Shown here: positions 1 through 46,168 of the stretch, one piece after another | Layout: every line of letters begins with the position of its first letter | Position numbering within the stretch: position 1 is the stretch's first letter | Made by a program: the position numbers and the translations under genes | Notes under the pieces: generated by a model | Database searches by the model: none | What the model saw: only the letters and a program-made list of their open reading frames with translations | Told to the model about the DNA's origin: nothing | Source of the DNA: a virus | Strand: one strand, 5' to 3' | IMG/VR virus record: IMGVR_UViG_3300008050_000083 | Span: 1-46,168 of that record | DNA: 46,168 nt

Positions 1-1
1 C

Positions 2-115
2 CGTAGTGAATTACTAAGGATTGCCATAGAGTATTATTTTGATATGATGGATGAACCAGACTTTGATGAAGTGACAACCTTAGCACACGCTCATAATAGA
101 GGTGCTAATGAATGA
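2..115 (+). CDS. C-terminal fragment of an unidentified protein
   Basis: An open frame enters from the left edge and ends at TGA 113-115, leaving 37 residues. The fragment is acidic (DMMDEPDFDE) and ends in HAHNRGANE. The stop overlaps the next start as ATGA at 112-115, the junction style used throughout this strand, which supports real coding. The start lies outside the window and no family is recognisable. Confidence 0.6.
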   Translation, partial: RSELLRIAIEYYFDMMDEPDFDEVTTLAHAHNRGANE

Positions 116-312
116 GCGATAAGGGAACCTGTAATCAAGCACCTGCCGGTCAAGATTCACACCTTTTTACTGTTGCTGGATCAACAAAGGATTTGAATAA
201 CTACGCGGAATCAGCAACCATCCAGCAGACAAAGAATCTATTGCTGACAGTAAAGGTTCATTGTATTTGGTGTGGTAAAAAAGTAAAATGCAGGGGTTGG
301 ATTCATGAGTAA
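112..312 (+). CDS. Small hypothetical protein with C-terminal cysteine motif
   Basis: A 66-residue protein that I do not recognise. The first 45 residues are polar and look unstructured. The C-terminus holds CIWCGKKVKC, a CxxC followed by a third cysteine, which could be half of a zinc knuckle. The start overlaps the previous stop (ATGA), and the end overlaps the next candidate start at 305. It is one of several tiny cysteine-pair proteins in the window, and a nucleic-acid-binding accessory role is only a guess. Confidence 0.55.
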   Translation: MSDKGTCNQAPAGQDSHLFTVAGSTKDLNNYAESATIQQTKNLLLTVKVHCIWCGKKVKCRGWIHE

Positions 313-556
313 ATGGATAGTAATAATATCAACAGAGAGTGGGGTGCTAACTAGAATGGCATTTGAGCAAGGAACACAATTACAGTTATCTATGAAAGCG
401 GTTATTGAGGCATCTCAATTTTGGAATATGACTCGCTTCAGCCAATGGGTGCGAAATGCAAAAGCCGGTCAATGGATTGAGATTCGAGATACAAAGAACA
501 ATGTTCGTGCTTTGGTTGTGAGGTCAAGTGACCCTAGAAGGTGGTGGGTTGGATGA
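305..556 (+). CDS. Hypothetical protein
   Basis: An 83-residue frame with no recognised family. Its body (EASQFWNMTRFSQWVRNAKA, then EIRDTKNNVRALVVRSSD) reads like a small folded alpha/beta protein. The start is uncertain. ATG 305 overlaps the preceding gene, but ATG 356 (MAFEQGTQ...) would give a 66-residue protein, and a short rival frame ends in TAG just before it. The stop overlaps the next gene's ATG at 553 as ATGA, which supports the 3' end. Confidence 0.5.
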   Translation: MSKWIVIISTESGVLTRMAFEQGTQLQLSMKAVIEASQFWNMTRFSQWVRNAKAGQWIEIRDTKNNVRALVVRSSDPRRWWVG

Positions 557-807
557 GCAAACAATACGAAGCAGTAAATGATTTTCTGATGTATCTATGG
601 AACACAACCGGAGATGAGTTTTTGTTTGCTCTTTTTGGTCAGAAGTATGATGAAATGGAACCACACCGTAAAGAGTATGTTCAGAAGTATCTTGATGCTA
701 AACGCGAGAACCCAGCGAGCATTTGGTCTATGTTGGATAGAGATAACCAACAGAAGTTATTAGATGCTGCCAATGAACGATACAATAGGGGAGATGAGGA
801 AGAATGA
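553..807 (+). CDS. Hypothetical acidic helical protein
   Basis: An 84-residue protein (MSKQYEAVNDFLMYLW...) with an acidic end (NRGDEEE). I chose ATG 553 over the GTG at 541 because it forms the ATGA overlap with the previous gene and follows a purine-rich AAGGTGGTGGG stretch. The stop overlaps the clamp-loader start at 804 in the same way, so the two are probably co-translated. The sequence looks alpha-helical and has no signal peptide or membrane segment. A role as small partner of the clamp loader is possible from position only. Confidence 0.6.
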   Translation: MSKQYEAVNDFLMYLWNTTGDEFLFALFGQKYDEMEPHRKEYVQKYLDAKRENPASIWSMLDRDNQQKLLDAANERYNRGDEEE

Positions 808-1709
808 AGCAGCTTTGGGTTGAAAAATACAGACCGAAGATCCTTGAGGATATGTGCGGTCAAGACCATATCACACCTGAAATGGTAGCCATCGTTGAAT
901 CAGATGGTGCATCCATGCAGAACTTTCTTTTCTATTCCCCTGAACCAGGAACGGGTAAGACTTCTCTAGCATACGCTTTAGCTGCCGAGCTAGATTATCA
1001 AGTGCATAAGTTTAACGCCTCATCCAAACGGACAAGAGGAATAGATTTCGTGGAGGAAGATGTTGCTCCACTATCCCGAACAGGTATCAAAGAAACAATC
1101 ATGTTCTTAGATGAAGCTGACCGTCTTACAACTCAAGCTCAAGACGCACTAAAGGGTGTTATTGAGGATGCGACAGCATACTTCATTCTAACCTGTAACG
1201 ACTTAAGCCGTATATCCCCCTGGCTGCAATCCCGTTGTCAGCTTAGGACATTCAAGCCAATAGATGATGAGTCATTACTCAAGAGGTTGGCGTGGATTTC
1301 AGCTAATGAAGGTTTGGAAATAACTGAGGGTGATCTACAGCGTATTTGTTCCAGGCATACTGGGGATTTACGGAATGCTATTAATGCTCTTCAAAGCTTT
1401 TCCTGCTTACCCGAAGAACAAAAACAACAATTCCTCTTAACTCTAGACAGACCATTTATTGATAGTAATAAGGTGTTGCGTCTGTGCTTCAAGGAGCGTT
1501 GTATAGATTTAGCTGTGGCAGAATTGACGGGTGATCCTCGTCAAGCGATTAGGGCTGTTTTTGACCACGCCATCGCGACAGGAGCTAAAGACGAATCTAA
1601 GCTGCGTGTAATAGATGCAGCTATCACCAGCGAGCGTGACATTATTAATGGTGTCGAGCCATCAATGGTTCTTCATAACTTCTGTCGTATGTTAATAGAG
1701 GGTGTTTGA
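804..1709 (+). CDS. Clamp-loader ATPase, RFC small-subunit / T4 gp44-like
   Basis: A 301-residue AAA+ ATPase that would open the sliding clamp and load it on primed DNA. It opens with WVEKYRP, as RFC small subunits do. The Walker A motif is PEPGTGKTS (residues 46-54), Walker B is FLDEAD (101-106), sensor 1 is LTCND (129-133), and the arginine-finger SRC motif is at 143-145. The P-loop has Pro-Glu where most RFC proteins have Gly-Pro. The C-terminal half is a helical collar-like region. No separate large subunit is visible here, so the loader may be a homo-oligomer, use an unrecognised partner, or borrow a host subunit. The clamp it would serve is at 7003-7815. Confidence 0.9.
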   Translation: MKQLWVEKYRPKILEDMCGQDHITPEMVAIVESDGASMQNFLFYSPEPGTGKTSLAYALAAELDYQVHKFNASSKRTRGIDFVEEDVAPLSRTGIKETIMFLDEADRLTTQAQDALKGVIEDATAYFILTCNDLSRISPWLQSRCQLRTFKPIDDESLLKRLAWISANEGLEITEGDLQRICSRHTGDLRNAINALQSFSCLPEEQKQQFLLTLDRPFIDSNKVLRLCFKERCIDLAVAELTGDPRQAIRAVFDHAIATGAKDESKLRVIDAAITSERDIINGVEPSMVLHNFCRMLIEGV

Positions 1710-1710
1710 A

Positions 1711-1860
1711 ATGGGTAAGAAAATGAGAGGGATATGGAGATTATTTGAGTGCCCTCATTGTTATTATAAGGTTATTAGGCTTTCTAGAAGAGTCAGATGT
1801 ATGAAGTGTACCTCAAATAATTGGGGCAGGAATATGCTAGTACGAGAATGGATCATGTAA
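1711..1860 (+). CDS. Mini zinc-ribbon protein
   Basis: A 49-residue frame starting one base after the clamp-loader stop. It contains CPHCYY and CMKCTS, two CxxC pairs 16 residues apart, the layout of a small treble-clef or zinc ribbon. The rest is basic (MGKKMRGIWR, SRRVR), suggesting nucleic-acid binding. It is supported by position in the operon and by the paired cysteines. Confidence 0.6.
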   Translation: MGKKMRGIWRLFECPHCYYKVIRLSRRVRCMKCTSNNWGRNMLVREWIM

Positions 1861-1911
1861 AGAGGGATATAGAAATGTGCAAATTAGCGAGCCAAATAGC
1901 CTTAACCGAAG

Positions 1912-1930
1912 CCTATATATGCTACCGCTT
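1912..1930 (+). promoter_or_regulatory. Archaeal-type promoter upstream of the SSB-like gene
   Basis: CCTATATAT followed directly by GCTACCGCTT. The TATA-like core starts at about 1914 and a CCGCTT element lies 11 bases downstream, as at several other promoters here. Unlike most of them, the ATG (1966) is about 52 bases away and has a purine-rich AAAGGTGA before it, so the mRNA would carry a short leader. It probably drives the operon from 1966 to 6964. Confidence 0.5.
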
Positions 1931-1965
1931 ATTAGCCACAAATACAAACAAAAGGTGAAATAGTT

Positions 1966-3174
1966 ATGACCGGAATAGAAAAAGTAGCAGAACAAATCGG
2001 AGTAGGAACAGATATCCTTTCCGTTAGATTGGAACGGGTATTGAATGAACAAGGTGCAGCGTGGGCAGCTTCAGGTAAGAATGAAGATGACAGCAAAACA
2101 ATGGCACTTCGCGTAGCAGCGCGTCAAATAGTTAGTGAGCGTGCGAAGATTGCACGAAGCGGTTGTACCAGTTATGAAGGTATGTTAGTCAAAGTACCTC
2201 CTTACAAAGATTGGGGGCGTAACAGCTACCAAAGCATGAAAAAGACTTTGAGTTCTCTTGATGAAGAAGGGCGCGAAAGCCTAGTATCTCAAGGTTCTGT
2301 GGTTATTTTTGAGGACAACCATGACGGCACTTATACGCGCTACTTCAATCCTTCTCTTTTGGCGAAGCAAGCATTTGAAGTGGGTTCTGAAACTGACGAA
2401 GTATCAGAACAACCGAACCGGATCTTTGAGCTAGACGAAAACACCAGCTTTTATGTTGTTTGGGATAAGGCTAACCCCACATTCCCATCAGGAGATAGCA
2501 ATTTCAAATACGGCGCACCACGCCCTCTTCAGGAATTAGACAGACAATGTTTATTCTTAGGTCGCGAAGCCGGAACGACAGGTGATTTGGATATTTTTAC
2601 TGTTCGTTTGTCGGGTGAAATCGCTAAGAACCAGTATGAAGCTTTTAGACCTGGCACTATTGCCGTCAAACCAGGCCGAAACAACAACCTATATTCAAAG
2701 GCGGGAGTTACTGACTTCCAACCGGATGATTCATTGGCGAGTATTTTCAGCGGTCCTCCTTTGGCAATTGGTGATGAAGGGCCTGAGGGGATCATTCCTA
2801 GCGTTGTAACCGAGTTTTTACATGGGCTACATTCTTTACCTGATTACTACCAATCGCACCGCGAGGACAGCGATTGGTGGGGTCAATGGGTTGGTTTTAT
2901 TGGTGAGGTTATTCATATTGACCCAAGAGAGAAGGGTGGTTACACCCTGTCCGTTGGTGATTTGGATATTACTTCGACAGCACCTTCAATTGACATTGTG
3001 GTTCCCGCAGGGGTTTCACTTGACTTCGCCGTTGGCTCACAAATCGTAGTGGTTGGTGCGCCCTGGCAGACCAAAGAGGGTGACACACGGTTCTCTAACT
3101 ATGGTTGGTGGGTATTGGATGCAATTTCACCTGTTGCTTCTGCAAATAATTCAGACGAAGGATGGGATGAATGA
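1966..3174 (+). CDS. Probable ssDNA-binding (RPA/SSB-like) protein
   Basis: A 402-residue protein. It has an N-terminal helical part, a middle region with many beta-prone segments, and a C-terminal beta-rich section (WGQWVGFIGEVIHI, SQIVVVGAPW) resembling an OB-fold. It ends in the acidic tail SDEGWDE, a feature typical of single-strand-binding proteins that recruit partners. It directly precedes and overlaps a Sak4-like RecA-fold ATPase, a common pairing in tailed viruses. The identification rests on context, tail and predicted strand content, not on a clear motif. The alternative is a structural recombination mediator. Confidence 0.5.
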   Translation: MTGIEKVAEQIGVGTDILSVRLERVLNEQGAAWAASGKNEDDSKTMALRVAARQIVSERAKIARSGCTSYEGMLVKVPPYKDWGRNSYQSMKKTLSSLDEEGRESLVSQGSVVIFEDNHDGTYTRYFNPSLLAKQAFEVGSETDEVSEQPNRIFELDENTSFYVVWDKANPTFPSGDSNFKYGAPRPLQELDRQCLFLGREAGTTGDLDIFTVRLSGEIAKNQYEAFRPGTIAVKPGRNNNLYSKAGVTDFQPDDSLASIFSGPPLAIGDEGPEGIIPSVVTEFLHGLHSLPDYYQSHREDSDWWGQWVGFIGEVIHIDPREKGGYTLSVGDLDITSTAPSIDIVVPAGVSLDFAVGSQIVVVGAPWQTKEGDTRFSNYGWWVLDAISPVASANNSDEGWDE

Positions 3175-4121
3175 TGGCAGGTAAAGGATGGGGAGCTACG
3201 GCTGAATCCGCTAAGGAGGCTAAATCTCCAAAGTATGACGGTGACTATTACCGCGACCTCTTTACCACGCGCCGAACTACACACGCTCCAGTTCGTATGG
3301 CTTTGGTTGGTCGTGAGAATACTGCTAAGACAGGTTTAGCTGTTGATTTGATACGACAGACTATGCCTAAAGGCAGAATCACAATTTTTGATTTAGATAA
3401 TTCTGCAGCTTCAACAATCCGACACGCATACCCTGACGATGATGATATACATATTATCCCCCTCTATGATGAAGCAGATGAATCCCTATTCAATGCGGAT
3501 AATACTGTTCGCTGGCACGCTGTTATTGAAAAGGCAGGGTGGTATATTAATATGCTTGCAGAGGATATGAGAGAAAATCCCGATGATCACGCAGGATTTA
3601 TTTTTGATGGAGGCTCAAGCTTTCAAAAGTGGTGCGAGTTTGCTATGACTTGGCTACTTCTCAATCGCTCAAAGAACCCTATTGATGTAGCTCAAGGTGA
3701 TAGATTCAATCAGGCCGAATGGCGAACCAGAAATCAATACTTTAGAGATACCATTAGTCGGTTGATTAGTCTGCCATGCAGATTCGGATGCTTCACATTC
3801 CACCTCAAGGACATTAAGAATTATGTTGATAATGGTTCTGGTGGTAAGGTTCTCATGTCTGTCGGTGAACGCCCTGATTGGGTGGATGGAACACAGCGCA
3901 TGATGAATCAACAGATATTCCTAACACGATACATGAAGAAAGGAGACCAGGCAGCCGGTGTTAAAAGTGATAAGACACTCAAAGACGGTGAATGGGTCGT
4001 CAAAGCCTGTATTGAAGAAATGAAAGGTAAGAACATGGAGCTTCTCGGTAGCGAACATACTGTTTTGGGCGTCAAGAATGGTAAAGTGGAATGGTCTGGT
4101 ATCCCTGATTTGGTGTGGTAA
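3171..4121 (+). CDS. RecA/RadA-fold ATPase, Sak4-like recombinase
   Basis: A 316-residue P-loop ATPase. The Walker A motif is GRENTAKT (residues 47-54), with Ala in place of the usual Gly before the Lys. A following strand reads ITIFDLDNSA, and Walker B is GFIFDGG (142-148). This arrangement and size match the virus-encoded Sak4-type single-strand annealing ATPases related to RadA/Rad51. The start may be ATG 3171, which gives ATGA overlap with the SSB-like gene, or ATG 3174. With that gene it probably supports recombination-dependent replication or repair. A DnaB-like helicase is less likely because the protein is short and lacks a helicase domain. Confidence 0.75.
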   Translation: MMAGKGWGATAESAKEAKSPKYDGDYYRDLFTTRRTTHAPVRMALVGRENTAKTGLAVDLIRQTMPKGRITIFDLDNSAASTIRHAYPDDDDIHIIPLYDEADESLFNADNTVRWHAVIEKAGWYINMLAEDMRENPDDHAGFIFDGGSSFQKWCEFAMTWLLLNRSKNPIDVAQGDRFNQAEWRTRNQYFRDTISRLISLPCRFGCFTFHLKDIKNYVDNGSGGKVLMSVGERPDWVDGTQRMMNQQIFLTRYMKKGDQAAGVKSDKTLKDGEWVVKACIEEMKGKNMELLGSEHTVLGVKNGKVEWSGIPDLVW

Positions 4122-4122
4122 A

Positions 4123-4335
4123 ATGGTTTGGATTTCTGAACCTGGTTTTGTTATTCTAGAACCACACACCAGAACAATGAGTGGCATCAAGTTAGCAAAC
4201 ACTAGAGTATCTCGGCGTCATAACGACAATAAGTTAGTGGCCTGGATTGGGGAAATCCTGATCGAGCTAGAAGGCGGTCAATTCGTAGTAGCTGAAGAGC
4301 AAATAGTGGCGGTGTATTTTAATGACAAGAGTTAA
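4123..4335 (+). CDS. Minimal GroES-like co-chaperonin (candidate)
   Basis: A 70-residue protein directly upstream of a GroEL-type gene and overlapping it by 14 bases. PGFVILEPHTRTMSGIKL (residues 7-24) lines up with the GroES opening strand followed by the mobile loop, where the usual SGIVL-type hydrophobic tripeptide contacts GroEL. The end GQFVVAEEQIVAVY (52-65) resembles the final GroES strands that usually read eeYLivrEdDILAVv. GroES is about 95 residues, so the central barrel or roof region would be shortened. I start at ATG 4123 just after the upstream stop; an in-frame ATG at 4078 would run into that gene. The match is by eye. Confidence 0.5.
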   Translation: MVWISEPGFVILEPHTRTMSGIKLANTRVSRRHNDNKLVAWIGEILIELEGGQFVVAEEQIVAVYFNDKS

Positions 4336-5899
4336 AAGAGGAAAAGATGCTAGGTCAGCTTTGTTAAAGGGTATTGATGCAGTAGCTGATACCGTCAAAA
4401 TAACGCTCGGTCCCGCCGCACGAACAGTTATCTATCGTTCCCCGAAGGGAGCACCAATTGTTATTGATGATGGAGTTTCCATCGTAAATCAGATTCATTT
4501 AGAGGATCCATTCCAGGATTTAGGAGCTTCATTGATGAGGCAAATTGCCGGTGAAGCTCAAAAAGCTTCGGGAGATGGAACAACGACAGCGTGTGTTATA
4601 GCGCAGGCTATGGCTCACGAAGCAAATACCCAAATTATATCTCAAGACCTAACCCCAATTCAGTTAAAGAGGGAAATAGATACAATAATAGAGTCAGTAG
4701 TGGCTTACATTTTAGATGAAGCAGAACCCGCTGTCATGGGTCAATTGAGGAATGTAGCCACCATATCAGCTAATGGAGATGAACCTCTAGGTGATGTTAT
4801 ATCAGAAGCCTTTTCTAATGTGGGTGATGGAGGTATTGTTGTTGTTGAAGAATCCCTCGATCCAGGACCTACTCTTGAAATGATAGAGGGTATGGAAGTA
4901 ATGACGGGTGCAGCATCCCCCCACTTATTGAACGGGGCTAAGGAGCAACGATTTGATAATGCTCTAGTGCTTTGCACAGACGAAACAATATCACAATTCC
5001 AAGAGCTAATCCCTGCCCTAGAAGTAGCGCAGAAGGAGAAGCGACCTTTAGTGGTTTATTGTGCTGCTATAAAACCTATGGCTCTTCAGAACCTATGTTT
5101 GAATGTTGTGCAGGGTAATATCAATTGTTGTGTGTGTGAGCTACCAGGTTATGCTCAAGACCAAACGGATATATGTTTTGATATATCAGAAAGAACTGGA
5201 GCATACACATTTATTCAAAATCTGGGTGATAGAATTGCTGACTTGAAAATCGAGGGTGATGAAACACCACTCGGAACAGCTAGTATTACTATAACAAATA
5301 CTCAATCAATAATTATCAGCGAACATGAACCGTCTGAAGATTGGATGGAACGATTAGAGTTAGAAATGAAAAATGCAGACCATCCCTGGTCTGCGGAGAA
5401 AATCGCTAATAGAATTGCTCGTATCAAGGGGCAGATTGCTGTAATCAAGGTGGGTGCTACAACCCAAGCAGAACTCTATGAAAAGAAAGCTCGTATTGAC
5501 GATGCTATCAATGCCACCAGGGCTGCCCTTAAGGGCGGTGTGATCCCTGGTGGAGGTATGATGTTAGTAAAGGGTGCATGGGAATACTGTTTATCAGACC
5601 CTGACGCAACGGGTAGTTTGACACCTGCGAAATCAGTAGTCTTTGAAGGTCTTACTGCCCCTCTTAATCAAATCGTAAAGAATAGTGGTCGGACAGAAGA
5701 GTGGGCTGCTATAATTGCTGGTGGTATGGTGGAGAAGAATGAAGGTTGGGATGCCAAAGAAAATGAGATATCTGATCCTATGGCCGGTGGTATCATTGAC
5801 CCTGCTTTGGTGGTGATTAATTCGCTTAAAGCAGCAGCTTCAATCGTGGGTCTTTTACTAACTACCGAAGCTGTCGTAGTAGGTGTTGATAATGAATAA
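4322..5899 (+). CDS. groEL-like: GroEL-type (group I) chaperonin
   Basis: A 525-residue HSP60 chaperonin that would fold viral proteins in an ATP-driven ring. Hallmarks are KITLGPAARTV (26-36), DDGVSIV (49-55), GDGTTTA (84-90), and in the last third IAVIKVGATT with KKARIDDAINATRAAL and GGVIPGGG. It resembles bacterial GroEL (group I) and not the archaeal thermosome (group II), whose signatures differ. The ATPase aspartates (in DDGVS, GDGTT and RIDDA) are present. The C-terminal Gly-Gly-Met tail is absent; the protein ends VVVGVDNE. The apical region is diverged and Cys-rich (NINCCVCELPG), which may tune it to a particular client. Confidence 0.92.
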   Translation: MTRVKRGKDARSALLKGIDAVADTVKITLGPAARTVIYRSPKGAPIVIDDGVSIVNQIHLEDPFQDLGASLMRQIAGEAQKASGDGTTTACVIAQAMAHEANTQIISQDLTPIQLKREIDTIIESVVAYILDEAEPAVMGQLRNVATISANGDEPLGDVISEAFSNVGDGGIVVVEESLDPGPTLEMIEGMEVMTGAASPHLLNGAKEQRFDNALVLCTDETISQFQELIPALEVAQKEKRPLVVYCAAIKPMALQNLCLNVVQGNINCCVCELPGYAQDQTDICFDISERTGAYTFIQNLGDRIADLKIEGDETPLGTASITITNTQSIIISEHEPSEDWMERLELEMKNADHPWSAEKIANRIARIKGQIAVIKVGATTQAELYEKKARIDDAINATRAALKGGVIPGGGMMLVKGAWEYCLSDPDATGSLTPAKSVVFEGLTAPLNQIVKNSGRTEEWAAIIAGGMVEKNEGWDAKENEISDPMAGGIIDPALVVINSLKAAASIVGLLLTTEAVVVGVDNE

Positions 5900-6293
5900 C
5901 ATAGGGGGCGATTGTAAGCCCTTTATGCCCGTATGGGGGGTAAGTGACCCCGAAGTGAAAAGGGTCGCAGGAAAGGCCGTTCTAGACCCCTTAAACGCCG
6001 CGTGGGTTTATTGGTGCAAACGCCCTTTCAAGACCATGTGCAGGTTCAACGGTGATGAATTAACATTAACCATTACTCTTTTTTGTGACGACATATCAAT
6101 AATAGTGAGTGACGAACACCATATTGATATATGTTACTGCGAAGAACTAATACAGCAATTCGCTAGAGATAGCAGACAACACGGAACAACGGTTGAAGAG
6201 TTTGCTCTAGGTTTGAAAGATTTGTGGTCCCATCTCAGTATAGAAGTAACAGGTATAGCTCCTAGTCATGGCCCTTTTAGGGTGAGAGTGTGA
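5892..6293 (+). CDS. QueF-like tunnelling-fold protein (candidate)
   Basis: A 133-residue protein. I start at ATG 5892, which overlaps the chaperonin stop, and not at 5883. By eye two segments match QueF (preQ0 reductase) or the amidino-transferring QueF-like proteins. FKTMCRFNGDELTL (46-59, Cys50) fits the strand carrying the thioimide-forming Cys. RQHGTTVEEFALGLKDL (95-111) fits the RxHGxxxE block whose Glu holds the base. A final EVTG...HGPFRVRV fits the closing strands. The next gene is DpdA-like, whose relatives put 7-deazaguanine into DNA, so a linked role is coherent. Sequence identity is low and the call is tentative. Confidence 0.4.
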   Translation: MNNIGGDCKPFMPVWGVSDPEVKRVAGKAVLDPLNAAWVYWCKRPFKTMCRFNGDELTLTITLFCDDISIIVSDEHHIDICYCEELIQQFARDSRQHGTTVEEFALGLKDLWSHLSIEVTGIAPSHGPFRVRV

Positions 6294-6964
6294 AAGTCTT
6301 TTTATCAATGGTTCCCAGCAAGCTCCTAAAGTGGTTGGAATATACTCCTGATGGTTATTTGGTTACACCTCACAATGTCGGTTGGGCCAAAGGCTCAAAA
6401 GGTCCTGCAACAAGAACACCTGACGATATTCCGATGATCGTTGATAACGGAGCTTACAGGAACAGAAACGAAGATGAGTTGCTGGATCCAGCCAAGAACA
6501 TTAGCGATATGAAATCAGCTATATCTGCCGTAGCGAATCCCGTTCACTTCGTAGTGCTGACAGACCGCTTCGGGGATTGGGAAAATAGTATTAAGTTATC
6601 TCGTCAAGCTGTGGAGCTTTGGGGTGATGAGTACCCAAAAGCTTTAGTCCTCCAGGATGGATTCACACCAGAAGATGTTGAGCCTTTCTTGAATGTTATT
6701 GAATATCTCTTCATTGGAGGGTCTGATTGGGATTTCAAAGTGAAGGCTATTGAGTATGCACTCACTACTGATTTGAAAATCCATGTGGCTAGAGTTTCCC
6801 GCCGTTATCAGATTCTTTGGTGTCTGCGTAAGAAAGTGGACTCAATAGATAACAGCACCTGGGCGAACAATCTAAATCTGTGGAGGAGGTCGGGTCGTGA
6901 TGTTATCAAGCAAAATATAGAGTTAATACAAAATTGGAGTGAAAAAGAGCCGGAATGGCTATAA
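6290..6964 (+). CDS. DpdA-like / TGT-superfamily protein, DNA base exchange (candidate)
   Basis: A 224-residue protein. Segments in order: MIVDNGAYRNR (49-59), HFVVLTDRFGDWENS (86-100), ALVLQDGF (118-125), LFIGGSDWDFK (140-150), HVARVSRRYQILW (165-177) and DSIDNSTW (184-191). This order of a D-N/S-G motif, an aspartate strand, a QDG strand, a GGS loop and a DS(I/V)D end is that of the small TGT-like DpdA proteins of viruses, which exchange guanine for a 7-deazaguanine in DNA. It overlaps the QueF-like gene by four bases. It ends Glu-Trp-Leu, shared with four other proteins here. The host could supply preQ0. Confidence 0.55.
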   Translation: MKVFLSMVPSKLLKWLEYTPDGYLVTPHNVGWAKGSKGPATRTPDDIPMIVDNGAYRNRNEDELLDPAKNISDMKSAISAVANPVHFVVLTDRFGDWENSIKLSRQAVELWGDEYPKALVLQDGFTPEDVEPFLNVIEYLFIGGSDWDFKVKAIEYALTTDLKIHVARVSRRYQILWCLRKKVDSIDNSTWANNLNLWRRSGRDVIKQNIELIQNWSEKEPEWL

Positions 6965-6972
6965 TGCAAGCC

Positions 6973-6990
6973 TTTATATTATACCGCTTT
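6973..6990 (+). promoter_or_regulatory. Leaderless archaeal promoter for the sliding clamp
   Basis: TTTATATTATA followed by CCGCTTT, with GCAAG before it as a possible BRE. The TATA core starts at 6975, 28 bases before ATG 7003, so transcription would begin at or next to the start codon. It is almost identical to the promoter at 13778. Confidence 0.7.
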
Positions 6991-7002
6991 CAAGGTGAAA
7001 AT

Positions 7003-7815
7003 ATGACAATAGAAACACGGAACGATGCCCTTAAACGATTATTAGAACTGACTCAACGAAAGCAAAGTGTGTCGGGCAAATTACAAGAACAGGTTATTGC
7101 TTGTGTTCTTCGCTCTGATGGTAGCAACATAACCACTACTTCGCTAGTGCGAGATGGAAAGACTAGCCTAGCACAATTCAAAGCAGCGGCAGAGGGTGAA
7201 AGCACATTCATACCAATTCCTGATATTGAGCGTCTTTTGGGTGTATTGAATGCACACGGAACAAACCTCAAATTGAGCATGGAAAATAGTAAGATCCGAG
7301 TCAAGTCCGGCGGGAAGCAAACCTCATTGATAGCGGATTTGAACGGGTTAGCATTTCCTCATTCTTCTGAAACAATTGGTGAATGGGAAGATAAGTCTGT
7401 TGAGCTATCCTCTTCGCTTAGTCGTGACGGATATATGATGAAGTCGGGTGATTTGAGGGAACCATTCTTTACTGTGACCCTTGAAGCTGTGGCCCTGTTT
7501 GAAGCTTTACGATGTGATTCTATCAACAATCAAAAATTGAACCGATACACCTTCAATCTAACTGATGGTGAGTTCAAAGTATTTGTTGGTGATGAATTAA
7601 AGGGAGCTACTAGCATTCTTCTGCATACAGACCTTGAAGGTGATGATTGGGAATGGACTTTTGAAGGAGGTTTAGAACATATATTCAAACCGTATTCGGG
7701 TGACTGTCACTTAGACTTCATAGATTTCAGGGCTGAAGGTCAAGGTATTAGAGTCTTTATCACACTACCTGATGGTAGCTGGGTCTTTCAAGCGGGTATA
7801 ATTCCGAGGGATTGA
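7003..7815 (+). CDS. Sliding clamp, PCNA-like
   Basis: A 270-residue DNA clamp, the usual size for PCNA or T4 gp45, that would encircle DNA and tether polymerase and modifying enzymes. I place the start at ATG 7003, because upstream in-frame starts lie inside or before the TATA box. The tail matches the PCNA end: strands CHLDFIDFRAEGQGIRVFI, then GSWVFQAGIIPRD, comparable to the LAPR-type C-terminus. The N-terminal half has alternating strands such as TFIPIPDIERLLGVL. It sits in the middle of genes whose products share a C-terminal EWL tail, which fits a role as common docking platform. Confidence 0.75.
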   Translation: MTIETRNDALKRLLELTQRKQSVSGKLQEQVIACVLRSDGSNITTTSLVRDGKTSLAQFKAAAEGESTFIPIPDIERLLGVLNAHGTNLKLSMENSKIRVKSGGKQTSLIADLNGLAFPHSSETIGEWEDKSVELSSSLSRDGYMMKSGDLREPFFTVTLEAVALFEALRCDSINNQKLNRYTFNLTDGEFKVFVGDELKGATSILLHTDLEGDDWEWTFEGGLEHIFKPYSGDCHLDFIDFRAEGQGIRVFITLPDGSWVFQAGIIPRD

Positions 7816-7817
7816 TA

Positions 7818-8777
7818 GTGAATGTCCTGGCTTTATGTGCCGGAATCGGTGGGCTTGAACTCGGAATCAAACTTGCTTGTCCTCGATCCACTACCGTTTG
7901 TTATGTGGAGGGGGAGGCCTTTTCTGCTACCACACTTATCTCGCAAATGGAAGGAGATGTCTTGGATGAAGCTCCTATCTGGTCTAATGTTAAAACCTTC
8001 GATGGCTCAAAGTGGTGTGGAAAAGTGGATTGCATCTCTGGAGGCTACCCCTGCCAACCATTTTCAGTTGCAGGAAAGCGAGAAGGTGAAGGCGACCCGC
8101 GACACCTATGGCCTGACTTCAAACGGATCATCGGAGAAGTCAGACCCCGAATCGTGTTCTTTGAAAATGTACCAGGACACCTCACACTTGGGTTCTCCTC
8201 CGTGTTACGCGACTTACGAGGACTTGGTTATTCAGTTGAAGCAGGATTATTTTCAGCGGCAGAAGTCGGAGCACAACACCTCCGAAAAAGGCTCTTTATC
8301 ATGGGCTACACCGAACACGCTGGATTTCATGCCTCAACGAAGCGAAGAGGGAATGAAGAGGTTAATGGAAGGGCATCGGAAAGGCCGAGCCAGGCCAAGC
8401 AATCTTCGGGAACAGATAACCCCTCAATGGTGGCCGACCCCGATAGCGAGCGCATCGCGGGGTGTAACGAATCCCAAATCTCAATCAATCAAAAAGGGAG
8501 CAAAGGCTTCCCGCTTGAACTCAACGGTGCTTGCCACCCAATCTGGCCTCCTAGACCAAACGAAACAGAAGCCTGGAACTTCGCAATCAACAGATTCTCC
8601 GACCTTAGACCGGCTATACCTGAATCCCAGCTTCGTGGAATGGTTAATGGGAATGCCCTCAGGGTGGATCAGCTTAGAGCCCTCGGAAACGCAGTCGTTC
8701 CGTTGGTTGGAGCTTATGCGTGGTTCGTTTTATCATCTCGTATCGGAATACGAATATCAGCAAAGGGAGGAATATGA
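7818..8777 (+). CDS. C5-cytosine DNA methyltransferase
   Basis: About 319 residues from GTG 7818, which is preceded by GAGGG; TTG 7812 would add two residues. It transfers a methyl group from SAM to cytosine C5. The motif order is complete: I LCAGIGGLELG, IV GGYPCQPFSVAG with the catalytic Cys, VI FFENVPGH, VIII QHLRKRLFIMGY, then a variable target region and motif X DQLRALGNAVVP. The whole gene overlaps a second open frame (7822-8787) that also shows conserved sequence, so its codons are doubly constrained. It is the only modification-type gene in this run without an EWL end (it ends SAKGGI). The target sequence cannot be deduced. Confidence 0.93.
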   Translation: MNVLALCAGIGGLELGIKLACPRSTTVCYVEGEAFSATTLISQMEGDVLDEAPIWSNVKTFDGSKWCGKVDCISGGYPCQPFSVAGKREGEGDPRHLWPDFKRIIGEVRPRIVFFENVPGHLTLGFSSVLRDLRGLGYSVEAGLFSAAEVGAQHLRKRLFIMGYTEHAGFHASTKRRGNEEVNGRASERPSQAKQSSGTDNPSMVADPDSERIAGCNESQISINQKGSKGFPLELNGACHPIWPPRPNETEAWNFAINRFSDLRPAIPESQLRGMVNGNALRVDQLRALGNAVVPLVGAYAWFVLSSRIGIRISAKGGI

Positions 8778-8787
8778 ATGGTTGTAA
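7822..8787 (+). CDS. Overlapping-frame protein with methyltransferase-associated motifs
   Basis: A 321-residue frame, +1 relative to the C5-methyltransferase and open along its whole length. It is not random. It contains SLSWATPNTLDFM and WWPTPIAS, and then LYLNPSFVEWLMGMPSGW near residues 270-287. These are the WxTP and NPxxVExLMGxPxGW signatures common in virus proteins annotated as DNA-methyltransferase-related. It ends YEWL, the tail shared with four neighbours, and its last codons overlap the next gene's start at 8778. The first possible start is ATG 7822, four bases after the methyltransferase GTG. A partner or target-recognition subunit is plausible. Function is unproven. Confidence 0.65.
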   Translation: MSWLYVPESVGLNSESNLLVLDPLPFVMWRGRPFLLPHLSRKWKEMSWMKLLSGLMLKPSMAQSGVEKWIASLEATPANHFQLQESEKVKATRDTYGLTSNGSSEKSDPESCSLKMYQDTSHLGSPPCYATYEDLVIQLKQDYFQRQKSEHNTSEKGSLSWATPNTLDFMPQRSEEGMKRLMEGHRKGRARPSNLREQITPQWWPTPIASASRGVTNPKSQSIKKGAKASRLNSTVLATQSGLLDQTKQKPGTSQSTDSPTLDRLYLNPSFVEWLMGMPSGWISLEPSETQSFRWLELMRGSFYHLVSEYEYQQREEYEWL

Positions 8788-9932
8788 AGGATATTGTTTT
8801 AACCTGTCAAGTGAAGCATGATGAATACACTAAGATAGCTGAAAAGATGTTTGATATTCCTCTAGAGGAACGATCAAAGACAGTTATTAAGAATCTAATC
8901 CGACCTCCTGATGATTACAGTATAGGTTGCATACATGGTCCATCTGGCTGTGGTAAGACAACACTACTCAATACCTTCGGTAAGCCATACGAGCATAAAT
9001 GGGATGGTTCTCGTTCTATCATCAGCGATATAGGGCATTCATTCAATTTAGAACCAGAAGATGCTGCCGGTGTTCTTTCTGCTGTCGGTCTATCATCCGT
9101 TCCTTCATGGGTCAGACCTCATCACCACTTATCAAACGGTGAACAATTCAGGGCAGACCTGGCTGCAGCTATAGCTCATTCAAGAACGAGCGAAGAACCT
9201 ATCCTTATTGATGAGTTTACTTCAGTTGTTGATAGGAATGTTGCGAAAGCAGCAAGCTTTGCTCTTCAAAAGTATATTAGAAAATCAGGTGGAAGGGTTA
9301 TCGTATCATCCTGCCATGTTGATATTCTAGAGTGGTTGAATCCAGATTGGACTTACAACCCTCTAGATGCAAAAACCATCGTGAACGAGACCAGGGGGTG
9401 GTCGGTTCATAGACCATCAATTGAACTCAAAATATACCGAGCGCACTATGAAGCGTGGGACCTATTCAAAGAGCATCACTATCTGACGGAGGGTTTGAAT
9501 CGTGTTGCCAAAATCTTTATTGCCTCATGGAACGGAGTCCCTGTGGCCTGTTCATGCACACTACCATTCCCAAACGGAGGAATACCTAATGGTTGGCGAG
9601 CTAGCAGAACGGTGGTGTTACCAGACTATCAAGGGCTTGGCATCGGAGTCAAGCTGTCAGACTTTATCGCTTCAATGGTCGTGCGCGGAGGTGGTCGTTA
9701 TTTCAGCCGCCATTCCCATATCGCATTTGCGGCTCACAGAATCAACAATCCCAATTGGAAAGAAACAGCAGTATCTAGGAAAGTGCATACCCATCCTGGA
9801 AATGAGGATTATGGATGGAAAGCAAACCTTAGAGATTGCTGGTCGTTTGAATATATTGGGGAGCCAGCTAGCTGGGAAGATGCAGAGTTATTTTGGTCGT
9901 GGAAGGTGAGCACAAATGCAGAGTGGTTATGA
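8778..9932 (+). CDS. ABC-type ATPase fused to Mom-like GNAT domain
   Basis: A 384-residue two-domain protein. Residues 1-195 are a soluble ABC ATPase: Walker A GPSGCGKTT (54-62), signature LSNGEQ, Walker B ILIDEF and switch histidine SSCHVD, with no membrane part. Residues 205-384 form a GNAT-like domain: FKEHHYL (near 230-236), then TVVLPDYQGLGIG, the acetyl-CoA-type loop. The His-Tyr pair and context resemble phage Mu Mom, which adds a methylcarbamoyl group to adenine N6. The ATPase may scan or remodel DNA for the modifying domain. It ends AEWL. The start overlaps the methyltransferase stop. An ordinary acetyltransferase is the alternative. Confidence 0.7.
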   Translation: MVVKDIVLTCQVKHDEYTKIAEKMFDIPLEERSKTVIKNLIRPPDDYSIGCIHGPSGCGKTTLLNTFGKPYEHKWDGSRSIISDIGHSFNLEPEDAAGVLSAVGLSSVPSWVRPHHHLSNGEQFRADLAAAIAHSRTSEEPILIDEFTSVVDRNVAKAASFALQKYIRKSGGRVIVSSCHVDILEWLNPDWTYNPLDAKTIVNETRGWSVHRPSIELKIYRAHYEAWDLFKEHHYLTEGLNRVAKIFIASWNGVPVACSCTLPFPNGGIPNGWRASRTVVLPDYQGLGIGVKLSDFIASMVVRGGGRYFSRHSHIAFAAHRINNPNWKETAVSRKVHTHPGNEDYGWKANLRDCWSFEYIGEPASWEDAELFWSWKVSTNAEWL

Positions 9933-11100
9933 GATAATACAAGGTAACGCCCTTGATGAGCTTAGAAAGCTTCCTGCAGGACACGCTTATACCTGCGTCA
10001 CTTCGCCTCCTTATTGGGCTTTGAGGGATTATGGGATCGAACCCTCAATTTGGGAAACCTCAATATCGGACCCCAATTGTGAGCATGAATGGGAAATGTT
10101 TGAAGTCAAATCAGGACAACGAGGCGGAACAAACAATCCTTTGTTCGGAGCTTTCAATGGTGATACTCATATATCATCTGTCAATTATGGATTTTGCCCC
10201 TGCGGGGCATGGTTGGGAACGCTCGGTCTTGAACCGACTCTTGAGCTATTCATTGAACATATATGTCAGATTTTTGATGAAGTGTGGCGAGTCTTGAAGG
10301 ATGATGGCACACTATGGCTCAATCTCGGTGATTGCTACAATGGATCAGGTGGTGCTGGAGGCGATTACAGTAAAGGTGGTATTCGTGAAGGGCAACCGAA
10401 ATACCCAGGTCGACTCAACCCCGACTTAGCACCCAAGAATCTTTTAGGAGTTCCCTGGCGCATAGCACTTGCTCTCCAAGAACGAGGATGGATTCTCCGT
10501 TCAGATATTATTTGGCATAAACCAAACCCTATGCCTGCTGGTGTGACCGACAGACCAATTATGGCTCACGAATACATATTCCTATTCGCCAAGCAACAGA
10601 AGTATTATTATGATGCTGACTCGATCCGAGTCAAGGCCAAGCACCCTGTCATTGGTAAGCAACCGCCAAAGAAAACCGAATCAAAGGAGGAAGTTACTCT
10701 TGATGGTATGTCTATGACTAGGGCAGGTGAAATCACTATGGGCGCGGGTTCAAGACCGCGTGGTTTGAACGATTACATAAGCACACATGGCCGCCATTCA
10801 CACCCGAAGGGGCGACACCCCCATAGCGTGTGGAAAGTGGCTACAAAGCCCTACAAAGGGGCGCATTTCGCTACATTTCCCCCCGACCTAATCACCCCAT
10901 GCGTTAAGGCCGGTTGCCCCGAAGGAGGGATAGTGCTTGACCCATTTTCAGGAACAGCTACAACGGGTCAAGTAGCCCTAGAGAACGGGAGGAACTATTG
11001 TGGTATTGAAATAGGAGATGATTATATTAAAATGGCAGAAGATCGTCTATCTCAAGTGGATAAAAAGTTAGGTTTGACGGATAAAACTGAATGGTTATAG
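9916..11100 (+). CDS. N4-cytosine/N6-adenine DNA methyltransferase, beta class
   Basis: A 394-residue SAM-dependent amino-methyltransferase. The catalytic motif TSPPYW (29-34) comes first and the SAM-binding DPFSGTATTG (near 342-351) last, the beta-class order. SPPY favours N4-cytosine but does not exclude N6-adenine. Between them are CEHEW and CPCGAW, a four-metal-ligand insert typical of virus-encoded members, and TLWLNLGDCYNG with PWRIALALQERGW. The first 17 bases overlap the upstream gene. It ends KTEWL. With the C5 enzyme and the Mom-like and DpdA-like genes it forms a DNA-modification block, probably protection against host restriction. Confidence 0.92.
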   Translation: MQSGYEIIQGNALDELRKLPAGHAYTCVTSPPYWALRDYGIEPSIWETSISDPNCEHEWEMFEVKSGQRGGTNNPLFGAFNGDTHISSVNYGFCPCGAWLGTLGLEPTLELFIEHICQIFDEVWRVLKDDGTLWLNLGDCYNGSGGAGGDYSKGGIREGQPKYPGRLNPDLAPKNLLGVPWRIALALQERGWILRSDIIWHKPNPMPAGVTDRPIMAHEYIFLFAKQQKYYYDADSIRVKAKHPVIGKQPPKKTESKEEVTLDGMSMTRAGEITMGAGSRPRGLNDYISTHGRHSHPKGRHPHSVWKVATKPYKGAHFATFPPDLITPCVKAGCPEGGIVLDPFSGTATTGQVALENGRNYCGIEIGDDYIKMAEDRLSQVDKKLGLTDKTEWL

Positions 11101-11107
11101 CGAAGAG

Positions 11108-11122
11108 TTTATATTGGAACGA
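11108..11122 (+). promoter_or_regulatory. Archaeal promoter for the HTH gene
   Basis: CGAAGAG (possible BRE, 11101-11107), then TTTATATT (11108-11115) and AACGATT. The TATA core starts 31 bases before ATG 11141. A GGAG just upstream of the ATG leaves both leaderless and short-leader initiation possible. Confidence 0.6.
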
Positions 11123-11140
11123 TTTTTAGGAGATTTAGAT

Positions 11141-11443
11141 ATGGCAATTATCAGCCGCCCCGATACGAAAGAAGAATATGAGATACCCCTGCGATTAGAT
11201 GGTTTAGGAAAGCATCGCGTTGAGGCAGAAGTAGGTGGATTGAGGGTTATTTTAGATATAGATTATCAGCTAGCTGATAAGTTAGGGTTGTATCGAGAGA
11301 AAGAATGGCTCGTTGAAAACTATGTTGTTAAAGGGCTAACTATGGCTGAACTAGCTCGCACCTGCGGAGTCAGCCCAATGACGATTCATTTATGGTTAAA
11401 GAAACATGAGATACCTTCCAGGCCTAGAGGAAGGCGAGGATAG
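11141..11443 (+). CDS. Helix-turn-helix DNA-binding protein
   Basis: A 100-residue protein from ATG 11141, chosen because a longer in-frame start at 11114 lies within the promoter. The C-terminal half reads LTMAELARTCGVSPMTIHLW, a clear helix-turn-helix, followed by a basic RPRGRRG tail. The N-terminal half is a small strand-rich domain of unknown function. It has its own promoter between the methyltransferase and polymerase genes and is a good candidate for an early transcription regulator. A DNA-binding helper of replication is the alternative. Confidence 0.75.
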   Translation: MAIISRPDTKEEYEIPLRLDGLGKHRVEAEVGGLRVILDIDYQLADKLGLYREKEWLVENYVVKGLTMAELARTCGVSPMTIHLWLKKHEIPSRPRGRRG

Positions 11444-11448
11444 AATCC

Positions 11449-11466
11449 TTCATAAGCAACCGCTTC
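11449..11466 (+). promoter_or_regulatory. Leaderless archaeal promoter for DNA polymerase
   Basis: AGAATCC (11442-11448), then TTCATAAG and CAACCGCTTC. The weak TATA equivalent starts at 11451, 28 bases before ATG 11479, the same spacing as at the clamp, 13808 and 17191 genes. The conserved CCGCTT is kept although the TATA sequence is poor. Confidence 0.55.
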
Positions 11467-11478
11467 ATTGATTTAATT

Positions 11479-13770
11479 ATGATAGTGGAACGGTTGCGCG
11501 GTAAAAATATCCTCATCCGATATAGAGATGAATATCGTAACCGCCAAGAAATGAGGATTGGAGATATTCACCCTTATTGCTTCGTCAAGGATTCTGACGC
11601 ACAGTTTATAGAATGCTATTACAGACAACCAGGGTATAAGGGCATCTATGGTGAATCCCTCACTAAGGTTGTGTTCGGTGATCCAGCAGATGTTGGTAAG
11701 CTGAAGAAAGATTATCAGACATGGGAAGCAAATATACCATTCGTAAATAGAGTCCTGGTTGATAAGGATTTGATGATACCCAATTATGAGCATCGTGTTT
11801 GGTATTTAGATATGGAGTGGAAAACAATTTCAGGTGAAATTACTGTCATTACAGTACACGATACTTTCAGCGAGAAGGATTATACTTGGATTTTAAGTCC
11901 TGATAAAAAGACTTTTTCAGACGCTAGAACTATAATGAAGGCCGAGCATGAACGGGGGGGCAAAACTTTATCTGATGATTGGAAGCAGCATCGGAAATTA
12001 TACAGTATGCCATGTGAGAATCACCCAGACGGTTTAGGTGAAATACACTTCAAAACTCCAGCTTTATTATTTAATGATGAAAAGACCATGTTGGAGCACT
12101 TTTTGAGCGTTCTCAAAAAGCAAGATCCTGATGTTATTACTGGTTGGGCTGTCGTGTGGGCTGATATTCAACAATTGGCTAAACGCCTCAAACACAATAG
12201 GTTATCCCCCAATAGCCTGTCACCTTTAGGCAGACATAGATACGATTATGGAGATTGGGACCAACCTATTCCTGGTCGCCTGTGTATTGACCTGATGGAT
12301 GCTTGGTCTAGGTTGTGGCAGCTAAAGAACGGTAAATTACCAAATCAGAAGTTAGATACGGCTGCAAGAGAAGCTTTAGGTGAAAGAAAGAATCCCCTAC
12401 CTGACGGTCACGATACCTATTATTCAGACCTCGGCACTTATGTTGATTACAACAGACAAGATGTGCGTTTGCTCTCCAAATTAAACTCGATAAATAATGC
12501 CATAGAACACTACCTGGCTGTTCAACACCTAGTCGGTTGTGACTTCAGGGCTACGCCTTTCATAACCAAATTATTTACTGTTTTGGCTCTTAGGGATAAA
12601 GAGTTCAAATTGCGTATTCCTTCAAAACCTCAATTTGAAAAGGAAGATTATCAAGGTGCTGATATAATGGAGCCGGTGCCTGGGATCTATGAAAATATAG
12701 GTATCTTTGATGTGAGGGCTATGTATCATTCAAATATCAGTAAGTATGGTATCTCATGGGAAACCATTGATGAAAACGGACAGGATATTGGGAACGGGCT
12801 GTGCTTTGATACCTCAAAGAAAGGTCTGCTTGAAAGGCAGATGGATTACATGACTGAATTGAGGGATGAATACAAATCTAAAATGAAGTCTGCTACTACG
12901 GATATAGAACGGAGAATGTATGACTCTCTCCAATATGCTACAAAGAGCTTAGTCGCTTCAATGTATGGAACAGCGGGTGACAGTAGGTATGGGTTGTATC
13001 ATCCCGCCGTAGCTGCTGCTATAACATACACCAGCCGAAACACTTTGGGTAAATTAAAGGATGCTTGCGAGAAGCGGAGCTATGCTGTGGTCTATGGGCA
13101 TACCGATTCAGTATTTGTTAGGGTTCCTTCTGTTTCAGACGGAAAAGAATTGCTAGAAGAATTGAATGAGTTACTTTATCCGATAGTCACCGAGTTTGAA
13201 AAGTGGGCGTCATACGCTCTTATTCACCGAAAGAATCGCTATGCCTGTAATATCCAATGGCCTGAAGAACAAATCTATATCAAGGGTATAGAGATGAAGC
13301 AATCCAGAATGCCTCAAATAACTAAGTGGTCTATGGGTCATGTTATATCCATGATATTGAAGGGTCAGCCCGATATGTTAGTCAGACAATCCCTATTGAA
13401 TGTTATTGAGGATATTCGGGATGGTGTGTATTCTCCGATAGAGGATCTTTTTATTAGAGGTAAATTGGATAGGGATTTGGATAAATACAAGGTGTTATCT
13501 GAAGCCAGGGCAGCAGCATCTTGGGCTAATAAGTGGCTCGGTAAAGGGTATGGTGAAGGCTCAAGCTTTTGGGTGACTCTTGATAGTGAGGGTAAGTATA
13601 TTGCTTTTGATGATCCATCTGAAATAGAGGATATAGCTGAAATAGGGTATAAACACATAGGGCAGCGTTTCCTCTTGGATAAAATAAAACCATATTATCA
13701 TTTAGCAAAATATGATTTCCAGGTATTATTGAATGAGTGGGAAGGTAAAAGCAGCATGGAATGGTTGTAG
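11479..13770 (+). CDS. polB: DNA polymerase, family B
   Basis: A 763-residue replicative polymerase with a proofreading exonuclease domain. Exo I is YLDMEW (near 110), Exo II is GWAVVWADI and Exo III is YNRQDVRLL. Polymerase motif A is FDVRAMYHS (near 408-416), motif B is KSLVASMYG and motif C is YGHTDS (near 538-543). Several canonical positions are altered: motif A usually reads DxxSLYPS, motif B KxxxNSxYG, motif C YGDTDS. The key carboxylates in motif A and the last Asp of motif C remain. The length resembles virus polymerases, shorter than T4 gp43. It ends MEWL, possibly a clamp-binding tail. It starts leaderless at ATG 11479. Confidence 0.95.
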   Translation: MIVERLRGKNILIRYRDEYRNRQEMRIGDIHPYCFVKDSDAQFIECYYRQPGYKGIYGESLTKVVFGDPADVGKLKKDYQTWEANIPFVNRVLVDKDLMIPNYEHRVWYLDMEWKTISGEITVITVHDTFSEKDYTWILSPDKKTFSDARTIMKAEHERGGKTLSDDWKQHRKLYSMPCENHPDGLGEIHFKTPALLFNDEKTMLEHFLSVLKKQDPDVITGWAVVWADIQQLAKRLKHNRLSPNSLSPLGRHRYDYGDWDQPIPGRLCIDLMDAWSRLWQLKNGKLPNQKLDTAAREALGERKNPLPDGHDTYYSDLGTYVDYNRQDVRLLSKLNSINNAIEHYLAVQHLVGCDFRATPFITKLFTVLALRDKEFKLRIPSKPQFEKEDYQGADIMEPVPGIYENIGIFDVRAMYHSNISKYGISWETIDENGQDIGNGLCFDTSKKGLLERQMDYMTELRDEYKSKMKSATTDIERRMYDSLQYATKSLVASMYGTAGDSRYGLYHPAVAAAITYTSRNTLGKLKDACEKRSYAVVYGHTDSVFVRVPSVSDGKELLEELNELLYPIVTEFEKWASYALIHRKNRYACNIQWPEEQIYIKGIEMKQSRMPQITKWSMGHVISMILKGQPDMLVRQSLLNVIEDIRDGVYSPIEDLFIRGKLDRDLDKYKVLSEARAAASWANKWLGKGYGEGSSFWVTLDSEGKYIAFDDPSEIEDIAEIGYKHIGQRFLLDKIKPYYHLAKYDFQVLLNEWEGKSSMEWL

Positions 13771-13777
13771 CGAATCC

Positions 13778-13793
13778 TTTATATTATACCGAC
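13778..13793 (+). promoter_or_regulatory. Leaderless archaeal promoter
   Basis: CGAATCC (possible BRE, 13771-13777), then TTTATATTATA and CCGAC. The TATA core begins at 13780, 28 bases before ATG 13808. It nearly duplicates the clamp promoter at 6973. It should start transcription of the operon 13808-17167. Confidence 0.7.
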
Positions 13794-13807
13794 TATAACT
13801 TGATATT

Positions 13808-14152
13808 ATGGCGAATCATAAGAGGGATGAAAGGCGCGCTTCGCGTAAAACGACAAAGAATCAGGAATTGAATGATAGGATAGATACTTTAGAACAGAAT
13901 GTCAAAATGGCGTTCTTTATGTCTGCTCAAGACAACGAAAGGATAAACTCACTAATGATTGCTTTATTGAGCCACCTTGACTTAATAGAAGCTCATGATT
14001 GTAACACAGAAGGTTGTGACGCAACAGTATTAGTACCCAAAATAGACGGTGTGGAGGCAGACCCTAATTGCCCTAAGTGTGGTAATGAAATAGACTTCTT
14101 ACCTCCTGGTCAGCAAACCATTAGTGAAGTAGTGACGGGTGAGGAAGAATGA
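13808..14152 (+). CDS. Coiled-coil protein with C-terminal zinc ribbon
   Basis: A 114-residue protein. The start is very basic (MANHKRDERRASRKTTK), residues 20-60 look like an amphipathic coiled coil, and the end carries CNTEGC and CPKCGNE, four cysteines in a zinc-ribbon layout, then an acidic tail. This pattern suggests an oligomeric nucleic-acid- or protein-binding factor. It is the first gene after a strong promoter. I do not recognise a named family. Confidence 0.65.
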   Translation: MANHKRDERRASRKTTKNQELNDRIDTLEQNVKMAFFMSAQDNERINSLMIALLSHLDLIEAHDCNTEGCDATVLVPKIDGVEADPNCPKCGNEIDFLPPGQQTISEVVTGEEE

Positions 14153-14301
14153 GTAAGTGTGTTGAATGCGATAAGATAATAAGAGGTAAAGATCCAGACA
14201 GATGTGACGATTGCATCCTTCATCTAGAGGGCTTAGATACGAGATTTGAAGATATGGTGGTACTTGAAAACCGGAGTAGGTTAGAACAGAAGGTGGGCTA
14301 A
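14149..14301 (+). CDS. Mini zinc-finger protein
   Basis: A 50-residue frame with overlaps at both ends (ATGA at 14149, TAATG at 14299-14303). It opens MSKCVECDK and continues with CDDC, two CxxC pairs about 15 residues apart, followed by a helical acidic stretch. It resembles a zinc ribbon with a C-terminal helix. Function unknown. Confidence 0.6.
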   Translation: MSKCVECDKIIRGKDPDRCDDCILHLEGLDTRFEDMVVLENRSRLEQKVG

Positions 14302-14573
14302 TGATGTGTGATTGGGAAAATGCAGGTCGATTGTGGCTCACTAATGTTTTTGAGAAACCAGATATCAACCATATTGAAGAGTGTTTCAAAGTCAGATACT
14401 TGAATCTATTTTTGGAAGATCCAGTTGCAGTCGGAGCTCCCGAAGAATTGGTTGACGAAGATGGAGAACCTCTAGATATGGTGGCTCTTGTTGATTGGAT
14501 GATTGGTAGTGATGATTATTCCGACAGTATGAACGAATGGGTTGATGCAGTTTACAGTATGATGGAGGGATAA
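14301..14573 (+). CDS. Acidic hypothetical protein
   Basis: A 90-residue, strongly acidic and tryptophan-containing protein (DWENAGRLW, DEDGEPLDM, DWMIGSDDY). It probably starts at ATG 14301 or 14304. Negative charge with helical character is typical of DNA-mimic or inhibitor proteins, but nothing here proves that. It lies inside the operon between small zinc-binding genes and has no recognised family. Confidence 0.6.
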   Translation: MMCDWENAGRLWLTNVFEKPDINHIEECFKVRYLNLFLEDPVAVGAPEELVDEDGEPLDMVALVDWMIGSDDYSDSMNEWVDAVYSMMEG

Positions 14574-14575
14574 TT

Positions 14576-14842
14576 ATGGTACCTGATATACCTGATAGTG
14601 TAACTTGTTGTTTGACCTGTAACTACACCATAGCAAATAGTATTAATTGGGAATCAGGTGAAATAGAGCCTGAACATCCAGTTATGAATGTTTTAATGGA
14701 ATGTCCTCAATGTGATCCAAACGGACAAGGAGGAAGCCTGATGGGAGCTATCCAAATAGATATTCCGTGTTACAACAGAATACAGGAAACTATAATGGTT
14801 GCCTTGATTAATTTCTTACAAGGAGATGTCCACGATGAGTAG
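14576..14842 (+). CDS. Small zinc-ribbon protein
   Basis: An 88-residue protein with CCLTCNYT near the start and CPQCDP in the middle, a four-cysteine metal site, then a helical C-terminus. It starts two bases after the previous stop and ends inside the start region of the Cas4-like gene. No named family is recognised. It is probably a metal-stabilised binding protein. Confidence 0.6.
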   Translation: MVPDIPDSVTCCLTCNYTIANSINWESGEIEPEHPVMNVLMECPQCDPNGQGGSLMGAIQIDIPCYNRIQETIMVALINFLQGDVHDE

Positions 14843-15692
14843 TGAATTATTTGCATCTAGCTCCTATACCCCCGAAGGTTCAGGTTTATTGAGGCTTAGT
14901 AAATCCTCATTCATAAATTACAGAATGTGTCCTCGTAAGTATTGGTGGAATTACTGGGGTTTGCCAGATATTCGTTTTCCGGCTACTGAAGCCATGTTGA
15001 GGGGAACGGCCATCCACCAAGTCTATGAGGACTTCAACACCGAATGGGAATCGGGTAAATACAGCACAGCGGAGGACATTTCAAATGTTTTCAACAATTT
15101 ACCTGATCTTCCAAACGATCCTGCTATTGATGCTATGATTCAAATAGAACAGGAGCGGATGAAGGTATGGGAACAATTTGAACCTGTGTTGTTTGAAGAT
15201 AAATTAGAGTGGCTTTGGGAAGCGGAAGGAGTAGTATTGGTCGGTAAGCCGGATGCTGTTTTCCGTCACCCTGACGGTGGCCTTTGCGTAGTGGAACTCA
15301 AAACGGGTCAGCTATCTTCAGGAAAGCTTGGAAGAGTCCGAAAGGAATTGTGCTTCTATGCTCTTTTGTTAGAAGAGCTTGGTTATGGAGAAGTCACGCA
15401 TTTATGCGTCTTTACTCCCGATTGCACCAATGAAAAAATGCTCCTATCCTTGATAAATAAGAGGGGTAAGGTTGTGTTGAACGGGGAAGAGCAGGGTCTT
15501 ATGCTTATTGAACCCATCGGAAAGCGCACCAGGACAGCCTTTACCAAATCATTAAATGATGTAGTGTCTGGCATCAAAGATGCTCATTGGCCTATGAAAT
15601 GGAATGACTACTTTTGCACTCAATTCTGTGATTTCAATATGTCATGCGACCAACAAATAAGCACCGGAGAAAAGGAGCCCTGGGAGTGTTAG
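14835..15692 (+). CDS. Cas4/RecB-like PD-(D/E)XK nuclease with Fe-S cysteines
   Basis: A 285-residue exonuclease. I start at ATG 14835, about nine bases after AAGGAG; ATG 14826 is too close to that site. It has RLSKSSFINYRMCPRKY (near residues 16-32), GTAIHQVY with the usual His, GKPDAVF (active-site Asp), VVELKTG (active-site Glu and Lys, near 152-158) and a Cys-rich end CTQFCDFNMSC. One N-terminal and three C-terminal cysteines are the 4Fe-4S layout of Cas4 and AddB. No CRISPR genes or arrays are nearby, so a role in viral recombination or end processing is more likely than spacer acquisition. Confidence 0.85.
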   Translation: MSSELFASSSYTPEGSGLLRLSKSSFINYRMCPRKYWWNYWGLPDIRFPATEAMLRGTAIHQVYEDFNTEWESGKYSTAEDISNVFNNLPDLPNDPAIDAMIQIEQERMKVWEQFEPVLFEDKLEWLWEAEGVVLVGKPDAVFRHPDGGLCVVELKTGQLSSGKLGRVRKELCFYALLLEELGYGEVTHLCVFTPDCTNEKMLLSLINKRGKVVLNGEEQGLMLIEPIGKRTRTAFTKSLNDVVSGIKDAHWPMKWNDYFCTQFCDFNMSCDQQISTGEKEPWEC

Positions 15693-15695
15693 GAA

Positions 15696-15854
15696 ATGGA
15701 TGAAATACCAATTGCCTGTATTGTATGTGGGAATCATGAGCATAAAGTGTTAGATGGAACAATAATGCTGATGGGTCAAGAGGGAAAGACACCGATTAAG
15801 GCTAAAAAACAGTGTTGTGTTAAGTGTGGTGCAGTTAGAGTCGTGAGGGATTGA
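15696..15854 (+). CDS. Mini zinc-ribbon protein
   Basis: A 52-residue frame between the nuclease and primase genes. It has CIVCGNHEHK near the start and CCVKCGAVR near the end, the two CxxC knuckles of a zinc ribbon linked by about 27 residues, with a basic middle (KTPIKAKKQ). Its stop lies one base before the primase start. Confidence 0.65.
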   Translation: MDEIPIACIVCGNHEHKVLDGTIMLMGQEGKTPIKAKKQCCVKCGAVRVVRD

Positions 15855-15855
15855 A

Positions 15856-16872
15856 ATGGATTTCCCACGCGAGATAGGTCTTAAGAGGACTGTGTGTAAA
15901 ACAATGGATGATTTCAAGAGATATGTTCACCTATTCAATGGTTGCAGTTCGTGTTATACCAGCCTTTATTCTTTCAAAGAATTAACTGCGCAGCTATATT
16001 CAGTTAAACGAATGCGTGTTAATTATGATACAGCTGTGATGGATCGAGCATGGTGGGATTTTGACAGCAAGGGAGATATGGATAGTGTTAAGCTGGAAGT
16101 AGCTGAATTATGTTCTCGTCTTAAAGGAGATTTTAGAATTATTGCTACGGGCAGGGGTTTTCATGTTCATTTGTTATTCAATAAGGGGGTATCAGGTCGA
16201 AATTGGGCGTATGCTCTTCAAAGATTTCAACGCCAAAAGGCCAGGGGCCTGAATACTCTAGATGGAGTAGGTTATCCAGAGAAAATTACTCGCATTCCCG
16301 ATACATACAATCCCAAGAGGAACAAATGGTGTGTAGTGATTGATCATGAGGCTTTCCTAGCAAACCCCATAGGCTATGAAATACCTCTTTCCCCCAATAA
16401 TTCTTTGAAATCCCTATGTCCGTATAGGGGCGTTAGACGGCCACAGGAAGGCTTTGATTTCCTATCATGGGTCAAGAAGCACCCCCTTGAAGAACCGGCG
16501 CAGGAAAGGCGCATAGACGGCCTTATAGGGGGCGCGGTGGATAACATACCTATACCGCCATGCTTAGACCGAGCAATACGAACCGATAACCCCCCACATG
16601 AAATAAGAGTTGCTTTGGTTCAACACTTGGCTGAAAATATGAGGTGGTTTAGTGACCCTCAAACAATATCTTCTGATGAGCGGTTAGAAATGGTGGGTAG
16701 TATATGCAGCTTTATTGAAACTCTTGGTTGGCGTGACTATAACCCTCACAAAACAAGGGATGGAGTTAAGTCCTGCATGAATTACAAAGGTGCGCCATCC
16801 TGTGCCTGGTTTGAAGTTAGGGGAATATGCCCTGGGTCATGTTGGCGAGATGATGGTAGTAGGAGGAAATAA
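15856..16872 (+). CDS. Archaeo-eukaryotic primase, PriS-like core fused to PriL-like C-terminus
   Basis: A 338-residue primase that would make replication primers. The catalytic part has WWDFDSKGD (near 65-73, the two metal-binding Asp) and ATGRGFHVH (near 97-105, the conserved His strand). The C-terminal third begins IPPCLDRAI, continues with helices, and ends with SC, PSCAWF, GICPGSCW. This is the cysteine order of the PriL iron-sulfur domain: PPC early, then PSC and GxCP...C. A small and a large primase subunit thus appear condensed in one chain. The fusion reading is mine; the AEP core is clear. Confidence 0.85.
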   Translation: MDFPREIGLKRTVCKTMDDFKRYVHLFNGCSSCYTSLYSFKELTAQLYSVKRMRVNYDTAVMDRAWWDFDSKGDMDSVKLEVAELCSRLKGDFRIIATGRGFHVHLLFNKGVSGRNWAYALQRFQRQKARGLNTLDGVGYPEKITRIPDTYNPKRNKWCVVIDHEAFLANPIGYEIPLSPNNSLKSLCPYRGVRRPQEGFDFLSWVKKHPLEEPAQERRIDGLIGGAVDNIPIPPCLDRAIRTDNPPHEIRVALVQHLAENMRWFSDPQTISSDERLEMVGSICSFIETLGWRDYNPHKTRDGVKSCMNYKGAPSCAWFEVRGICPGSCWRDDGSRRK

Positions 16873-16873
16873 T

Positions 16874-17167
16874 ATGGTTAATAGAAAAGCAGCGACTTAT
16901 GGAGTTAGATTGAGATTCAGGCATTTTAGGGATGCTTGCGTAAATTACATAGAGATATATGGAGAAACACCTGTTGAAACATTATTAACTGCAGTAAAGA
17001 AGGAAAATGGGAGGCCATACACTATGAAGCCTCACAACACTAATTCCCTTAATCAGATACTTGGCAGGGATAAGCGTTTTGAACTCGTTGATTACAATAA
17101 TAAAGGAGGGCGTTCTAGACCAAAGAGCCAGGGTGGTTTTGTTTGGGGCGTCAGACAAGAATTATAA
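16874..17167 (+). CDS. Small basic protein, possible winged-helix
   Basis: A 97-residue protein starting at ATG 16874 after AGGAGGAAATA, one base past the primase stop. It is basic and predicted helical (FRHFRDACVNYIEIYG, then ETLLTAVKKENGR), with a strand-like end (GGFVWGVRQEL). The helices followed by a beta-like end resemble a winged helix, but no motif is diagnostic. It is last in the operon, and the promoter of the next gene overlaps its stop. Confidence 0.6.
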   Translation: MVNRKAATYGVRLRFRHFRDACVNYIEIYGETPVETLLTAVKKENGRPYTMKPHNTNSLNQILGRDKRFELVDYNNKGGRSRPKSQGGFVWGVRQEL

Positions 17168-17186
17168 GGCAGTAATACCTCCGCTC
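17161..17186 (+). promoter_or_regulatory. Leaderless archaeal promoter for the ERCC4 nuclease
   Basis: ATTATAAGG (17161-17169), with the TATA core starting at 17163, 28 bases before ATG 17191. A CCGCTC lies at 17181-17186, further downstream than in the other promoters. No ribosome-binding site is seen between the TATA box and ATG. Confidence 0.55.
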
Positions 17187-17190
17187 ACTT

Positions 17191-17682
17191 ATGCTAGTGA
17201 TTGATGATAGGGAAAACTCTATCTTGAAAAATAAGCTTCTCCTAAAGTTAGGAGATAATAAACTTAGTGTTGAAGGTCAAGCTCGTGTTCAAAGACTCAA
17301 AACAGCTGATTATATCATTGGTGATTGGGGGATCGAGGCAAAAGAGATTAATGACTTTTACCGCTCGATCATGGGGATTGGTCGCAACGGCAGGACCATC
17401 AATAATCAGCTGGCGGAGCTAAGTGAAGCAGTAAATGTTCCATTCCTGGTCGTTTATGGCACTAAATACAAACCTTACAGGCGAGGAAAGAAATTAAGCA
17501 GACAGCAAGCTTCTAGGGAAGTAGCTCGTATGAAATCTATTACTAAAGCATACAAGCTGCAGCTATATTGCCGATTCCCTGATATTAAATACATGGAGTT
17601 TCCAACGATGGATGATTTCGTGGATTGGCTCATTTTCAATCATACTCAAAAAGAGATTTCAAAGAATCTGAAATCTGACTGA
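17191..17682 (+). CDS. ERCC4/XPF-family nuclease
   Basis: A 163-residue structure-specific nuclease. It starts VIDDREN (residues 3-9), then YIIGDWGIEAKEINDFYRSI (41-60), matching the ERCC4 pattern DxRE...GDY..ERK...DF..SI. The usual Glu-Arg-Lys is Glu-Ala-Lys here, so the catalytic Glu and Lys remain. It is the stand-alone nuclease domain without the XPF/Hef helicase or helix-hairpin-helix part. It may cut branched replication or recombination intermediates. It is the last plus-strand gene before the convergent junction and has its own promoter. Confidence 0.88.
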   Translation: MLVIDDRENSILKNKLLLKLGDNKLSVEGQARVQRLKTADYIIGDWGIEAKEINDFYRSIMGIGRNGRTINNQLAELSEAVNVPFLVVYGTKYKPYRRGKKLSRQQASREVARMKSITKAYKLQLYCRFPDIKYMEFPTMDDFVDWLIFNHTQKEISKNLKSD

Positions 17683-17687
17683 TTCGT

Positions 17688-17773
17688 AAAAAATAAAATG
17701 TGCGGCCAGTGCTCGCTTACGGTGAATCATGGGCTGTCCTGGAATAGCCTACTCACCGCCGATCATCCGCACA
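17688..17773 (-). terminator. Structured terminator of the virion gene strand
   Basis: TGTGCGG (17699-17705) pairs with CCGCACA (17767-17773). Inside it CGGTGA (17720-17725) pairs with TCACCG (17753-17758), and GGCT (17732-17735) pairs with AGCC (17746-17749). On the minus strand this stacked hairpin is followed at once by the T-rich TTTTATTTTTT (17698-17688). That is a stem plus U-tract placed just after the last virion gene. A small structured RNA is the alternative. Confidence 0.6.
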
Positions 17774-17774
17774 G

Positions 17775-17792
17775 CCCTTAAGATATTAAGGG
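17775..17792. repeat. Perfect inverted repeat, probable termination hairpin
   Basis: CCCTTAA, a four-base loop (GATA), then TTAAGGG: seven perfect pairs. It lies 14 bases past the stop of the tail-tip gene and next to the larger structured element, so it likely adds to transcription termination between the convergent gene sets. Confidence 0.6.
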
Positions 17793-17805
17793 GGTATTTA
17801 AGCGT

Positions 17806-20800
17806 TCAGAAAGAGCCACGCCGTCTGTCTTGATTCTTTCCGAGATTTTTCTTATTATCGTATATTGGATATGGCTCAATGTTAGCTGCTTCACTAACCC
17901 CTGCTAGAGGAGACGCCTTGAACATAATATCTAAATCGTGAATGACTATCGCGTGATTACCAGCAGTATCATCCGTTCCATCAAAGACCCTACTAAGAGT
18001 AATTTTCATAGTATTACCCGCACCATCACTCCCCTTCAATCTAGCGTTTTCAGCTAATACATATTTAGTGCGTTCAATATCTCCAAAGTGCTGTCTATTA
18101 CTATTATCACCGGCAGAACCCTCATTTGTTGTGGCAGAAGTGGGTGTGTTATGAGCGATAACTTGATGAGGGTTCCCTAAGTCACCCTCAGTGGATCTTG
18201 CTAGAATTACATTTCTAGAGAACGAATCACCTGTTTCAATGATTTCAACCTTAGCCATTAATACAGCTTGACTACTTAATTCTGCTATTGTCCCTAATGA
18301 TGCCTGTATATTTATGGTGAAGCCTGCTTGAGATACATTGTTAGGAATGCTTAGAACTGCCTCAGCTTCGTGAAGGGTTGGGTTCAAAGTTTCTCCTGTA
18401 CTACTAGGCCACACACCTGGTAAAACCAGGCCTTCATCACTATTGACAGCACCTCCCGAAGTGACTTGGAATCGGACATTTGGAACAGAAGATACTCCTT
18501 GATTTGTTGCCTTTTGTGAAGATCCACCTAATGCCTGTCCGAAATTACCACCTGCGTTAATATCAGAACCCATGTTCATTCTGTCCTTTATTCGGTTAAT
18601 CATGCCGCTTTCAATTTCATTGATGCCTGTTTGTTTTCCCTGATAGTCGGTTCCGCTACCACCTGGCGTTCCACCCCTAACATTTAGATTTTGGCTAGAA
18701 CTGCCTGCCCTTCTTGAGTAATCTGTATCTTCTGAACCATCGTCTTTAATGTCCTTGTTTTCATCAGTATTTCCTCTATCACTATCTCCTTTGTTAGAAG
18801 TACCTGATGTTCCTCCAGTTCCTCCTCCACCCCAATACCTATCGTCATTGTTACTACCTCCAGATTGTGAAGTGTTCAATTGAGGGTATAGGAAGCCATA
18901 CATATCTCCAGATAATTTTGAAGTATCTTCAGTCAATGTTAATTTAACAGTTTCAACATTACGACCATTGATTACCCAATCAACACGAGAAACGAGATAT
19001 TGTTCGTTAGTCATACTAAGCCTGTCGTCTGTAATATGCACAATTTGTCCAGGATTGAAATTAAGATCATCCACGATATGCAAACGAGGCGCGTGATAAA
19101 TCGCTTGACCTCCATGCCCGTAAAAGGTCGAGCTAGCATTTGGCAAACCGTATTCGGGATAATGTCTGATTCCGAGTGGGAATAAAGAGTTTTGGTTGAA
19201 GGTTCCTGACGAACCCCCATCGGTTTGATAAACTGCATCAAGGTTGTGAGCATTCTGACACTTTATGGCTGTTGTTGGGTGATAGCATCGGTGACGGAGA
19301 AGTGAGCGCAAATAATCCACATTGACTGAAAAAACTATGGTGGCTGATGATGGGCAATCTGAACCCGCAACATACGAAGCGGGAACAGGGCATTCCCACA
19401 AACCATTTGCTCTAACAGTAACCTTAGAGGATGAAGTGCTTGAACCGATACCACCACTACCGCGCTCACTAGAAGAAAATGTTGGTGTGGCTGAGGTATC
19501 ATCATCAATCAACGGATCAAACAGGATAACATCAAATGTTGCAGAGTCTATATCGCCATGAGTTTGACCAGGTGTTAAAGCCACCACTATTCTTAATTCG
19601 TGATTTCTAAAACCAGCAGTATTTGTTCCGCTAACATAGGGGAAGTGTTGAGGAACATGAACCACTTGAACAGCCTTACTAAGAGATTTTGCTCCATACC
19701 AATAATACCATTCATGCCACAACCAAATAGTCGCAGCAGCAGCATTATCAACGGGAGTCCTGTATGTATCAAAATGAGCACACTCCGAAGCACCCCTTCC
19801 ATGCTCACCGATCCAACCATTGAGCACTTGAACATCTGCAGGGTCATAACCCATACCGTTCCAATGATCTTCTCCTCCGAAGGGAATACCCACTATGTCT
19901 TTTCCATCCCCAGCATAACCCGTTAAATTGCCGTCTAAGCCGTTCTGAATCCCCATGTGGGGGCAACCCCCCATAGAAGAACCCCAAAACCACTGCTCTT
20001 GATTTACGGGCTTACCATCGGGACCACCAAACCATGTAGCGGGGTCTGCAATATACCCATATCTAGCTCCACCGAGCATCTTATCATCTGTATTCAAATC
20101 CTTGATGAACTCAACCACGAGCTTTTTACTAGACTTTTTGGCTTTGGAGTATTCCGCTTGAGCTATAGCTCTTGCTTCGGAAGAACTGACGACATCTGGC
20201 ATTTCAACGAGCCTCCATTTACTTTTAGTGTTCATTGAGCTTGGTTCGGGGTAATCCACAAAGCTTTTACCTCCGCGATAGAAAACCCTCACTGAAGTAA
20301 TTTGTCCTGACATATCTGTTGTCAAGTCGGAATAGTTAATGTTATCGCGATTGAGAATCCAACCGCTATTATAGGGAGGTCGGAAAGCAAATCTCCCATC
20401 TCTATCCATGAAGAATCCCCAATTGAGGAAATGCCCATTTACTTTCCCATAAGAGGCACCAGTTATTATTTCTTGGATAGCTCCTAAAAGAGTTTTACCA
20501 CGAACATCTGTAACAGAACCGAAATCATCTTCGGTATAATAGGGAGCACCTACTGTTAAATCAGTTACATGGTTGTTGGCAATAGGGATATTGTTAATAT
20601 CGTGAATACATGGTAAGGTTGTTTGTTGCGACCAATGTTTTGTTAGACCTAGCATCCACAACATTCTGAACTTATCATGTAAATAATATGTTCCGGTATT
20701 CCTGGATTCAACAAAGCCTTCAAGGTTGAGCATGAGCCTCAATGGGATGCGGTTTGCTAAGTTACTGCTTATTTGTATTTGTTCCCAAGTCAAACCTGGT

Positions 20801-23800
20801 ACTACTTCATCTTCTTTCGCTAATTCCCAATTGCTGTTTATTGTGGTTGATGATGATCTTACTGCGTTCATCAGGGTATTTGAAATCATAATTTGTTCTA
20901 TCGCGTCTAACATACCAGTTACACCAGAAGAACCTGAAGTAATGTTAGTAGCCATTTGGTAGTAATCCACAGTATAAACATTCAAGAGTTCAGTATCTCC
21001 TTTTCCGTTCCACGAAACATAGGCTCTTTCAATTGTATTTCCGTCAGTAGCTGTTAGGAGGCCGACCCCCACTTGAGGGAATAGCGTTGTTGATTCAATG
21101 TTTATACTGCTATCACCTATTCGGATTGATTCTGTCGCCAATTGAACATCTGCTAGGAAAAACTTAGCCTTCGGATTTCTCCTAATTTCTCCTTCGGAGT
21201 TATTGAAATTGGCTATTGCCTGCAACCAATAGTTATCAACCAAAATAGGACTCCCTTCGCTGTCAGTTTCAAAATCTCCTAAATCCTTTTTACCACCAGA
21301 ATTACGACCAGTACTACCACCATTAGCTGCGGTATTAAGATTGAAAAACTTAGAAAAGTCTATGACTATGAAAGCTCCAGCTTTATCCTCCCAATCGTGA
21401 TACATACTGTTATCTTCATCGTTGCTAGCTCCGCTAATAGCAGACCAAGCCTTATCACTTTCACCTTTGGCGTCACGAACCCACTCACTTGTAGCATCAA
21501 ACGCCCAAATATCACAATCTTCGCCCACTGAAAAACTGAGATACTTTTCTAGATTCCCTTCAGTATCATTTTGATCCACATAGGTTAATGATAAATCGTA
21601 ATTTTGAGAAACGGGATAAATGAGACCAAAATCAGTCTTACGACTCCCACCGTCAGCATCAGCCGTTCCATCGTTCCTCATATCAGCCCAAAGAACCCAA
21701 AGGTGTTTGTATTCATCGCGATATCTCCTGACCTTCACTATTGCACCAGTAGGAATATCAACTGAATGACCGTAAAGATTCCCAATAGTAAAGGTTCCAC
21801 CCGCCCCAAAGTATAACGAACCCATTGTGGCTGCAGAACCCACATAACCAGGTGTAGTCAAATGTTGAGTATCCCAAAAGCCTCTATCTCTAGTGGATAG
21901 GTAGTTACCATCAGCATCCTTCAACCAATAAACAGTAGTGTTTGATATTTGAGATACAGAACCACGACCACGCGGGCTTGTGATTGTTGGTGTTGTTATA
22001 CGAGAATATGCAGAACCTCCTGGTCTAGAAGAAGTACCAGGTAGTTTAGTGGCGTCAGCTAATTCTAATTGCCAAACGCCATCATAAGCCAAACCTTCAG
22101 CGTTGAGCCCATTTCTTGTTGCTGGATCCGTTGATTGCTTTCCGATATAGACCCATACACCATCAAGACCAGTAGTTAATGTCATGGTGGCTCTAGATGA
22201 CCAGTGCTTTTGATAATCATGCGTTGCGCTGCCGGTTGGATTGGGTTCGTATGGGTATAAAAAACCTCCTTGACCAGGAATTGATGGGTTGGAAGCATTA
22301 CATCTGGTCGGATATATTGTATTATCGTAAGAAAGTGAGCCGGTTGTTGAGACTGTTCCATCACAAATAGCAGTATCTAAAAGAGTTGTTCCATCTGCAG
22401 ACCAAAACTCAAGTATAGCTCCATCGTTAGGTATGTCTATACCATCTTGACCGTAATATCCTGAACCCGATTGAATAGCTGCCACATAAGCATAGCGGCT
22501 CTTAAAATCACCGGCTGTTCCTGACCAGGTTATTTGAGTATCACTTGTGGCTAGAGCATGAGGGATTGTAAATGTCACAATAGGAGTCTTTTCTATCGGG
22601 GCGAAGAGTTGCTTAAAACGCATTGACTTTTTAAGATCCTCAATCCAACGAGCGTGTATATCCCTGTAATTAAACTTAGGTGGTCGCATGGTTGATTTGT
22701 AAGCGTTTGGTTTGCAGACTGACATATACATAGCAGTAGTTGCTGATATATCATTAGAGCCTCCTGCGGGATTATATGTAACGGGATTCACACCGTATGA
22801 ACCTCTAGAAGTCGGATCTTGAACCAAGCCCTTGAATGAGGTCATTAATCCGATTTCAGTATATGGGGTGTTTTGAACAGGACCTGCCATTGTTCCCGAT
22901 GCTCCACTAGCAACATAAGCTGCTACGGCTACATTCCATTCATCAATAAGTGTTTGAGTCATTTCCCTGATATAGACTACTCGGTGCATACCTTCATAGG
23001 AAAAACCAGCCCATTTTGTCTTATAGGTGGTTGCAGAATGTATGTGTTCATAATTAGGGTCAGAAGTATCAGTCCATTCGGTAGTATGTTGCGGTGTGTG
23101 AGTAGCCATATTCCCGCCCGCGTACCAATGGTGGTTAAGCTGAACTTCACCTCCCCAATAATCAGTAATACCTATTATTGAATCCCTGGTTAAAGCCATA
23201 CCGTATTCAGTATTCACTAAACCATCAACACAAATTGCTAGATTTTGGTCTCCATTAGCATTAAAATTAGCATGAGTTGAGCGTTCTGGTGTTTGAGTAG
23301 GCCAAGAATTACCTCCCCACCAAAGCTTATGATAGATGATTTTAGTATCAGGTGTAAAGTAATCCGTTCCCGCTGAGGCTCCTTTACTAACTACTACCCA
23401 ATCAAAGAAAAACTCTCCCGTTGGGTCAGCATCCTGATCCACATTATTAATATCAGTAGCTCCCCAGGGCCTACCGCTACTATGGTTGCCCTGGTCAGAA
23501 CCTAGACCTCCACCTTGTTGTCCGATGGCTTCAACAGTAAAGTCATGTGGTGCAGCATTGTAAGCGGCTTGAGTATCTCCATAGTATGTTCGTTGAGGTA
23601 AATTATAGAGTTTTATAGTATCACTAACACTTAAACCAGCAACAAACTCATTTTGTGTTCCGCTTGTCCTGGGGAAATAGATTCGGAATTGGTTGGCTTG
23701 AGTATTGCTAGAATGACCCATATCTGTTATACCAGCTATTGGATAAGCCTCAAAGTCGCGATATACCTGATTAGGTCCATCATCATCTTCACCAGCATAC

Positions 23801-25800
23801 ATTTGAATAGGATGGCCGGAATGTAAAAGAGTTCTTTGGCTCTTAAGGGGGGAATAATCATCGTCATAAGTACCTGATATTTCTGGTTCGTGAATCTCAA
23901 GGGATTTAACGCCTGTATTCAACCGTTCATAAAGTCTGCTCATTTCTGTTTCCCTAAAATCTGTTATGGAAAACTCGCCCCTAGAACTTTGACCGATTTC
24001 CCACATAGGGATAGAACGATTCATAACAGCTAGAGCGTCTGAGGCTCTTAAGGTAACTTTCTTTTCATTATCCCTCCCTTGATTCGTTGATATTTTATCT
24101 AAAAAGCCTCTCCAAAAGGGCCTATCCACATTATCTCGGAAAGCAAGTAATTCCCAATCATTAGGTTCTTCAGATACTCCATGAAGTAGTGTGTTAAATA
24201 GAGTGTTATTGTCATCATCATAATATGTCAAGACAGCCTTTCCTATGCCGTTGATTTGTCTGGAAAGACTCCAATTTGAAAATTGAATATCTGGATCAGT
24301 AACAGGGCTCATAATTGGGATATTATTAGACAAATCCTTACCGCAATAGGTTCTGTCTATTAGAGTATGAACATGGAGACTCCGATTATTAGATTGTATG
24401 ATAGGAGCATATTCAATTTGCCAACCGTAAGCAATTGAAGGAGTTATACTACCATTAGCGAAGGAATAAGGGGCTGTTTGATTTCCACCAGGCATTAAGG
24501 TATTTCCGGTAACTTCAGCACCATCAACATATACTCGGTATTGGTGGTTGGCCCAATCAATCTTAAACTCTATATCCTTCCATAAATCTTCATTGGTATA
24601 TTCTCTTAGATTTGTGGTATCATCAGTATTCCATTCATAAGGAATAACAGTCCATGCGCCTCCACCACCAACACCTGAAACAGGGTTAAATACCCATTCA
24701 ATTGCTGCTGTTGCATTAGAACCACCAGATGTTTTATACCCATTATCTCCGGCGACTAGAGAAGCCGTTGAATCATACCCGACCTTGAGAGAATAATTAA
24801 CTCCTGTGGATTGTCCGTCAGCTTCTTGATATGTGGTGTGGTCATCTGCTTGCCACATAAAAGAGGACATTCTAATACCGAACCAATCTTCAATACTTGA
24901 GGGGTTTAGATCACCATCGTATAACATTTGAAATAACCTGGTCAAAGCTGCTCCTCCACCATAGACTAGGCTTTTATCATGGAATCCTGCTAAAGCAAAG
25001 AATGGTTTTCCGGCTGGAGATTTGATTTGAGCTGTTTGTGCGTTAGGAGTCCATGCTCCGCCGCGATAGTCAGGACCATAAGACGGCCACCCACTATGAT
25101 CATGCCAAACATTACTCCAAATGCTAGTTAAGTAACCGTATTGATGAATTGTCGGAGAAGCAACTGATACTGACATACCATTACTGCCGGAAGCCCAATT
25201 CACAGGGATTTGGAAGTCAGCACCATAGATTAATGACCTACCATGCGTGGCGTCAGTACTCCCACTCCATACCAAGTATTCTCCATCAGTATTATAACCG
25301 TTACAAAAAAGAGTATAGGATTGAGCGGTTGAGTAGTGAGATGTATATCCTCCGTATATCCACCTGTTACCAACTAAAGTGCAGGGGTATTCTAATTGTG
25401 CTCTTCCGGCATATCCGATAGTACCATCATTTTCTGACCCTAAAGCGTGTTTGTCGTGGGTGATGTATTCGTGAATGCCTCCATTATGAAGAAATCTTTT
25501 GTGATAGACTTCTGGTAAAGCTTCAAGTCCTGCATTCAAAATTGCACCGAATGGTCCCCTCCAGGTAGTGTTACCGGATAGCGCGGTGTATGTGGTCTTT
25601 CTTTCCACCCAGGAATAGCGATAGCGTGGATTCAGCGGCGCGTTTCCGTTCATGGGGTTGCCTTGATGGGTTGTTTCGTAACCATCGTAACTAGAAGGGA
25701 TTGCTGTATTCGCATCATCCGGTAACGCCCTGGCTCCGTTATAATCATCGTAGTAACCAGCTATCCAAAAGTTGAGCTTTCTATCAACAGTTCTAACCAC
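17806..25800 (-). CDS. Giant tail-tip / baseplate hub and host-contact protein
   Basis: A 2664-residue protein downstream of the tape measure, the position of the tail-tip hub. Around residues 400-430 FKIDWANHQYRVYVDGAEV resembles a concanavalin/LamG lectin strand pair. Near 505-600 (SLSRQINGIGKAVLTY, then KVTLRASDALAVMNRS) and again near 1830-1900 (QITSVRVFYRGGKSF, then SSEARAIAQAEYSK) are hub-like segments. They are split by about 1200 residues of beta-rich, aromatic, Gly/Thr/Ser-rich sequence. A Gly-Ser-Asp low-complexity linker lies at about 2320-2390, then a beta-rich terminal domain. The inserted part is the likely receptor-binding region. It overlaps the tape-measure end by eight bases. 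Confidence 0.75.
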   Translation of the reverse strand: MVRTVDRKLNFWIAGYYDDYNGARALPDDANTAIPSSYDGYETTHQGNPMNGNAPLNPRYRYSWVERKTTYTALSGNTTWRGPFGAILNAGLEALPEVYHKRFLHNGGIHEYITHDKHALGSENDGTIGYAGRAQLEYPCTLVGNRWIYGGYTSHYSTAQSYTLFCNGYNTDGEYLVWSGSTDATHGRSLIYGADFQIPVNWASGSNGMSVSVASPTIHQYGYLTSIWSNVWHDHSGWPSYGPDYRGGAWTPNAQTAQIKSPAGKPFFALAGFHDKSLVYGGGAALTRLFQMLYDGDLNPSSIEDWFGIRMSSFMWQADDHTTYQEADGQSTGVNYSLKVGYDSTASLVAGDNGYKTSGGSNATAAIEWVFNPVSGVGGGGAWTVIPYEWNTDDTTNLREYTNEDLWKDIEFKIDWANHQYRVYVDGAEVTGNTLMPGGNQTAPYSFANGSITPSIAYGWQIEYAPIIQSNNRSLHVHTLIDRTYCGKDLSNNIPIMSPVTDPDIQFSNWSLSRQINGIGKAVLTYYDDDNNTLFNTLLHGVSEEPNDWELLAFRDNVDRPFWRGFLDKISTNQGRDNEKKVTLRASDALAVMNRSIPMWEIGQSSRGEFSITDFRETEMSRLYERLNTGVKSLEIHEPEISGTYDDDYSPLKSQRTLLHSGHPIQMYAGEDDDGPNQVYRDFEAYPIAGITDMGHSSNTQANQFRIYFPRTSGTQNEFVAGLSVSDTIKLYNLPQRTYYGDTQAAYNAAPHDFTVEAIGQQGGGLGSDQGNHSSGRPWGATDINNVDQDADPTGEFFFDWVVVSKGASAGTDYFTPDTKIIYHKLWWGGNSWPTQTPERSTHANFNANGDQNLAICVDGLVNTEYGMALTRDSIIGITDYWGGEVQLNHHWYAGGNMATHTPQHTTEWTDTSDPNYEHIHSATTYKTKWAGFSYEGMHRVVYIREMTQTLIDEWNVAVAAYVASGASGTMAGPVQNTPYTEIGLMTSFKGLVQDPTSRGSYGVNPVTYNPAGGSNDISATTAMYMSVCKPNAYKSTMRPPKFNYRDIHARWIEDLKKSMRFKQLFAPIEKTPIVTFTIPHALATSDTQITWSGTAGDFKSRYAYVAAIQSGSGYYGQDGIDIPNDGAILEFWSADGTTLLDTAICDGTVSTTGSLSYDNTIYPTRCNASNPSIPGQGGFLYPYEPNPTGSATHDYQKHWSSRATMTLTTGLDGVWVYIGKQSTDPATRNGLNAEGLAYDGVWQLELADATKLPGTSSRPGGSAYSRITTPTITSPRGRGSVSQISNTTVYWLKDADGNYLSTRDRGFWDTQHLTTPGYVGSAATMGSLYFGAGGTFTIGNLYGHSVDIPTGAIVKVRRYRDEYKHLWVLWADMRNDGTADADGGSRKTDFGLIYPVSQNYDLSLTYVDQNDTEGNLEKYLSFSVGEDCDIWAFDATSEWVRDAKGESDKAWSAISGASNDEDNSMYHDWEDKAGAFIVIDFSKFFNLNTAANGGSTGRNSGGKKDLGDFETDSEGSPILVDNYWLQAIANFNNSEGEIRRNPKAKFFLADVQLATESIRIGDSSINIESTTLFPQVGVGLLTATDGNTIERAYVSWNGKGDTELLNVYTVDYYQMATNITSGSSGVTGMLDAIEQIMISNTLMNAVRSSSTTINSNWELAKEDEVVPGLTWEQIQISSNLANRIPLRLMLNLEGFVESRNTGTYYLHDKFRMLWMLGLTKHWSQQTTLPCIHDINNIPIANNHVTDLTVGAPYYTEDDFGSVTDVRGKTLLGAIQEIITGASYGKVNGHFLNWGFFMDRDGRFAFRPPYNSGWILNRDNINYSDLTTDMSGQITSVRVFYRGGKSFVDYPEPSSMNTKSKWRLVEMPDVVSSSEARAIAQAEYSKAKKSSKKLVVEFIKDLNTDDKMLGGARYGYIADPATWFGGPDGKPVNQEQWFWGSSMGGCPHMGIQNGLDGNLTGYAGDGKDIVGIPFGGEDHWNGMGYDPADVQVLNGWIGEHGRGASECAHFDTYRTPVDNAAAATIWLWHEWYYWYGAKSLSKAVQVVHVPQHFPYVSGTNTAGFRNHELRIVVALTPGQTHGDIDSATFDVILFDPLIDDDTSATPTFSSSERGSGGIGSSTSSSKVTVRANGLWECPVPASYVAGSDCPSSATIVFSVNVDYLRSLLRHRCYHPTTAIKCQNAHNLDAVYQTDGGSSGTFNQNSLFPLGIRHYPEYGLPNASSTFYGHGGQAIYHAPRLHIVDDLNFNPGQIVHITDDRLSMTNEQYLVSRVDWVINGRNVETVKLTLTEDTSKLSGDMYGFLYPQLNTSQSGGSNNDDRYWGGGGTGGTSGTSNKGDSDRGNTDENKDIKDDGSEDTDYSRRAGSSSQNLNVRGGTPGGSGTDYQGKQTGINEIESGMINRIKDRMNMGSDINAGGNFGQALGGSSQKATNQGVSSVPNVRFQVTSGGAVNSDEGLVLPGVWPSSTGETLNPTLHEAEAVLSIPNNVSQAGFTINIQASLGTIAELSSQAVLMAKVEIIETGDSFSRNVILARSTEGDLGNPHQVIAHNTPTSATTNEGSAGDNSNRQHFGDIERTKYVLAENARLKGSDGAGNTMKITLSRVFDGTDDTAGNHAIVIHDLDIMFKASPLAGVSEAANIEPYPIYDNKKNLGKNQDRRRGSF

Positions 25801-28800
25801 TAGAATATCCCCCTGTCCGAGTTTCCAATTCGACCAGTATTTGGTCTGCTACTCTAGTCACTATTTCTGGGATAGTCAGCCCATGAAAGTTATTCGTCAT
25901 ATTAACTTCAGTATTAACCAATAAGTTTTCAGCTCCTTTATTGATAACCTGCTTAACCAGGTCACCCTTTAGCAATTCATAATCACCACCATAGAAGAAC
26001 TCTTCTTGTGAAGAACTGAAATCATCCAATGCTGTTGTCGCATCTTCAATCCCAGTAATAATTGTTCCCGCAGCATCTGATACAGCGTTTCCTTGAGCTT
26101 CCCAACCATCAACAATAACTTGAGCGGAATCTCTTGTTGCTTGTTTCCATTCTTCTATTATAGCCAACGCATCATGCCTTAATTCAGAAGGGAGATATGT
26201 TTGTATCATACCTCCTCCCCGACTCTTCACTACCCAATCATCAGCTAATTCTCCAGTTTCTAACAGACTGATAGCATTTTGAATATCTGCTAACTCCTTT
26301 TGTTTAGCGTCACTTAAGGTTTCACCATCCCAAAAGCTTTGTTCTTCAGCGAATTGAGCTTCCTTTTCTTTGAAAAGGCTTTTTAGCACTGAAATCTCCT
26401 GTTGCTTCATTGATTGTTCGTCATTTGCTAAAACACCGTAAGCATCCAAAACATCTTTCTTCATTTGAACAGCCTCCAGATGCTTGTTTAGGATTTTCAA
26501 CTGTTCGTCTGCCATTTTTCCTTCAGTTGTGGTTAAATCATCATTGAGAGTTTCTAAGTGAGCTATATGACCTTCTAGGTAAGTTTCGTAAGCGTGTAAA
26601 CTGCCTTGAGAAGCGTTAATCAAATCCATATCAGCTAGAGTATCCATTCCTGCTCGGCGGAGAACAGCTGAATAGAAATCTGGTGAAATCAATTCGTTTT
26701 CAATTCCCGATTGGCTAATATCTGTAATGAGAGAGTTTGTAATATCTAGAGAGTCGTTCAATTCATCAACCTTTTTCTTTGATACAATGGATTTAGCTGC
26801 AAAGGCTGCTATTAAACCTACACCTAGCGTTAGTGCTCCGACAGCAGCAACAGTAGTCCAGATTGCCGCACTCAATGTCAAGGCAGCATTAGCACTCATT
26901 AACATTTCAACAGTCATTGCTCCCATTTGAACCATAGCGGGGACCATAGCGATACTCATGGCGATAATAGATGCTGTGGCTGATTCTTCTGGATCCAGGC
27001 CTAATTTATCACCGAAAATAGTAATACCCATTGTGGCAGCGGTAGCAGCCAATGAAAACATAGATAGGCTTTTACTAATTTTTTGCATTCGTACCGCAGC
27101 AACTTTAGCTGCTTCCGATTGTGCTCCCATAGCAGCAGCACCTTTGTTCAATTCTAAAGCCAATCGTTGTTCATCAGTTAATAATTCCTTCAACGCTACA
27201 TTGAGTCTCCTCGTGGCCCCTTCAAGAAAAATAGTTAGCATTTCCTGTTCCATTTCACCGGCATTAACTAGAGTAATTGTTTTTGCTAATTCGGCTAAAA
27301 CTATATTGTATTCATTTGTCGCAATTGCTATCTGTTCTTCGGTTAAAACTATTTGGTGGTCAATAGCCAATCTCGCCATGTGCCTTTCTATGTAACTATC
27401 TGTAAGAAGTAATTGTTCTCTTTCAACACCTAATATACCTTGAAGAGCAAGTTTTCTAACTTCCGCATTTTCAACCTCTTTTTCAGCCTGCATAGTCATT
27501 TCAAGCATTCTTTGTTTTACTCGCCTAGTCCTGAAGTCACTCACAATTCCGTTTTGAGCATCTTCGGCTATTATCGCTGCCTTTCTTTCTTCAGCACTAA
27601 GAAGTGATATTTCAGTATATTCTATTTCATTCAGTATTGCTCTGTCTGTGTAACCTTCATCTTGAAGCTGTTGATATTTTTTAGCAGCTATTTCACTTGT
27701 GATCTTATTACCTAAAACTGTTGCTAAGTCTATTCTCCGTTGAACAGTCATCATTAATCTTTCGTGAATAGCGATTTCTTGTTCAGCTTGAGTCCTGGCT
27801 ATTGTGAATGTTTCAAGCTCCGTTTCTTTTAACAACACCATTTTATTGTGTTCTGATTCTAATTGACTGAATCTCACCTTACCGTTTTTTTCAGCTGCTG
27901 TTTGTGCTGATACGAGGAATGTTGCTAATTCTTGCTCATAGGCCAATTGTTGTGATTTTAATTGACCTAGTTCTTCTTCCAATACTATCTGTTGTTTTGT
28001 TAGTTCTTGCTTCTTTGCATAAGCGAGGCCAAAAGCATCTTCATTTACGCGCAGTTCAGCTTGGAGTAAATTGATTTCAGTTTGGAGAAGTAGTCGTTCA
28101 GTCAATAAAACATTATCTTTGCTCAGGCTTGCTCCTGAAGCACCAGCAAGCTTTTGTCTTGCCAACTGTTCGCCGCCTAATGCTCTTTGAAGAACAGCCT
28201 GAGTTCTCATGGCTACAACAATGTTCTTCATGTTGATATAGGTTTCAAATCCATAGCGGCTAATCAAAGCCATTTGCTTACCTAGCATGGCTATTTTTCC
28301 CTTCCAATCTCCTCCTAATTCTAATGCACCAACGACATTAAGGAGGCCTTGAAGCATCTGTTCTTCAGCTAGAGCCATTTCATTCATTACAGGGATTAAT
28401 TCATCTCCTATTTCCCCTCTAAGATCCTCCATCCTGGCTCTAGTCATATCAAGCATAACGGCAGGGTCGCTAGTGAATAGTGATACTTCTTCAGTAGCCT
28501 TATCTAACTCTTGCATGGCTTGGCTATTTAGTTGAGTTACTCGGTCAAAGTTTTCCATTAACTTAAGGAATCTCACATAATGGTCGTTACCGGCTACAGC
28601 TTGAGATATTCCCTGTCGTTGTTGATCCGTCAAATCACCCCAAACACTATCTAGGTTTTTCATAATTTCCATTAGTGGTAACATATTACCTTGAGCATCT
28701 CGGATTGTTCCAATGTAGTGACGGAGAATCTGATTGTTATCTGAAGTATTTGCACCTAAACGAGCATAAACCATACGCAAAGCTCGACCAGCTTTACCTT

Positions 28801-29539
28801 GTTCTTCACCGGCTTCAATCAAGGTAGCCGACATAGCAGCCATTTCTGATATACTATCCCCAGCCAAAACAGCAGACGCGGCAAACTGATTCATAACGAA
28901 GGTCATTTGAGCCATAGTAGCTGCGCTTCGGTTTTCTATGGTGTTCAATTGGTTAAGAGTCTTAGTAGTGCCTTCAGTAACAGCCCTGGCTTGTGTCATA
29001 GCATCTGCTTGAGCGTAAGCCTCCTTTGTCAAACCACCATACATATATCCGGTTTGCTGTTGTAATTGAATAAGGCGGGTCATAGCGGCTTCGGTTTCCA
29101 TACCACCAATAAAAGCCATTTGAATACCGGCTTCAGTAGCGGCAGCAATTGCTTGTTGTGACTTTAGGATGCCGGACAATTGCGCCGTCTTTGCTCCGGC
29201 GTGTAGTGCCTTATCTGCGGTGAATCCGTATGCTTGTCCTAAATCACGAATAGTCCTATCCAATTCTTCAAAATCTTCTATTGAACGAGCGAACTTTTCA
29301 AACTCAATACGAGCCTTAGCGACTTCTTGGGCTACGGGAACGGTGGAATCGGCTAATGCTCTCATTTGGTCTCCGACCAACATAAAAGCTTCTTGGAGGC
29401 CAGTCATTGTGTCAATCATCAATGCTTCAGTAACTGATTGAAGAGCCATCATTCCGGCTTGGGTTTCGGCTAAGAGTCGTTCCGCCTGGAATCTCCCGAT
29501 AACATCAAAGAAAACTCTTGCACCACCAACTCTTGCCAT
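25793..29539 (-). CDS. Tail tape-measure protein, TP901-like
   Basis: A 1248-residue protein that sets tail length and would pass into the tail tube. The first 400 residues match the TP901-type core (FTADKALHAGAKTAQLSGIL, then MAQMTFVMNQFAASAVLAGD, AGRALRMVYARLG). A long Glu/Gln/Leu-rich coiled-coil region follows, then a hydrophobic stretch at about 826-916 (including VGALTLGVGLIAAFAAK) that could insert in the host membrane during DNA entry. The gene order tail chaperones, tape measure, tail tip is the standard one. It starts MARVGGARVFFDVIG. Confidence 0.92.
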   Translation of the reverse strand: MARVGGARVFFDVIGRFQAERLLAETQAGMMALQSVTEALMIDTMTGLQEAFMLVGDQMRALADSTVPVAQEVAKARIEFEKFARSIEDFEELDRTIRDLGQAYGFTADKALHAGAKTAQLSGILKSQQAIAAATEAGIQMAFIGGMETEAAMTRLIQLQQQTGYMYGGLTKEAYAQADAMTQARAVTEGTTKTLNQLNTIENRSAATMAQMTFVMNQFAASAVLAGDSISEMAAMSATLIEAGEEQGKAGRALRMVYARLGANTSDNNQILRHYIGTIRDAQGNMLPLMEIMKNLDSVWGDLTDQQRQGISQAVAGNDHYVRFLKLMENFDRVTQLNSQAMQELDKATEEVSLFTSDPAVMLDMTRARMEDLRGEIGDELIPVMNEMALAEEQMLQGLLNVVGALELGGDWKGKIAMLGKQMALISRYGFETYINMKNIVVAMRTQAVLQRALGGEQLARQKLAGASGASLSKDNVLLTERLLLQTEINLLQAELRVNEDAFGLAYAKKQELTKQQIVLEEELGQLKSQQLAYEQELATFLVSAQTAAEKNGKVRFSQLESEHNKMVLLKETELETFTIARTQAEQEIAIHERLMMTVQRRIDLATVLGNKITSEIAAKKYQQLQDEGYTDRAILNEIEYTEISLLSAEERKAAIIAEDAQNGIVSDFRTRRVKQRMLEMTMQAEKEVENAEVRKLALQGILGVEREQLLLTDSYIERHMARLAIDHQIVLTEEQIAIATNEYNIVLAELAKTITLVNAGEMEQEMLTIFLEGATRRLNVALKELLTDEQRLALELNKGAAAMGAQSEAAKVAAVRMQKISKSLSMFSLAATAATMGITIFGDKLGLDPEESATASIIAMSIAMVPAMVQMGAMTVEMLMSANAALTLSAAIWTTVAAVGALTLGVGLIAAFAAKSIVSKKKVDELNDSLDITNSLITDISQSGIENELISPDFYSAVLRRAGMDTLADMDLINASQGSLHAYETYLEGHIAHLETLNDDLTTTEGKMADEQLKILNKHLEAVQMKKDVLDAYGVLANDEQSMKQQEISVLKSLFKEKEAQFAEEQSFWDGETLSDAKQKELADIQNAISLLETGELADDWVVKSRGGGMIQTYLPSELRHDALAIIEEWKQATRDSAQVIVDGWEAQGNAVSDAAGTIITGIEDATTALDDFSSSQEEFFYGGDYELLKGDLVKQVINKGAENLLVNTEVNMTNNFHGLTIPEIVTRVADQILVELETRTGGYSSG

Positions 29540-29541
29540 TT

Positions 29542-29844
29542 TTAATCACCCCCCATATTTATCCCAAAATCTTCTAGTGCAGCTACAGCCTCATCGTCAG
29601 TTAAAGGCTTCGCAGCCGCCCTCCGCCGATTCGCTCGTTGTTTTCTCCTTTCTCCAATAGCCTTCGCTTTCGATGGGGAAGAAGCAGAACCGTATATGTC
29701 TGCCATTTGGTCCTGCATTTCTGTTGCTATGAGAAGATCGAACTCTAGTCGCTCCCAACCACCTTCTTGTTGGTAATGGTCGTAAATCTGAGAGGGAACA
29801 ACGCCTTTGTAGGCCTGCATCAATACAGGTAAAACCTGCATCAT
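29542..29844 (-). CDS. Tail assembly chaperone, second frame (gpT-like)
   Basis: A 100-residue frame directly upstream of the tape-measure gene. Its ATG overlaps the stop of the first chaperone (ATGA), but it lies exactly in the -1 frame reached from the CCCTTTG slip site 12 bases upstream. It is therefore probably made mainly as the C-terminal half of a fusion (29542-30200), as in lambda G/GT. It has a helical N-terminal part and a basic middle (ERRKQRANRRRAA). Confidence 0.7.
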   Translation of the reverse strand: MMQVLPVLMQAYKGVVPSQIYDHYQQEGGWERLEFDLLIATEMQDQMADIYGSASSPSKAKAIGERRKQRANRRRAAAKPLTDDEAVAALEDFGINMGGD

Positions 29845-30200
29845 TCGCCCAAAGGGACCGCACCATCCGGATCATCTCCTCTTACAAAGGCGAGGAGAGA
29901 GCGTAATTCTTCTGAAGTCATCATATTAACATCGACCTCTTCATCAATAATGCAAGGAGGAATCCACGCAAACATTTGCGCCTCCACACCTGCATTCGCT
30001 TCATCCATAGCAACTGCGAACTCTTCGTGTTGTTCAGGAGTCCACTCACTTGGATCCGTTCCGAAGTGCCTAAATCTCCTAAACACTCTTGCTTGAATGT
30101 TCTCAATTTTCATTTTTTCCATCCCAGATGCTTGACGCACCCAAAACTTCGCTCCGTTATCTAATTCAAACTCTTTTTTCAATACTGGCATTCTATTCAC
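29841..30200 (-). CDS. Tail assembly chaperone, first frame (gpG-like)
   Basis: A 119-residue protein between the tail tube and tape-measure genes. The N-terminal strand pair (KKEFELDNGAKFWVRQASG) and following helices fit the tail assembly chaperone fold (the same position as lambda gpG). The last codons contain the slip sequence CCCTTTG, so some ribosomes should shift to the next frame. It would coat the tape measure during tail assembly and not remain in the virion. Confidence 0.7.
   Translation of the reverse strand: MNRMPVLKKEFELDNGAKFWVRQASGMEKMKIENIQARVFRRFRHFGTDPSEWTPEQHEEFAVAMDEANAGVEAQMFAWIPPCIIDEEVDVNMMTSEELRSLLAFVRGDDPDGAVPLGE
29850..29856 (-). promoter_or_regulatory. Programmed -1 frameshift site CCCTTTG
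   Basis: On the minus strand the zero frame reads GTC CCT TTG GGC GAA TGA, so C-CCT-TTG fits the X-XXY-YYZ slippery pattern. After a -1 slip the next codons are GGG CGA ATG ATG, which enter the second chaperone frame with no stop. The site is nine codon bases before the zero-frame stop, as expected for tail chaperone frameshifts. Confidence 0.65.
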
Positions 30201-30227
30201 TACTTCTTTACTATACTATACTATTAC

Positions 30228-31244
30228 TTAATATGCTGCTGATTGGGTATTGACGAGCACTATTTGCGATAATTGGTTTGCTCCCCCTGCGTCATACAGT
30301 GCCTTGAAAGGCAATTTCATTGTTTGAGTATCCCTGCCCGATACTGAGGACTCTGGACTTTCCCATACAACCTTGAAGATATTAATTGTCAATGTGTTAG
30401 GTGTAGTTGAAGTATCTGATAGAGTAATCTTTAGGGCAGTTGTTGAACCGGCTGGGTTATAGGTTCGGTCTGTTGAACCGGAAACCAGGTTTTTCCATTC
30501 TGGTTCATCGTAGTCAGGTGTTCTTAATACTGCTGAATTATCAACGATATTTGTTGCGAACTCTATACTACCTGACAATTCACGCAATTGTGCAGGTGGA
30601 GCACGAGTATAGGTTGTGCTACCTAACCCGCAAGCATTATCACCATCTCTATTAAGAGTTAATTCTAAATCAAATGACTTGACATATTGTGAAGCGGAGG
30701 CATTACCCTTAAAGAATACATCAATGTTAGCGAAGTGCATAGCATCCAAACTATCAGCGAATGACGGTGTACTCATTGAACTTGTTGGGGCTGATTCCAT
30801 CTTACCTAGCATATCACAGCTAGCCATAGCGTATTCGTTGAGGGATGCACTAAATGACAATCTATCCATAACCAGGCCGGTATATGTATGTTCAAAATCT
30901 GTTCGCCCGACCTTAGCACTAAATGATGGTAAAGTTCCATTTTCAGCAAAAGTATGTGTGTATTGAGGACCGGCTCCGGTCTTGCTGTCAGTAGGATAAA
31001 AACCCTTCAAGACATTACCCATAAAGTCGTCAGCCATGATAGCAAAATTAGCCCCACCAGCACTTGTCTCCTTTCCTGAAACACTCTTTGCAGTAGCATA
31101 GCGACTCATATCAGCCCTATCCATCAATTCATAACTTGGAGCCAGGGATTCATCATCCACTTCACCCCAAACATAAGAACCCGCGCCGGTTCCATAGCTG
31201 CTTTCTTGATCCAAACCAAAGTAACGATTTGCGAATACTGTCAT
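30228..31244 (-). CDS. Major tail tube protein
   Basis: A 338-residue protein in the tail-tube position, just before the tail chaperones. It starts MTVFANRYFGLDQESSYG, a typical opening for tube proteins that begin by recognising an input structure, and it is rich in beta strands with Ser/Thr/Gly loops (SFSAKVGRTDFEHTY, SFDLELTLNRDGD, TMKLPFKALYD). No cysteine cluster or membrane segment. It has its own probable promoter upstream, consistent with high expression. Confidence 0.75.
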   Translation of the reverse strand: MTVFANRYFGLDQESSYGTGAGSYVWGEVDDESLAPSYELMDRADMSRYATAKSVSGKETSAGGANFAIMADDFMGNVLKGFYPTDSKTGAGPQYTHTFAENGTLPSFSAKVGRTDFEHTYTGLVMDRLSFSASLNEYAMASCDMLGKMESAPTSSMSTPSFADSLDAMHFANIDVFFKGNASASQYVKSFDLELTLNRDGDNACGLGSTTYTRAPPAQLRELSGSIEFATNIVDNSAVLRTPDYDEPEWKNLVSGSTDRTYNPAGSTTALKITLSDTSTTPNTLTINIFKVVWESPESSVSGRDTQTMKLPFKALYDAGGANQLSQIVLVNTQSAAY

Positions 31245-31274
31245 TTCAACACCTTCTACTGTATCGGAGGATCT

Positions 31275-31291
31275 ATCCGTTATTTAAGGGT
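31275..31291 (-). promoter_or_regulatory. Archaeal promoter for tail tube gene
   Basis: On the minus strand CCCTTAAATAACGG includes TTAAATAA (31287-31280), 43 bases before ATG 31244. A purine-rich AAGGTG lies just before the ATG, so this transcript would have a leader with a ribosome-binding site. It would boost the tail genes independently of the upstream head operon. Confidence 0.45.
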
Positions 31292-31341
31292 TCGTTCTAA
31301 AAACCCAAGCTTTTGTGCTCATTGATACTTAAACTGCACCA

Positions 31342-32436
31342 TCAGCGGCGGCGCATATTAATTTTCTTCATGTAGTCAAAGTTAAGGATATGCACACAAA
31401 TTACCTCATCATCGTCTAACTTTGAGTCTAATTCTGCTGAATAATTAGTGATGGAGTCTGTATTGCCATCAAGTCCTGTATTTGTGTAAATCTCATCAAA
31501 GACTTCACCTGCTATACTTAACGCTAGACGGTAAGCGTTTTTGTAATTAGTACCTCTAGTAGTTATGTATATTGTGATTTCATAATTTTGATCCACTCTA
31601 GCTCCACCTAAAACAGTAAACTCGGGGGAATCAATCCTCCTGGTTATAACATGGATTGTCGGTGGTCGGAGTCGCCCAAGCATTTTAGATGATATATCAT
31701 AACCATAAATGATAGATGAATCTGAAACATGAGTCTTTAGATATACTCTATTACTATCACGCAATAAATTGACAATAGAAAGACCTGCTCTAATTAATGT
31801 ATCTTGAGCCCAATCAGATGTTGCTAATTCGTCTGGAGAAAATGCTCCGTCATTCGTGGTATAAACGGATGCCCAACTCACATTCCCTGTGGTATTTCCA
31901 AAAAATGCACCCGAACTCGAGGATGATGAGCCGGTTACTGATAAGTAATGGGTAGCTCCATCATCATCTTCAATGATTTCCCTCATGTAAAGCCTAGCAT
32001 TACCGGAAGAGTCTAGAGTTAAACGAAGGATAACAGGAACGGCGTCATCATCTCCCATATCCAAATCAAGATCATGAGTAGTTACTGTGGTGGCTCCCAC
32101 CAAATCTAATTTAGCGTTTGTTCCTTTAGACCTCACTTCAACGCGGTGAGAGCCATTATCAATAGCCATTAATACTTCACCGTTATTAGGTGCTGTGCTA
32201 AACTTAAGGGTTGTTGTTATTGTGTAGTTACCACTTACTGTCAAATCCGAAGCCCAATACTGACCTCCGCTAGTAGCATTAATTATCCACCAACCATCAG
32301 ATGCTGAGCCTTGACCGGATGAACCCGATGAAAGAGTCCATGCTATATTACTAAACCCTACAGGTGTTACTGGTAAAGCTGGGTTTTCACCATTGAGGCG
32401 ACTTCCCCAATACTGTTCCTTTGTTGCTATTGCCAC
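31342..32436 (-). CDS. LamG-like domain joined to a tail-terminator-like region
   Basis: A 364-residue protein. Residues 20-200 read like a concanavalin/LamG jelly roll (WWIINATSGGQYWASDLTV, then HRVEVRSKGTNAKLDLVG and VILRLTLDSSGNARLYMRE). Residues 215-364 are different (DTLIRAGLSIVNLL, then DQNYEITIYITTRGTNYKNA), similar to tail-completion proteins that cap the tube. Its place between a neck protein and the tube gene fits that second role. A lectin-like domain fused to a terminator would display sugar-binding at the neck. By-eye domain calls. Confidence 0.5.
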   Translation of the reverse strand: MAIATKEQYWGSRLNGENPALPVTPVGFSNIAWTLSSGSSGQGSASDGWWIINATSGGQYWASDLTVSGNYTITTTLKFSTAPNNGEVLMAIDNGSHRVEVRSKGTNAKLDLVGATTVTTHDLDLDMGDDDAVPVILRLTLDSSGNARLYMREIIEDDDGATHYLSVTGSSSSSSGAFFGNTTGNVSWASVYTTNDGAFSPDELATSDWAQDTLIRAGLSIVNLLRDSNRVYLKTHVSDSSIIYGYDISSKMLGRLRPPTIHVITRRIDSPEFTVLGGARVDQNYEITIYITTRGTNYKNAYRLALSIAGEVFDEIYTNTGLDGNTDSITNYSAELDSKLDDDEVICVHILNFDYMKKINMRRR

Positions 32437-33083
32437 TATCTAGCCCCCCATCGTTCTCTTATTTTTTCGTTCCAATCCTTTTCAAAATTGCGTTCAATTC
32501 CCTCTTGAGTATGACCTAAGAAATCTATCGGTTCAAAACCAGGGTGCATTCCCGCAGGCTTCATTGGTGCAACCGCACGAGAAAGAGTCTTTGATTTACT
32601 AGAAGAACCCACCGCAAAAAACCTGGTGCTGCTTCTAACAATCAAACCCTTATCTTCTTTTAATTCGTCAGCATACTCAAAACTATTTGTTCCCCATTGG
32701 TGGATAGCTGCAAGCTTTGCAGGACCTTTACGACTAGGATGAGAGCCTTCAACACCGCCTGGAAATGGCATAGAACCAACTCTTACTGACTTATCGGGTA
32801 ATTCTTCCCAACCGATTGATTTTGCTATTTTGATATAAACATGGCGGCTCATTTGAGAATTAATTGTTCCATCTGGAGGGACTCTTACCCCCCCTAAACC
32901 AGTTGAATCTGCTTGTTTGCGTAACCACCTTTTAGTAGCAGCTTGTTGTAAAATACTTCGCTCTTTCAATACTTCTTTAACGAGCTTTGGGCCTTCTCTT
33001 TGAGCTAGCTGCATAGCTCTTTTGAGTTCTTTAGCATCTAATTTAACTTCAAAGCTCACTAATGAACCTGTGAAATCAACCAC
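32436..33083 (-). CDS. Neck / head-tail joining protein, HK97 gp10-like
   Basis: A 215-residue protein after the connector gene, the standard place of gp10-like neck proteins. The N-terminal strand and helix (VSFEVKLDAKELKRAMQLAQ, with a long basic helix KEVLKERSILQQAATKRW) and the central HQWGTNSF segment fit that group. Its stop overlaps the next gene's start by one base. Function would be to seal the head after packaging and attach the tail. Confidence 0.6.
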   Translation of the reverse strand: MVDFTGSLVSFEVKLDAKELKRAMQLAQREGPKLVKEVLKERSILQQAATKRWLRKQADSTGLGGVRVPPDGTINSQMSRHVYIKIAKSIGWEELPDKSVRVGSMPFPGGVEGSHPSRKGPAKLAAIHQWGTNSFEYADELKEDKGLIVRSSTRFFAVGSSSKSKTLSRAVAPMKPAGMHPGFEPIDFLGHTQEGIERNFEKDWNEKIRERWGAR

Positions 33084-33084
33084 T

Positions 33085-33615
33085 TTAATCCACCGATCCT
33101 AGATGAGCAATCCTGCTCAGATTCATTAAAGCCCTCTTCTTTATCACTTGGCTCGTTCCCGACTCTCCGCCCATTTGGAAAGTCGCTTCATCTTCTAGGT
33201 AATAACCGGCGGCTATATCAGCACATATTTCACGAAGAACATGAGCAAACTCACCTTCTTGAACTGTCACACCGTCTGCGTGGTCTGCTGATAACCCTGT
33301 AACTCCCGTTAATTGATTACCGGCACGACCTGTCCAGGCAAAAGAATCACCATCAATGTTCCCATTACCTGGCACACCGAATGAACCACCTGAAGCCAAA
33401 TCAACAGTAGTAGTACCTGCTGCGTGTGCGCCGTCAAGTGTAGTTTCAGCGATTTCTCGACCAGGAGTGCTTCTTCCGTATGATTTGAACTCAGTATCAA
33501 TATCAATTGTGGCCCTGCGAATAGCTGAAGCCAACCGGCTACTCGCTTGATCCCTTTGAGCTGAATTAAGGCCGAGCCTCGATCCAACATCTGCCGCACT
33601 ACAATAATATGTCAT
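33085..33615 (-). CDS. Head-tail connector, gp6-like, with beta insert
   Basis: A 176-residue protein. The ends are helical and typical of gp6-like connectors (YCSAADVGSRLGLNSAQRDQ at the start, AHVLREICADIAAGYYLEDE near residue 130). Residues 58-115 form a Gly/Thr-rich insert (TTTVDLASGGSFGVPGNGN) with predicted strands. It would form the ring under the portal. A GGAGGATTAAAC precedes the ATG. Confidence 0.65.
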   Translation of the reverse strand: MTYYCSAADVGSRLGLNSAQRDQASSRLASAIRRATIDIDTEFKSYGRSTPGREIAETTLDGAHAAGTTTVDLASGGSFGVPGNGNIDGDSFAWTGRAGNQLTGVTGLSADHADGVTVQEGEFAHVLREICADIAAGYYLEDEATFQMGGESGTSQVIKKRALMNLSRIAHLGSVD

Positions 33616-33617
33616 GT

Positions 33618-33806
33618 TTAATCCTCCAATTCTTTTATGTCGTCAGCTACTTCTTCGGCTTTATCCACTGAATCACGCACTAAGTCAATGACTTCTTTTA
33701 GGCTGATCTTACCGTCAGCTGTCAGAAGTTTATACTTTTTGTAACCCCACGAAGCAAGCCCAAGAAGAACAACTGCTAAACCAATAATATATTCTATATC
33801 ATCCAT
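33618..33806 (-). CDS. Small single-span membrane protein
   Basis: A 62-residue protein: a hydrophobic segment (YIIGLAVVLLGLASWGY, residues 5-21), a short basic patch (KKYK) and an acidic amphipathic helix (LVRDSVDKAEEVADDIKELE). This layout is seen in small holin-like or membrane-anchoring proteins. It is packed three bases or fewer from neighbouring genes in the head-tail operon. Lysis role is a guess. Confidence 0.55.
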   Translation of the reverse strand: MDDIEYIIGLAVVLLGLASWGYKKYKLLTADGKISLKEVIDLVRDSVDKAEEVADDIKELED

Positions 33807-33809
33807 ATA

Positions 33810-33977
33810 TCAATCCTCCTTGAATAGTATTTCTTTTACTGATGAGTGGGGAATAAAGGTAAAGGGTTTGGTTTCACCTCGTCTGAAAATCTTAAGACCA
33901 TGTTCTGTTTCTTCTATCTCTATGTTAGTATAACACCTTTCAGGTGGCCGATATACAACCTTCCCAATACGAGCCAT
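33810..33977 (-). CDS. Small basic hypothetical protein
   Basis: A 55-residue protein (MARIGKVVYRPPERCY...). I use ATG at 33977 because AAGGAGGTTGG lies the right distance before it; a longer frame from 34022 would overlap the upstream gene without such a site. Predicted strand-rich (TNIEIEETEHGLKIFRRGE). No family recognised. Confidence 0.6.
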   Translation of the reverse strand: MARIGKVVYRPPERCYTNIEIEETEHGLKIFRRGETKPFTFIPHSSVKEILFKED

Positions 33978-34003
33978 AATTATTCCAACCTCCTTATGTC
34001 TTA

Positions 34004-34177
34004 TTAATTCTCTTTTAACCAAGCGTCTAATTGTGCGTCTGATGGTGCTTCTCCTAATTCAGAAGGCCATAAATCACGCCTAAAGTATTCTCCATCTCCG
34101 TCATTTTGGACAAGGGGAAATAAAATTGGGTCAAAACCCGCATAGTTCTCTAACAATACCTGTTCTAATGATTTCAT
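34004..34177 (-). CDS. Small hypothetical protein
   Basis: A 57-residue acidic protein (MKSLEQVLLENYAGFDP...) starting at ATG 34177, which follows GGAG; the TTG nine bases earlier is less likely. It overlaps the fibre gene end by start-stop coupling. It is Trp- and Pro-containing (RRDLWPSELGEAPSD), reminiscent of small tail-fibre assembly or attachment helpers, but this is position-based inference. Confidence 0.5.
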   Translation of the reverse strand: MKSLEQVLLENYAGFDPILFPLVQNDGDGEYFRRDLWPSELGEAPSDAQLDAWLKEN

Positions 34178-34178
34178 A

Positions 34179-35873
34179 TTAAACAATCTCCGCTATACTT
34201 AAAAAGGTTATACCTTCTGTAACTGCATCACCAATGAGATTTTTACCACTACCGCCATTATGATAACAATAAAGTGCTATCTTATCCCCTGCATCTAAGT
34301 TTAATAAAATTGAACCACCAGAAGGTTCACCCGAACCCCTACCATAAGTCGTCTTTGCTCTGCTACTAAAACCACCCCCCGTATCAACATATAATGATGC
34401 TATGGTGACTTCTGAGGATGAAGTATAGCGAATAGAAGCAGAAAATGATACGAAGTATTTACCTGTTCTTGGAACAACATAATACTTATTTACATTATCC
34501 CATGCGGTCGCAGTATCAAAGTCTGATGTGTTTAGAGGGCATATTGTGTATGCGCCCGAAGCAAAACCTGTTACGCTTGTTGAAAGAGAAATATGTGCTG
34601 TATGTGGGGTTGTTGCTGAAGCCGCCGCCCATTCAGGCGCGGTAGCTCCAGCATTGACTGTTAATACTTGAGCGGCTGATCCTATGGTTAGTGTTGATAA
34701 GCTGGATTGACCGCTACCATAGGGGATAGAACCCGCAACAAAAGCCTGATTCCCTGTTCCACCCGCTACTACGGGCAAGCATTGGTCAGGTAAGTCAGTA
34801 TTAGCCACACTGGATCTAAAAATCCCTTCAGCCACTTGGCGGAAAGACCAGCTTCCTCTCATGGTGGGGGGTTTAACTGAATGTATTTCAGATGGTAAGT
34901 TACCTTTAGCAAATAGAAATGCACCGTCATAGATACCAAACGAATAAACATTAAGAAGAGTGTTTTCAGATAAATATGCTGAATCACCTGGGGTAGCTGC
35001 TCGCAATTCAATTCTGTGGAAATAAGCTTTGAATGTGGTTGAAGGGAGGGAACCGTATGCTGTTCCATGACCTGCTACAGCTCCTGTGACTGGTAACGCC
35101 CAACCTTTCGGGCTTTGAGTCATACCATAGAATCTCCATGTTGCTTTTCCTCCATCAAAGGTGGGCTTTTCACAAAGAAATGGTTGAGTTGTTCCTGTTA
35201 TATTATTACCCAAGACTTCAAATATCTTTTCAGCATCTCCTTTGGGATCGGTGATACCAGATGTTGGAGGAGCAAATGCGGCAGTTACTTGTAGTGATGA
35301 AAATTGAGTAGTTTCCCAAACATTATTAATATAGTTAGTGGGTTTTCGTGGGGAAAAGTGACCTGCATTAGATACTGAAGTCACTAATTGAACTCGTGGG
35401 TATGGTCCATTATCAAAACGATATTCTTCGACTTCAGTCTGGTCAAATTGTATCGTCAAATTAAGCCGTTCTGCGTTGCTAGTCCATGAAGTTTCATCAC
35501 CCCATAACAAACGCACAAACTCGGCGGCTCCTGGGCTTCCTGTGACCGCTCCTGTGAATGTTAAAGAATAAGTACCAACACATGAAATTACTCCGTTAAA
35601 TTGAGCCCATTTTATCAAACAATTTGATGCTATCACGAGTGTTCCGACATACTTATCGTTTGTATCTTCAGCTAAATCCTGCCTAATACTAAGAACATTT
35701 GCCAAATCCCAATTACAGTGACCAGCAGCACTACCATCAAAAATGAAGTTAGAAGTGCCGTTATTGAGGTCACCTGGATCCGACCCTAAAGCCGAACCAC
35801 CTGATGTTAAAGACCAACTCCCATGAGCACTAGCATTAGCAGGTGAAGAAGCCACCCAATAATATGTTCCCAT
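34179..35873 (-). CDS. Virion fibre with C-terminal C1q/TNF-like domain
   Basis: A 564-residue Ser/Thr/Gly-rich protein. The N-terminal 330 residues are beta-rich. GTGNQAFVAGSIPYGSGQSS (near 373-392) is the Gly-Thr-Gly/Gly-Ser repeat of trimeric fibres. The last 140 residues, with YYVVPRTGKYFVSFSASIRY, then LNLDAGDKIALYCY and a final TFLSIAEIV, match the C1q/TNF head pattern (variant of V-P-x-x-G-x-Y-x-F..). Such heads bind receptors. Its location among capsid and connector genes suggests a capsid- or neck-attached fibre. Confidence 0.7.
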   Translation of the reverse strand: MGTYYWVASSPANASAHGSWSLTSGGSALGSDPGDLNNGTSNFIFDGSAAGHCNWDLANVLSIRQDLAEDTNDKYVGTLVIASNCLIKWAQFNGVISCVGTYSLTFTGAVTGSPGAAEFVRLLWGDETSWTSNAERLNLTIQFDQTEVEEYRFDNGPYPRVQLVTSVSNAGHFSPRKPTNYINNVWETTQFSSLQVTAAFAPPTSGITDPKGDAEKIFEVLGNNITGTTQPFLCEKPTFDGGKATWRFYGMTQSPKGWALPVTGAVAGHGTAYGSLPSTTFKAYFHRIELRAATPGDSAYLSENTLLNVYSFGIYDGAFLFAKGNLPSEIHSVKPPTMRGSWSFRQVAEGIFRSSVANTDLPDQCLPVVAGGTGNQAFVAGSIPYGSGQSSLSTLTIGSAAQVLTVNAGATAPEWAAASATTPHTAHISLSTSVTGFASGAYTICPLNTSDFDTATAWDNVNKYYVVPRTGKYFVSFSASIRYTSSSEVTIASLYVDTGGGFSSRAKTTYGRGSGEPSGGSILLNLDAGDKIALYCYHNGGSGKNLIGDAVTEGITFLSIAEIV

Positions 35874-35892
35874 TATTTGACCTCAAGAGTGG

Positions 35893-36285
35893 TTAGCTCG
35901 TTTCTAACCTAGTATCTGTAGATCCGGTAGCGAAGGCTGTCCCTCCTCTTTCGGCAATAGCAGATACGGCTTTATCAGCCCTCTTTTCAAAAGATGCCAA
36001 TTGGCTTCTTAATCGTATGTCCTGCTGTCCTTGCTCTTTCTCCGGTACAAACGAAGGGATTGTGTCTATTAGCACTAACAAGCAATCCCTAGCGACTAGG
36101 GCTTTAATTGCTGCTTCTTTTTGTGCTGTTGTTACTTGATTCGTGGCGTCACCTAGATAATCGGCTCCACGAGCTATTTTTGTGATATATTCTGTTTCCA
36201 TAGAAATATATTCAGTAATTGTATCTCCCAATAACCCACGAGGATAATTGAGTAAGGCCCTAATGTTGGCTTCAGTGACCGCCAT
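35893..36285 (-). CDS. Probable head-completion / connector protein
   Basis: A 130-residue helical protein (TEANIRALLNYPRGLLGDTI, then QVTTAQKEAAIKALVARDCL) located after the capsid gene, where head-completion proteins usually lie. Mostly alpha with a disordered Thr/Ser end. The start overlaps the end of the upstream gene by 14 bases. The call rests on size, fold impression and order. Confidence 0.45.
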   Translation of the reverse strand: MAVTEANIRALLNYPRGLLGDTITEYISMETEYITKIARGADYLGDATNQVTTAQKEAAIKALVARDCLLVLIDTIPSFVPEKEQGQQDIRLRSQLASFEKRADKAVSAIAERGGTAFATGSTDTRLETS

Positions 36286-36655
36286 TTGAAGGAGCCTCCG
36301 TAATTACAACAGTCTCTGCTGCCACCGCTTCAAGCCCACATCTTCTAACGCATACAACCTTTTTTGTTTTCATTACTGCGTCTGATAATTCCCCGTCAGG
36401 TAACCAGTAAAGATGGTTTTTACGGGGGAGTCTTTTCATTCCCAGGGATTCAAGAAATGGATTCATACGGATAATTCGGATCAACCACCCACGATTTGAA
36501 CGCCATGATAAACGAGCTTCCATATCTTTAATTGTATCATCTTCAAGGACAGGTAAACCCTTTTCATGTAAGAGCTTTGCTACTGAAGCCTTTGAAACCT
36601 TTGGTTTAGAGGACTTCTTTTTTGAAGGTGCTTTTTTTTCACTCTTCTTTGCCAC
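36272..36655 (-). CDS. Basic hypothetical protein, head region
   Basis: A 127-residue protein with a Lys/Ser-rich N-terminal 25 residues (KKSEKKAPSKKKSSKPK) that could bind packaged DNA or be removed on maturation. The rest is folded-looking (EARLSWRSNRGWLIRIIRM) and contains a CVRRC pair. It overlaps both neighbours. No family recognised. Confidence 0.5.
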   Translation of the reverse strand: MAKKSEKKAPSKKKSSKPKVSKASVAKLLHEKGLPVLEDDTIKDMEARLSWRSNRGWLIRIIRMNPFLESLGMKRLPRKNHLYWLPDGELSDAVMKTKKVVCVRRCGLEAVAAETVVITEAPSNGGH

Positions 36656-36866
36656 TAGACTTAGCCCCCTTCTTCTTTGGTGTTACAGCTTTTGGAACAC
36701 TCTTTTTAGGTTCTTTTGGTGCAGCAGGTAAAGCAGTAATAAAAGCTTTTATATCCGCATGAAAGGGAGGGATAAGAGCCAATTCTTTAAGTGAATCAGC
36801 GTCAAGTTCTCGACCAAGTGCCTTAGCGAGTAATGTTCCGTATTCGACAGGATCTCTTCGTGCCAT
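36639..36866 (-). CDS. Small protein with basic C-terminal tail
   Basis: A 75-residue protein. A helical N-terminal part (EYGTLLAKALGRELDADSLK) is followed by a Pro/Lys-rich tail (PKEPKKSVPKAVTPKKKGAK). The tail is very like the head of the next gene's product, and the two genes overlap by 17 bases, so they may be a split or duplicated pair. Function unknown. Confidence 0.5.
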   Translation of the reverse strand: MARRDPVEYGTLLAKALGRELDADSLKELALIPPFHADIKAFITALPAAPKEPKKSVPKAVTPKKKGAKSSGKEE

Positions 36867-36872
36867 TTAGAA

Positions 36873-37268
36873 TCACTCCGCTATACAAAGAACGAAGGTG
36901 CAAGCTGCTGTATCAGCTTGAATAGCGATAAAATCAATGGCTGCCTGTGAAGTATCGCAACGAACCATGAAACAACCACCAGGTGCTATTGCCAGGGTTG
37001 ATACATTCGCACCTGAACCTGTTGCAGTTCTAAGAGAAAGAATTACGAAGTTAGTAGTATCTCGGTTTTCAAAGTAAATACCATCTGCTTGAGTGATACC
37101 ATAATCAGTAGCCAAATCGTATTCCACTTCAGAAGTACCAATACTACCTTCTAGTTTGATGCCTTCTGCGGAAGTAAAAGAGACTGAAGCCAAGCTTTCG
37201 CTAAACCCACTAGCTCCGTCACCGGCTGCCAGACTAAATGTTCCGCTTAGGGTATTATTTCTTGCCAT
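36873..37268 (-). CDS. Small beta-rich virion protein (candidate)
   Basis: A 131-residue Ser/Thr/Ala/Gly-rich protein with alternating strands (NFVILSLRTATGSGANVSTL, then CFMVRCDTSQAAIDFIAIQ) and no charge clusters. Directly after the major capsid gene, this size and composition suit a minor capsid or decoration protein. It is not recognised by motif. Confidence 0.45.
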   Translation of the reverse strand: MARNNTLSGTFSLAAGDGASGFSESLASVSFTSAEGIKLEGSIGTSEVEYDLATDYGITQADGIYFENRDTTNFVILSLRTATGSGANVSTLAIAPGGCFMVRCDTSQAAIDFIAIQADTAACTFVLCIAE

Positions 37269-37296
37269 TTCTATCCATCCTTCAGTATATTGTTAA

Positions 37297-38226
37297 TCAG
37301 TTCACACCAGTGATTTCAGCAATTCGGTAGGTTGTGCCGCTAGCTGCTCCGTCTTGGTGCTGATGAACAATACTACCAAAGTAGGAAGTCAAGAGCCAAT
37401 CCCAGCCTACACCAGGAAGGCGAGTCAATTCAGTTTCTTGGAAGCCAGGTCCATTGTATTCAAAGAACTCAGCAGTCCCTGCGCCTGGAATCAATGCCAA
37501 CGCATCTGAACCTAAAGCACCAGTACCGTAATCACGAGTATAAGCAAAGGTTGTACCACCAGATACTCCTTCGAGGTGGTCTTGAAGTGATTGAATAACA
37601 TTTCCGAATAATTGTGTGTTTAGCAAAATGCTTCGGCGGTTGGCTGGGATAACAAAGGCCACACCTTCATTACCAGACACACGACCATTTGCGAAGATGC
37701 CGTCTAGAATGTTTAGAACATCTGCTTCTGGGTCGGCTGAACCGCCACCCCATGTTCCACCACCGGCAGCAGCTACAGTAACCGCAGCACCAGCCTTGAG
37801 GTCGGTTAGAATCTTGTTGTCAATGAGGTCTGCACGAGCTTGGATAATACCCATCTGCTGTCGATCCATGTTTTCCCATGATTCACCACGAAGTAGTGTG
37901 GTATCTAGGAAAACCACACGACCTTGACCCTTAGCAAGCTGGACTGTGTATGACTTGGTTCCGATTTTGGTAGGGTCAACAATTGCAGCATCGTCAACTG
38001 GATAGGTGAACTCACCTTGAGTACCAGTATACCACTTGAACTCCAACCAGGGAACAGTGCGAACACCGACTAGAGAAGTAGCGATAGCAATTGTTCTGGA
38101 ATGTATCTGAATAAAATCTCTTAGAGTCTGTTCTAACACCGCATCCGGTGGTGCAACGGGACCATTAGCCCCTGCCAATTCTGTGTCTGCTTTAACCAGT
38201 ATTTGTTTTAATGTATCTGATGCCAT
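37297..38226 (-). CDS. Major capsid protein, HK97 fold
   Basis: A 309-residue protein. ATG 38226 follows GGGGG and is preferred; an in-frame ATG at 38247 overlaps the decoration gene. It follows the protease/scaffold and decoration genes, the standard capsid position. Recognisable parts are the N-arm and helix (LRDFIQIHSRTIAIATSLVG), the E-loop and P-domain (TQGEFTYPVDDAAIVDPT, then NRRSILLNTQLFGNVIQSL) and an A-domain-like end (GFQETELTRLPGVGWDWLLT). It would form the icosahedral shell. No Lys/Asn crosslink can be claimed. Confidence 0.82.
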   Translation of the reverse strand: MASDTLKQILVKADTELAGANGPVAPPDAVLEQTLRDFIQIHSRTIAIATSLVGVRTVPWLEFKWYTGTQGEFTYPVDDAAIVDPTKIGTKSYTVQLAKGQGRVVFLDTTLLRGESWENMDRQQMGIIQARADLIDNKILTDLKAGAAVTVAAAGGGTWGGGSADPEADVLNILDGIFANGRVSGNEGVAFVIPANRRSILLNTQLFGNVIQSLQDHLEGVSGGTTFAYTRDYGTGALGSDALALIPGAGTAEFFEYNGPGFQETELTRLPGVGWDWLLTSYFGSIVHQHQDGAASGTTYRIAEITGVN

Positions 38227-38240
38227 ATTTATTCCCCCTA

Positions 38241-38672
38241 TCACCATACCGCTCTGTTAGTATTAACAGGAATTAGAAGTCCGGCAGTATTTGTTGATGT
38301 AGTCAAAGCCTCACCCACATATACTCCCACTACAACAGCGGAATTGGAACTATCAGTACTAACGGAACCATCCGCATCTGCGGTTTGTGAAGTGTAAAGG
38401 AGTGCTCCAGTCACTAATGCTTCAGAACCGACAGAATGACAAAAGATCACGCCGCCGCTTGGATAGAATGACACCCGACCAGCAGCCAAAAGTACGCCGT
38501 CAGCATCTCTTTGACTTTCTTGAGCTGCCACACCCACTGGTGTATCAGTTACTGCATCACAAGTAGCGAGATTTCCGCTACCATCTGCCTTCAAAAGCAA
38601 ACCCTGGTTTGCACAAGTCTCTCCTGCTGCCATCGTTCCCACGATAGGATCTTGGTAATTTCTTCCTGCCAT
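38241..38672 (-). CDS. Capsid decoration protein, DUF2190-like
   Basis: A 143-residue beta-rich protein between the protease/scaffold and capsid genes. GLLLKADGSGNLATCDAVTD and TPVGVAAQESQRDADG fit the DUF2190-type capsid cement family, in which small loops (KxDGSG..., PVGVA) recur. It would stabilise the expanded shell from the outside, as lambda gpD does. Confidence 0.7.
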   Translation of the reverse strand: MAGRNYQDPIVGTMAAGETCANQGLLLKADGSGNLATCDAVTDTPVGVAAQESQRDADGVLLAAGRVSFYPSGGVIFCHSVGSEALVTGALLYTSQTADADGSVSTDSSNSAVVVGVYVGEALTTSTNTAGLLIPVNTNRAVW

Positions 38673-38673
38673 T

Positions 38674-39879
38674 TCAAATCATCTCCTTAACTTCATTGTA
38701 TTGTTGTGCTTTTTCAACCCCAGACGAATGCTTATTCCACGCATTAGCCCATAGATTAAAGTAATGTTCATAGGTTGTTTCTTCGGTAGTGATATGCTCG
38801 CCATTAATCCAATTAGATACAACCTTCTGTGGTGCATCATCGGTTTTAACAAAGTCGCTTTCAACACTTGCTACAGGTCGCATTTCAACAACTTCAGGTG
38901 TTGGGTGTGCTGCTTCCCATGAATCAATAAGTGAAGCGATAACACCAGATGGTAATTCTTCGTGGCCTGTCAAACCAAACCCAGAAGCTTTTTCCACTAG
39001 CTGTTGTCGGTCTGCTTCGGCTACCGCTGCTTCCTTCTCTTCAAACTCCGCCACCTTTCCGTTTGCCAGGATAAGCTGAGCCTTCATTTCATCTATTTCT
39101 GCCTTAAGCTGAAGGGAATTATCCGCTTCATCTTCAATAATTTCTTCTTCAGTCATAGCAACCACTATTTCGCCTTGAACCTCGCAAGAGGTTGGTTGAT
39201 ACTTAAGGCCTGTGTCAATTTCGGTTTCAGAAGCAGTTGCTGGAGGTAAATCATTCACCTTGACTCTTACTGCTTCTTCTATATTGGCTCGCTCATAGGC
39301 TGGTCTATGAACAATAGCCAAATGGTCGAAGTCAAAATCAGAACCAAATATCAAGACTCCATCTTCGGTTTCTGAATCGGGGATCCCTGAACCGCCGATG
39401 CTTACTCCATAATCAGAACGGAGCCAAAGACCGGATTCAAGAGCTTCAAATAATTCGGGTCTGCGGATTTCAGCAGTATAACGAACATTCCATGTTGAAT
39501 CTGCAAAGTCCTCAATAATTGTTGATGATACTAGACCTACTACTGCTTCTTCCACTTCGCCGTTCATATTGCGGCTAAACCCAAAAGCATCTGGTTCTGG
39601 ATGATTAAGTGTTACATCTGCGTTCATCATTTGTTTGGATATGAAGTCAGCCCCTTTTCTAGATATTTCCCAATTATTCTTATTAGGTCCTTCGTGAAAT
39701 GCTATGCCTGAAATAATCACTACTTGCTTTCCGGTAATGGCTGATACATTCATTTTAGCCTCTTCAATAGTCAAATCAAACTCTATTTTAATAGGATTTA
39801 CTTTAACTTCCTCTAATACGATTTGGCTATCCATATTAATAACGGACTCCTGGTCGCTGTTTTTAATGCTTTTACTCAT
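38674..39879 (-). CDS. Prohead protease fused to scaffold
   Basis: A 401-residue protein. The N-terminal half has the prohead-protease pattern: DVTLNHPEPDAFGFSR (His), later YGVSIGGSG (Ser in a Ser-Ile-Gly turn) and FDHLAIVHRPAYERANI, a variant of the HlalV-x-xPA strand. The second half is an acidic coiled coil (EEIIEDEADNSLQLKAEIDE, continuing to residue 290), the usual scaffold. It would guide shell assembly and be self-cleaved. Neighbours portal, decoration and capsid fit. Catalytic assignments are by analogy. Confidence 0.78.
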   Translation of the reverse strand: MSKSIKNSDQESVINMDSQIVLEEVKVNPIKIEFDLTIEEAKMNVSAITGKQVVIISGIAFHEGPNKNNWEISRKGADFISKQMMNADVTLNHPEPDAFGFSRNMNGEVEEAVVGLVSSTIIEDFADSTWNVRYTAEIRRPELFEALESGLWLRSDYGVSIGGSGIPDSETEDGVLIFGSDFDFDHLAIVHRPAYERANIEEAVRVKVNDLPPATASETEIDTGLKYQPTSCEVQGEIVVAMTEEEIIEDEADNSLQLKAEIDEMKAQLILANGKVAEFEEKEAAVAEADRQQLVEKASGFGLTGHEELPSGVIASLIDSWEAAHPTPEVVEMRPVASVESDFVKTDDAPQKVVSNWINGEHITTEETTYEHYFNLWANAWNKHSSGVEKAQQYNEVKEMI

Positions 39880-40244
39880 TACTTACTACCTCCCTTCTTT
39901 TTGGGAATGGAGGTCATACCTTCTTTGTATTTTTCGACATCCATTTGGTGACGGTGTTCTTCAACATCTCGCTCTCTATTATGCACTTTATCGTCTGGTA
40001 TTCCATCAATATCAGATTGTTGTTCATTTTCCCACATTCTAATAATAATACCTAATGCGGGTGATGCCACACCACCTATAATTGCTATAAGTGCTATGAA
40101 CCCATCAAGGTTAGGGATTACTAAGTCAGGTTGCCAGATACCCATACCCACCACACCACCTGCAGCTAAAATCCACAAATAGATAATAGGTACTACTGTT
40201 TTATTTACCAATGCGTCATTAAATGTATTTTTCTTATGACTCAT
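39879..40244 (-). CDS. Two-span membrane protein, holin-like candidate
   Basis: A 121-residue protein from ATG 40244; a start at 40337 would run deep into the portal frame. Two hydrophobic segments (VVPIIYLWILAAGGVVGMGI and LDGFIALIAIIGGVASPALG) are separated by a short loop and followed by a charged tail ending KKKGGSK. Its end overlaps the protease start (TAATG). The hairpin topology suits a holin or a membrane-remodelling protein, but archaeal virus lysis is poorly known, so the role is open. Confidence 0.6.
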   Translation of the reverse strand: MSHKKNTFNDALVNKTVVPIIYLWILAAGGVVGMGIWQPDLVIPNLDGFIALIAIIGGVASPALGIIIRMWENEQQSDIDGIPDDKVHNRERDVEEHRHQMDVEKYKEGMTSIPKKKGGSK

Positions 40245-41712
40245 TCTTAGGATCACCGCCTCCCTTAGATTCGTCTTGTCTTGGGTTTTTGGGAGTTTCC
40301 CCGAATGGTTGCATGGCTTCTTTCCGATCATCTCCACCCTTACTCTTTATCTCCGGTGGTAAATCCACTATTTCAAGTGCTTGGTTGAGAGTTAGTAATC
40401 CTGAAGAATAACCCATAGATGCTCTTTGCATTAGAGTCATATTATCTTCTTCTATCAGGGGTTCAAAGATTAGGGGGGGTATATCTCCTCTTTTATGAGA
40501 TATACCCAATAGTGTTAAGTGAGCACTAAATAATTCTCGGATTGATTCTTCGCAAACAGCTTGAAGTCGGCGTATTGATTGGAAAGACCACATATTAGCA
40601 TTGTAAGTAGCTGCGAAGGTTGAACCCTTTTCTTGACCGGCAGCCACTCTAGGAACCTGCATGACAGCTGAAATATCAGCATTTATCATATCCAAAAAGC
40701 TTGAGTTATCAGGAATGGTGTTCTTCATATCAACATGAGTCATCTGAACATAGTGAGGGAGAATGGGGATTTGGTCTGCCCGAAGCCCCTCAAGTAATGT
40801 TTCCACACTATCAATAATATGTTCTAGTCTTTCCTTCTGTTCTTGTGGGTCTTGTATGTGTTCAACAGCACTAGCATCAATTGTTATGTATTGCTTCGTT
40901 AAAGTATCTTCTATTGAAATCCTGTTGTTAATTGAGTTGTATTTTGCTCTAATTGGTTGTTTTAATGATTCAAAACGGGAGGCTCCCCATATTCCGTATG
41001 TTCTTCGCCCCAAGTTATCTGTATGCCAGTTACTCCTAAAGTCAATTTTGAGATGCCATATTTCCTTTGTTGGGAATCTCATTTCAAACGCGTCCTGTTC
41101 TCTAAGGACATATTCACTTGCTTCGATAATGGGATTTGATTCATCTGCTGCGAATGGCTTACCATCAACACCTCTTCCATCAATAATTGTGATTTGTTTA
41201 ATGGGGAGACTTTGTAGCCCTGTTATTCCTTGACCCCCTCTTCCTACGAGCTTTGATACATCGTTCCCATAAACCATCAGGTTTCTTACAGCATTAATTA
41301 AAACATCATCAAAATCTAGATTATTTTCCACTAATTCTTTGATTGCATTTCTAATTTTGCCGTTTTTGGCCTCTTTGTAGTCTATCCGCCAATTATTTGC
41401 TGTTAGAGCCACAGCGCGAACAGCACCGTTAAGTTCGGGATCCAGCTTGAGCATAGCATCGTAAATATCAAAGTCATTATCGAACTTGAAGTTACTGCGA
41501 AGAAGATTGGTTTCCTGAACGAGATGATGAATACCTCCACTTGTGGTATCAGTATATCCTGTTCGTAAATATGCTAAATTACCTTGATCCCAGCTACTAG
41601 CTGATTGACGCATTTTGGCTAGACCACCAGGGACTGTGGTTCCTAAAATATGTTCACCCTTAATATCAGCCGTTACCTTTTTCCGGCGAAATAATCTATC
41701 ATACCAAGCCAC
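40234..41712 (-). CDS. Portal protein
   Basis: A 492-residue protein starting at GTG 41712 (MAWYDRLFRRKK). It shows the usual portal order: an N-terminal basic start, a stretch with NAVRNLMVYGNDVSKLVGRG, a wing and stem (NNRISIEDTLTKQYITIDAS), then the crown region MINADISAVMQVPRVAAGQE and a tail rich in Gly/Asp. It forms the dodecameric ring at the capsid vertex through which DNA is packed. Size and gene order agree. The start overlaps the upstream stop (TAGTG). Confidence 0.85.
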   Translation of the reverse strand: MAWYDRLFRRKKVTADIKGEHILGTTVPGGLAKMRQSASSWDQGNLAYLRTGYTDTTSGGIHHLVQETNLLRSNFKFDNDFDIYDAMLKLDPELNGAVRAVALTANNWRIDYKEAKNGKIRNAIKELVENNLDFDDVLINAVRNLMVYGNDVSKLVGRGGQGITGLQSLPIKQITIIDGRGVDGKPFAADESNPIIEASEYVLREQDAFEMRFPTKEIWHLKIDFRSNWHTDNLGRRTYGIWGASRFESLKQPIRAKYNSINNRISIEDTLTKQYITIDASAVEHIQDPQEQKERLEHIIDSVETLLEGLRADQIPILPHYVQMTHVDMKNTIPDNSSFLDMINADISAVMQVPRVAAGQEKGSTFAATYNANMWSFQSIRRLQAVCEESIRELFSAHLTLLGISHKRGDIPPLIFEPLIEEDNMTLMQRASMGYSSGLLTLNQALEIVDLPPEIKSKGGDDRKEAMQPFGETPKNPRQDESKGGGDPKNES

Positions 41713-41990
41713 TATACCGCAACTCCATTAATAGTCCATAAAAGAAGAGATAGTAAGCCTAAAACGCTTGTGTATTTTAATACTTGACGATTGATATAGT
41801 TATTTAGCTGACCTAGAGGGCTATTTTTTATGTCCTCTATGTTATGGTTTATTTCATCTATATTTTTTTCCACTCTATCTAGGCGAACATCACGCCCCTC
41901 GCTTTGCGTATTAATCTCACTTACTGTTGTTTGTAAATCAGATAATTTCAACAAAACTAGGGAGTCGAAGGACTCTTCATCACTACCCAT
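41712..41990 (-). CDS. Coiled-coil protein with C-terminal membrane anchor
   Basis: A 92-residue protein: acidic start, heptad-like region (LQTTVSEINTQSEGRDVRLD and RVEKNIDEINHNIEDIK), then one hydrophobic span (YTSVLGLLSLLLWTINGVAV) at the very C-terminus. This resembles tail-anchored phage-type holin accessory or lysis proteins. On the minus strand TTAAAAG lies about 30 bases before the ATG, a possible leaderless promoter. It overlaps the portal start. Confidence 0.6.
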   Translation of the reverse strand: MGSDEESFDSLVLLKLSDLQTTVSEINTQSEGRDVRLDRVEKNIDEINHNIEDIKNSPLGQLNNYINRQVLKYTSVLGLLSLLLWTINGVAV

Positions 41991-42016
41991 TAATTTACCG
42001 ATTATTGGGTTCTCTT

Positions 42017-42280
42017 TTAACCCTTTTCACCCTTTTTTCTGTTTTTCACCCGAGGCTCCCATTTTTTTTCGTTTTGAGCCCGTATTTTTTCAATTTTTCT
42101 CCTTTTCAGGAATGTTCTCTTGAAGTAACCCCAAATACCAGCTCCGACTAGAACATAAATACCTATTTCTATCAAGACAGCTAACAACATTACTTCAGCA
42201 GATAAACAGGTTTTATCACCTATATTCCCGTCACCGATTTCAATACACCATATTCCAGCCACACGAAGAAAGAGTCTCAC
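42017..42280 (-). CDS. Small membrane protein with basic tail
   Basis: An 87-residue frame starting at GTG 42280; ATG 31 residues later is also possible. The membrane span is LLAVLIEIGIYVLVGAGIWG, followed by a very basic tail (KRRKIEKIRAQNEKKWEPR). It is the first gene of the virion strand, next to the divergent intergenic region. Real coding is likely but not certain. Role unknown. Confidence 0.45.
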   Translation of the reverse strand: MRLFLRVAGIWCIEIGDGNIGDKTCLSAEVMLLAVLIEIGIYVLVGAGIWGYFKRTFLKRRKIEKIRAQNEKKWEPRVKNRKKGEKG

Positions 42281-42542
42281 TTGATATATGGAGTATTCCT
42301 TTTATTGTTTCTATAACACTCAAAAAGAAATAATCGCAGCACAGCTCCAAATACCAATTTATTCTTTTAATTCCCATAGGACATTTTTACTCTTAGAGTA
42401 TAGTAAATGCTTATAGGGAAATAAATTATATATCGTAAATAGGGTCCTGTGCTGTGGTTTATTCTTTTTCATGCTTCTATAAAAAATAAAAAGAATTAAA
42501 TAAACACAGACTACATAAGGAAAGACATTCTCCGATAAATCA
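42281..42542. promoter_or_regulatory. Divergent AT-rich promoter region
   Basis: This 262-base gap separates minus-strand virion genes from plus-strand packaging genes. Toward the right, TATAAAA (42478-42484) and TTAAATAA (42496-42503) precede ATG 42543 by 65 and about 47 bases. Toward the left, AATAAAAGG on the minus strand (42306-42298) lies about 26 bases before GTG 42280. CAGCACAG (42337-42344) and its exact reverse CTGTGCTG (42447-42454) flank the middle, 102 bases apart, and could be operator half-sites. A 67-residue minus-strand frame inside is probably chance. Confidence 0.5.
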
Positions 42543-43979
42543 ATGGATGCAGACGACTTCATTACAAGTAACTATAATTTGAGAACGGGCAGTAGAAGAG
42601 ATTTTGCTAGAAAGCTTCATGATCTTGACCCATCAAGGTCTGTTAAAGGTTGGGATATGAAATTATGGCGTTATGATAATAAGGGTAGTCGAAAACATAT
42701 AGAATTGCCCGATAGACCAGATACGGCCAATTCCTGGACACCTACGGGGTCTTATTGGTATATTGAAAAGACCGATACCTATTTGACATTTATACGCGCA
42801 GCAAATGATGTAATAGAAGTACCTGGTGAAACACACCGAGCCATGAAGGAAGCATATTCTAATATGGTCGGGAAACCCGCAACCATCAATGAAATAGCTC
42901 GTGAGTTTAATTTTCCTCGTAATTGGTTTGATGAATATAGACGCAAACATGGATGGACTCACGATACTGATCCATATACTGACGAAGTGTTGGCTAATGC
43001 AGATGTTGGTGAATTAGTGGATGATTTACTACTGCGAAAAAGAAAACACTTACATAGAGATTTTGAAAGAAGTAAATGGAGTGAAATAGAGGCAGATGCG
43101 TCTAAGTATAGGGAATTAGAATATATTTTACTTAATGACTTTAGAAATCTCTTAGAAACATGGACTCCCCCCGAAGTCCAGCCATTCGATATTAAAAAGG
43201 CTACATCACCCTATGCCCTCGTTATATCCCCAACAGACTTTCACTGGGGTAAATATGGTTGGGTTGATGAAACAGGTGAAGGATATAACTTTGAAACCGC
43301 TAAATCTCGACTAATGGATAAAACTGCTGCTCTAATGGATAAATTACCAGGAAAGCCAGACCAAATAATTTTAGCAGCAGGTAGTGATTGGTTCCATGTG
43401 GATAATGATTTTGGGAGCACAACAAGAGGTACTTATCAAGATAGCTGCGGAACACCGGCTCAAATACTCATGACCGGCTGCGAACTCGCTCGCGAGCATA
43501 TAGAGTTGTTACGCAAAATAGCTCGTGTTCAAGTAGTCTTTATGCCTGGTAATCACGATAGGCATTCTTCATTGGCTCTTATGATGTTCCTTTCGGCAGC
43601 CTATGAAAATGTGTCTGATGTTAAAATAGAAGTATCACCTAAGAGCCGTTCCTATGTCAAATATGGTAACAGCTTAATTGGTTTTACTCATGGAGATACT
43701 GGAGCAGTTAAAAAGTTGCCGTCACTTATGGCTACTGAAAAGAGAGAATTATGGGGGTTCTGCGAAAACCACATTTGGTTTCATGGGCATAAGCATCATC
43801 AGACTGTGTCTGAAAATAATGGTGCTATGGTTATTCAATTGCCTTCATTGGCGGGGCATGATAGATACCATAACCGAGAAGGCTTTGTAATGAGTCGAGC
43901 GGGGTTATCAGCTCATATAATAGACTGGAATGATGGTTTAGTGGGTGCATTGTTTTGTCCTGTAAGGAGTGGGGAATGA
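42543..43979 (+). CDS. Metallophosphoesterase with N-terminal HTH-like region
   Basis: A 478-residue protein. The C-terminal half is a calcineurin-type phosphoesterase: DFHWGKY (near 231-237), GSDWFHVDN, MPGNHDRH (near 335-342), FTHGD and WFHGHKHH (near 412-419), together the full set of metal ligands (DxH, GxD, GNHD, H, GHxH). The N-terminal half contains INEIAREFNFPRNWFDEYRR, a likely DNA-binding helix-turn-helix. Such enzymes often neighbour terminase genes in marine tailed viruses and may act on DNA ends or nucleotides. The first GD is GSD here. Confidence 0.85.
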   Translation: MDADDFITSNYNLRTGSRRDFARKLHDLDPSRSVKGWDMKLWRYDNKGSRKHIELPDRPDTANSWTPTGSYWYIEKTDTYLTFIRAANDVIEVPGETHRAMKEAYSNMVGKPATINEIAREFNFPRNWFDEYRRKHGWTHDTDPYTDEVLANADVGELVDDLLLRKRKHLHRDFERSKWSEIEADASKYRELEYILLNDFRNLLETWTPPEVQPFDIKKATSPYALVISPTDFHWGKYGWVDETGEGYNFETAKSRLMDKTAALMDKLPGKPDQIILAAGSDWFHVDNDFGSTTRGTYQDSCGTPAQILMTGCELAREHIELLRKIARVQVVFMPGNHDRHSSLALMMFLSAAYENVSDVKIEVSPKSRSYVKYGNSLIGFTHGDTGAVKKLPSLMATEKRELWGFCENHIWFHGHKHHQTVSENNGAMVIQLPSLAGHDRYHNREGFVMSRAGLSAHIIDWNDGLVGALFCPVRSGE

Positions 43980-44140
43980 TGTCTGCTAATTCTAGAAGAT
44001 GCCTCCGCAAATGTAATAACTGCGGTCAAACTAGAGTTACTTCGTCAACTGCCTGTGTTAAAAAAAGGGTATGGTGTGGTACTATGAGAATAGACAGGGA
44101 ACCTGTGTATATCAAGACCAAGAGGGAAGAAAATGACTAG
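43976..44140 (+). CDS. Mini zinc-finger protein
   Basis: A 54-residue frame beginning at ATG 43976, overlapping the phosphoesterase stop (ATGA), or at ATG 43979. It has CLRKCNNCG and, further on, C....WC pairs, and is basic throughout. It ends in an overlap with the next zinc-ribbon gene. Probably a small nucleic-acid- or terminase-associated factor by position. Confidence 0.55.
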   Translation: MMSANSRRCLRKCNNCGQTRVTSSTACVKKRVWCGTMRIDREPVYIKTKREEND

Positions 44141-44255
44141 ATGGACTGCAGCCAGGTGTAAATTATGTGGTTGGGCTGCTAAAAGGATGCTAACCATAGA
44201 AGCTCAAAAAAGAAAGTGTCCTTATTGTAAAGAAAGTGGATTAGTGCCGGTGTAA
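44133..44255 (+). CDS. Mini zinc-ribbon protein
   Basis: A 40-residue frame with CKLCGW and CPYCKE, two CxxC knuckles about 20 residues apart, in a Lys/Arg-rich context. It overlaps the previous stop by eight bases and ends two bases before the terminase ATG. A small terminase-type DNA-binding partner is a possibility by position, but it is far shorter than known small terminases. Confidence 0.6.
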   Translation: MTRWTAARCKLCGWAAKRMLTIEAQKRKCPYCKESGLVPV

Positions 44256-44257
44256 AT

Positions 44258-45742
44258 ATGTTTTCTGGATTTCACATGGAAAGAGCGAAAACAGATATCA
44301 AGTATTTTTTAGAGTGGTTGGGTTATAATTGGGGGGATCACATTGAAGATTGGCTCAAGGTATATGAAGAACGAGGTGGGGCAGAAGTGCATCGCGTTTG
44401 TATTATTGCTCCTAGAGGACATTCAAAATCCACCACTCTTAGAATAAAGCTTTTGCATTTGTGTTTATTTGAGCGTTTTAGGAACAAACCATTTACTGCC
44501 TGGCTTTTTTCAGCTTCAAAGGATGCGGCTGCACGAAGATTAGAAGAAGTGCGTGAAGATTTGAAGAGGCATCCCCAATTAAGGAATATGATTGATGAAA
44601 GGAGAGGGAATCGCCATGAATTGCGTTTGACTAACGGCTCTTGGATTAAAGCAACGGGTATTGGGGCAGCTATTCGAGGGGAACACCCAGCCTGTATTGC
44701 TCTTGACGATATTTTAGCTGACTTGGGCGATTTGAATATGAAAACAGTCACCGAATGGTTCAGGAAAGTAATTACTCCTATGTTGGATCCAGGTACTAGC
44801 CTGTATTGTGTGGGAACGCCAATGTCACTAACAGACCTTTACCATACTGAAATGTTGGAAAAAAAGGTATGGAAATCAGGCACCTGGTCGGCAATCCCCA
44901 ATTGGGATGCTGTAAGAGCCGGTGATGAAGAAGATTATGAATGTCTATGGCCCGAAGAACGCCCTCTTAAATACTTATTAGAACAAAAAGAGGTTATGGG
45001 AGAACTATCATTCACTCAAGAGTTTTTGTGTAAGGTGGTTGATGATGATTCAGCCGTATTCAAGCGAGCACATATTCGTAAGAACTTAGATATGGAAGGA
45101 AGTTTGGAATGGGAGAAGAATCACCATCAACGATATGTCATCGGATTTGATCCCTCTCAAGGTATTGGACAGGACTATACCGTTATGGTTGTCCTCCGAC
45201 AAGACGAGAACGGTGAGCTCCACTTTTGTAATATGTGGCGACAAAATGATTTCCTCCCTGATAAGCAGTGTTTAGCAATCGGTGAATGGCTGCAACGATA
45301 CAATAACCCTGTCTTTGCCTGTGAGGAGGTCGGCTTTCAAAGACTCTATGAAACTTTATTGGCGAGATTGAAAATACCTGTGGATTTTAGAGGCAGCAAA
45401 GTCAGCAATAGGGTGTTAAAACAGGCTTTACTTAATCGTGTCCGAGTCTGGTTTGAACAAGGAAAGATACATTTCCCATATAAAGACCACGAAACTAGAA
45501 AGGTAGTCGAACTCGTGCTAGAAGAATTGGAATCTCATGTGTGGAAAGATGGGGAAATAACAGATGTTGGCCGACATAATGACTGCGTGATGGCACTAGC
45601 TCATGCGATAGACCAATTCGATACCTCATTGAGCACCGTTCAGGTCTTTGGCGGGGCAGTTGAAAAGAACGCCTTTATCGGCGGTAAAAAACAAACAAGA
45701 GTCACTCGTAAAGGCGGCAAGTATTCCGGCTTTAGATTATAA
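44258..45742 (+). CDS. terL: Terminase large subunit
   Basis: A 494-residue DNA packaging motor. ATPase part: Walker A APRGHSKST (near 52-60), Walker B CIALDDIL (near 147-154), coupling motif YCVGTPMS. Nuclease part: VIGFDPSQGIGQDYT (first Asp), FACEEVGF (Glu) and GRHNDCVMAL (final Asp). It would cut concatemers and pump DNA through the portal, whose gene is read in the opposite direction. No small terminase is recognised nearby. It ends GKYSGFRL and is followed by a T7-A7 palindrome. Confidence 0.93.
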   Translation: MFSGFHMERAKTDIKYFLEWLGYNWGDHIEDWLKVYEERGGAEVHRVCIIAPRGHSKSTTLRIKLLHLCLFERFRNKPFTAWLFSASKDAAARRLEEVREDLKRHPQLRNMIDERRGNRHELRLTNGSWIKATGIGAAIRGEHPACIALDDILADLGDLNMKTVTEWFRKVITPMLDPGTSLYCVGTPMSLTDLYHTEMLEKKVWKSGTWSAIPNWDAVRAGDEEDYECLWPEERPLKYLLEQKEVMGELSFTQEFLCKVVDDDSAVFKRAHIRKNLDMEGSLEWEKNHHQRYVIGFDPSQGIGQDYTVMVVLRQDENGELHFCNMWRQNDFLPDKQCLAIGEWLQRYNNPVFACEEVGFQRLYETLLARLKIPVDFRGSKVSNRVLKQALLNRVRVWFEQGKIHFPYKDHETRKVVELVLEELESHVWKDGEITDVGRHNDCVMALAHAIDQFDTSLSTVQVFGGAVEKNAFIGGKKQTRVTRKGGKYSGFRL

Positions 45743-45745
45743 GAG

Positions 45746-45760
45746 TTTTTTTCAAAAAAA
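45746..45760 (+). terminator. T-run terminator after terminase
   Basis: Seven T, one C, seven A (45746-45760), starting four bases after the terminase stop, then another short T-run. Archaeal intrinsic termination needs only a T-tract, so this should end plus-strand transcription. The T7-C-A7 is also a perfect hairpin stem. Confidence 0.55.
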
Positions 45761-45963
45761 TTTCTCAAAAACAGCACGAGGTGGTAGGCGACAGCTTGAT
45801 CCCCCTATCAATGTTATTTTTGGAACGGTAAAATATAACAAAAAGCTTTTCAATCATTCTAAGCCATTCTAAGCCGTTTGTGTGGGGGGGTGGTAGGTAG
45901 GGTCAAAAAAGTTAAACGCGGCCAATGGGGGGCTTTCTAGGCTATATATTAGGCTATTTTCAA

Positions 45964-45996
45964 GGGGGTGGTGTGGGTGGTGATTTTGGGGGGGGG
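45964..45996 (+). repeat. G-quadruplex-prone tract
   Basis: G5, then GG, GGG, GG and G9 within 33 bases on the plus strand. Three or more guanines occur at 45964-45968, 45975-45977 and 45988-45996, the last long enough to give two runs. An intramolecular quadruplex is plausible. Long G homopolymers are also prone to sequencing error, so exact lengths are uncertain. Confidence 0.45.
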
Positions 45997-46097
45997 CGAC
46001 CCCTAGACAAACGCCGACTTCAAAACCTTGATTTTAAGTCCTAATGTTAGATTCTAAAACCCAACCGCCGAAAGTCGGATTTTCGCCAAATGTGCCA

Positions 46098-46111
46098 ATT
46101 TTAGCTAAAAT
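46098..46111. promoter_or_regulatory. 14-bp perfect palindrome, probable operator
   Basis: ATTTTAGCTAAAAT equals its own reverse complement. It lies 25 bases before the TATA box at 46136, upstream of a promoter facing out of the window. A dimeric regulator, such as an HTH protein, could bind it as an activator site or an operator. Confidence 0.5.
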
Positions 46112-46135
46112 GAAGGTTTTGCTATGGGTTATGAC

Positions 46136-46154
46136 TATAAGCACTAACCGCTTC
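46136..46154 (+). promoter_or_regulatory. Leaderless archaeal promoter facing right
   Basis: TATAAGCACTAACCGCTTC: the TATA core is followed by the same CCGCTTC element seen at 6985, 1925 and 11460. An ATG at 46163 is 27 bases from the TATA start, the spacing of the other leaderless promoters, so a new plus-strand gene (beginning Met-Ala) likely starts there and runs past the window edge. Confidence 0.55.
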
Positions 46155-46168
46155 GTTGGTTCATGGCG

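Follow-up and report, generated by a model that had tools for sequence, protein, structure and literature searches.

We identify the product of an open frame at positions 6290–6964 (forward strand, 224 residues) of the window, which spans an entire IMG/VR virus contig (46,168 bases), as a short and divergent DpdA (7-deazaguanine DNA transglycosylase), an assignment that we make with high confidence by sequence family, predicted fold, invariant residues and gene context. Immediately upstream, and overlapping it by 4 bases, a second open frame (5892–6293, forward strand) encodes a 133-residue orphan protein that is a candidate QueF-like enzyme by its motif statistics and borderline QueF profile scores (Cys50, Asp55, Arg95-His97-Gly98, Glu102); a preliminary description of this DNA had proposed such an overlapping pair, and the two frames are indeed open and tightly packed. 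We hypothesize that the two genes form a compact DNA-modification cassette in a magrovirus-like tailed virus: the short DpdA would replace guanines of the viral DNA with a 7-deazaguanine, most probably preQ0 or one of its derivatives, and the host's own pathway would supply the preQ0. The 133-residue protein would most likely be a very divergent QueF/QueF-L T-fold enzyme, which through a thioimide at Cys50 would convert the preQ0 nitrile, as the free base or in DNA, to preQ1 or archaeosine, and viral DNA modified in this way would resist host restriction, being disguised from the host. To this explanation as a whole (DpdA, host preQ0, a divergent QueF/QueF-L and protection from restriction) we give a probability of roughly 0.55; the DpdA assignment is its firmest part, and what we infer is the activity on DNA, the origin of preQ0 in the host, the role of the 133-residue protein as a QueF, the identity of the final base and the protection.

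The pair is embedded in a compact run of forward-strand genes. The start of the 133-residue gene overlaps by 8 bases the stop of a GroEL-type chaperonin gene (4322–5899; Pfam E = 5.7e-41, PHROG E = 9e-107), and the end of the DpdA gene is overlapped by 10 bases by the start of a conserved replication-block gene of the virus lineage (6955–7815), present in 82 related loci and perhaps encoding a sliding clamp (weak match to DNA polymerase processivity factor, PHROG E = 0.23); both of these neighbors lie outside the pair. The same modification cluster continues with a C5-cytosine DNA methyltransferase (7812–8777, forward strand; Pfam E = 1.7e-31) and an N6-adenine/N4-cytosine DNA methyltransferase (9916–11100, forward strand; Pfam E = 2.7e-44). 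Positions 8778–9932 encode a fused ABC-type ATPase and GNAT acetyltransferase (phrog_11143, E = 7e-106), which is shared by many phages, has a homologue in Gordonia phage Jace whose gene neighbors that of a ParB-like nuclease, and may be a further base-modification enzyme. The placement of GroEL is itself variable in the virus lineage, where across 31 related loci the gene precedes or follows the conserved gene at 3171–4121 or lies at a distance from it. Elsewhere in the record, a very long reverse-strand ORF of 2,664 residues (17806–25800) adjoins one of 1,248 residues (25793–29539), and both are probably tail genes.

PHROG was the sole family library to recognize the 224-residue protein, through phrog_15826 (E = 1.7e-9); Pfam, NCBIfam and single-sequence PDB searches were blank and PADLOC returned nothing useful. 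Two phage relatives were found directly, one of them labelled a DpdA-like tRNA-guanine transglycosylase (Aoka gp40). As a single query the protein retrieved no relative in the viral scan, and the three-sequence alignment that joins it to the two phage relatives, used as a profile, retrieved 18 and then 80 viral loci. The columns that are invariant in a 16-protein alignment include D52, N53, D92, G95, D96, Q122, G124, F141, G143, G144, K150, H165, R168, S185 and D187, and in comparison with 66 relatives every fully invariant residue is kept in the 224-residue protein: D52, D92 and D187 are present in 66 of 66 relatives, and D96 is also present in the protein itself. We take D52, D92, D96 and D187 (in the DSG/DNG, DxxGD and SxD motifs) to be the catalytic acids, by analogy with TGT. 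Identity to the short DpdA members aligned is only 21–27%, and three positions that are near-invariant in the family are altered in the protein (A167, S170 and N188). One homologue, from Erythrobacter phage ZS04 (L002, 5935–6576), is annotated as a 'DarB-like antirestriction protein'; this label was set aside, as the protein can be aligned with the DpdA family over its full length and is a member of the short DpdA family.

The predicted structure points in the same direction. An AlphaFold2 model computed from an alignment with 13 relatives (pLDDT 80.9, pTM 0.82) finds TGT at the first two ranks of the PDB (4gg9, E = 4e-5; 2nso, E = 7e-5), and annotated queuine tRNA-ribosyltransferases recur among the viral models that match it. 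The ranks below TGT are occupied by other TIM barrels, and because these score close behind, the TIM-barrel fold alone is not specific for DpdA. Profiles were also compared directly: HHalign aligned the short-family profile co-linearly with the DpdAs of 9g, Dp-1, L114 and L025 (probability 80%, score 43.1, P = 1.4e-5), and the best of 60 column-shuffled control profiles reached 17.7 against the same canonical DpdAs. The TGT/DpdA-like reading of the second gene in the preliminary description, made there from strand order, hence stands well beyond chance, and a TIM barrel that retains its active-site residues is what the model predicts; of the profile searches it had proposed, the one against DpdA succeeded, and those of the 133-residue protein against QueF fell short of significance.

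Since the best solved fold match is a TGT, and the same base exchange is carried out by both enzymes, the 224-residue protein could in principle be a TGT-type enzyme that acts on host or viral tRNA and not on DNA. We regard this as very improbable. PF01702 (TGT) matches nothing in the record (all 14 control genomes gave a match), and the TGT zinc motif CxCxxC is missing both from the protein, which has one Cys only, and from all 67 short DpdAs checked. The chain is also 224 residues long against about 370 in TGT chains, no tRNA gene or Rfam family was found in the 46,168-base record, and the cluster also includes two DNA methyltransferases. Furthermore, the short DpdA family is nearly confined to viruses: scanning 84,980 species genomes yielded a single match.

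Gene context connects the short DpdA family to 7-deazaguanine metabolism. Loci were searched with profiles for QueC, QueD, QueE, QueF and the YhhQ-type transporter, with 89 loci of the record's own virus lineage as controls; at least one of these genes lies near 42 of 70 distinct short DpdAs and in none of the 89 control loci, the share of QueF being biased upward because a few of the 70 entered via a QueF search. Pfam confirmed examples of each class (QueF, QueC, PTPS for QueD, Vut_1 for YhhQ and a radical SAM protein that is QueE-like). QueF lies directly upstream of the short DpdA in several loci (L001, L020, L075/L117, L007/L121, L118, L119 and L120), and in the actinophage-type loci the upstream QueF-like protein has about 100 residues and matches PF14489 and TIGR03139, its profile having the archaeal QueF-Like structure 5jyx as first PDB match. 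In Mycobacterium phage Knocker the QueF gene and a queuine tRNA-ribosyltransferase gene share 4 bases, an arrangement also seen in the record. Some of these genes carry other annotations: Knocker gp2, labelled GTP cyclohydrolase I, resembles a QueF, and its gene overlaps the DpdA gene (L206, 108–500 and 497–658), and Aoka gp39 (L001, 3601–3930), annotated as hypothetical, matches QueF.

Within the record itself, the only nearby gene of the 7-deazaguanine type is the QueF-like candidate. QueC, QueD, QueE and YhhQ were not detected beyond chance in the 46-kb record, which may be incomplete, and within that limit the earlier observation that preQ0 synthesis genes are lacking holds. This absence makes the host the likely source of preQ0. 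A precedent exists, as DpdA without pathway genes has been reported in halovirus HRTV-29 and Salmonella phage 7-11, and a host origin of preQ0 has been proposed for HRTV-29 (PMC8651126).

The preliminary description had aligned the 133-residue protein with QueF by eye, and that claim survives in part. The frame is open and the blocks FKTMC (46–50) and RQHGTTVEE (95–103) are present and uncommon: the pattern F...C(25-60)R..G...E, which was picked by eye before its statistics were computed, matches 0.15% of shuffled versions of the protein (n = 200,000) and 7 of 5,369 background ORFs, is itself found in 5 of the 11 canonical QueF sequences used, and in a looser form (C...R..G...E) is reached by 1.6% of shuffles. 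The comparison of the whole protein with QueF is less favorable. Pfam QueF does not match it; 61 to 298 of 5000 shuffles score as high against QueF profiles, 51 and 115 of 2000 reach the score of the protein against smaller QueF profiles, and 13 of 300 do so in HHalign, which places significance at the borderline (p of about 0.01–0.06) and amounts to no proof of homology. There are also differences in detail, in that an Arg replaces the Pro of CP next to the FKTMC Cys, the Asp lies at +5 where QueF usually has +7, the RQHGTTVE block carries a 4-residue insertion after Phe relative to QueF, and the ExxSL block of QueF relatives is absent. A single-sequence AlphaFold2 model of low confidence (pLDDT 42.6) predicts the element order b-b-b-b-a-a-b-b, which is compatible with a T-fold, and a Foldseek search with this model, which is too poor for its matches to count as evidence, returned nothing significant (a single GTP cyclohydrolase I appeared at E = 3.3).

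Position favors the QueF reading, because QueF genes directly precede short DpdAs in phages and the overlap of 4 bases recurs in Knocker. Weighing motif and position together, we consider a QueF-like enzyme plausible and lean slightly toward assigning the 133-residue protein to QueF/QueF-L, which is a judgement and not a computed value. The principal competing explanation is that DpdA alone inserts host preQ0 and that the upstream gene encodes an unrelated small viral protein of the same operon. Indeed, 28 of the 70 short DpdAs have an unrelated neighbor or no pathway genes nearby, DpdA stands without pathway genes in HRTV-29 and phage 7-11 as noted above, and the 133-residue protein fails the family tests, with no match in Pfam, PHROG, NCBIfam, PADLOC or the PDB and no relatives among phages, viral contigs and viruses related to this one, or in 50 records carrying short DpdAs. 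(A match of residues 10–42 to the L020 contig, at 11.9 bits, was dismissed as chance.) We nonetheless find an unrelated protein doubtful, given that a QueF-type motif is uncommon by chance, that the predicted order of secondary structure elements, albeit from a low-confidence model, suits a T-fold, and that the overlap with DpdA reproduces the QueF–DpdA pair of Knocker.

Alternatively, the protein could be a true partner of DpdA that is not a QueF, for instance a different T-fold enzyme, a DNA-targeting subunit, or a producer of some other preQ0 derivative. The tight overlap with DpdA would suit such a partner, as would the failure of the QueF, QueD, QueC, QueE and YhhQ profiles to match anything in the record beyond chance and the lack of any known family for the protein; however, QueF agrees better than the alternatives tested with the motif and with the Cys, Asp and Glu positions of the alignment, and there is no positive sign of another function, which leaves a non-QueF partner unlikely. 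We put slightly lower still the chance that the gene represents a new kind of DpdA partner from a lineage of uncultured archaeal viruses, one that would generate an undescribed 7-deazaguanine derivative in DNA or direct the exchange to specific sequences.

If the divergent QueF/QueF-L that we prefer is correct, archaeosine, the product put forward in the preliminary description, is only one option, because Dp-1 and HVTV-1 yielded mainly preQ1 despite a predicted QueF-L (PMC6884629). Sequence alone does not decide whether the final base is preQ0, preQ1 or archaeosine. A protective role would be consistent with the finding that 7-deazaguanine bases protect DNA against restriction enzymes (PMC6884629), and an assay exists for the chemistry proposed for Cys50, in which the preQ0 adduct is followed at 376 nm (PMC5485725).

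The record carries an archaeal-type replication and tailed-virus gene set (PolB, RFC-type clamp loader, GroEL, terminase, portal and tail tube). Its PolB is closest among isolates to those of haloarchaeal tailed viruses and has relatives in 80 viral loci, the nearest being 60–61% identical; a PolB scan of species genomes for a host found none. By PolB, the RFC-type clamp loader and GroEL, the gene content of this marine virus is magrovirus-like, a likeness drawn from the published description of magroviruses (Magrovirales, viruses of Poseidoniales; PMC10768690). No copy of the pair was found among the relatives of the virus: in the nearest, L123 and L124, it is missing from the interval bounded by the two conserved flanking genes, and none of 50 related virus records contains a short DpdA. 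One of these 50 (L025, 3819–4604) encodes a different DpdA (Pfam PF23859, E = 4e-74), which resembles mycobacteriophage proteins at about 48% identity. From the absence of the short DpdA in these relatives and the different DpdA in L025, we infer two or more gains of DpdA within this virus lineage, or else frequent loss.

Short DpdAs have already been annotated as DpdA-like and DpdAs that use host preQ0 are known, so the 224-residue protein is best regarded as a new divergent member of an established group. What is new is the controlled context evidence for phrog_15826, a DpdA in a magrovirus-like virus, and an unexplained overlapping partner gene. Our reading would extend 7-deazaguanine DNA modification to the magrovirus-like lineage, for which we found no report of it in the open-access literature, and ties phrog_15826, listed as 'unknown function', to preQ0 genes with a control. 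It further suggests that such viruses can draw on the preQ0 produced by hosts for tRNA archaeosine, and the family offers a short list of candidates for the smallest working DpdA.

The closest known counterparts are the phrog_15826 phage proteins (Aoka gp40 of Arthrobacter, Majeke gp54 of Mycobacterium and ReqiPine5 gp03 of Rhodococcus phages), which share the profile, size and invariant residues of the 224-residue protein, whereas the latter comes from an archaeal-type virus, differs at A167, S170 and N188, and is only 21–27% identical to the family members aligned. Canonical DpdAs (those of 9g and Streptococcus phage Dp-1, and the PF23859 proteins of mycobacteriophages and L025) have the D(S/N)G, DxxGD, H and SxD motifs in common with it; however, it is about 90 residues shorter than the DpdA of 9g and escapes detection by Pfam. 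The 133-residue protein may resemble bacterial QueF and archaeal QueF-L (PF14489, TIGR03139; 4f8b, 5jyx) in its possible catalytic Cys50, RxHGxxxE block, size and predicted element order, but lacks a significant profile match, the CP pair, the C(x6)D spacing and ExxSL. In the cassettes that combine a YhhQ-type transporter, QueF-L and a short DpdA (L001 of Aoka, L020, L075/L117 and L119), a small gene lies directly upstream of DpdA, as it does here; the record has no YhhQ-type transporter, which is what one would expect of a virus whose host synthesizes its own preQ0. HRTV-29 and Salmonella phage 7-11 likewise have a DpdA without virus-borne preQ0 synthesis (PMC8651126; PMC6884629), but their DpdA stands alone, whereas that of the record is accompanied by an overlapping small gene.

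Follow-up and report, generated by a model that had tools for sequence, protein, structure and literature searches.

In phage T4, gp43 ends in SLDFLFG and gp55 carries SLDFLYE near its end; both bind the sliding clamp gp45 through these tails, and the T4 proteins known to do so are the polymerase and late-transcription factors. The tail described here, a C-terminal W-[L/I/V], is likewise a short C-terminal peptide common to a polymerase and another protein, but its sequence is different and its carriers are mostly DNA-modifying enzymes. Neither T4 Dam nor T4 alpha-glucosyltransferase has a gp43-like tail. The available part of PMC13216743 reports that alpha-glucosyltransferase is pulled down with gp45, and that gp45 binding is not the main cause of this enzyme's larger share of glucosylation; human DNMT1 is named among PIP proteins in the accessible text of PMC6881253. 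Both cases resemble our proposal in that a DNA-modifying enzyme is held by a sliding clamp, but they concern single enzymes with no common tail.

The archaeal PIP motifs listed in that accessible text of PMC6881253 all sit at the extreme C-terminus. The PIP boxes of archaeal PCNA partners share with the W tail a short aromatic and hydrophobic end on the polymerase and other proteins, and our clamp is predicted to fold like PCNA; they follow, however, the pattern Q-x-x-h-x-x-a-a, whereas the W tail, whose docking is putative, is fixed at W and the last L/I/V alone. Bacterial beta-clamp partners follow the consensus QL[S/D]LF or QxxLF, which the last five residues of PolC carry (PMC12309361, part of the text). 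This motif has other residues and another class of clamp, but it occupies the same end in many ABC-Mom, some DpdA and a few overlapping-C5-frame homologues. Bacterial homologues of the IS1634 transposase have a beta-type motif at the C-terminus and archaeal ones a PCNA-type motif, according to the available portion of PMC4549789; the switch of clamp motif between homologues is shared with our case, but these proteins do not modify DNA and their motifs are canonical. No paper joining DpdA or Mom with clamp binding was found in the open-access literature, where the two papers containing both DpdA and sliding clamp are, by title, a review and a phage genome report.

The window is a stretch of viral DNA of 46,168 nucleotides. 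Among the 5237 stop codons of its six frames, five are preceded by EWL, and these close exactly the five open reading frames picked out by an earlier sequence-only reading, with all five ends and codons as it had quoted them (Table 1; C-termini PEWL, YEWL, AEWL, TEWL and MEWL, at the stops ending at 6964, 8787, 9932, 11100 and 13770).

Table 1. Genes and EWL-coding ends discussed in the text (window coordinates).
Feature	Position	Strand	Basis or remark
Clamp-loader small-subunit-like AAA ATPase (RfcS-like), untailed	804..1709	+	PF00004; RFC lid below cut-off
Tailed protein, 224 aa	6290..6964	+	PHROG match, phrog_15826 (no assigned function)
EWL tail, GAA TGG CTA	6953..6961	+	end of gene 6290-6964
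Virus-encoded sliding clamp, predicted PCNA fold	7003..7815 (ORF opens 6955)	+	AlphaFold model; proposed docking partner
C5 cytosine methyltransferase frame, untailed, ends SAKGGI	7812..8777	+	PF00145, E 1.7e-31
Overlapping frame on C5 gene, tailed	7822..8787	+	related to phrog_1008 'DNA methyltransferase', E 1e-23
EWL tail, GAA TGG TTG	8776..8784	+	end of overlapping frame 7822-8787
ABC-type ATPase fused to GNAT (Mom-like) domain, tailed	8778..9932	+	weak Pfam ABC and GNAT matches; phrog_11143 (no assigned function), E 7e-106
EWL tail, GAG TGG TTA	9921..9929	+	end of ABC-Mom gene 8778-9932
N4/N6 DNA methyltransferase, tailed	9916..11100	+	PF01555, E 2.7e-44
EWL tail, GAA TGG TTA	11089..11097	+	end of N4/N6 methyltransferase 9916-11100
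Family B DNA polymerase (PolB), tailed	11479..13770	+	PF00136, E 6.6e-34
EWL tail, GAA TGG TTG	13759..13767	+	end of DNA polymerase B 11479-13770

The 'DpdA-like' label that had been given to the first of these genes did not hold: neither PF23859 nor any other entry of Pfam (E up to 0.01), NCBIfam or PADLOC matches it, and phrog_15826 is its sole match. True DpdA proteins with the same tail are present in related viruses; the three members scanned match PF23859 with E values between 1e-74 and 4e-80.

We surveyed the tail in 158 related viral loci together with the window, scoring a C-terminal W-[LIVFM] for each family. The profile scans behind the locus and homologue sets drew on the best 80 loci each, and the family counts exclude rows with an open 3-prime end and rows duplicated over the last 50 residues. 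The distribution by family is close to all-or-none. Among the matches listed, W-[LIVFM] ends are found in PolB (95/98, window included), the N4/N6 methyltransferase (48/49), a 222-aa family (61/64), MTase-28 (11/11), DpdA (6/6), ABC-Mom (6/6) and the C5 methyltransferase (8/10); they are lacking, again among the matches listed, in the clamp (0/100), the clamp loader RfcS (0/77), primase (0/70), the Sak4-like protein (0/97), g402 (0/80) and HTH proteins (0/76). The check for relatives that keep the clamp but have lost the tail came out in favour of the docking proposal, the PolB C-termini counted being distinct; the three exceptions are one VGFI end, with W changed to F, and two fragments of one broken gene. 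In an alignment of nine polymerases W762 is invariant (9/9) and is placed after a variable linker. The tail is common to a replicative polymerase and other DNA-acting proteins, and where a domain can be recognised in a tailed family it is mostly that of the polymerase or of a DNA-modifying enzyme (DpdA PF23859, PF00145, PF01555, XF1762/Mom-type, SspD-like). A few tailed nucleases (PD-DEXK 4/73, ERCC4 3/66) count against the docking account, as do the 222-aa family and a 90-aa tailed family, both without assigned function. Genes from the clamp-based scan alone, which were chosen regardless of tails, give the same picture (tailed PolB 33/33, 222-aa family 32/32, N4/N6 8/8, clamp 0/41), with W-[LIV] ends in 107/925 vs 4.0 expected. 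The first set, of 1461 C-termini, held 114 WL, 40 WI and 39 WV ends, vs 2.3, 0.7 and 1.7 expected. The viruses with the W tail are probably archaeal; a search for PolB relatives in genome_contigs found none.

EWL had been proposed as the minimal motif, and this part of the proposal gave way: across 244 tailed proteins the strongly fixed positions are W at -2 and L, I or V at -1 alone (241/244 for the last residue), and Glu before W is preferred only (44%), a frequent form being [V/I/L]-[E/D/Q]-W-L. The PIP box is not matched in this set, Q being found at -8 in 10% of the 244 and position -5 not being generally hydrophobic. The claim that selection acts on the peptide rather than on a DNA element is supported by the relatives, where EWL is written in 11 codon combinations and followed by all three stop codons. 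This diversity, with the synonymous codon differences in the window itself, led us to reject the reading of the shared ends as a gene-border DNA element (promoter or recombination site), which has next to no probability left even though each of the window's three TTTATATT boxes sits 8-9 bases behind the stop of one of three of the five EWL ORFs; the other two ends have no such box. Coincidence was rejected on observed vs expected counts and has an equally negligible probability, as has shared ancestry of the five proteins; nothing was found that speaks for either. Interior EWL makes up 6 of 14594 tripeptides, from which 0.02 EWL C-termini are expected among the window's 49 genes, and the binomial probability of at least five such ends among 50 C-termini is 2e-11 in the window alone; the enrichment is kept in the clamp-based set. 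Against common descent, clustering by homology keeps the carriers apart, and 12 clusters with at least two members are at least half tailed.

The clamp encoded next to the tailed genes is, by its predicted fold, of the PCNA type. Its AlphaFold model (pLDDT 90, pTM 0.87) superimposes on A. fulgidus PCNA with Z 19.4 and rmsd 3.2 over 219 aligned residues, and its structure matches include 1b77, which contains a clamp and a polymerase peptide; by sequence there was no match in Pfam, or in PDB with the clamp profile. As a single-sequence query the clamp found no close relatives in viral_contigs, after which the related loci were reached with PolB as query, and these loci contain 100 distinct clamp relatives. 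Their interdomain loop is conserved (A117 in 96/97, F or Y118 in 97/97). For translation, 7003 is a likelier start than 6955, because relatives align no earlier than residue 15 of the longer ORF, in which residue 17 corresponds to 7003, and because a TATA-like box lies at 6973-6980.

Evidence for the partner of the tail comes from homologues that lack it. We searched the last 20 residues for the beta-type pattern Q.{2,3}[LIM][FW], again without open 3-prime ends and with the last 40 residues used to recognise duplicates; with this pattern, chosen after the tails had been inspected, a beta-type peptide is found in 33/70 distinct ABC-Mom relatives without W tail (0.17 expected) and in 16/67 such DpdA relatives (0.58 expected) among the matches listed; the other 37/70 and 51/67 lack it. 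Under the tighter pattern Q..[LIM]F, close to the published QxxLF, the same listed matches give 33/70 for ABC-Mom (0.06 expected) and 11/67 for DpdA (0.29 expected). Among the seven W-tailed proteins of these sets (1 Mom, 6 DpdA) none carries a beta-type peptide. The N4/N6 relatives listed show a modest excess (13/76 vs 3.6). A known clamp peptide stands at the tailed end in ABC-Mom and DpdA homologues elsewhere, and weakly in N4/N6. Judging from the named relatives, the ABC-Mom and DpdA relatives are probably mostly from bacterial phages; one example of a beta-type end is ABC-Mom of Nonlabens phage P12024S, which closes with QNQISLF. Of 12 homologues in named phages none has a W tail, one has a QxxLF end and one a T4-type tail. 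Comparisons with T4-like phages cover two phages only. Mom of the T4-like Aeromonas phage AsFcp_2 ends SGLDFMFGI, and Mom of vB_VmeM-32 ends KDILDI beside a piece ending NAVLDI, which was taken as the polymerase end solely by its likeness to AsFcp_2, in a gene that looks split. Prochlorococcus phage P-RSM4 is an equivocal case, in which the methylase ends ALTDLMECDS and the polymerase SLEFLFS.

The replacement of the tail by beta-clamp-type and T4-type peptides in homologues argues that it most likely docks on the viral clamp. Docking on another shared hub (for example the clamp loader, a host protein, or g402, whose end is acidic and contains W) is an unlikely but not trivial alternative. It would fit the AlphaFold2 model of an in-frame clamp-methyltransferase read-through in one locus, in which the tail was disordered and was not placed on the clamp (residues 648-653 with pLDDT <50, last three mean 32, pTM 0.45; one model without control), and g402 and RfcS are also widespread in the loci, with 80 and 77 distinct members. 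Such a hub would not account for homologues that bear a clamp-type peptide where the tail would be, and the extreme C-terminal position of the archaeal PIP motifs listed in the available text of PMC6881253 also speaks against it. The same disorder (tail pLDDT <50 in that one model) describes a flexible peptide at the extreme C-terminus with an aromatic and an aliphatic residue. That the tail might instead govern stability or processing, as a degron or the opposite, is suggested by its strictly C-terminal position and its just two strongly fixed residues, but such a signal gives no account of the clamp-type peptides in homologues and would have to be limited to the polymerase and to families most of which modify DNA while sparing the clamp, Sak4-like protein, primase and clamp loader; we regard it as very improbable.

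We consider it quite probable that W-[L/I/V]-COOH is a peptide that binds the polymerase and modification enzymes to the viral PCNA-like clamp, with bases modified behind the fork. The short flexible tail of the viral DNA polymerase would bind the virus's own clamp; N4/N6 and C5 methyltransferases, DpdA, Mom-like transferases and one SspD-like sulphur enzyme would bind the same clamp via the same tail; and the enzymes so held would modify bases on newly made DNA behind the fork. Both the clamp as partner and docking as the coupling of modification to replication are inferred. The sequence-only reading had seen a clamp-docking tail in EWL, and the docking part of that idea is favoured by the carriers and by the peptides of their homologues, while its three-residue motif is not. 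If true, docking explains the timing and place of protective base modification in viral genomes, namely at the fork by clamp-held enzymes, and it offers a sequence rule by which unannotated viruses can be searched for unrecognised modification enzymes and partners of the replisome, including the 222-aa and 90-aa families.

A broader statement, which we favour with less assurance, is that the DNA-modification enzymes of viruses are, as a class, clients of the clamp, with a C-terminal peptide that can be exchanged to suit the replicating clamp: QxxLF with bacterial beta, an SLDFLFG-like end with T4 gp45 and, as a new code that may be read via the free carboxylate, W-[LIV]-COOH here. The code would also mark the frame overlapping the C5 gene as a real protein and, if true, provides a cheap test for expression of overlapping reading frames. 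Among the listed homologues of that frame 5/59 have a beta-type peptide, the same ORF of L402, L408 and L417 being counted in both the overlapping-frame and the C5 homologue lists. One related locus (L087) has the same overlapping arrangement on its C5 gene, with a frame ending VEWI.

All five ORFs singled out in the sequence-only reading end in Glu-Trp-Leu (EWL) where it had placed them, with the codons it had quoted. Among the 5237 six-frame stops of the 46168-base virus record, EWL precedes five, those of these ORFs alone; interior EWL frequency predicts 0.02 such ends among 49 genes, and five among 50 corresponds to P = 2e-11.

The tail is real, lineage-wide and acts at the peptide level. 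Across a first set of 85 related viral loci plus the window (1461 known C-termini), terminal WL, WI and WV were observed 114, 40 and 39 times vs 2.3, 0.7 and 1.7 expected from interior sequence. PolB relatives were taken from viral contigs (43-61% identity among the matches listed), clamp relatives came from a further scan blind to tails, and the joint set comprises 158 loci plus the window, with 2110 distinct genes (best 80 loci per scan). The same reading had proposed comparing relatives' C-termini, and that comparison finds the tail, counted as W-[LIVFM], kept near all-or-none by family: among the loci listed in the joint set it ends PolB (95/98), N4N6 (48/49), MTase-28 (11/11), C5 (8/10), DpdA (6/6), ABC-Mom (6/6), a 90-aa family (5/6), fam67 (4/4) and two DCM-like families (2/2 each), and is absent from the clamp (0/100), Sak4-like (0/97), RfcS (0/77), HTH (0/76), primase (0/70) and chaperonin (0/29) families, with few tailed nucleases (PD-DEXK 4/73, ERCC4 3/66). 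Genes contributed by the clamp scan only, again among loci listed, repeat this pattern (PolB 33/33, 222-aa family 32/32, N4N6 8/8, MTase-28 9/9, DpdA 5/5, ABC-Mom 3/3, C5 4/5, clamp 0/41). Among the 53 families with at least five members, the tail is on half or more of the proteins in eight, on a smaller share in three and on none in the others. At one related locus, L058, the PolB gene is split into two ORFs, both without the tail.

Over 244 tailed proteins of nine families, the last residue is L in 168, V in 38, I in 35, F in 2 and M in 1, so that the motif reads W-[LIV]-COOH; acidic and hydrophobic neighbours are preferred, with E at position -3 in 44% and V, L, I or M at position -4 in 60%. 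EWL is written in 11 codon combinations in these proteins, and three stop codons follow the tail. Where a tailed family has a recognised domain, in most cases it is DNA polymerase or a DNA-modifying enzyme. Scanned members of the 222-aa family had no Pfam, NCBIfam, PHROG or PADLOC match, and those of the 90-aa family no match; the former is likely a so far unrecognised clamp client.

Coordinates and annotation of features in the window and related loci
Feature	Position	Annotation
g402 protein	1966-3174	no Pfam or PHROG match
Virus-encoded chaperonin	4322-5899	PF00118, E 5.7e-41
TTTATATT TATA-like boxes	6973-6980, 11108-11115, 13778-13785	
C5 methyltransferase frame	7812-8777	321 aa, without tail
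Overlapping frame	7822-8787	321 aa, tailed; nearly complete overlap with C5 frame
Two-frame arrangement, related locus L087	10819-11976 and 10847-11986	tail in second frame alone
222-aa tailed family	L003:2012-2695 + 63 relatives	tailed 61/64 (joint set, among loci listed); remaining three have one extra residue
Tailed methyltransferases		PF00145 and PF01555
Tailed DpdA		PF23859
Tailed ABC-GNAT proteins		PHROG and weak Pfam matches
Tailed XF1762 protein (one)		Mom also matched, below cut-off
Tailed SspD-like sulphur enzyme (one)		

The tailed genes of the window flank the sliding-clamp gene, near which lie genes for a clamp-loader-like ATPase, the chaperonin, a C5 methyltransferase, an ABC-GNAT (Mom-like) protein, an N4/N6 methyltransferase and a family B polymerase; terminase, portal and tape measure protein lie farther away. 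The clamp gene had no match in Pfam or in a PDB sequence search. Its product is a sliding clamp as judged from its AlphaFold model (pLDDT 90, pTM 0.87), for which the top Foldseek matches are bacterial beta clamps and a second structure aligner places archaeal PCNA first (Z 19.4) and T4 gp45 a close second (18.4).

The best reading is that this viral clamp is probably the docking partner of the tail, W-[LIV] being a putative docking peptide; the motif is a variant, not of PIP form, within a known class of clamp peptides. Homologues bear on this at the same end. The W tail occurs in 0/12 named-phage homologues inspected (six ABC-Mom, one from a split gene; two DpdA; four N4/N6); one ABC-Mom ends QNQISLF, and another, from the T4-like phage AsFcp_2, ends SGLDFMFGI, a T4-type tail; SLTDLFGDW is the end of that phage's polymerase and SLDFLFG that of T4 gp43. 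In vB_VmeM-32, Mom ends KDILDI, and NAVLDI stands in a piece that probably forms the end of the polymerase. The beta-clamp consensus is QL[S/D]LF or QxxLF in PMC12309361. Among the matches listed in viral-contig scans, a beta-clamp-type pattern occurs in the last 20 residues of 33/70 distinct ABC-Mom C-termini without the W tail (0.17 expected), often as the extreme end (AQNQISLF), and in 16/67 DpdA C-termini (0.58 expected; RQLDLFAA, RQLGLFPT); it is missing from about half of such ABC-Mom and three quarters of such DpdA relatives, and from all seven W-tailed proteins of these sets (one Mom, six DpdA). N4/N6 relatives show a weak excess (13/76 vs 3.6 expected, among matches listed). Transposase homologues offer a published precedent for beta-type and PCNA-type motifs (PMC4549789).

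Direct modelling was a weak test, the rows being few and the artificial linker long: in an AlphaFold2 run (21 rows, without control) on an in-frame clamp-methyltransferase read-through from related locus L074, much of both domains folded but the tail stayed at pLDDT about 32. T4 alpha-GT binds gp45 according to PMC13216743, yet it and T4 Dam lack a gp43-like tail; the paper also finds that gp45 binding is not the main cause of the alpha-glucosylation share, and clamp coupling may therefore not set the amount of modification.

The frame overlapping the C5 gene carries the tail, and at L087 the C5 frame ends INRG and the other VEWI (35% identity, E 1e-49). PQLSLFA-type ends occur in 5/59 distinct C-termini without the W tail in the overlapping-frame scan (0.96 expected) and in 0/60 of the C5 list (0.79 expected), both among matches listed, with three loci yielding an identical ORF in the two lists. 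Together, tail and PQLSLFA-type ends suggest that the overlapping frame encodes a putative clamp client, or that a frameshift fuses it to the C5 enzyme.

Each of the three TTTATATT boxes in the window (chance expectation 4.2 copies) follows an EWL stop codon at a distance of 8-9 bases (3/5 stops) and precedes the next likely start (7003, 11141, 13808) by 22-25 bases; these boxes are possibly archaeal-type promoters bordering transcription units. Because TATA-like boxes precede starts and the replication genes are archaeal-type, the sequence suggests an archaeal host; a search of genome contigs for PolB relatives gave no match. The conserved protein g402 has the W-[LIVFM] tail in 0/80 family members (joint set, among loci listed), and acidic W-containing ends (WDA, GWD, WDE) are common in it and its relatives and resemble single-strand-binding-protein tails.
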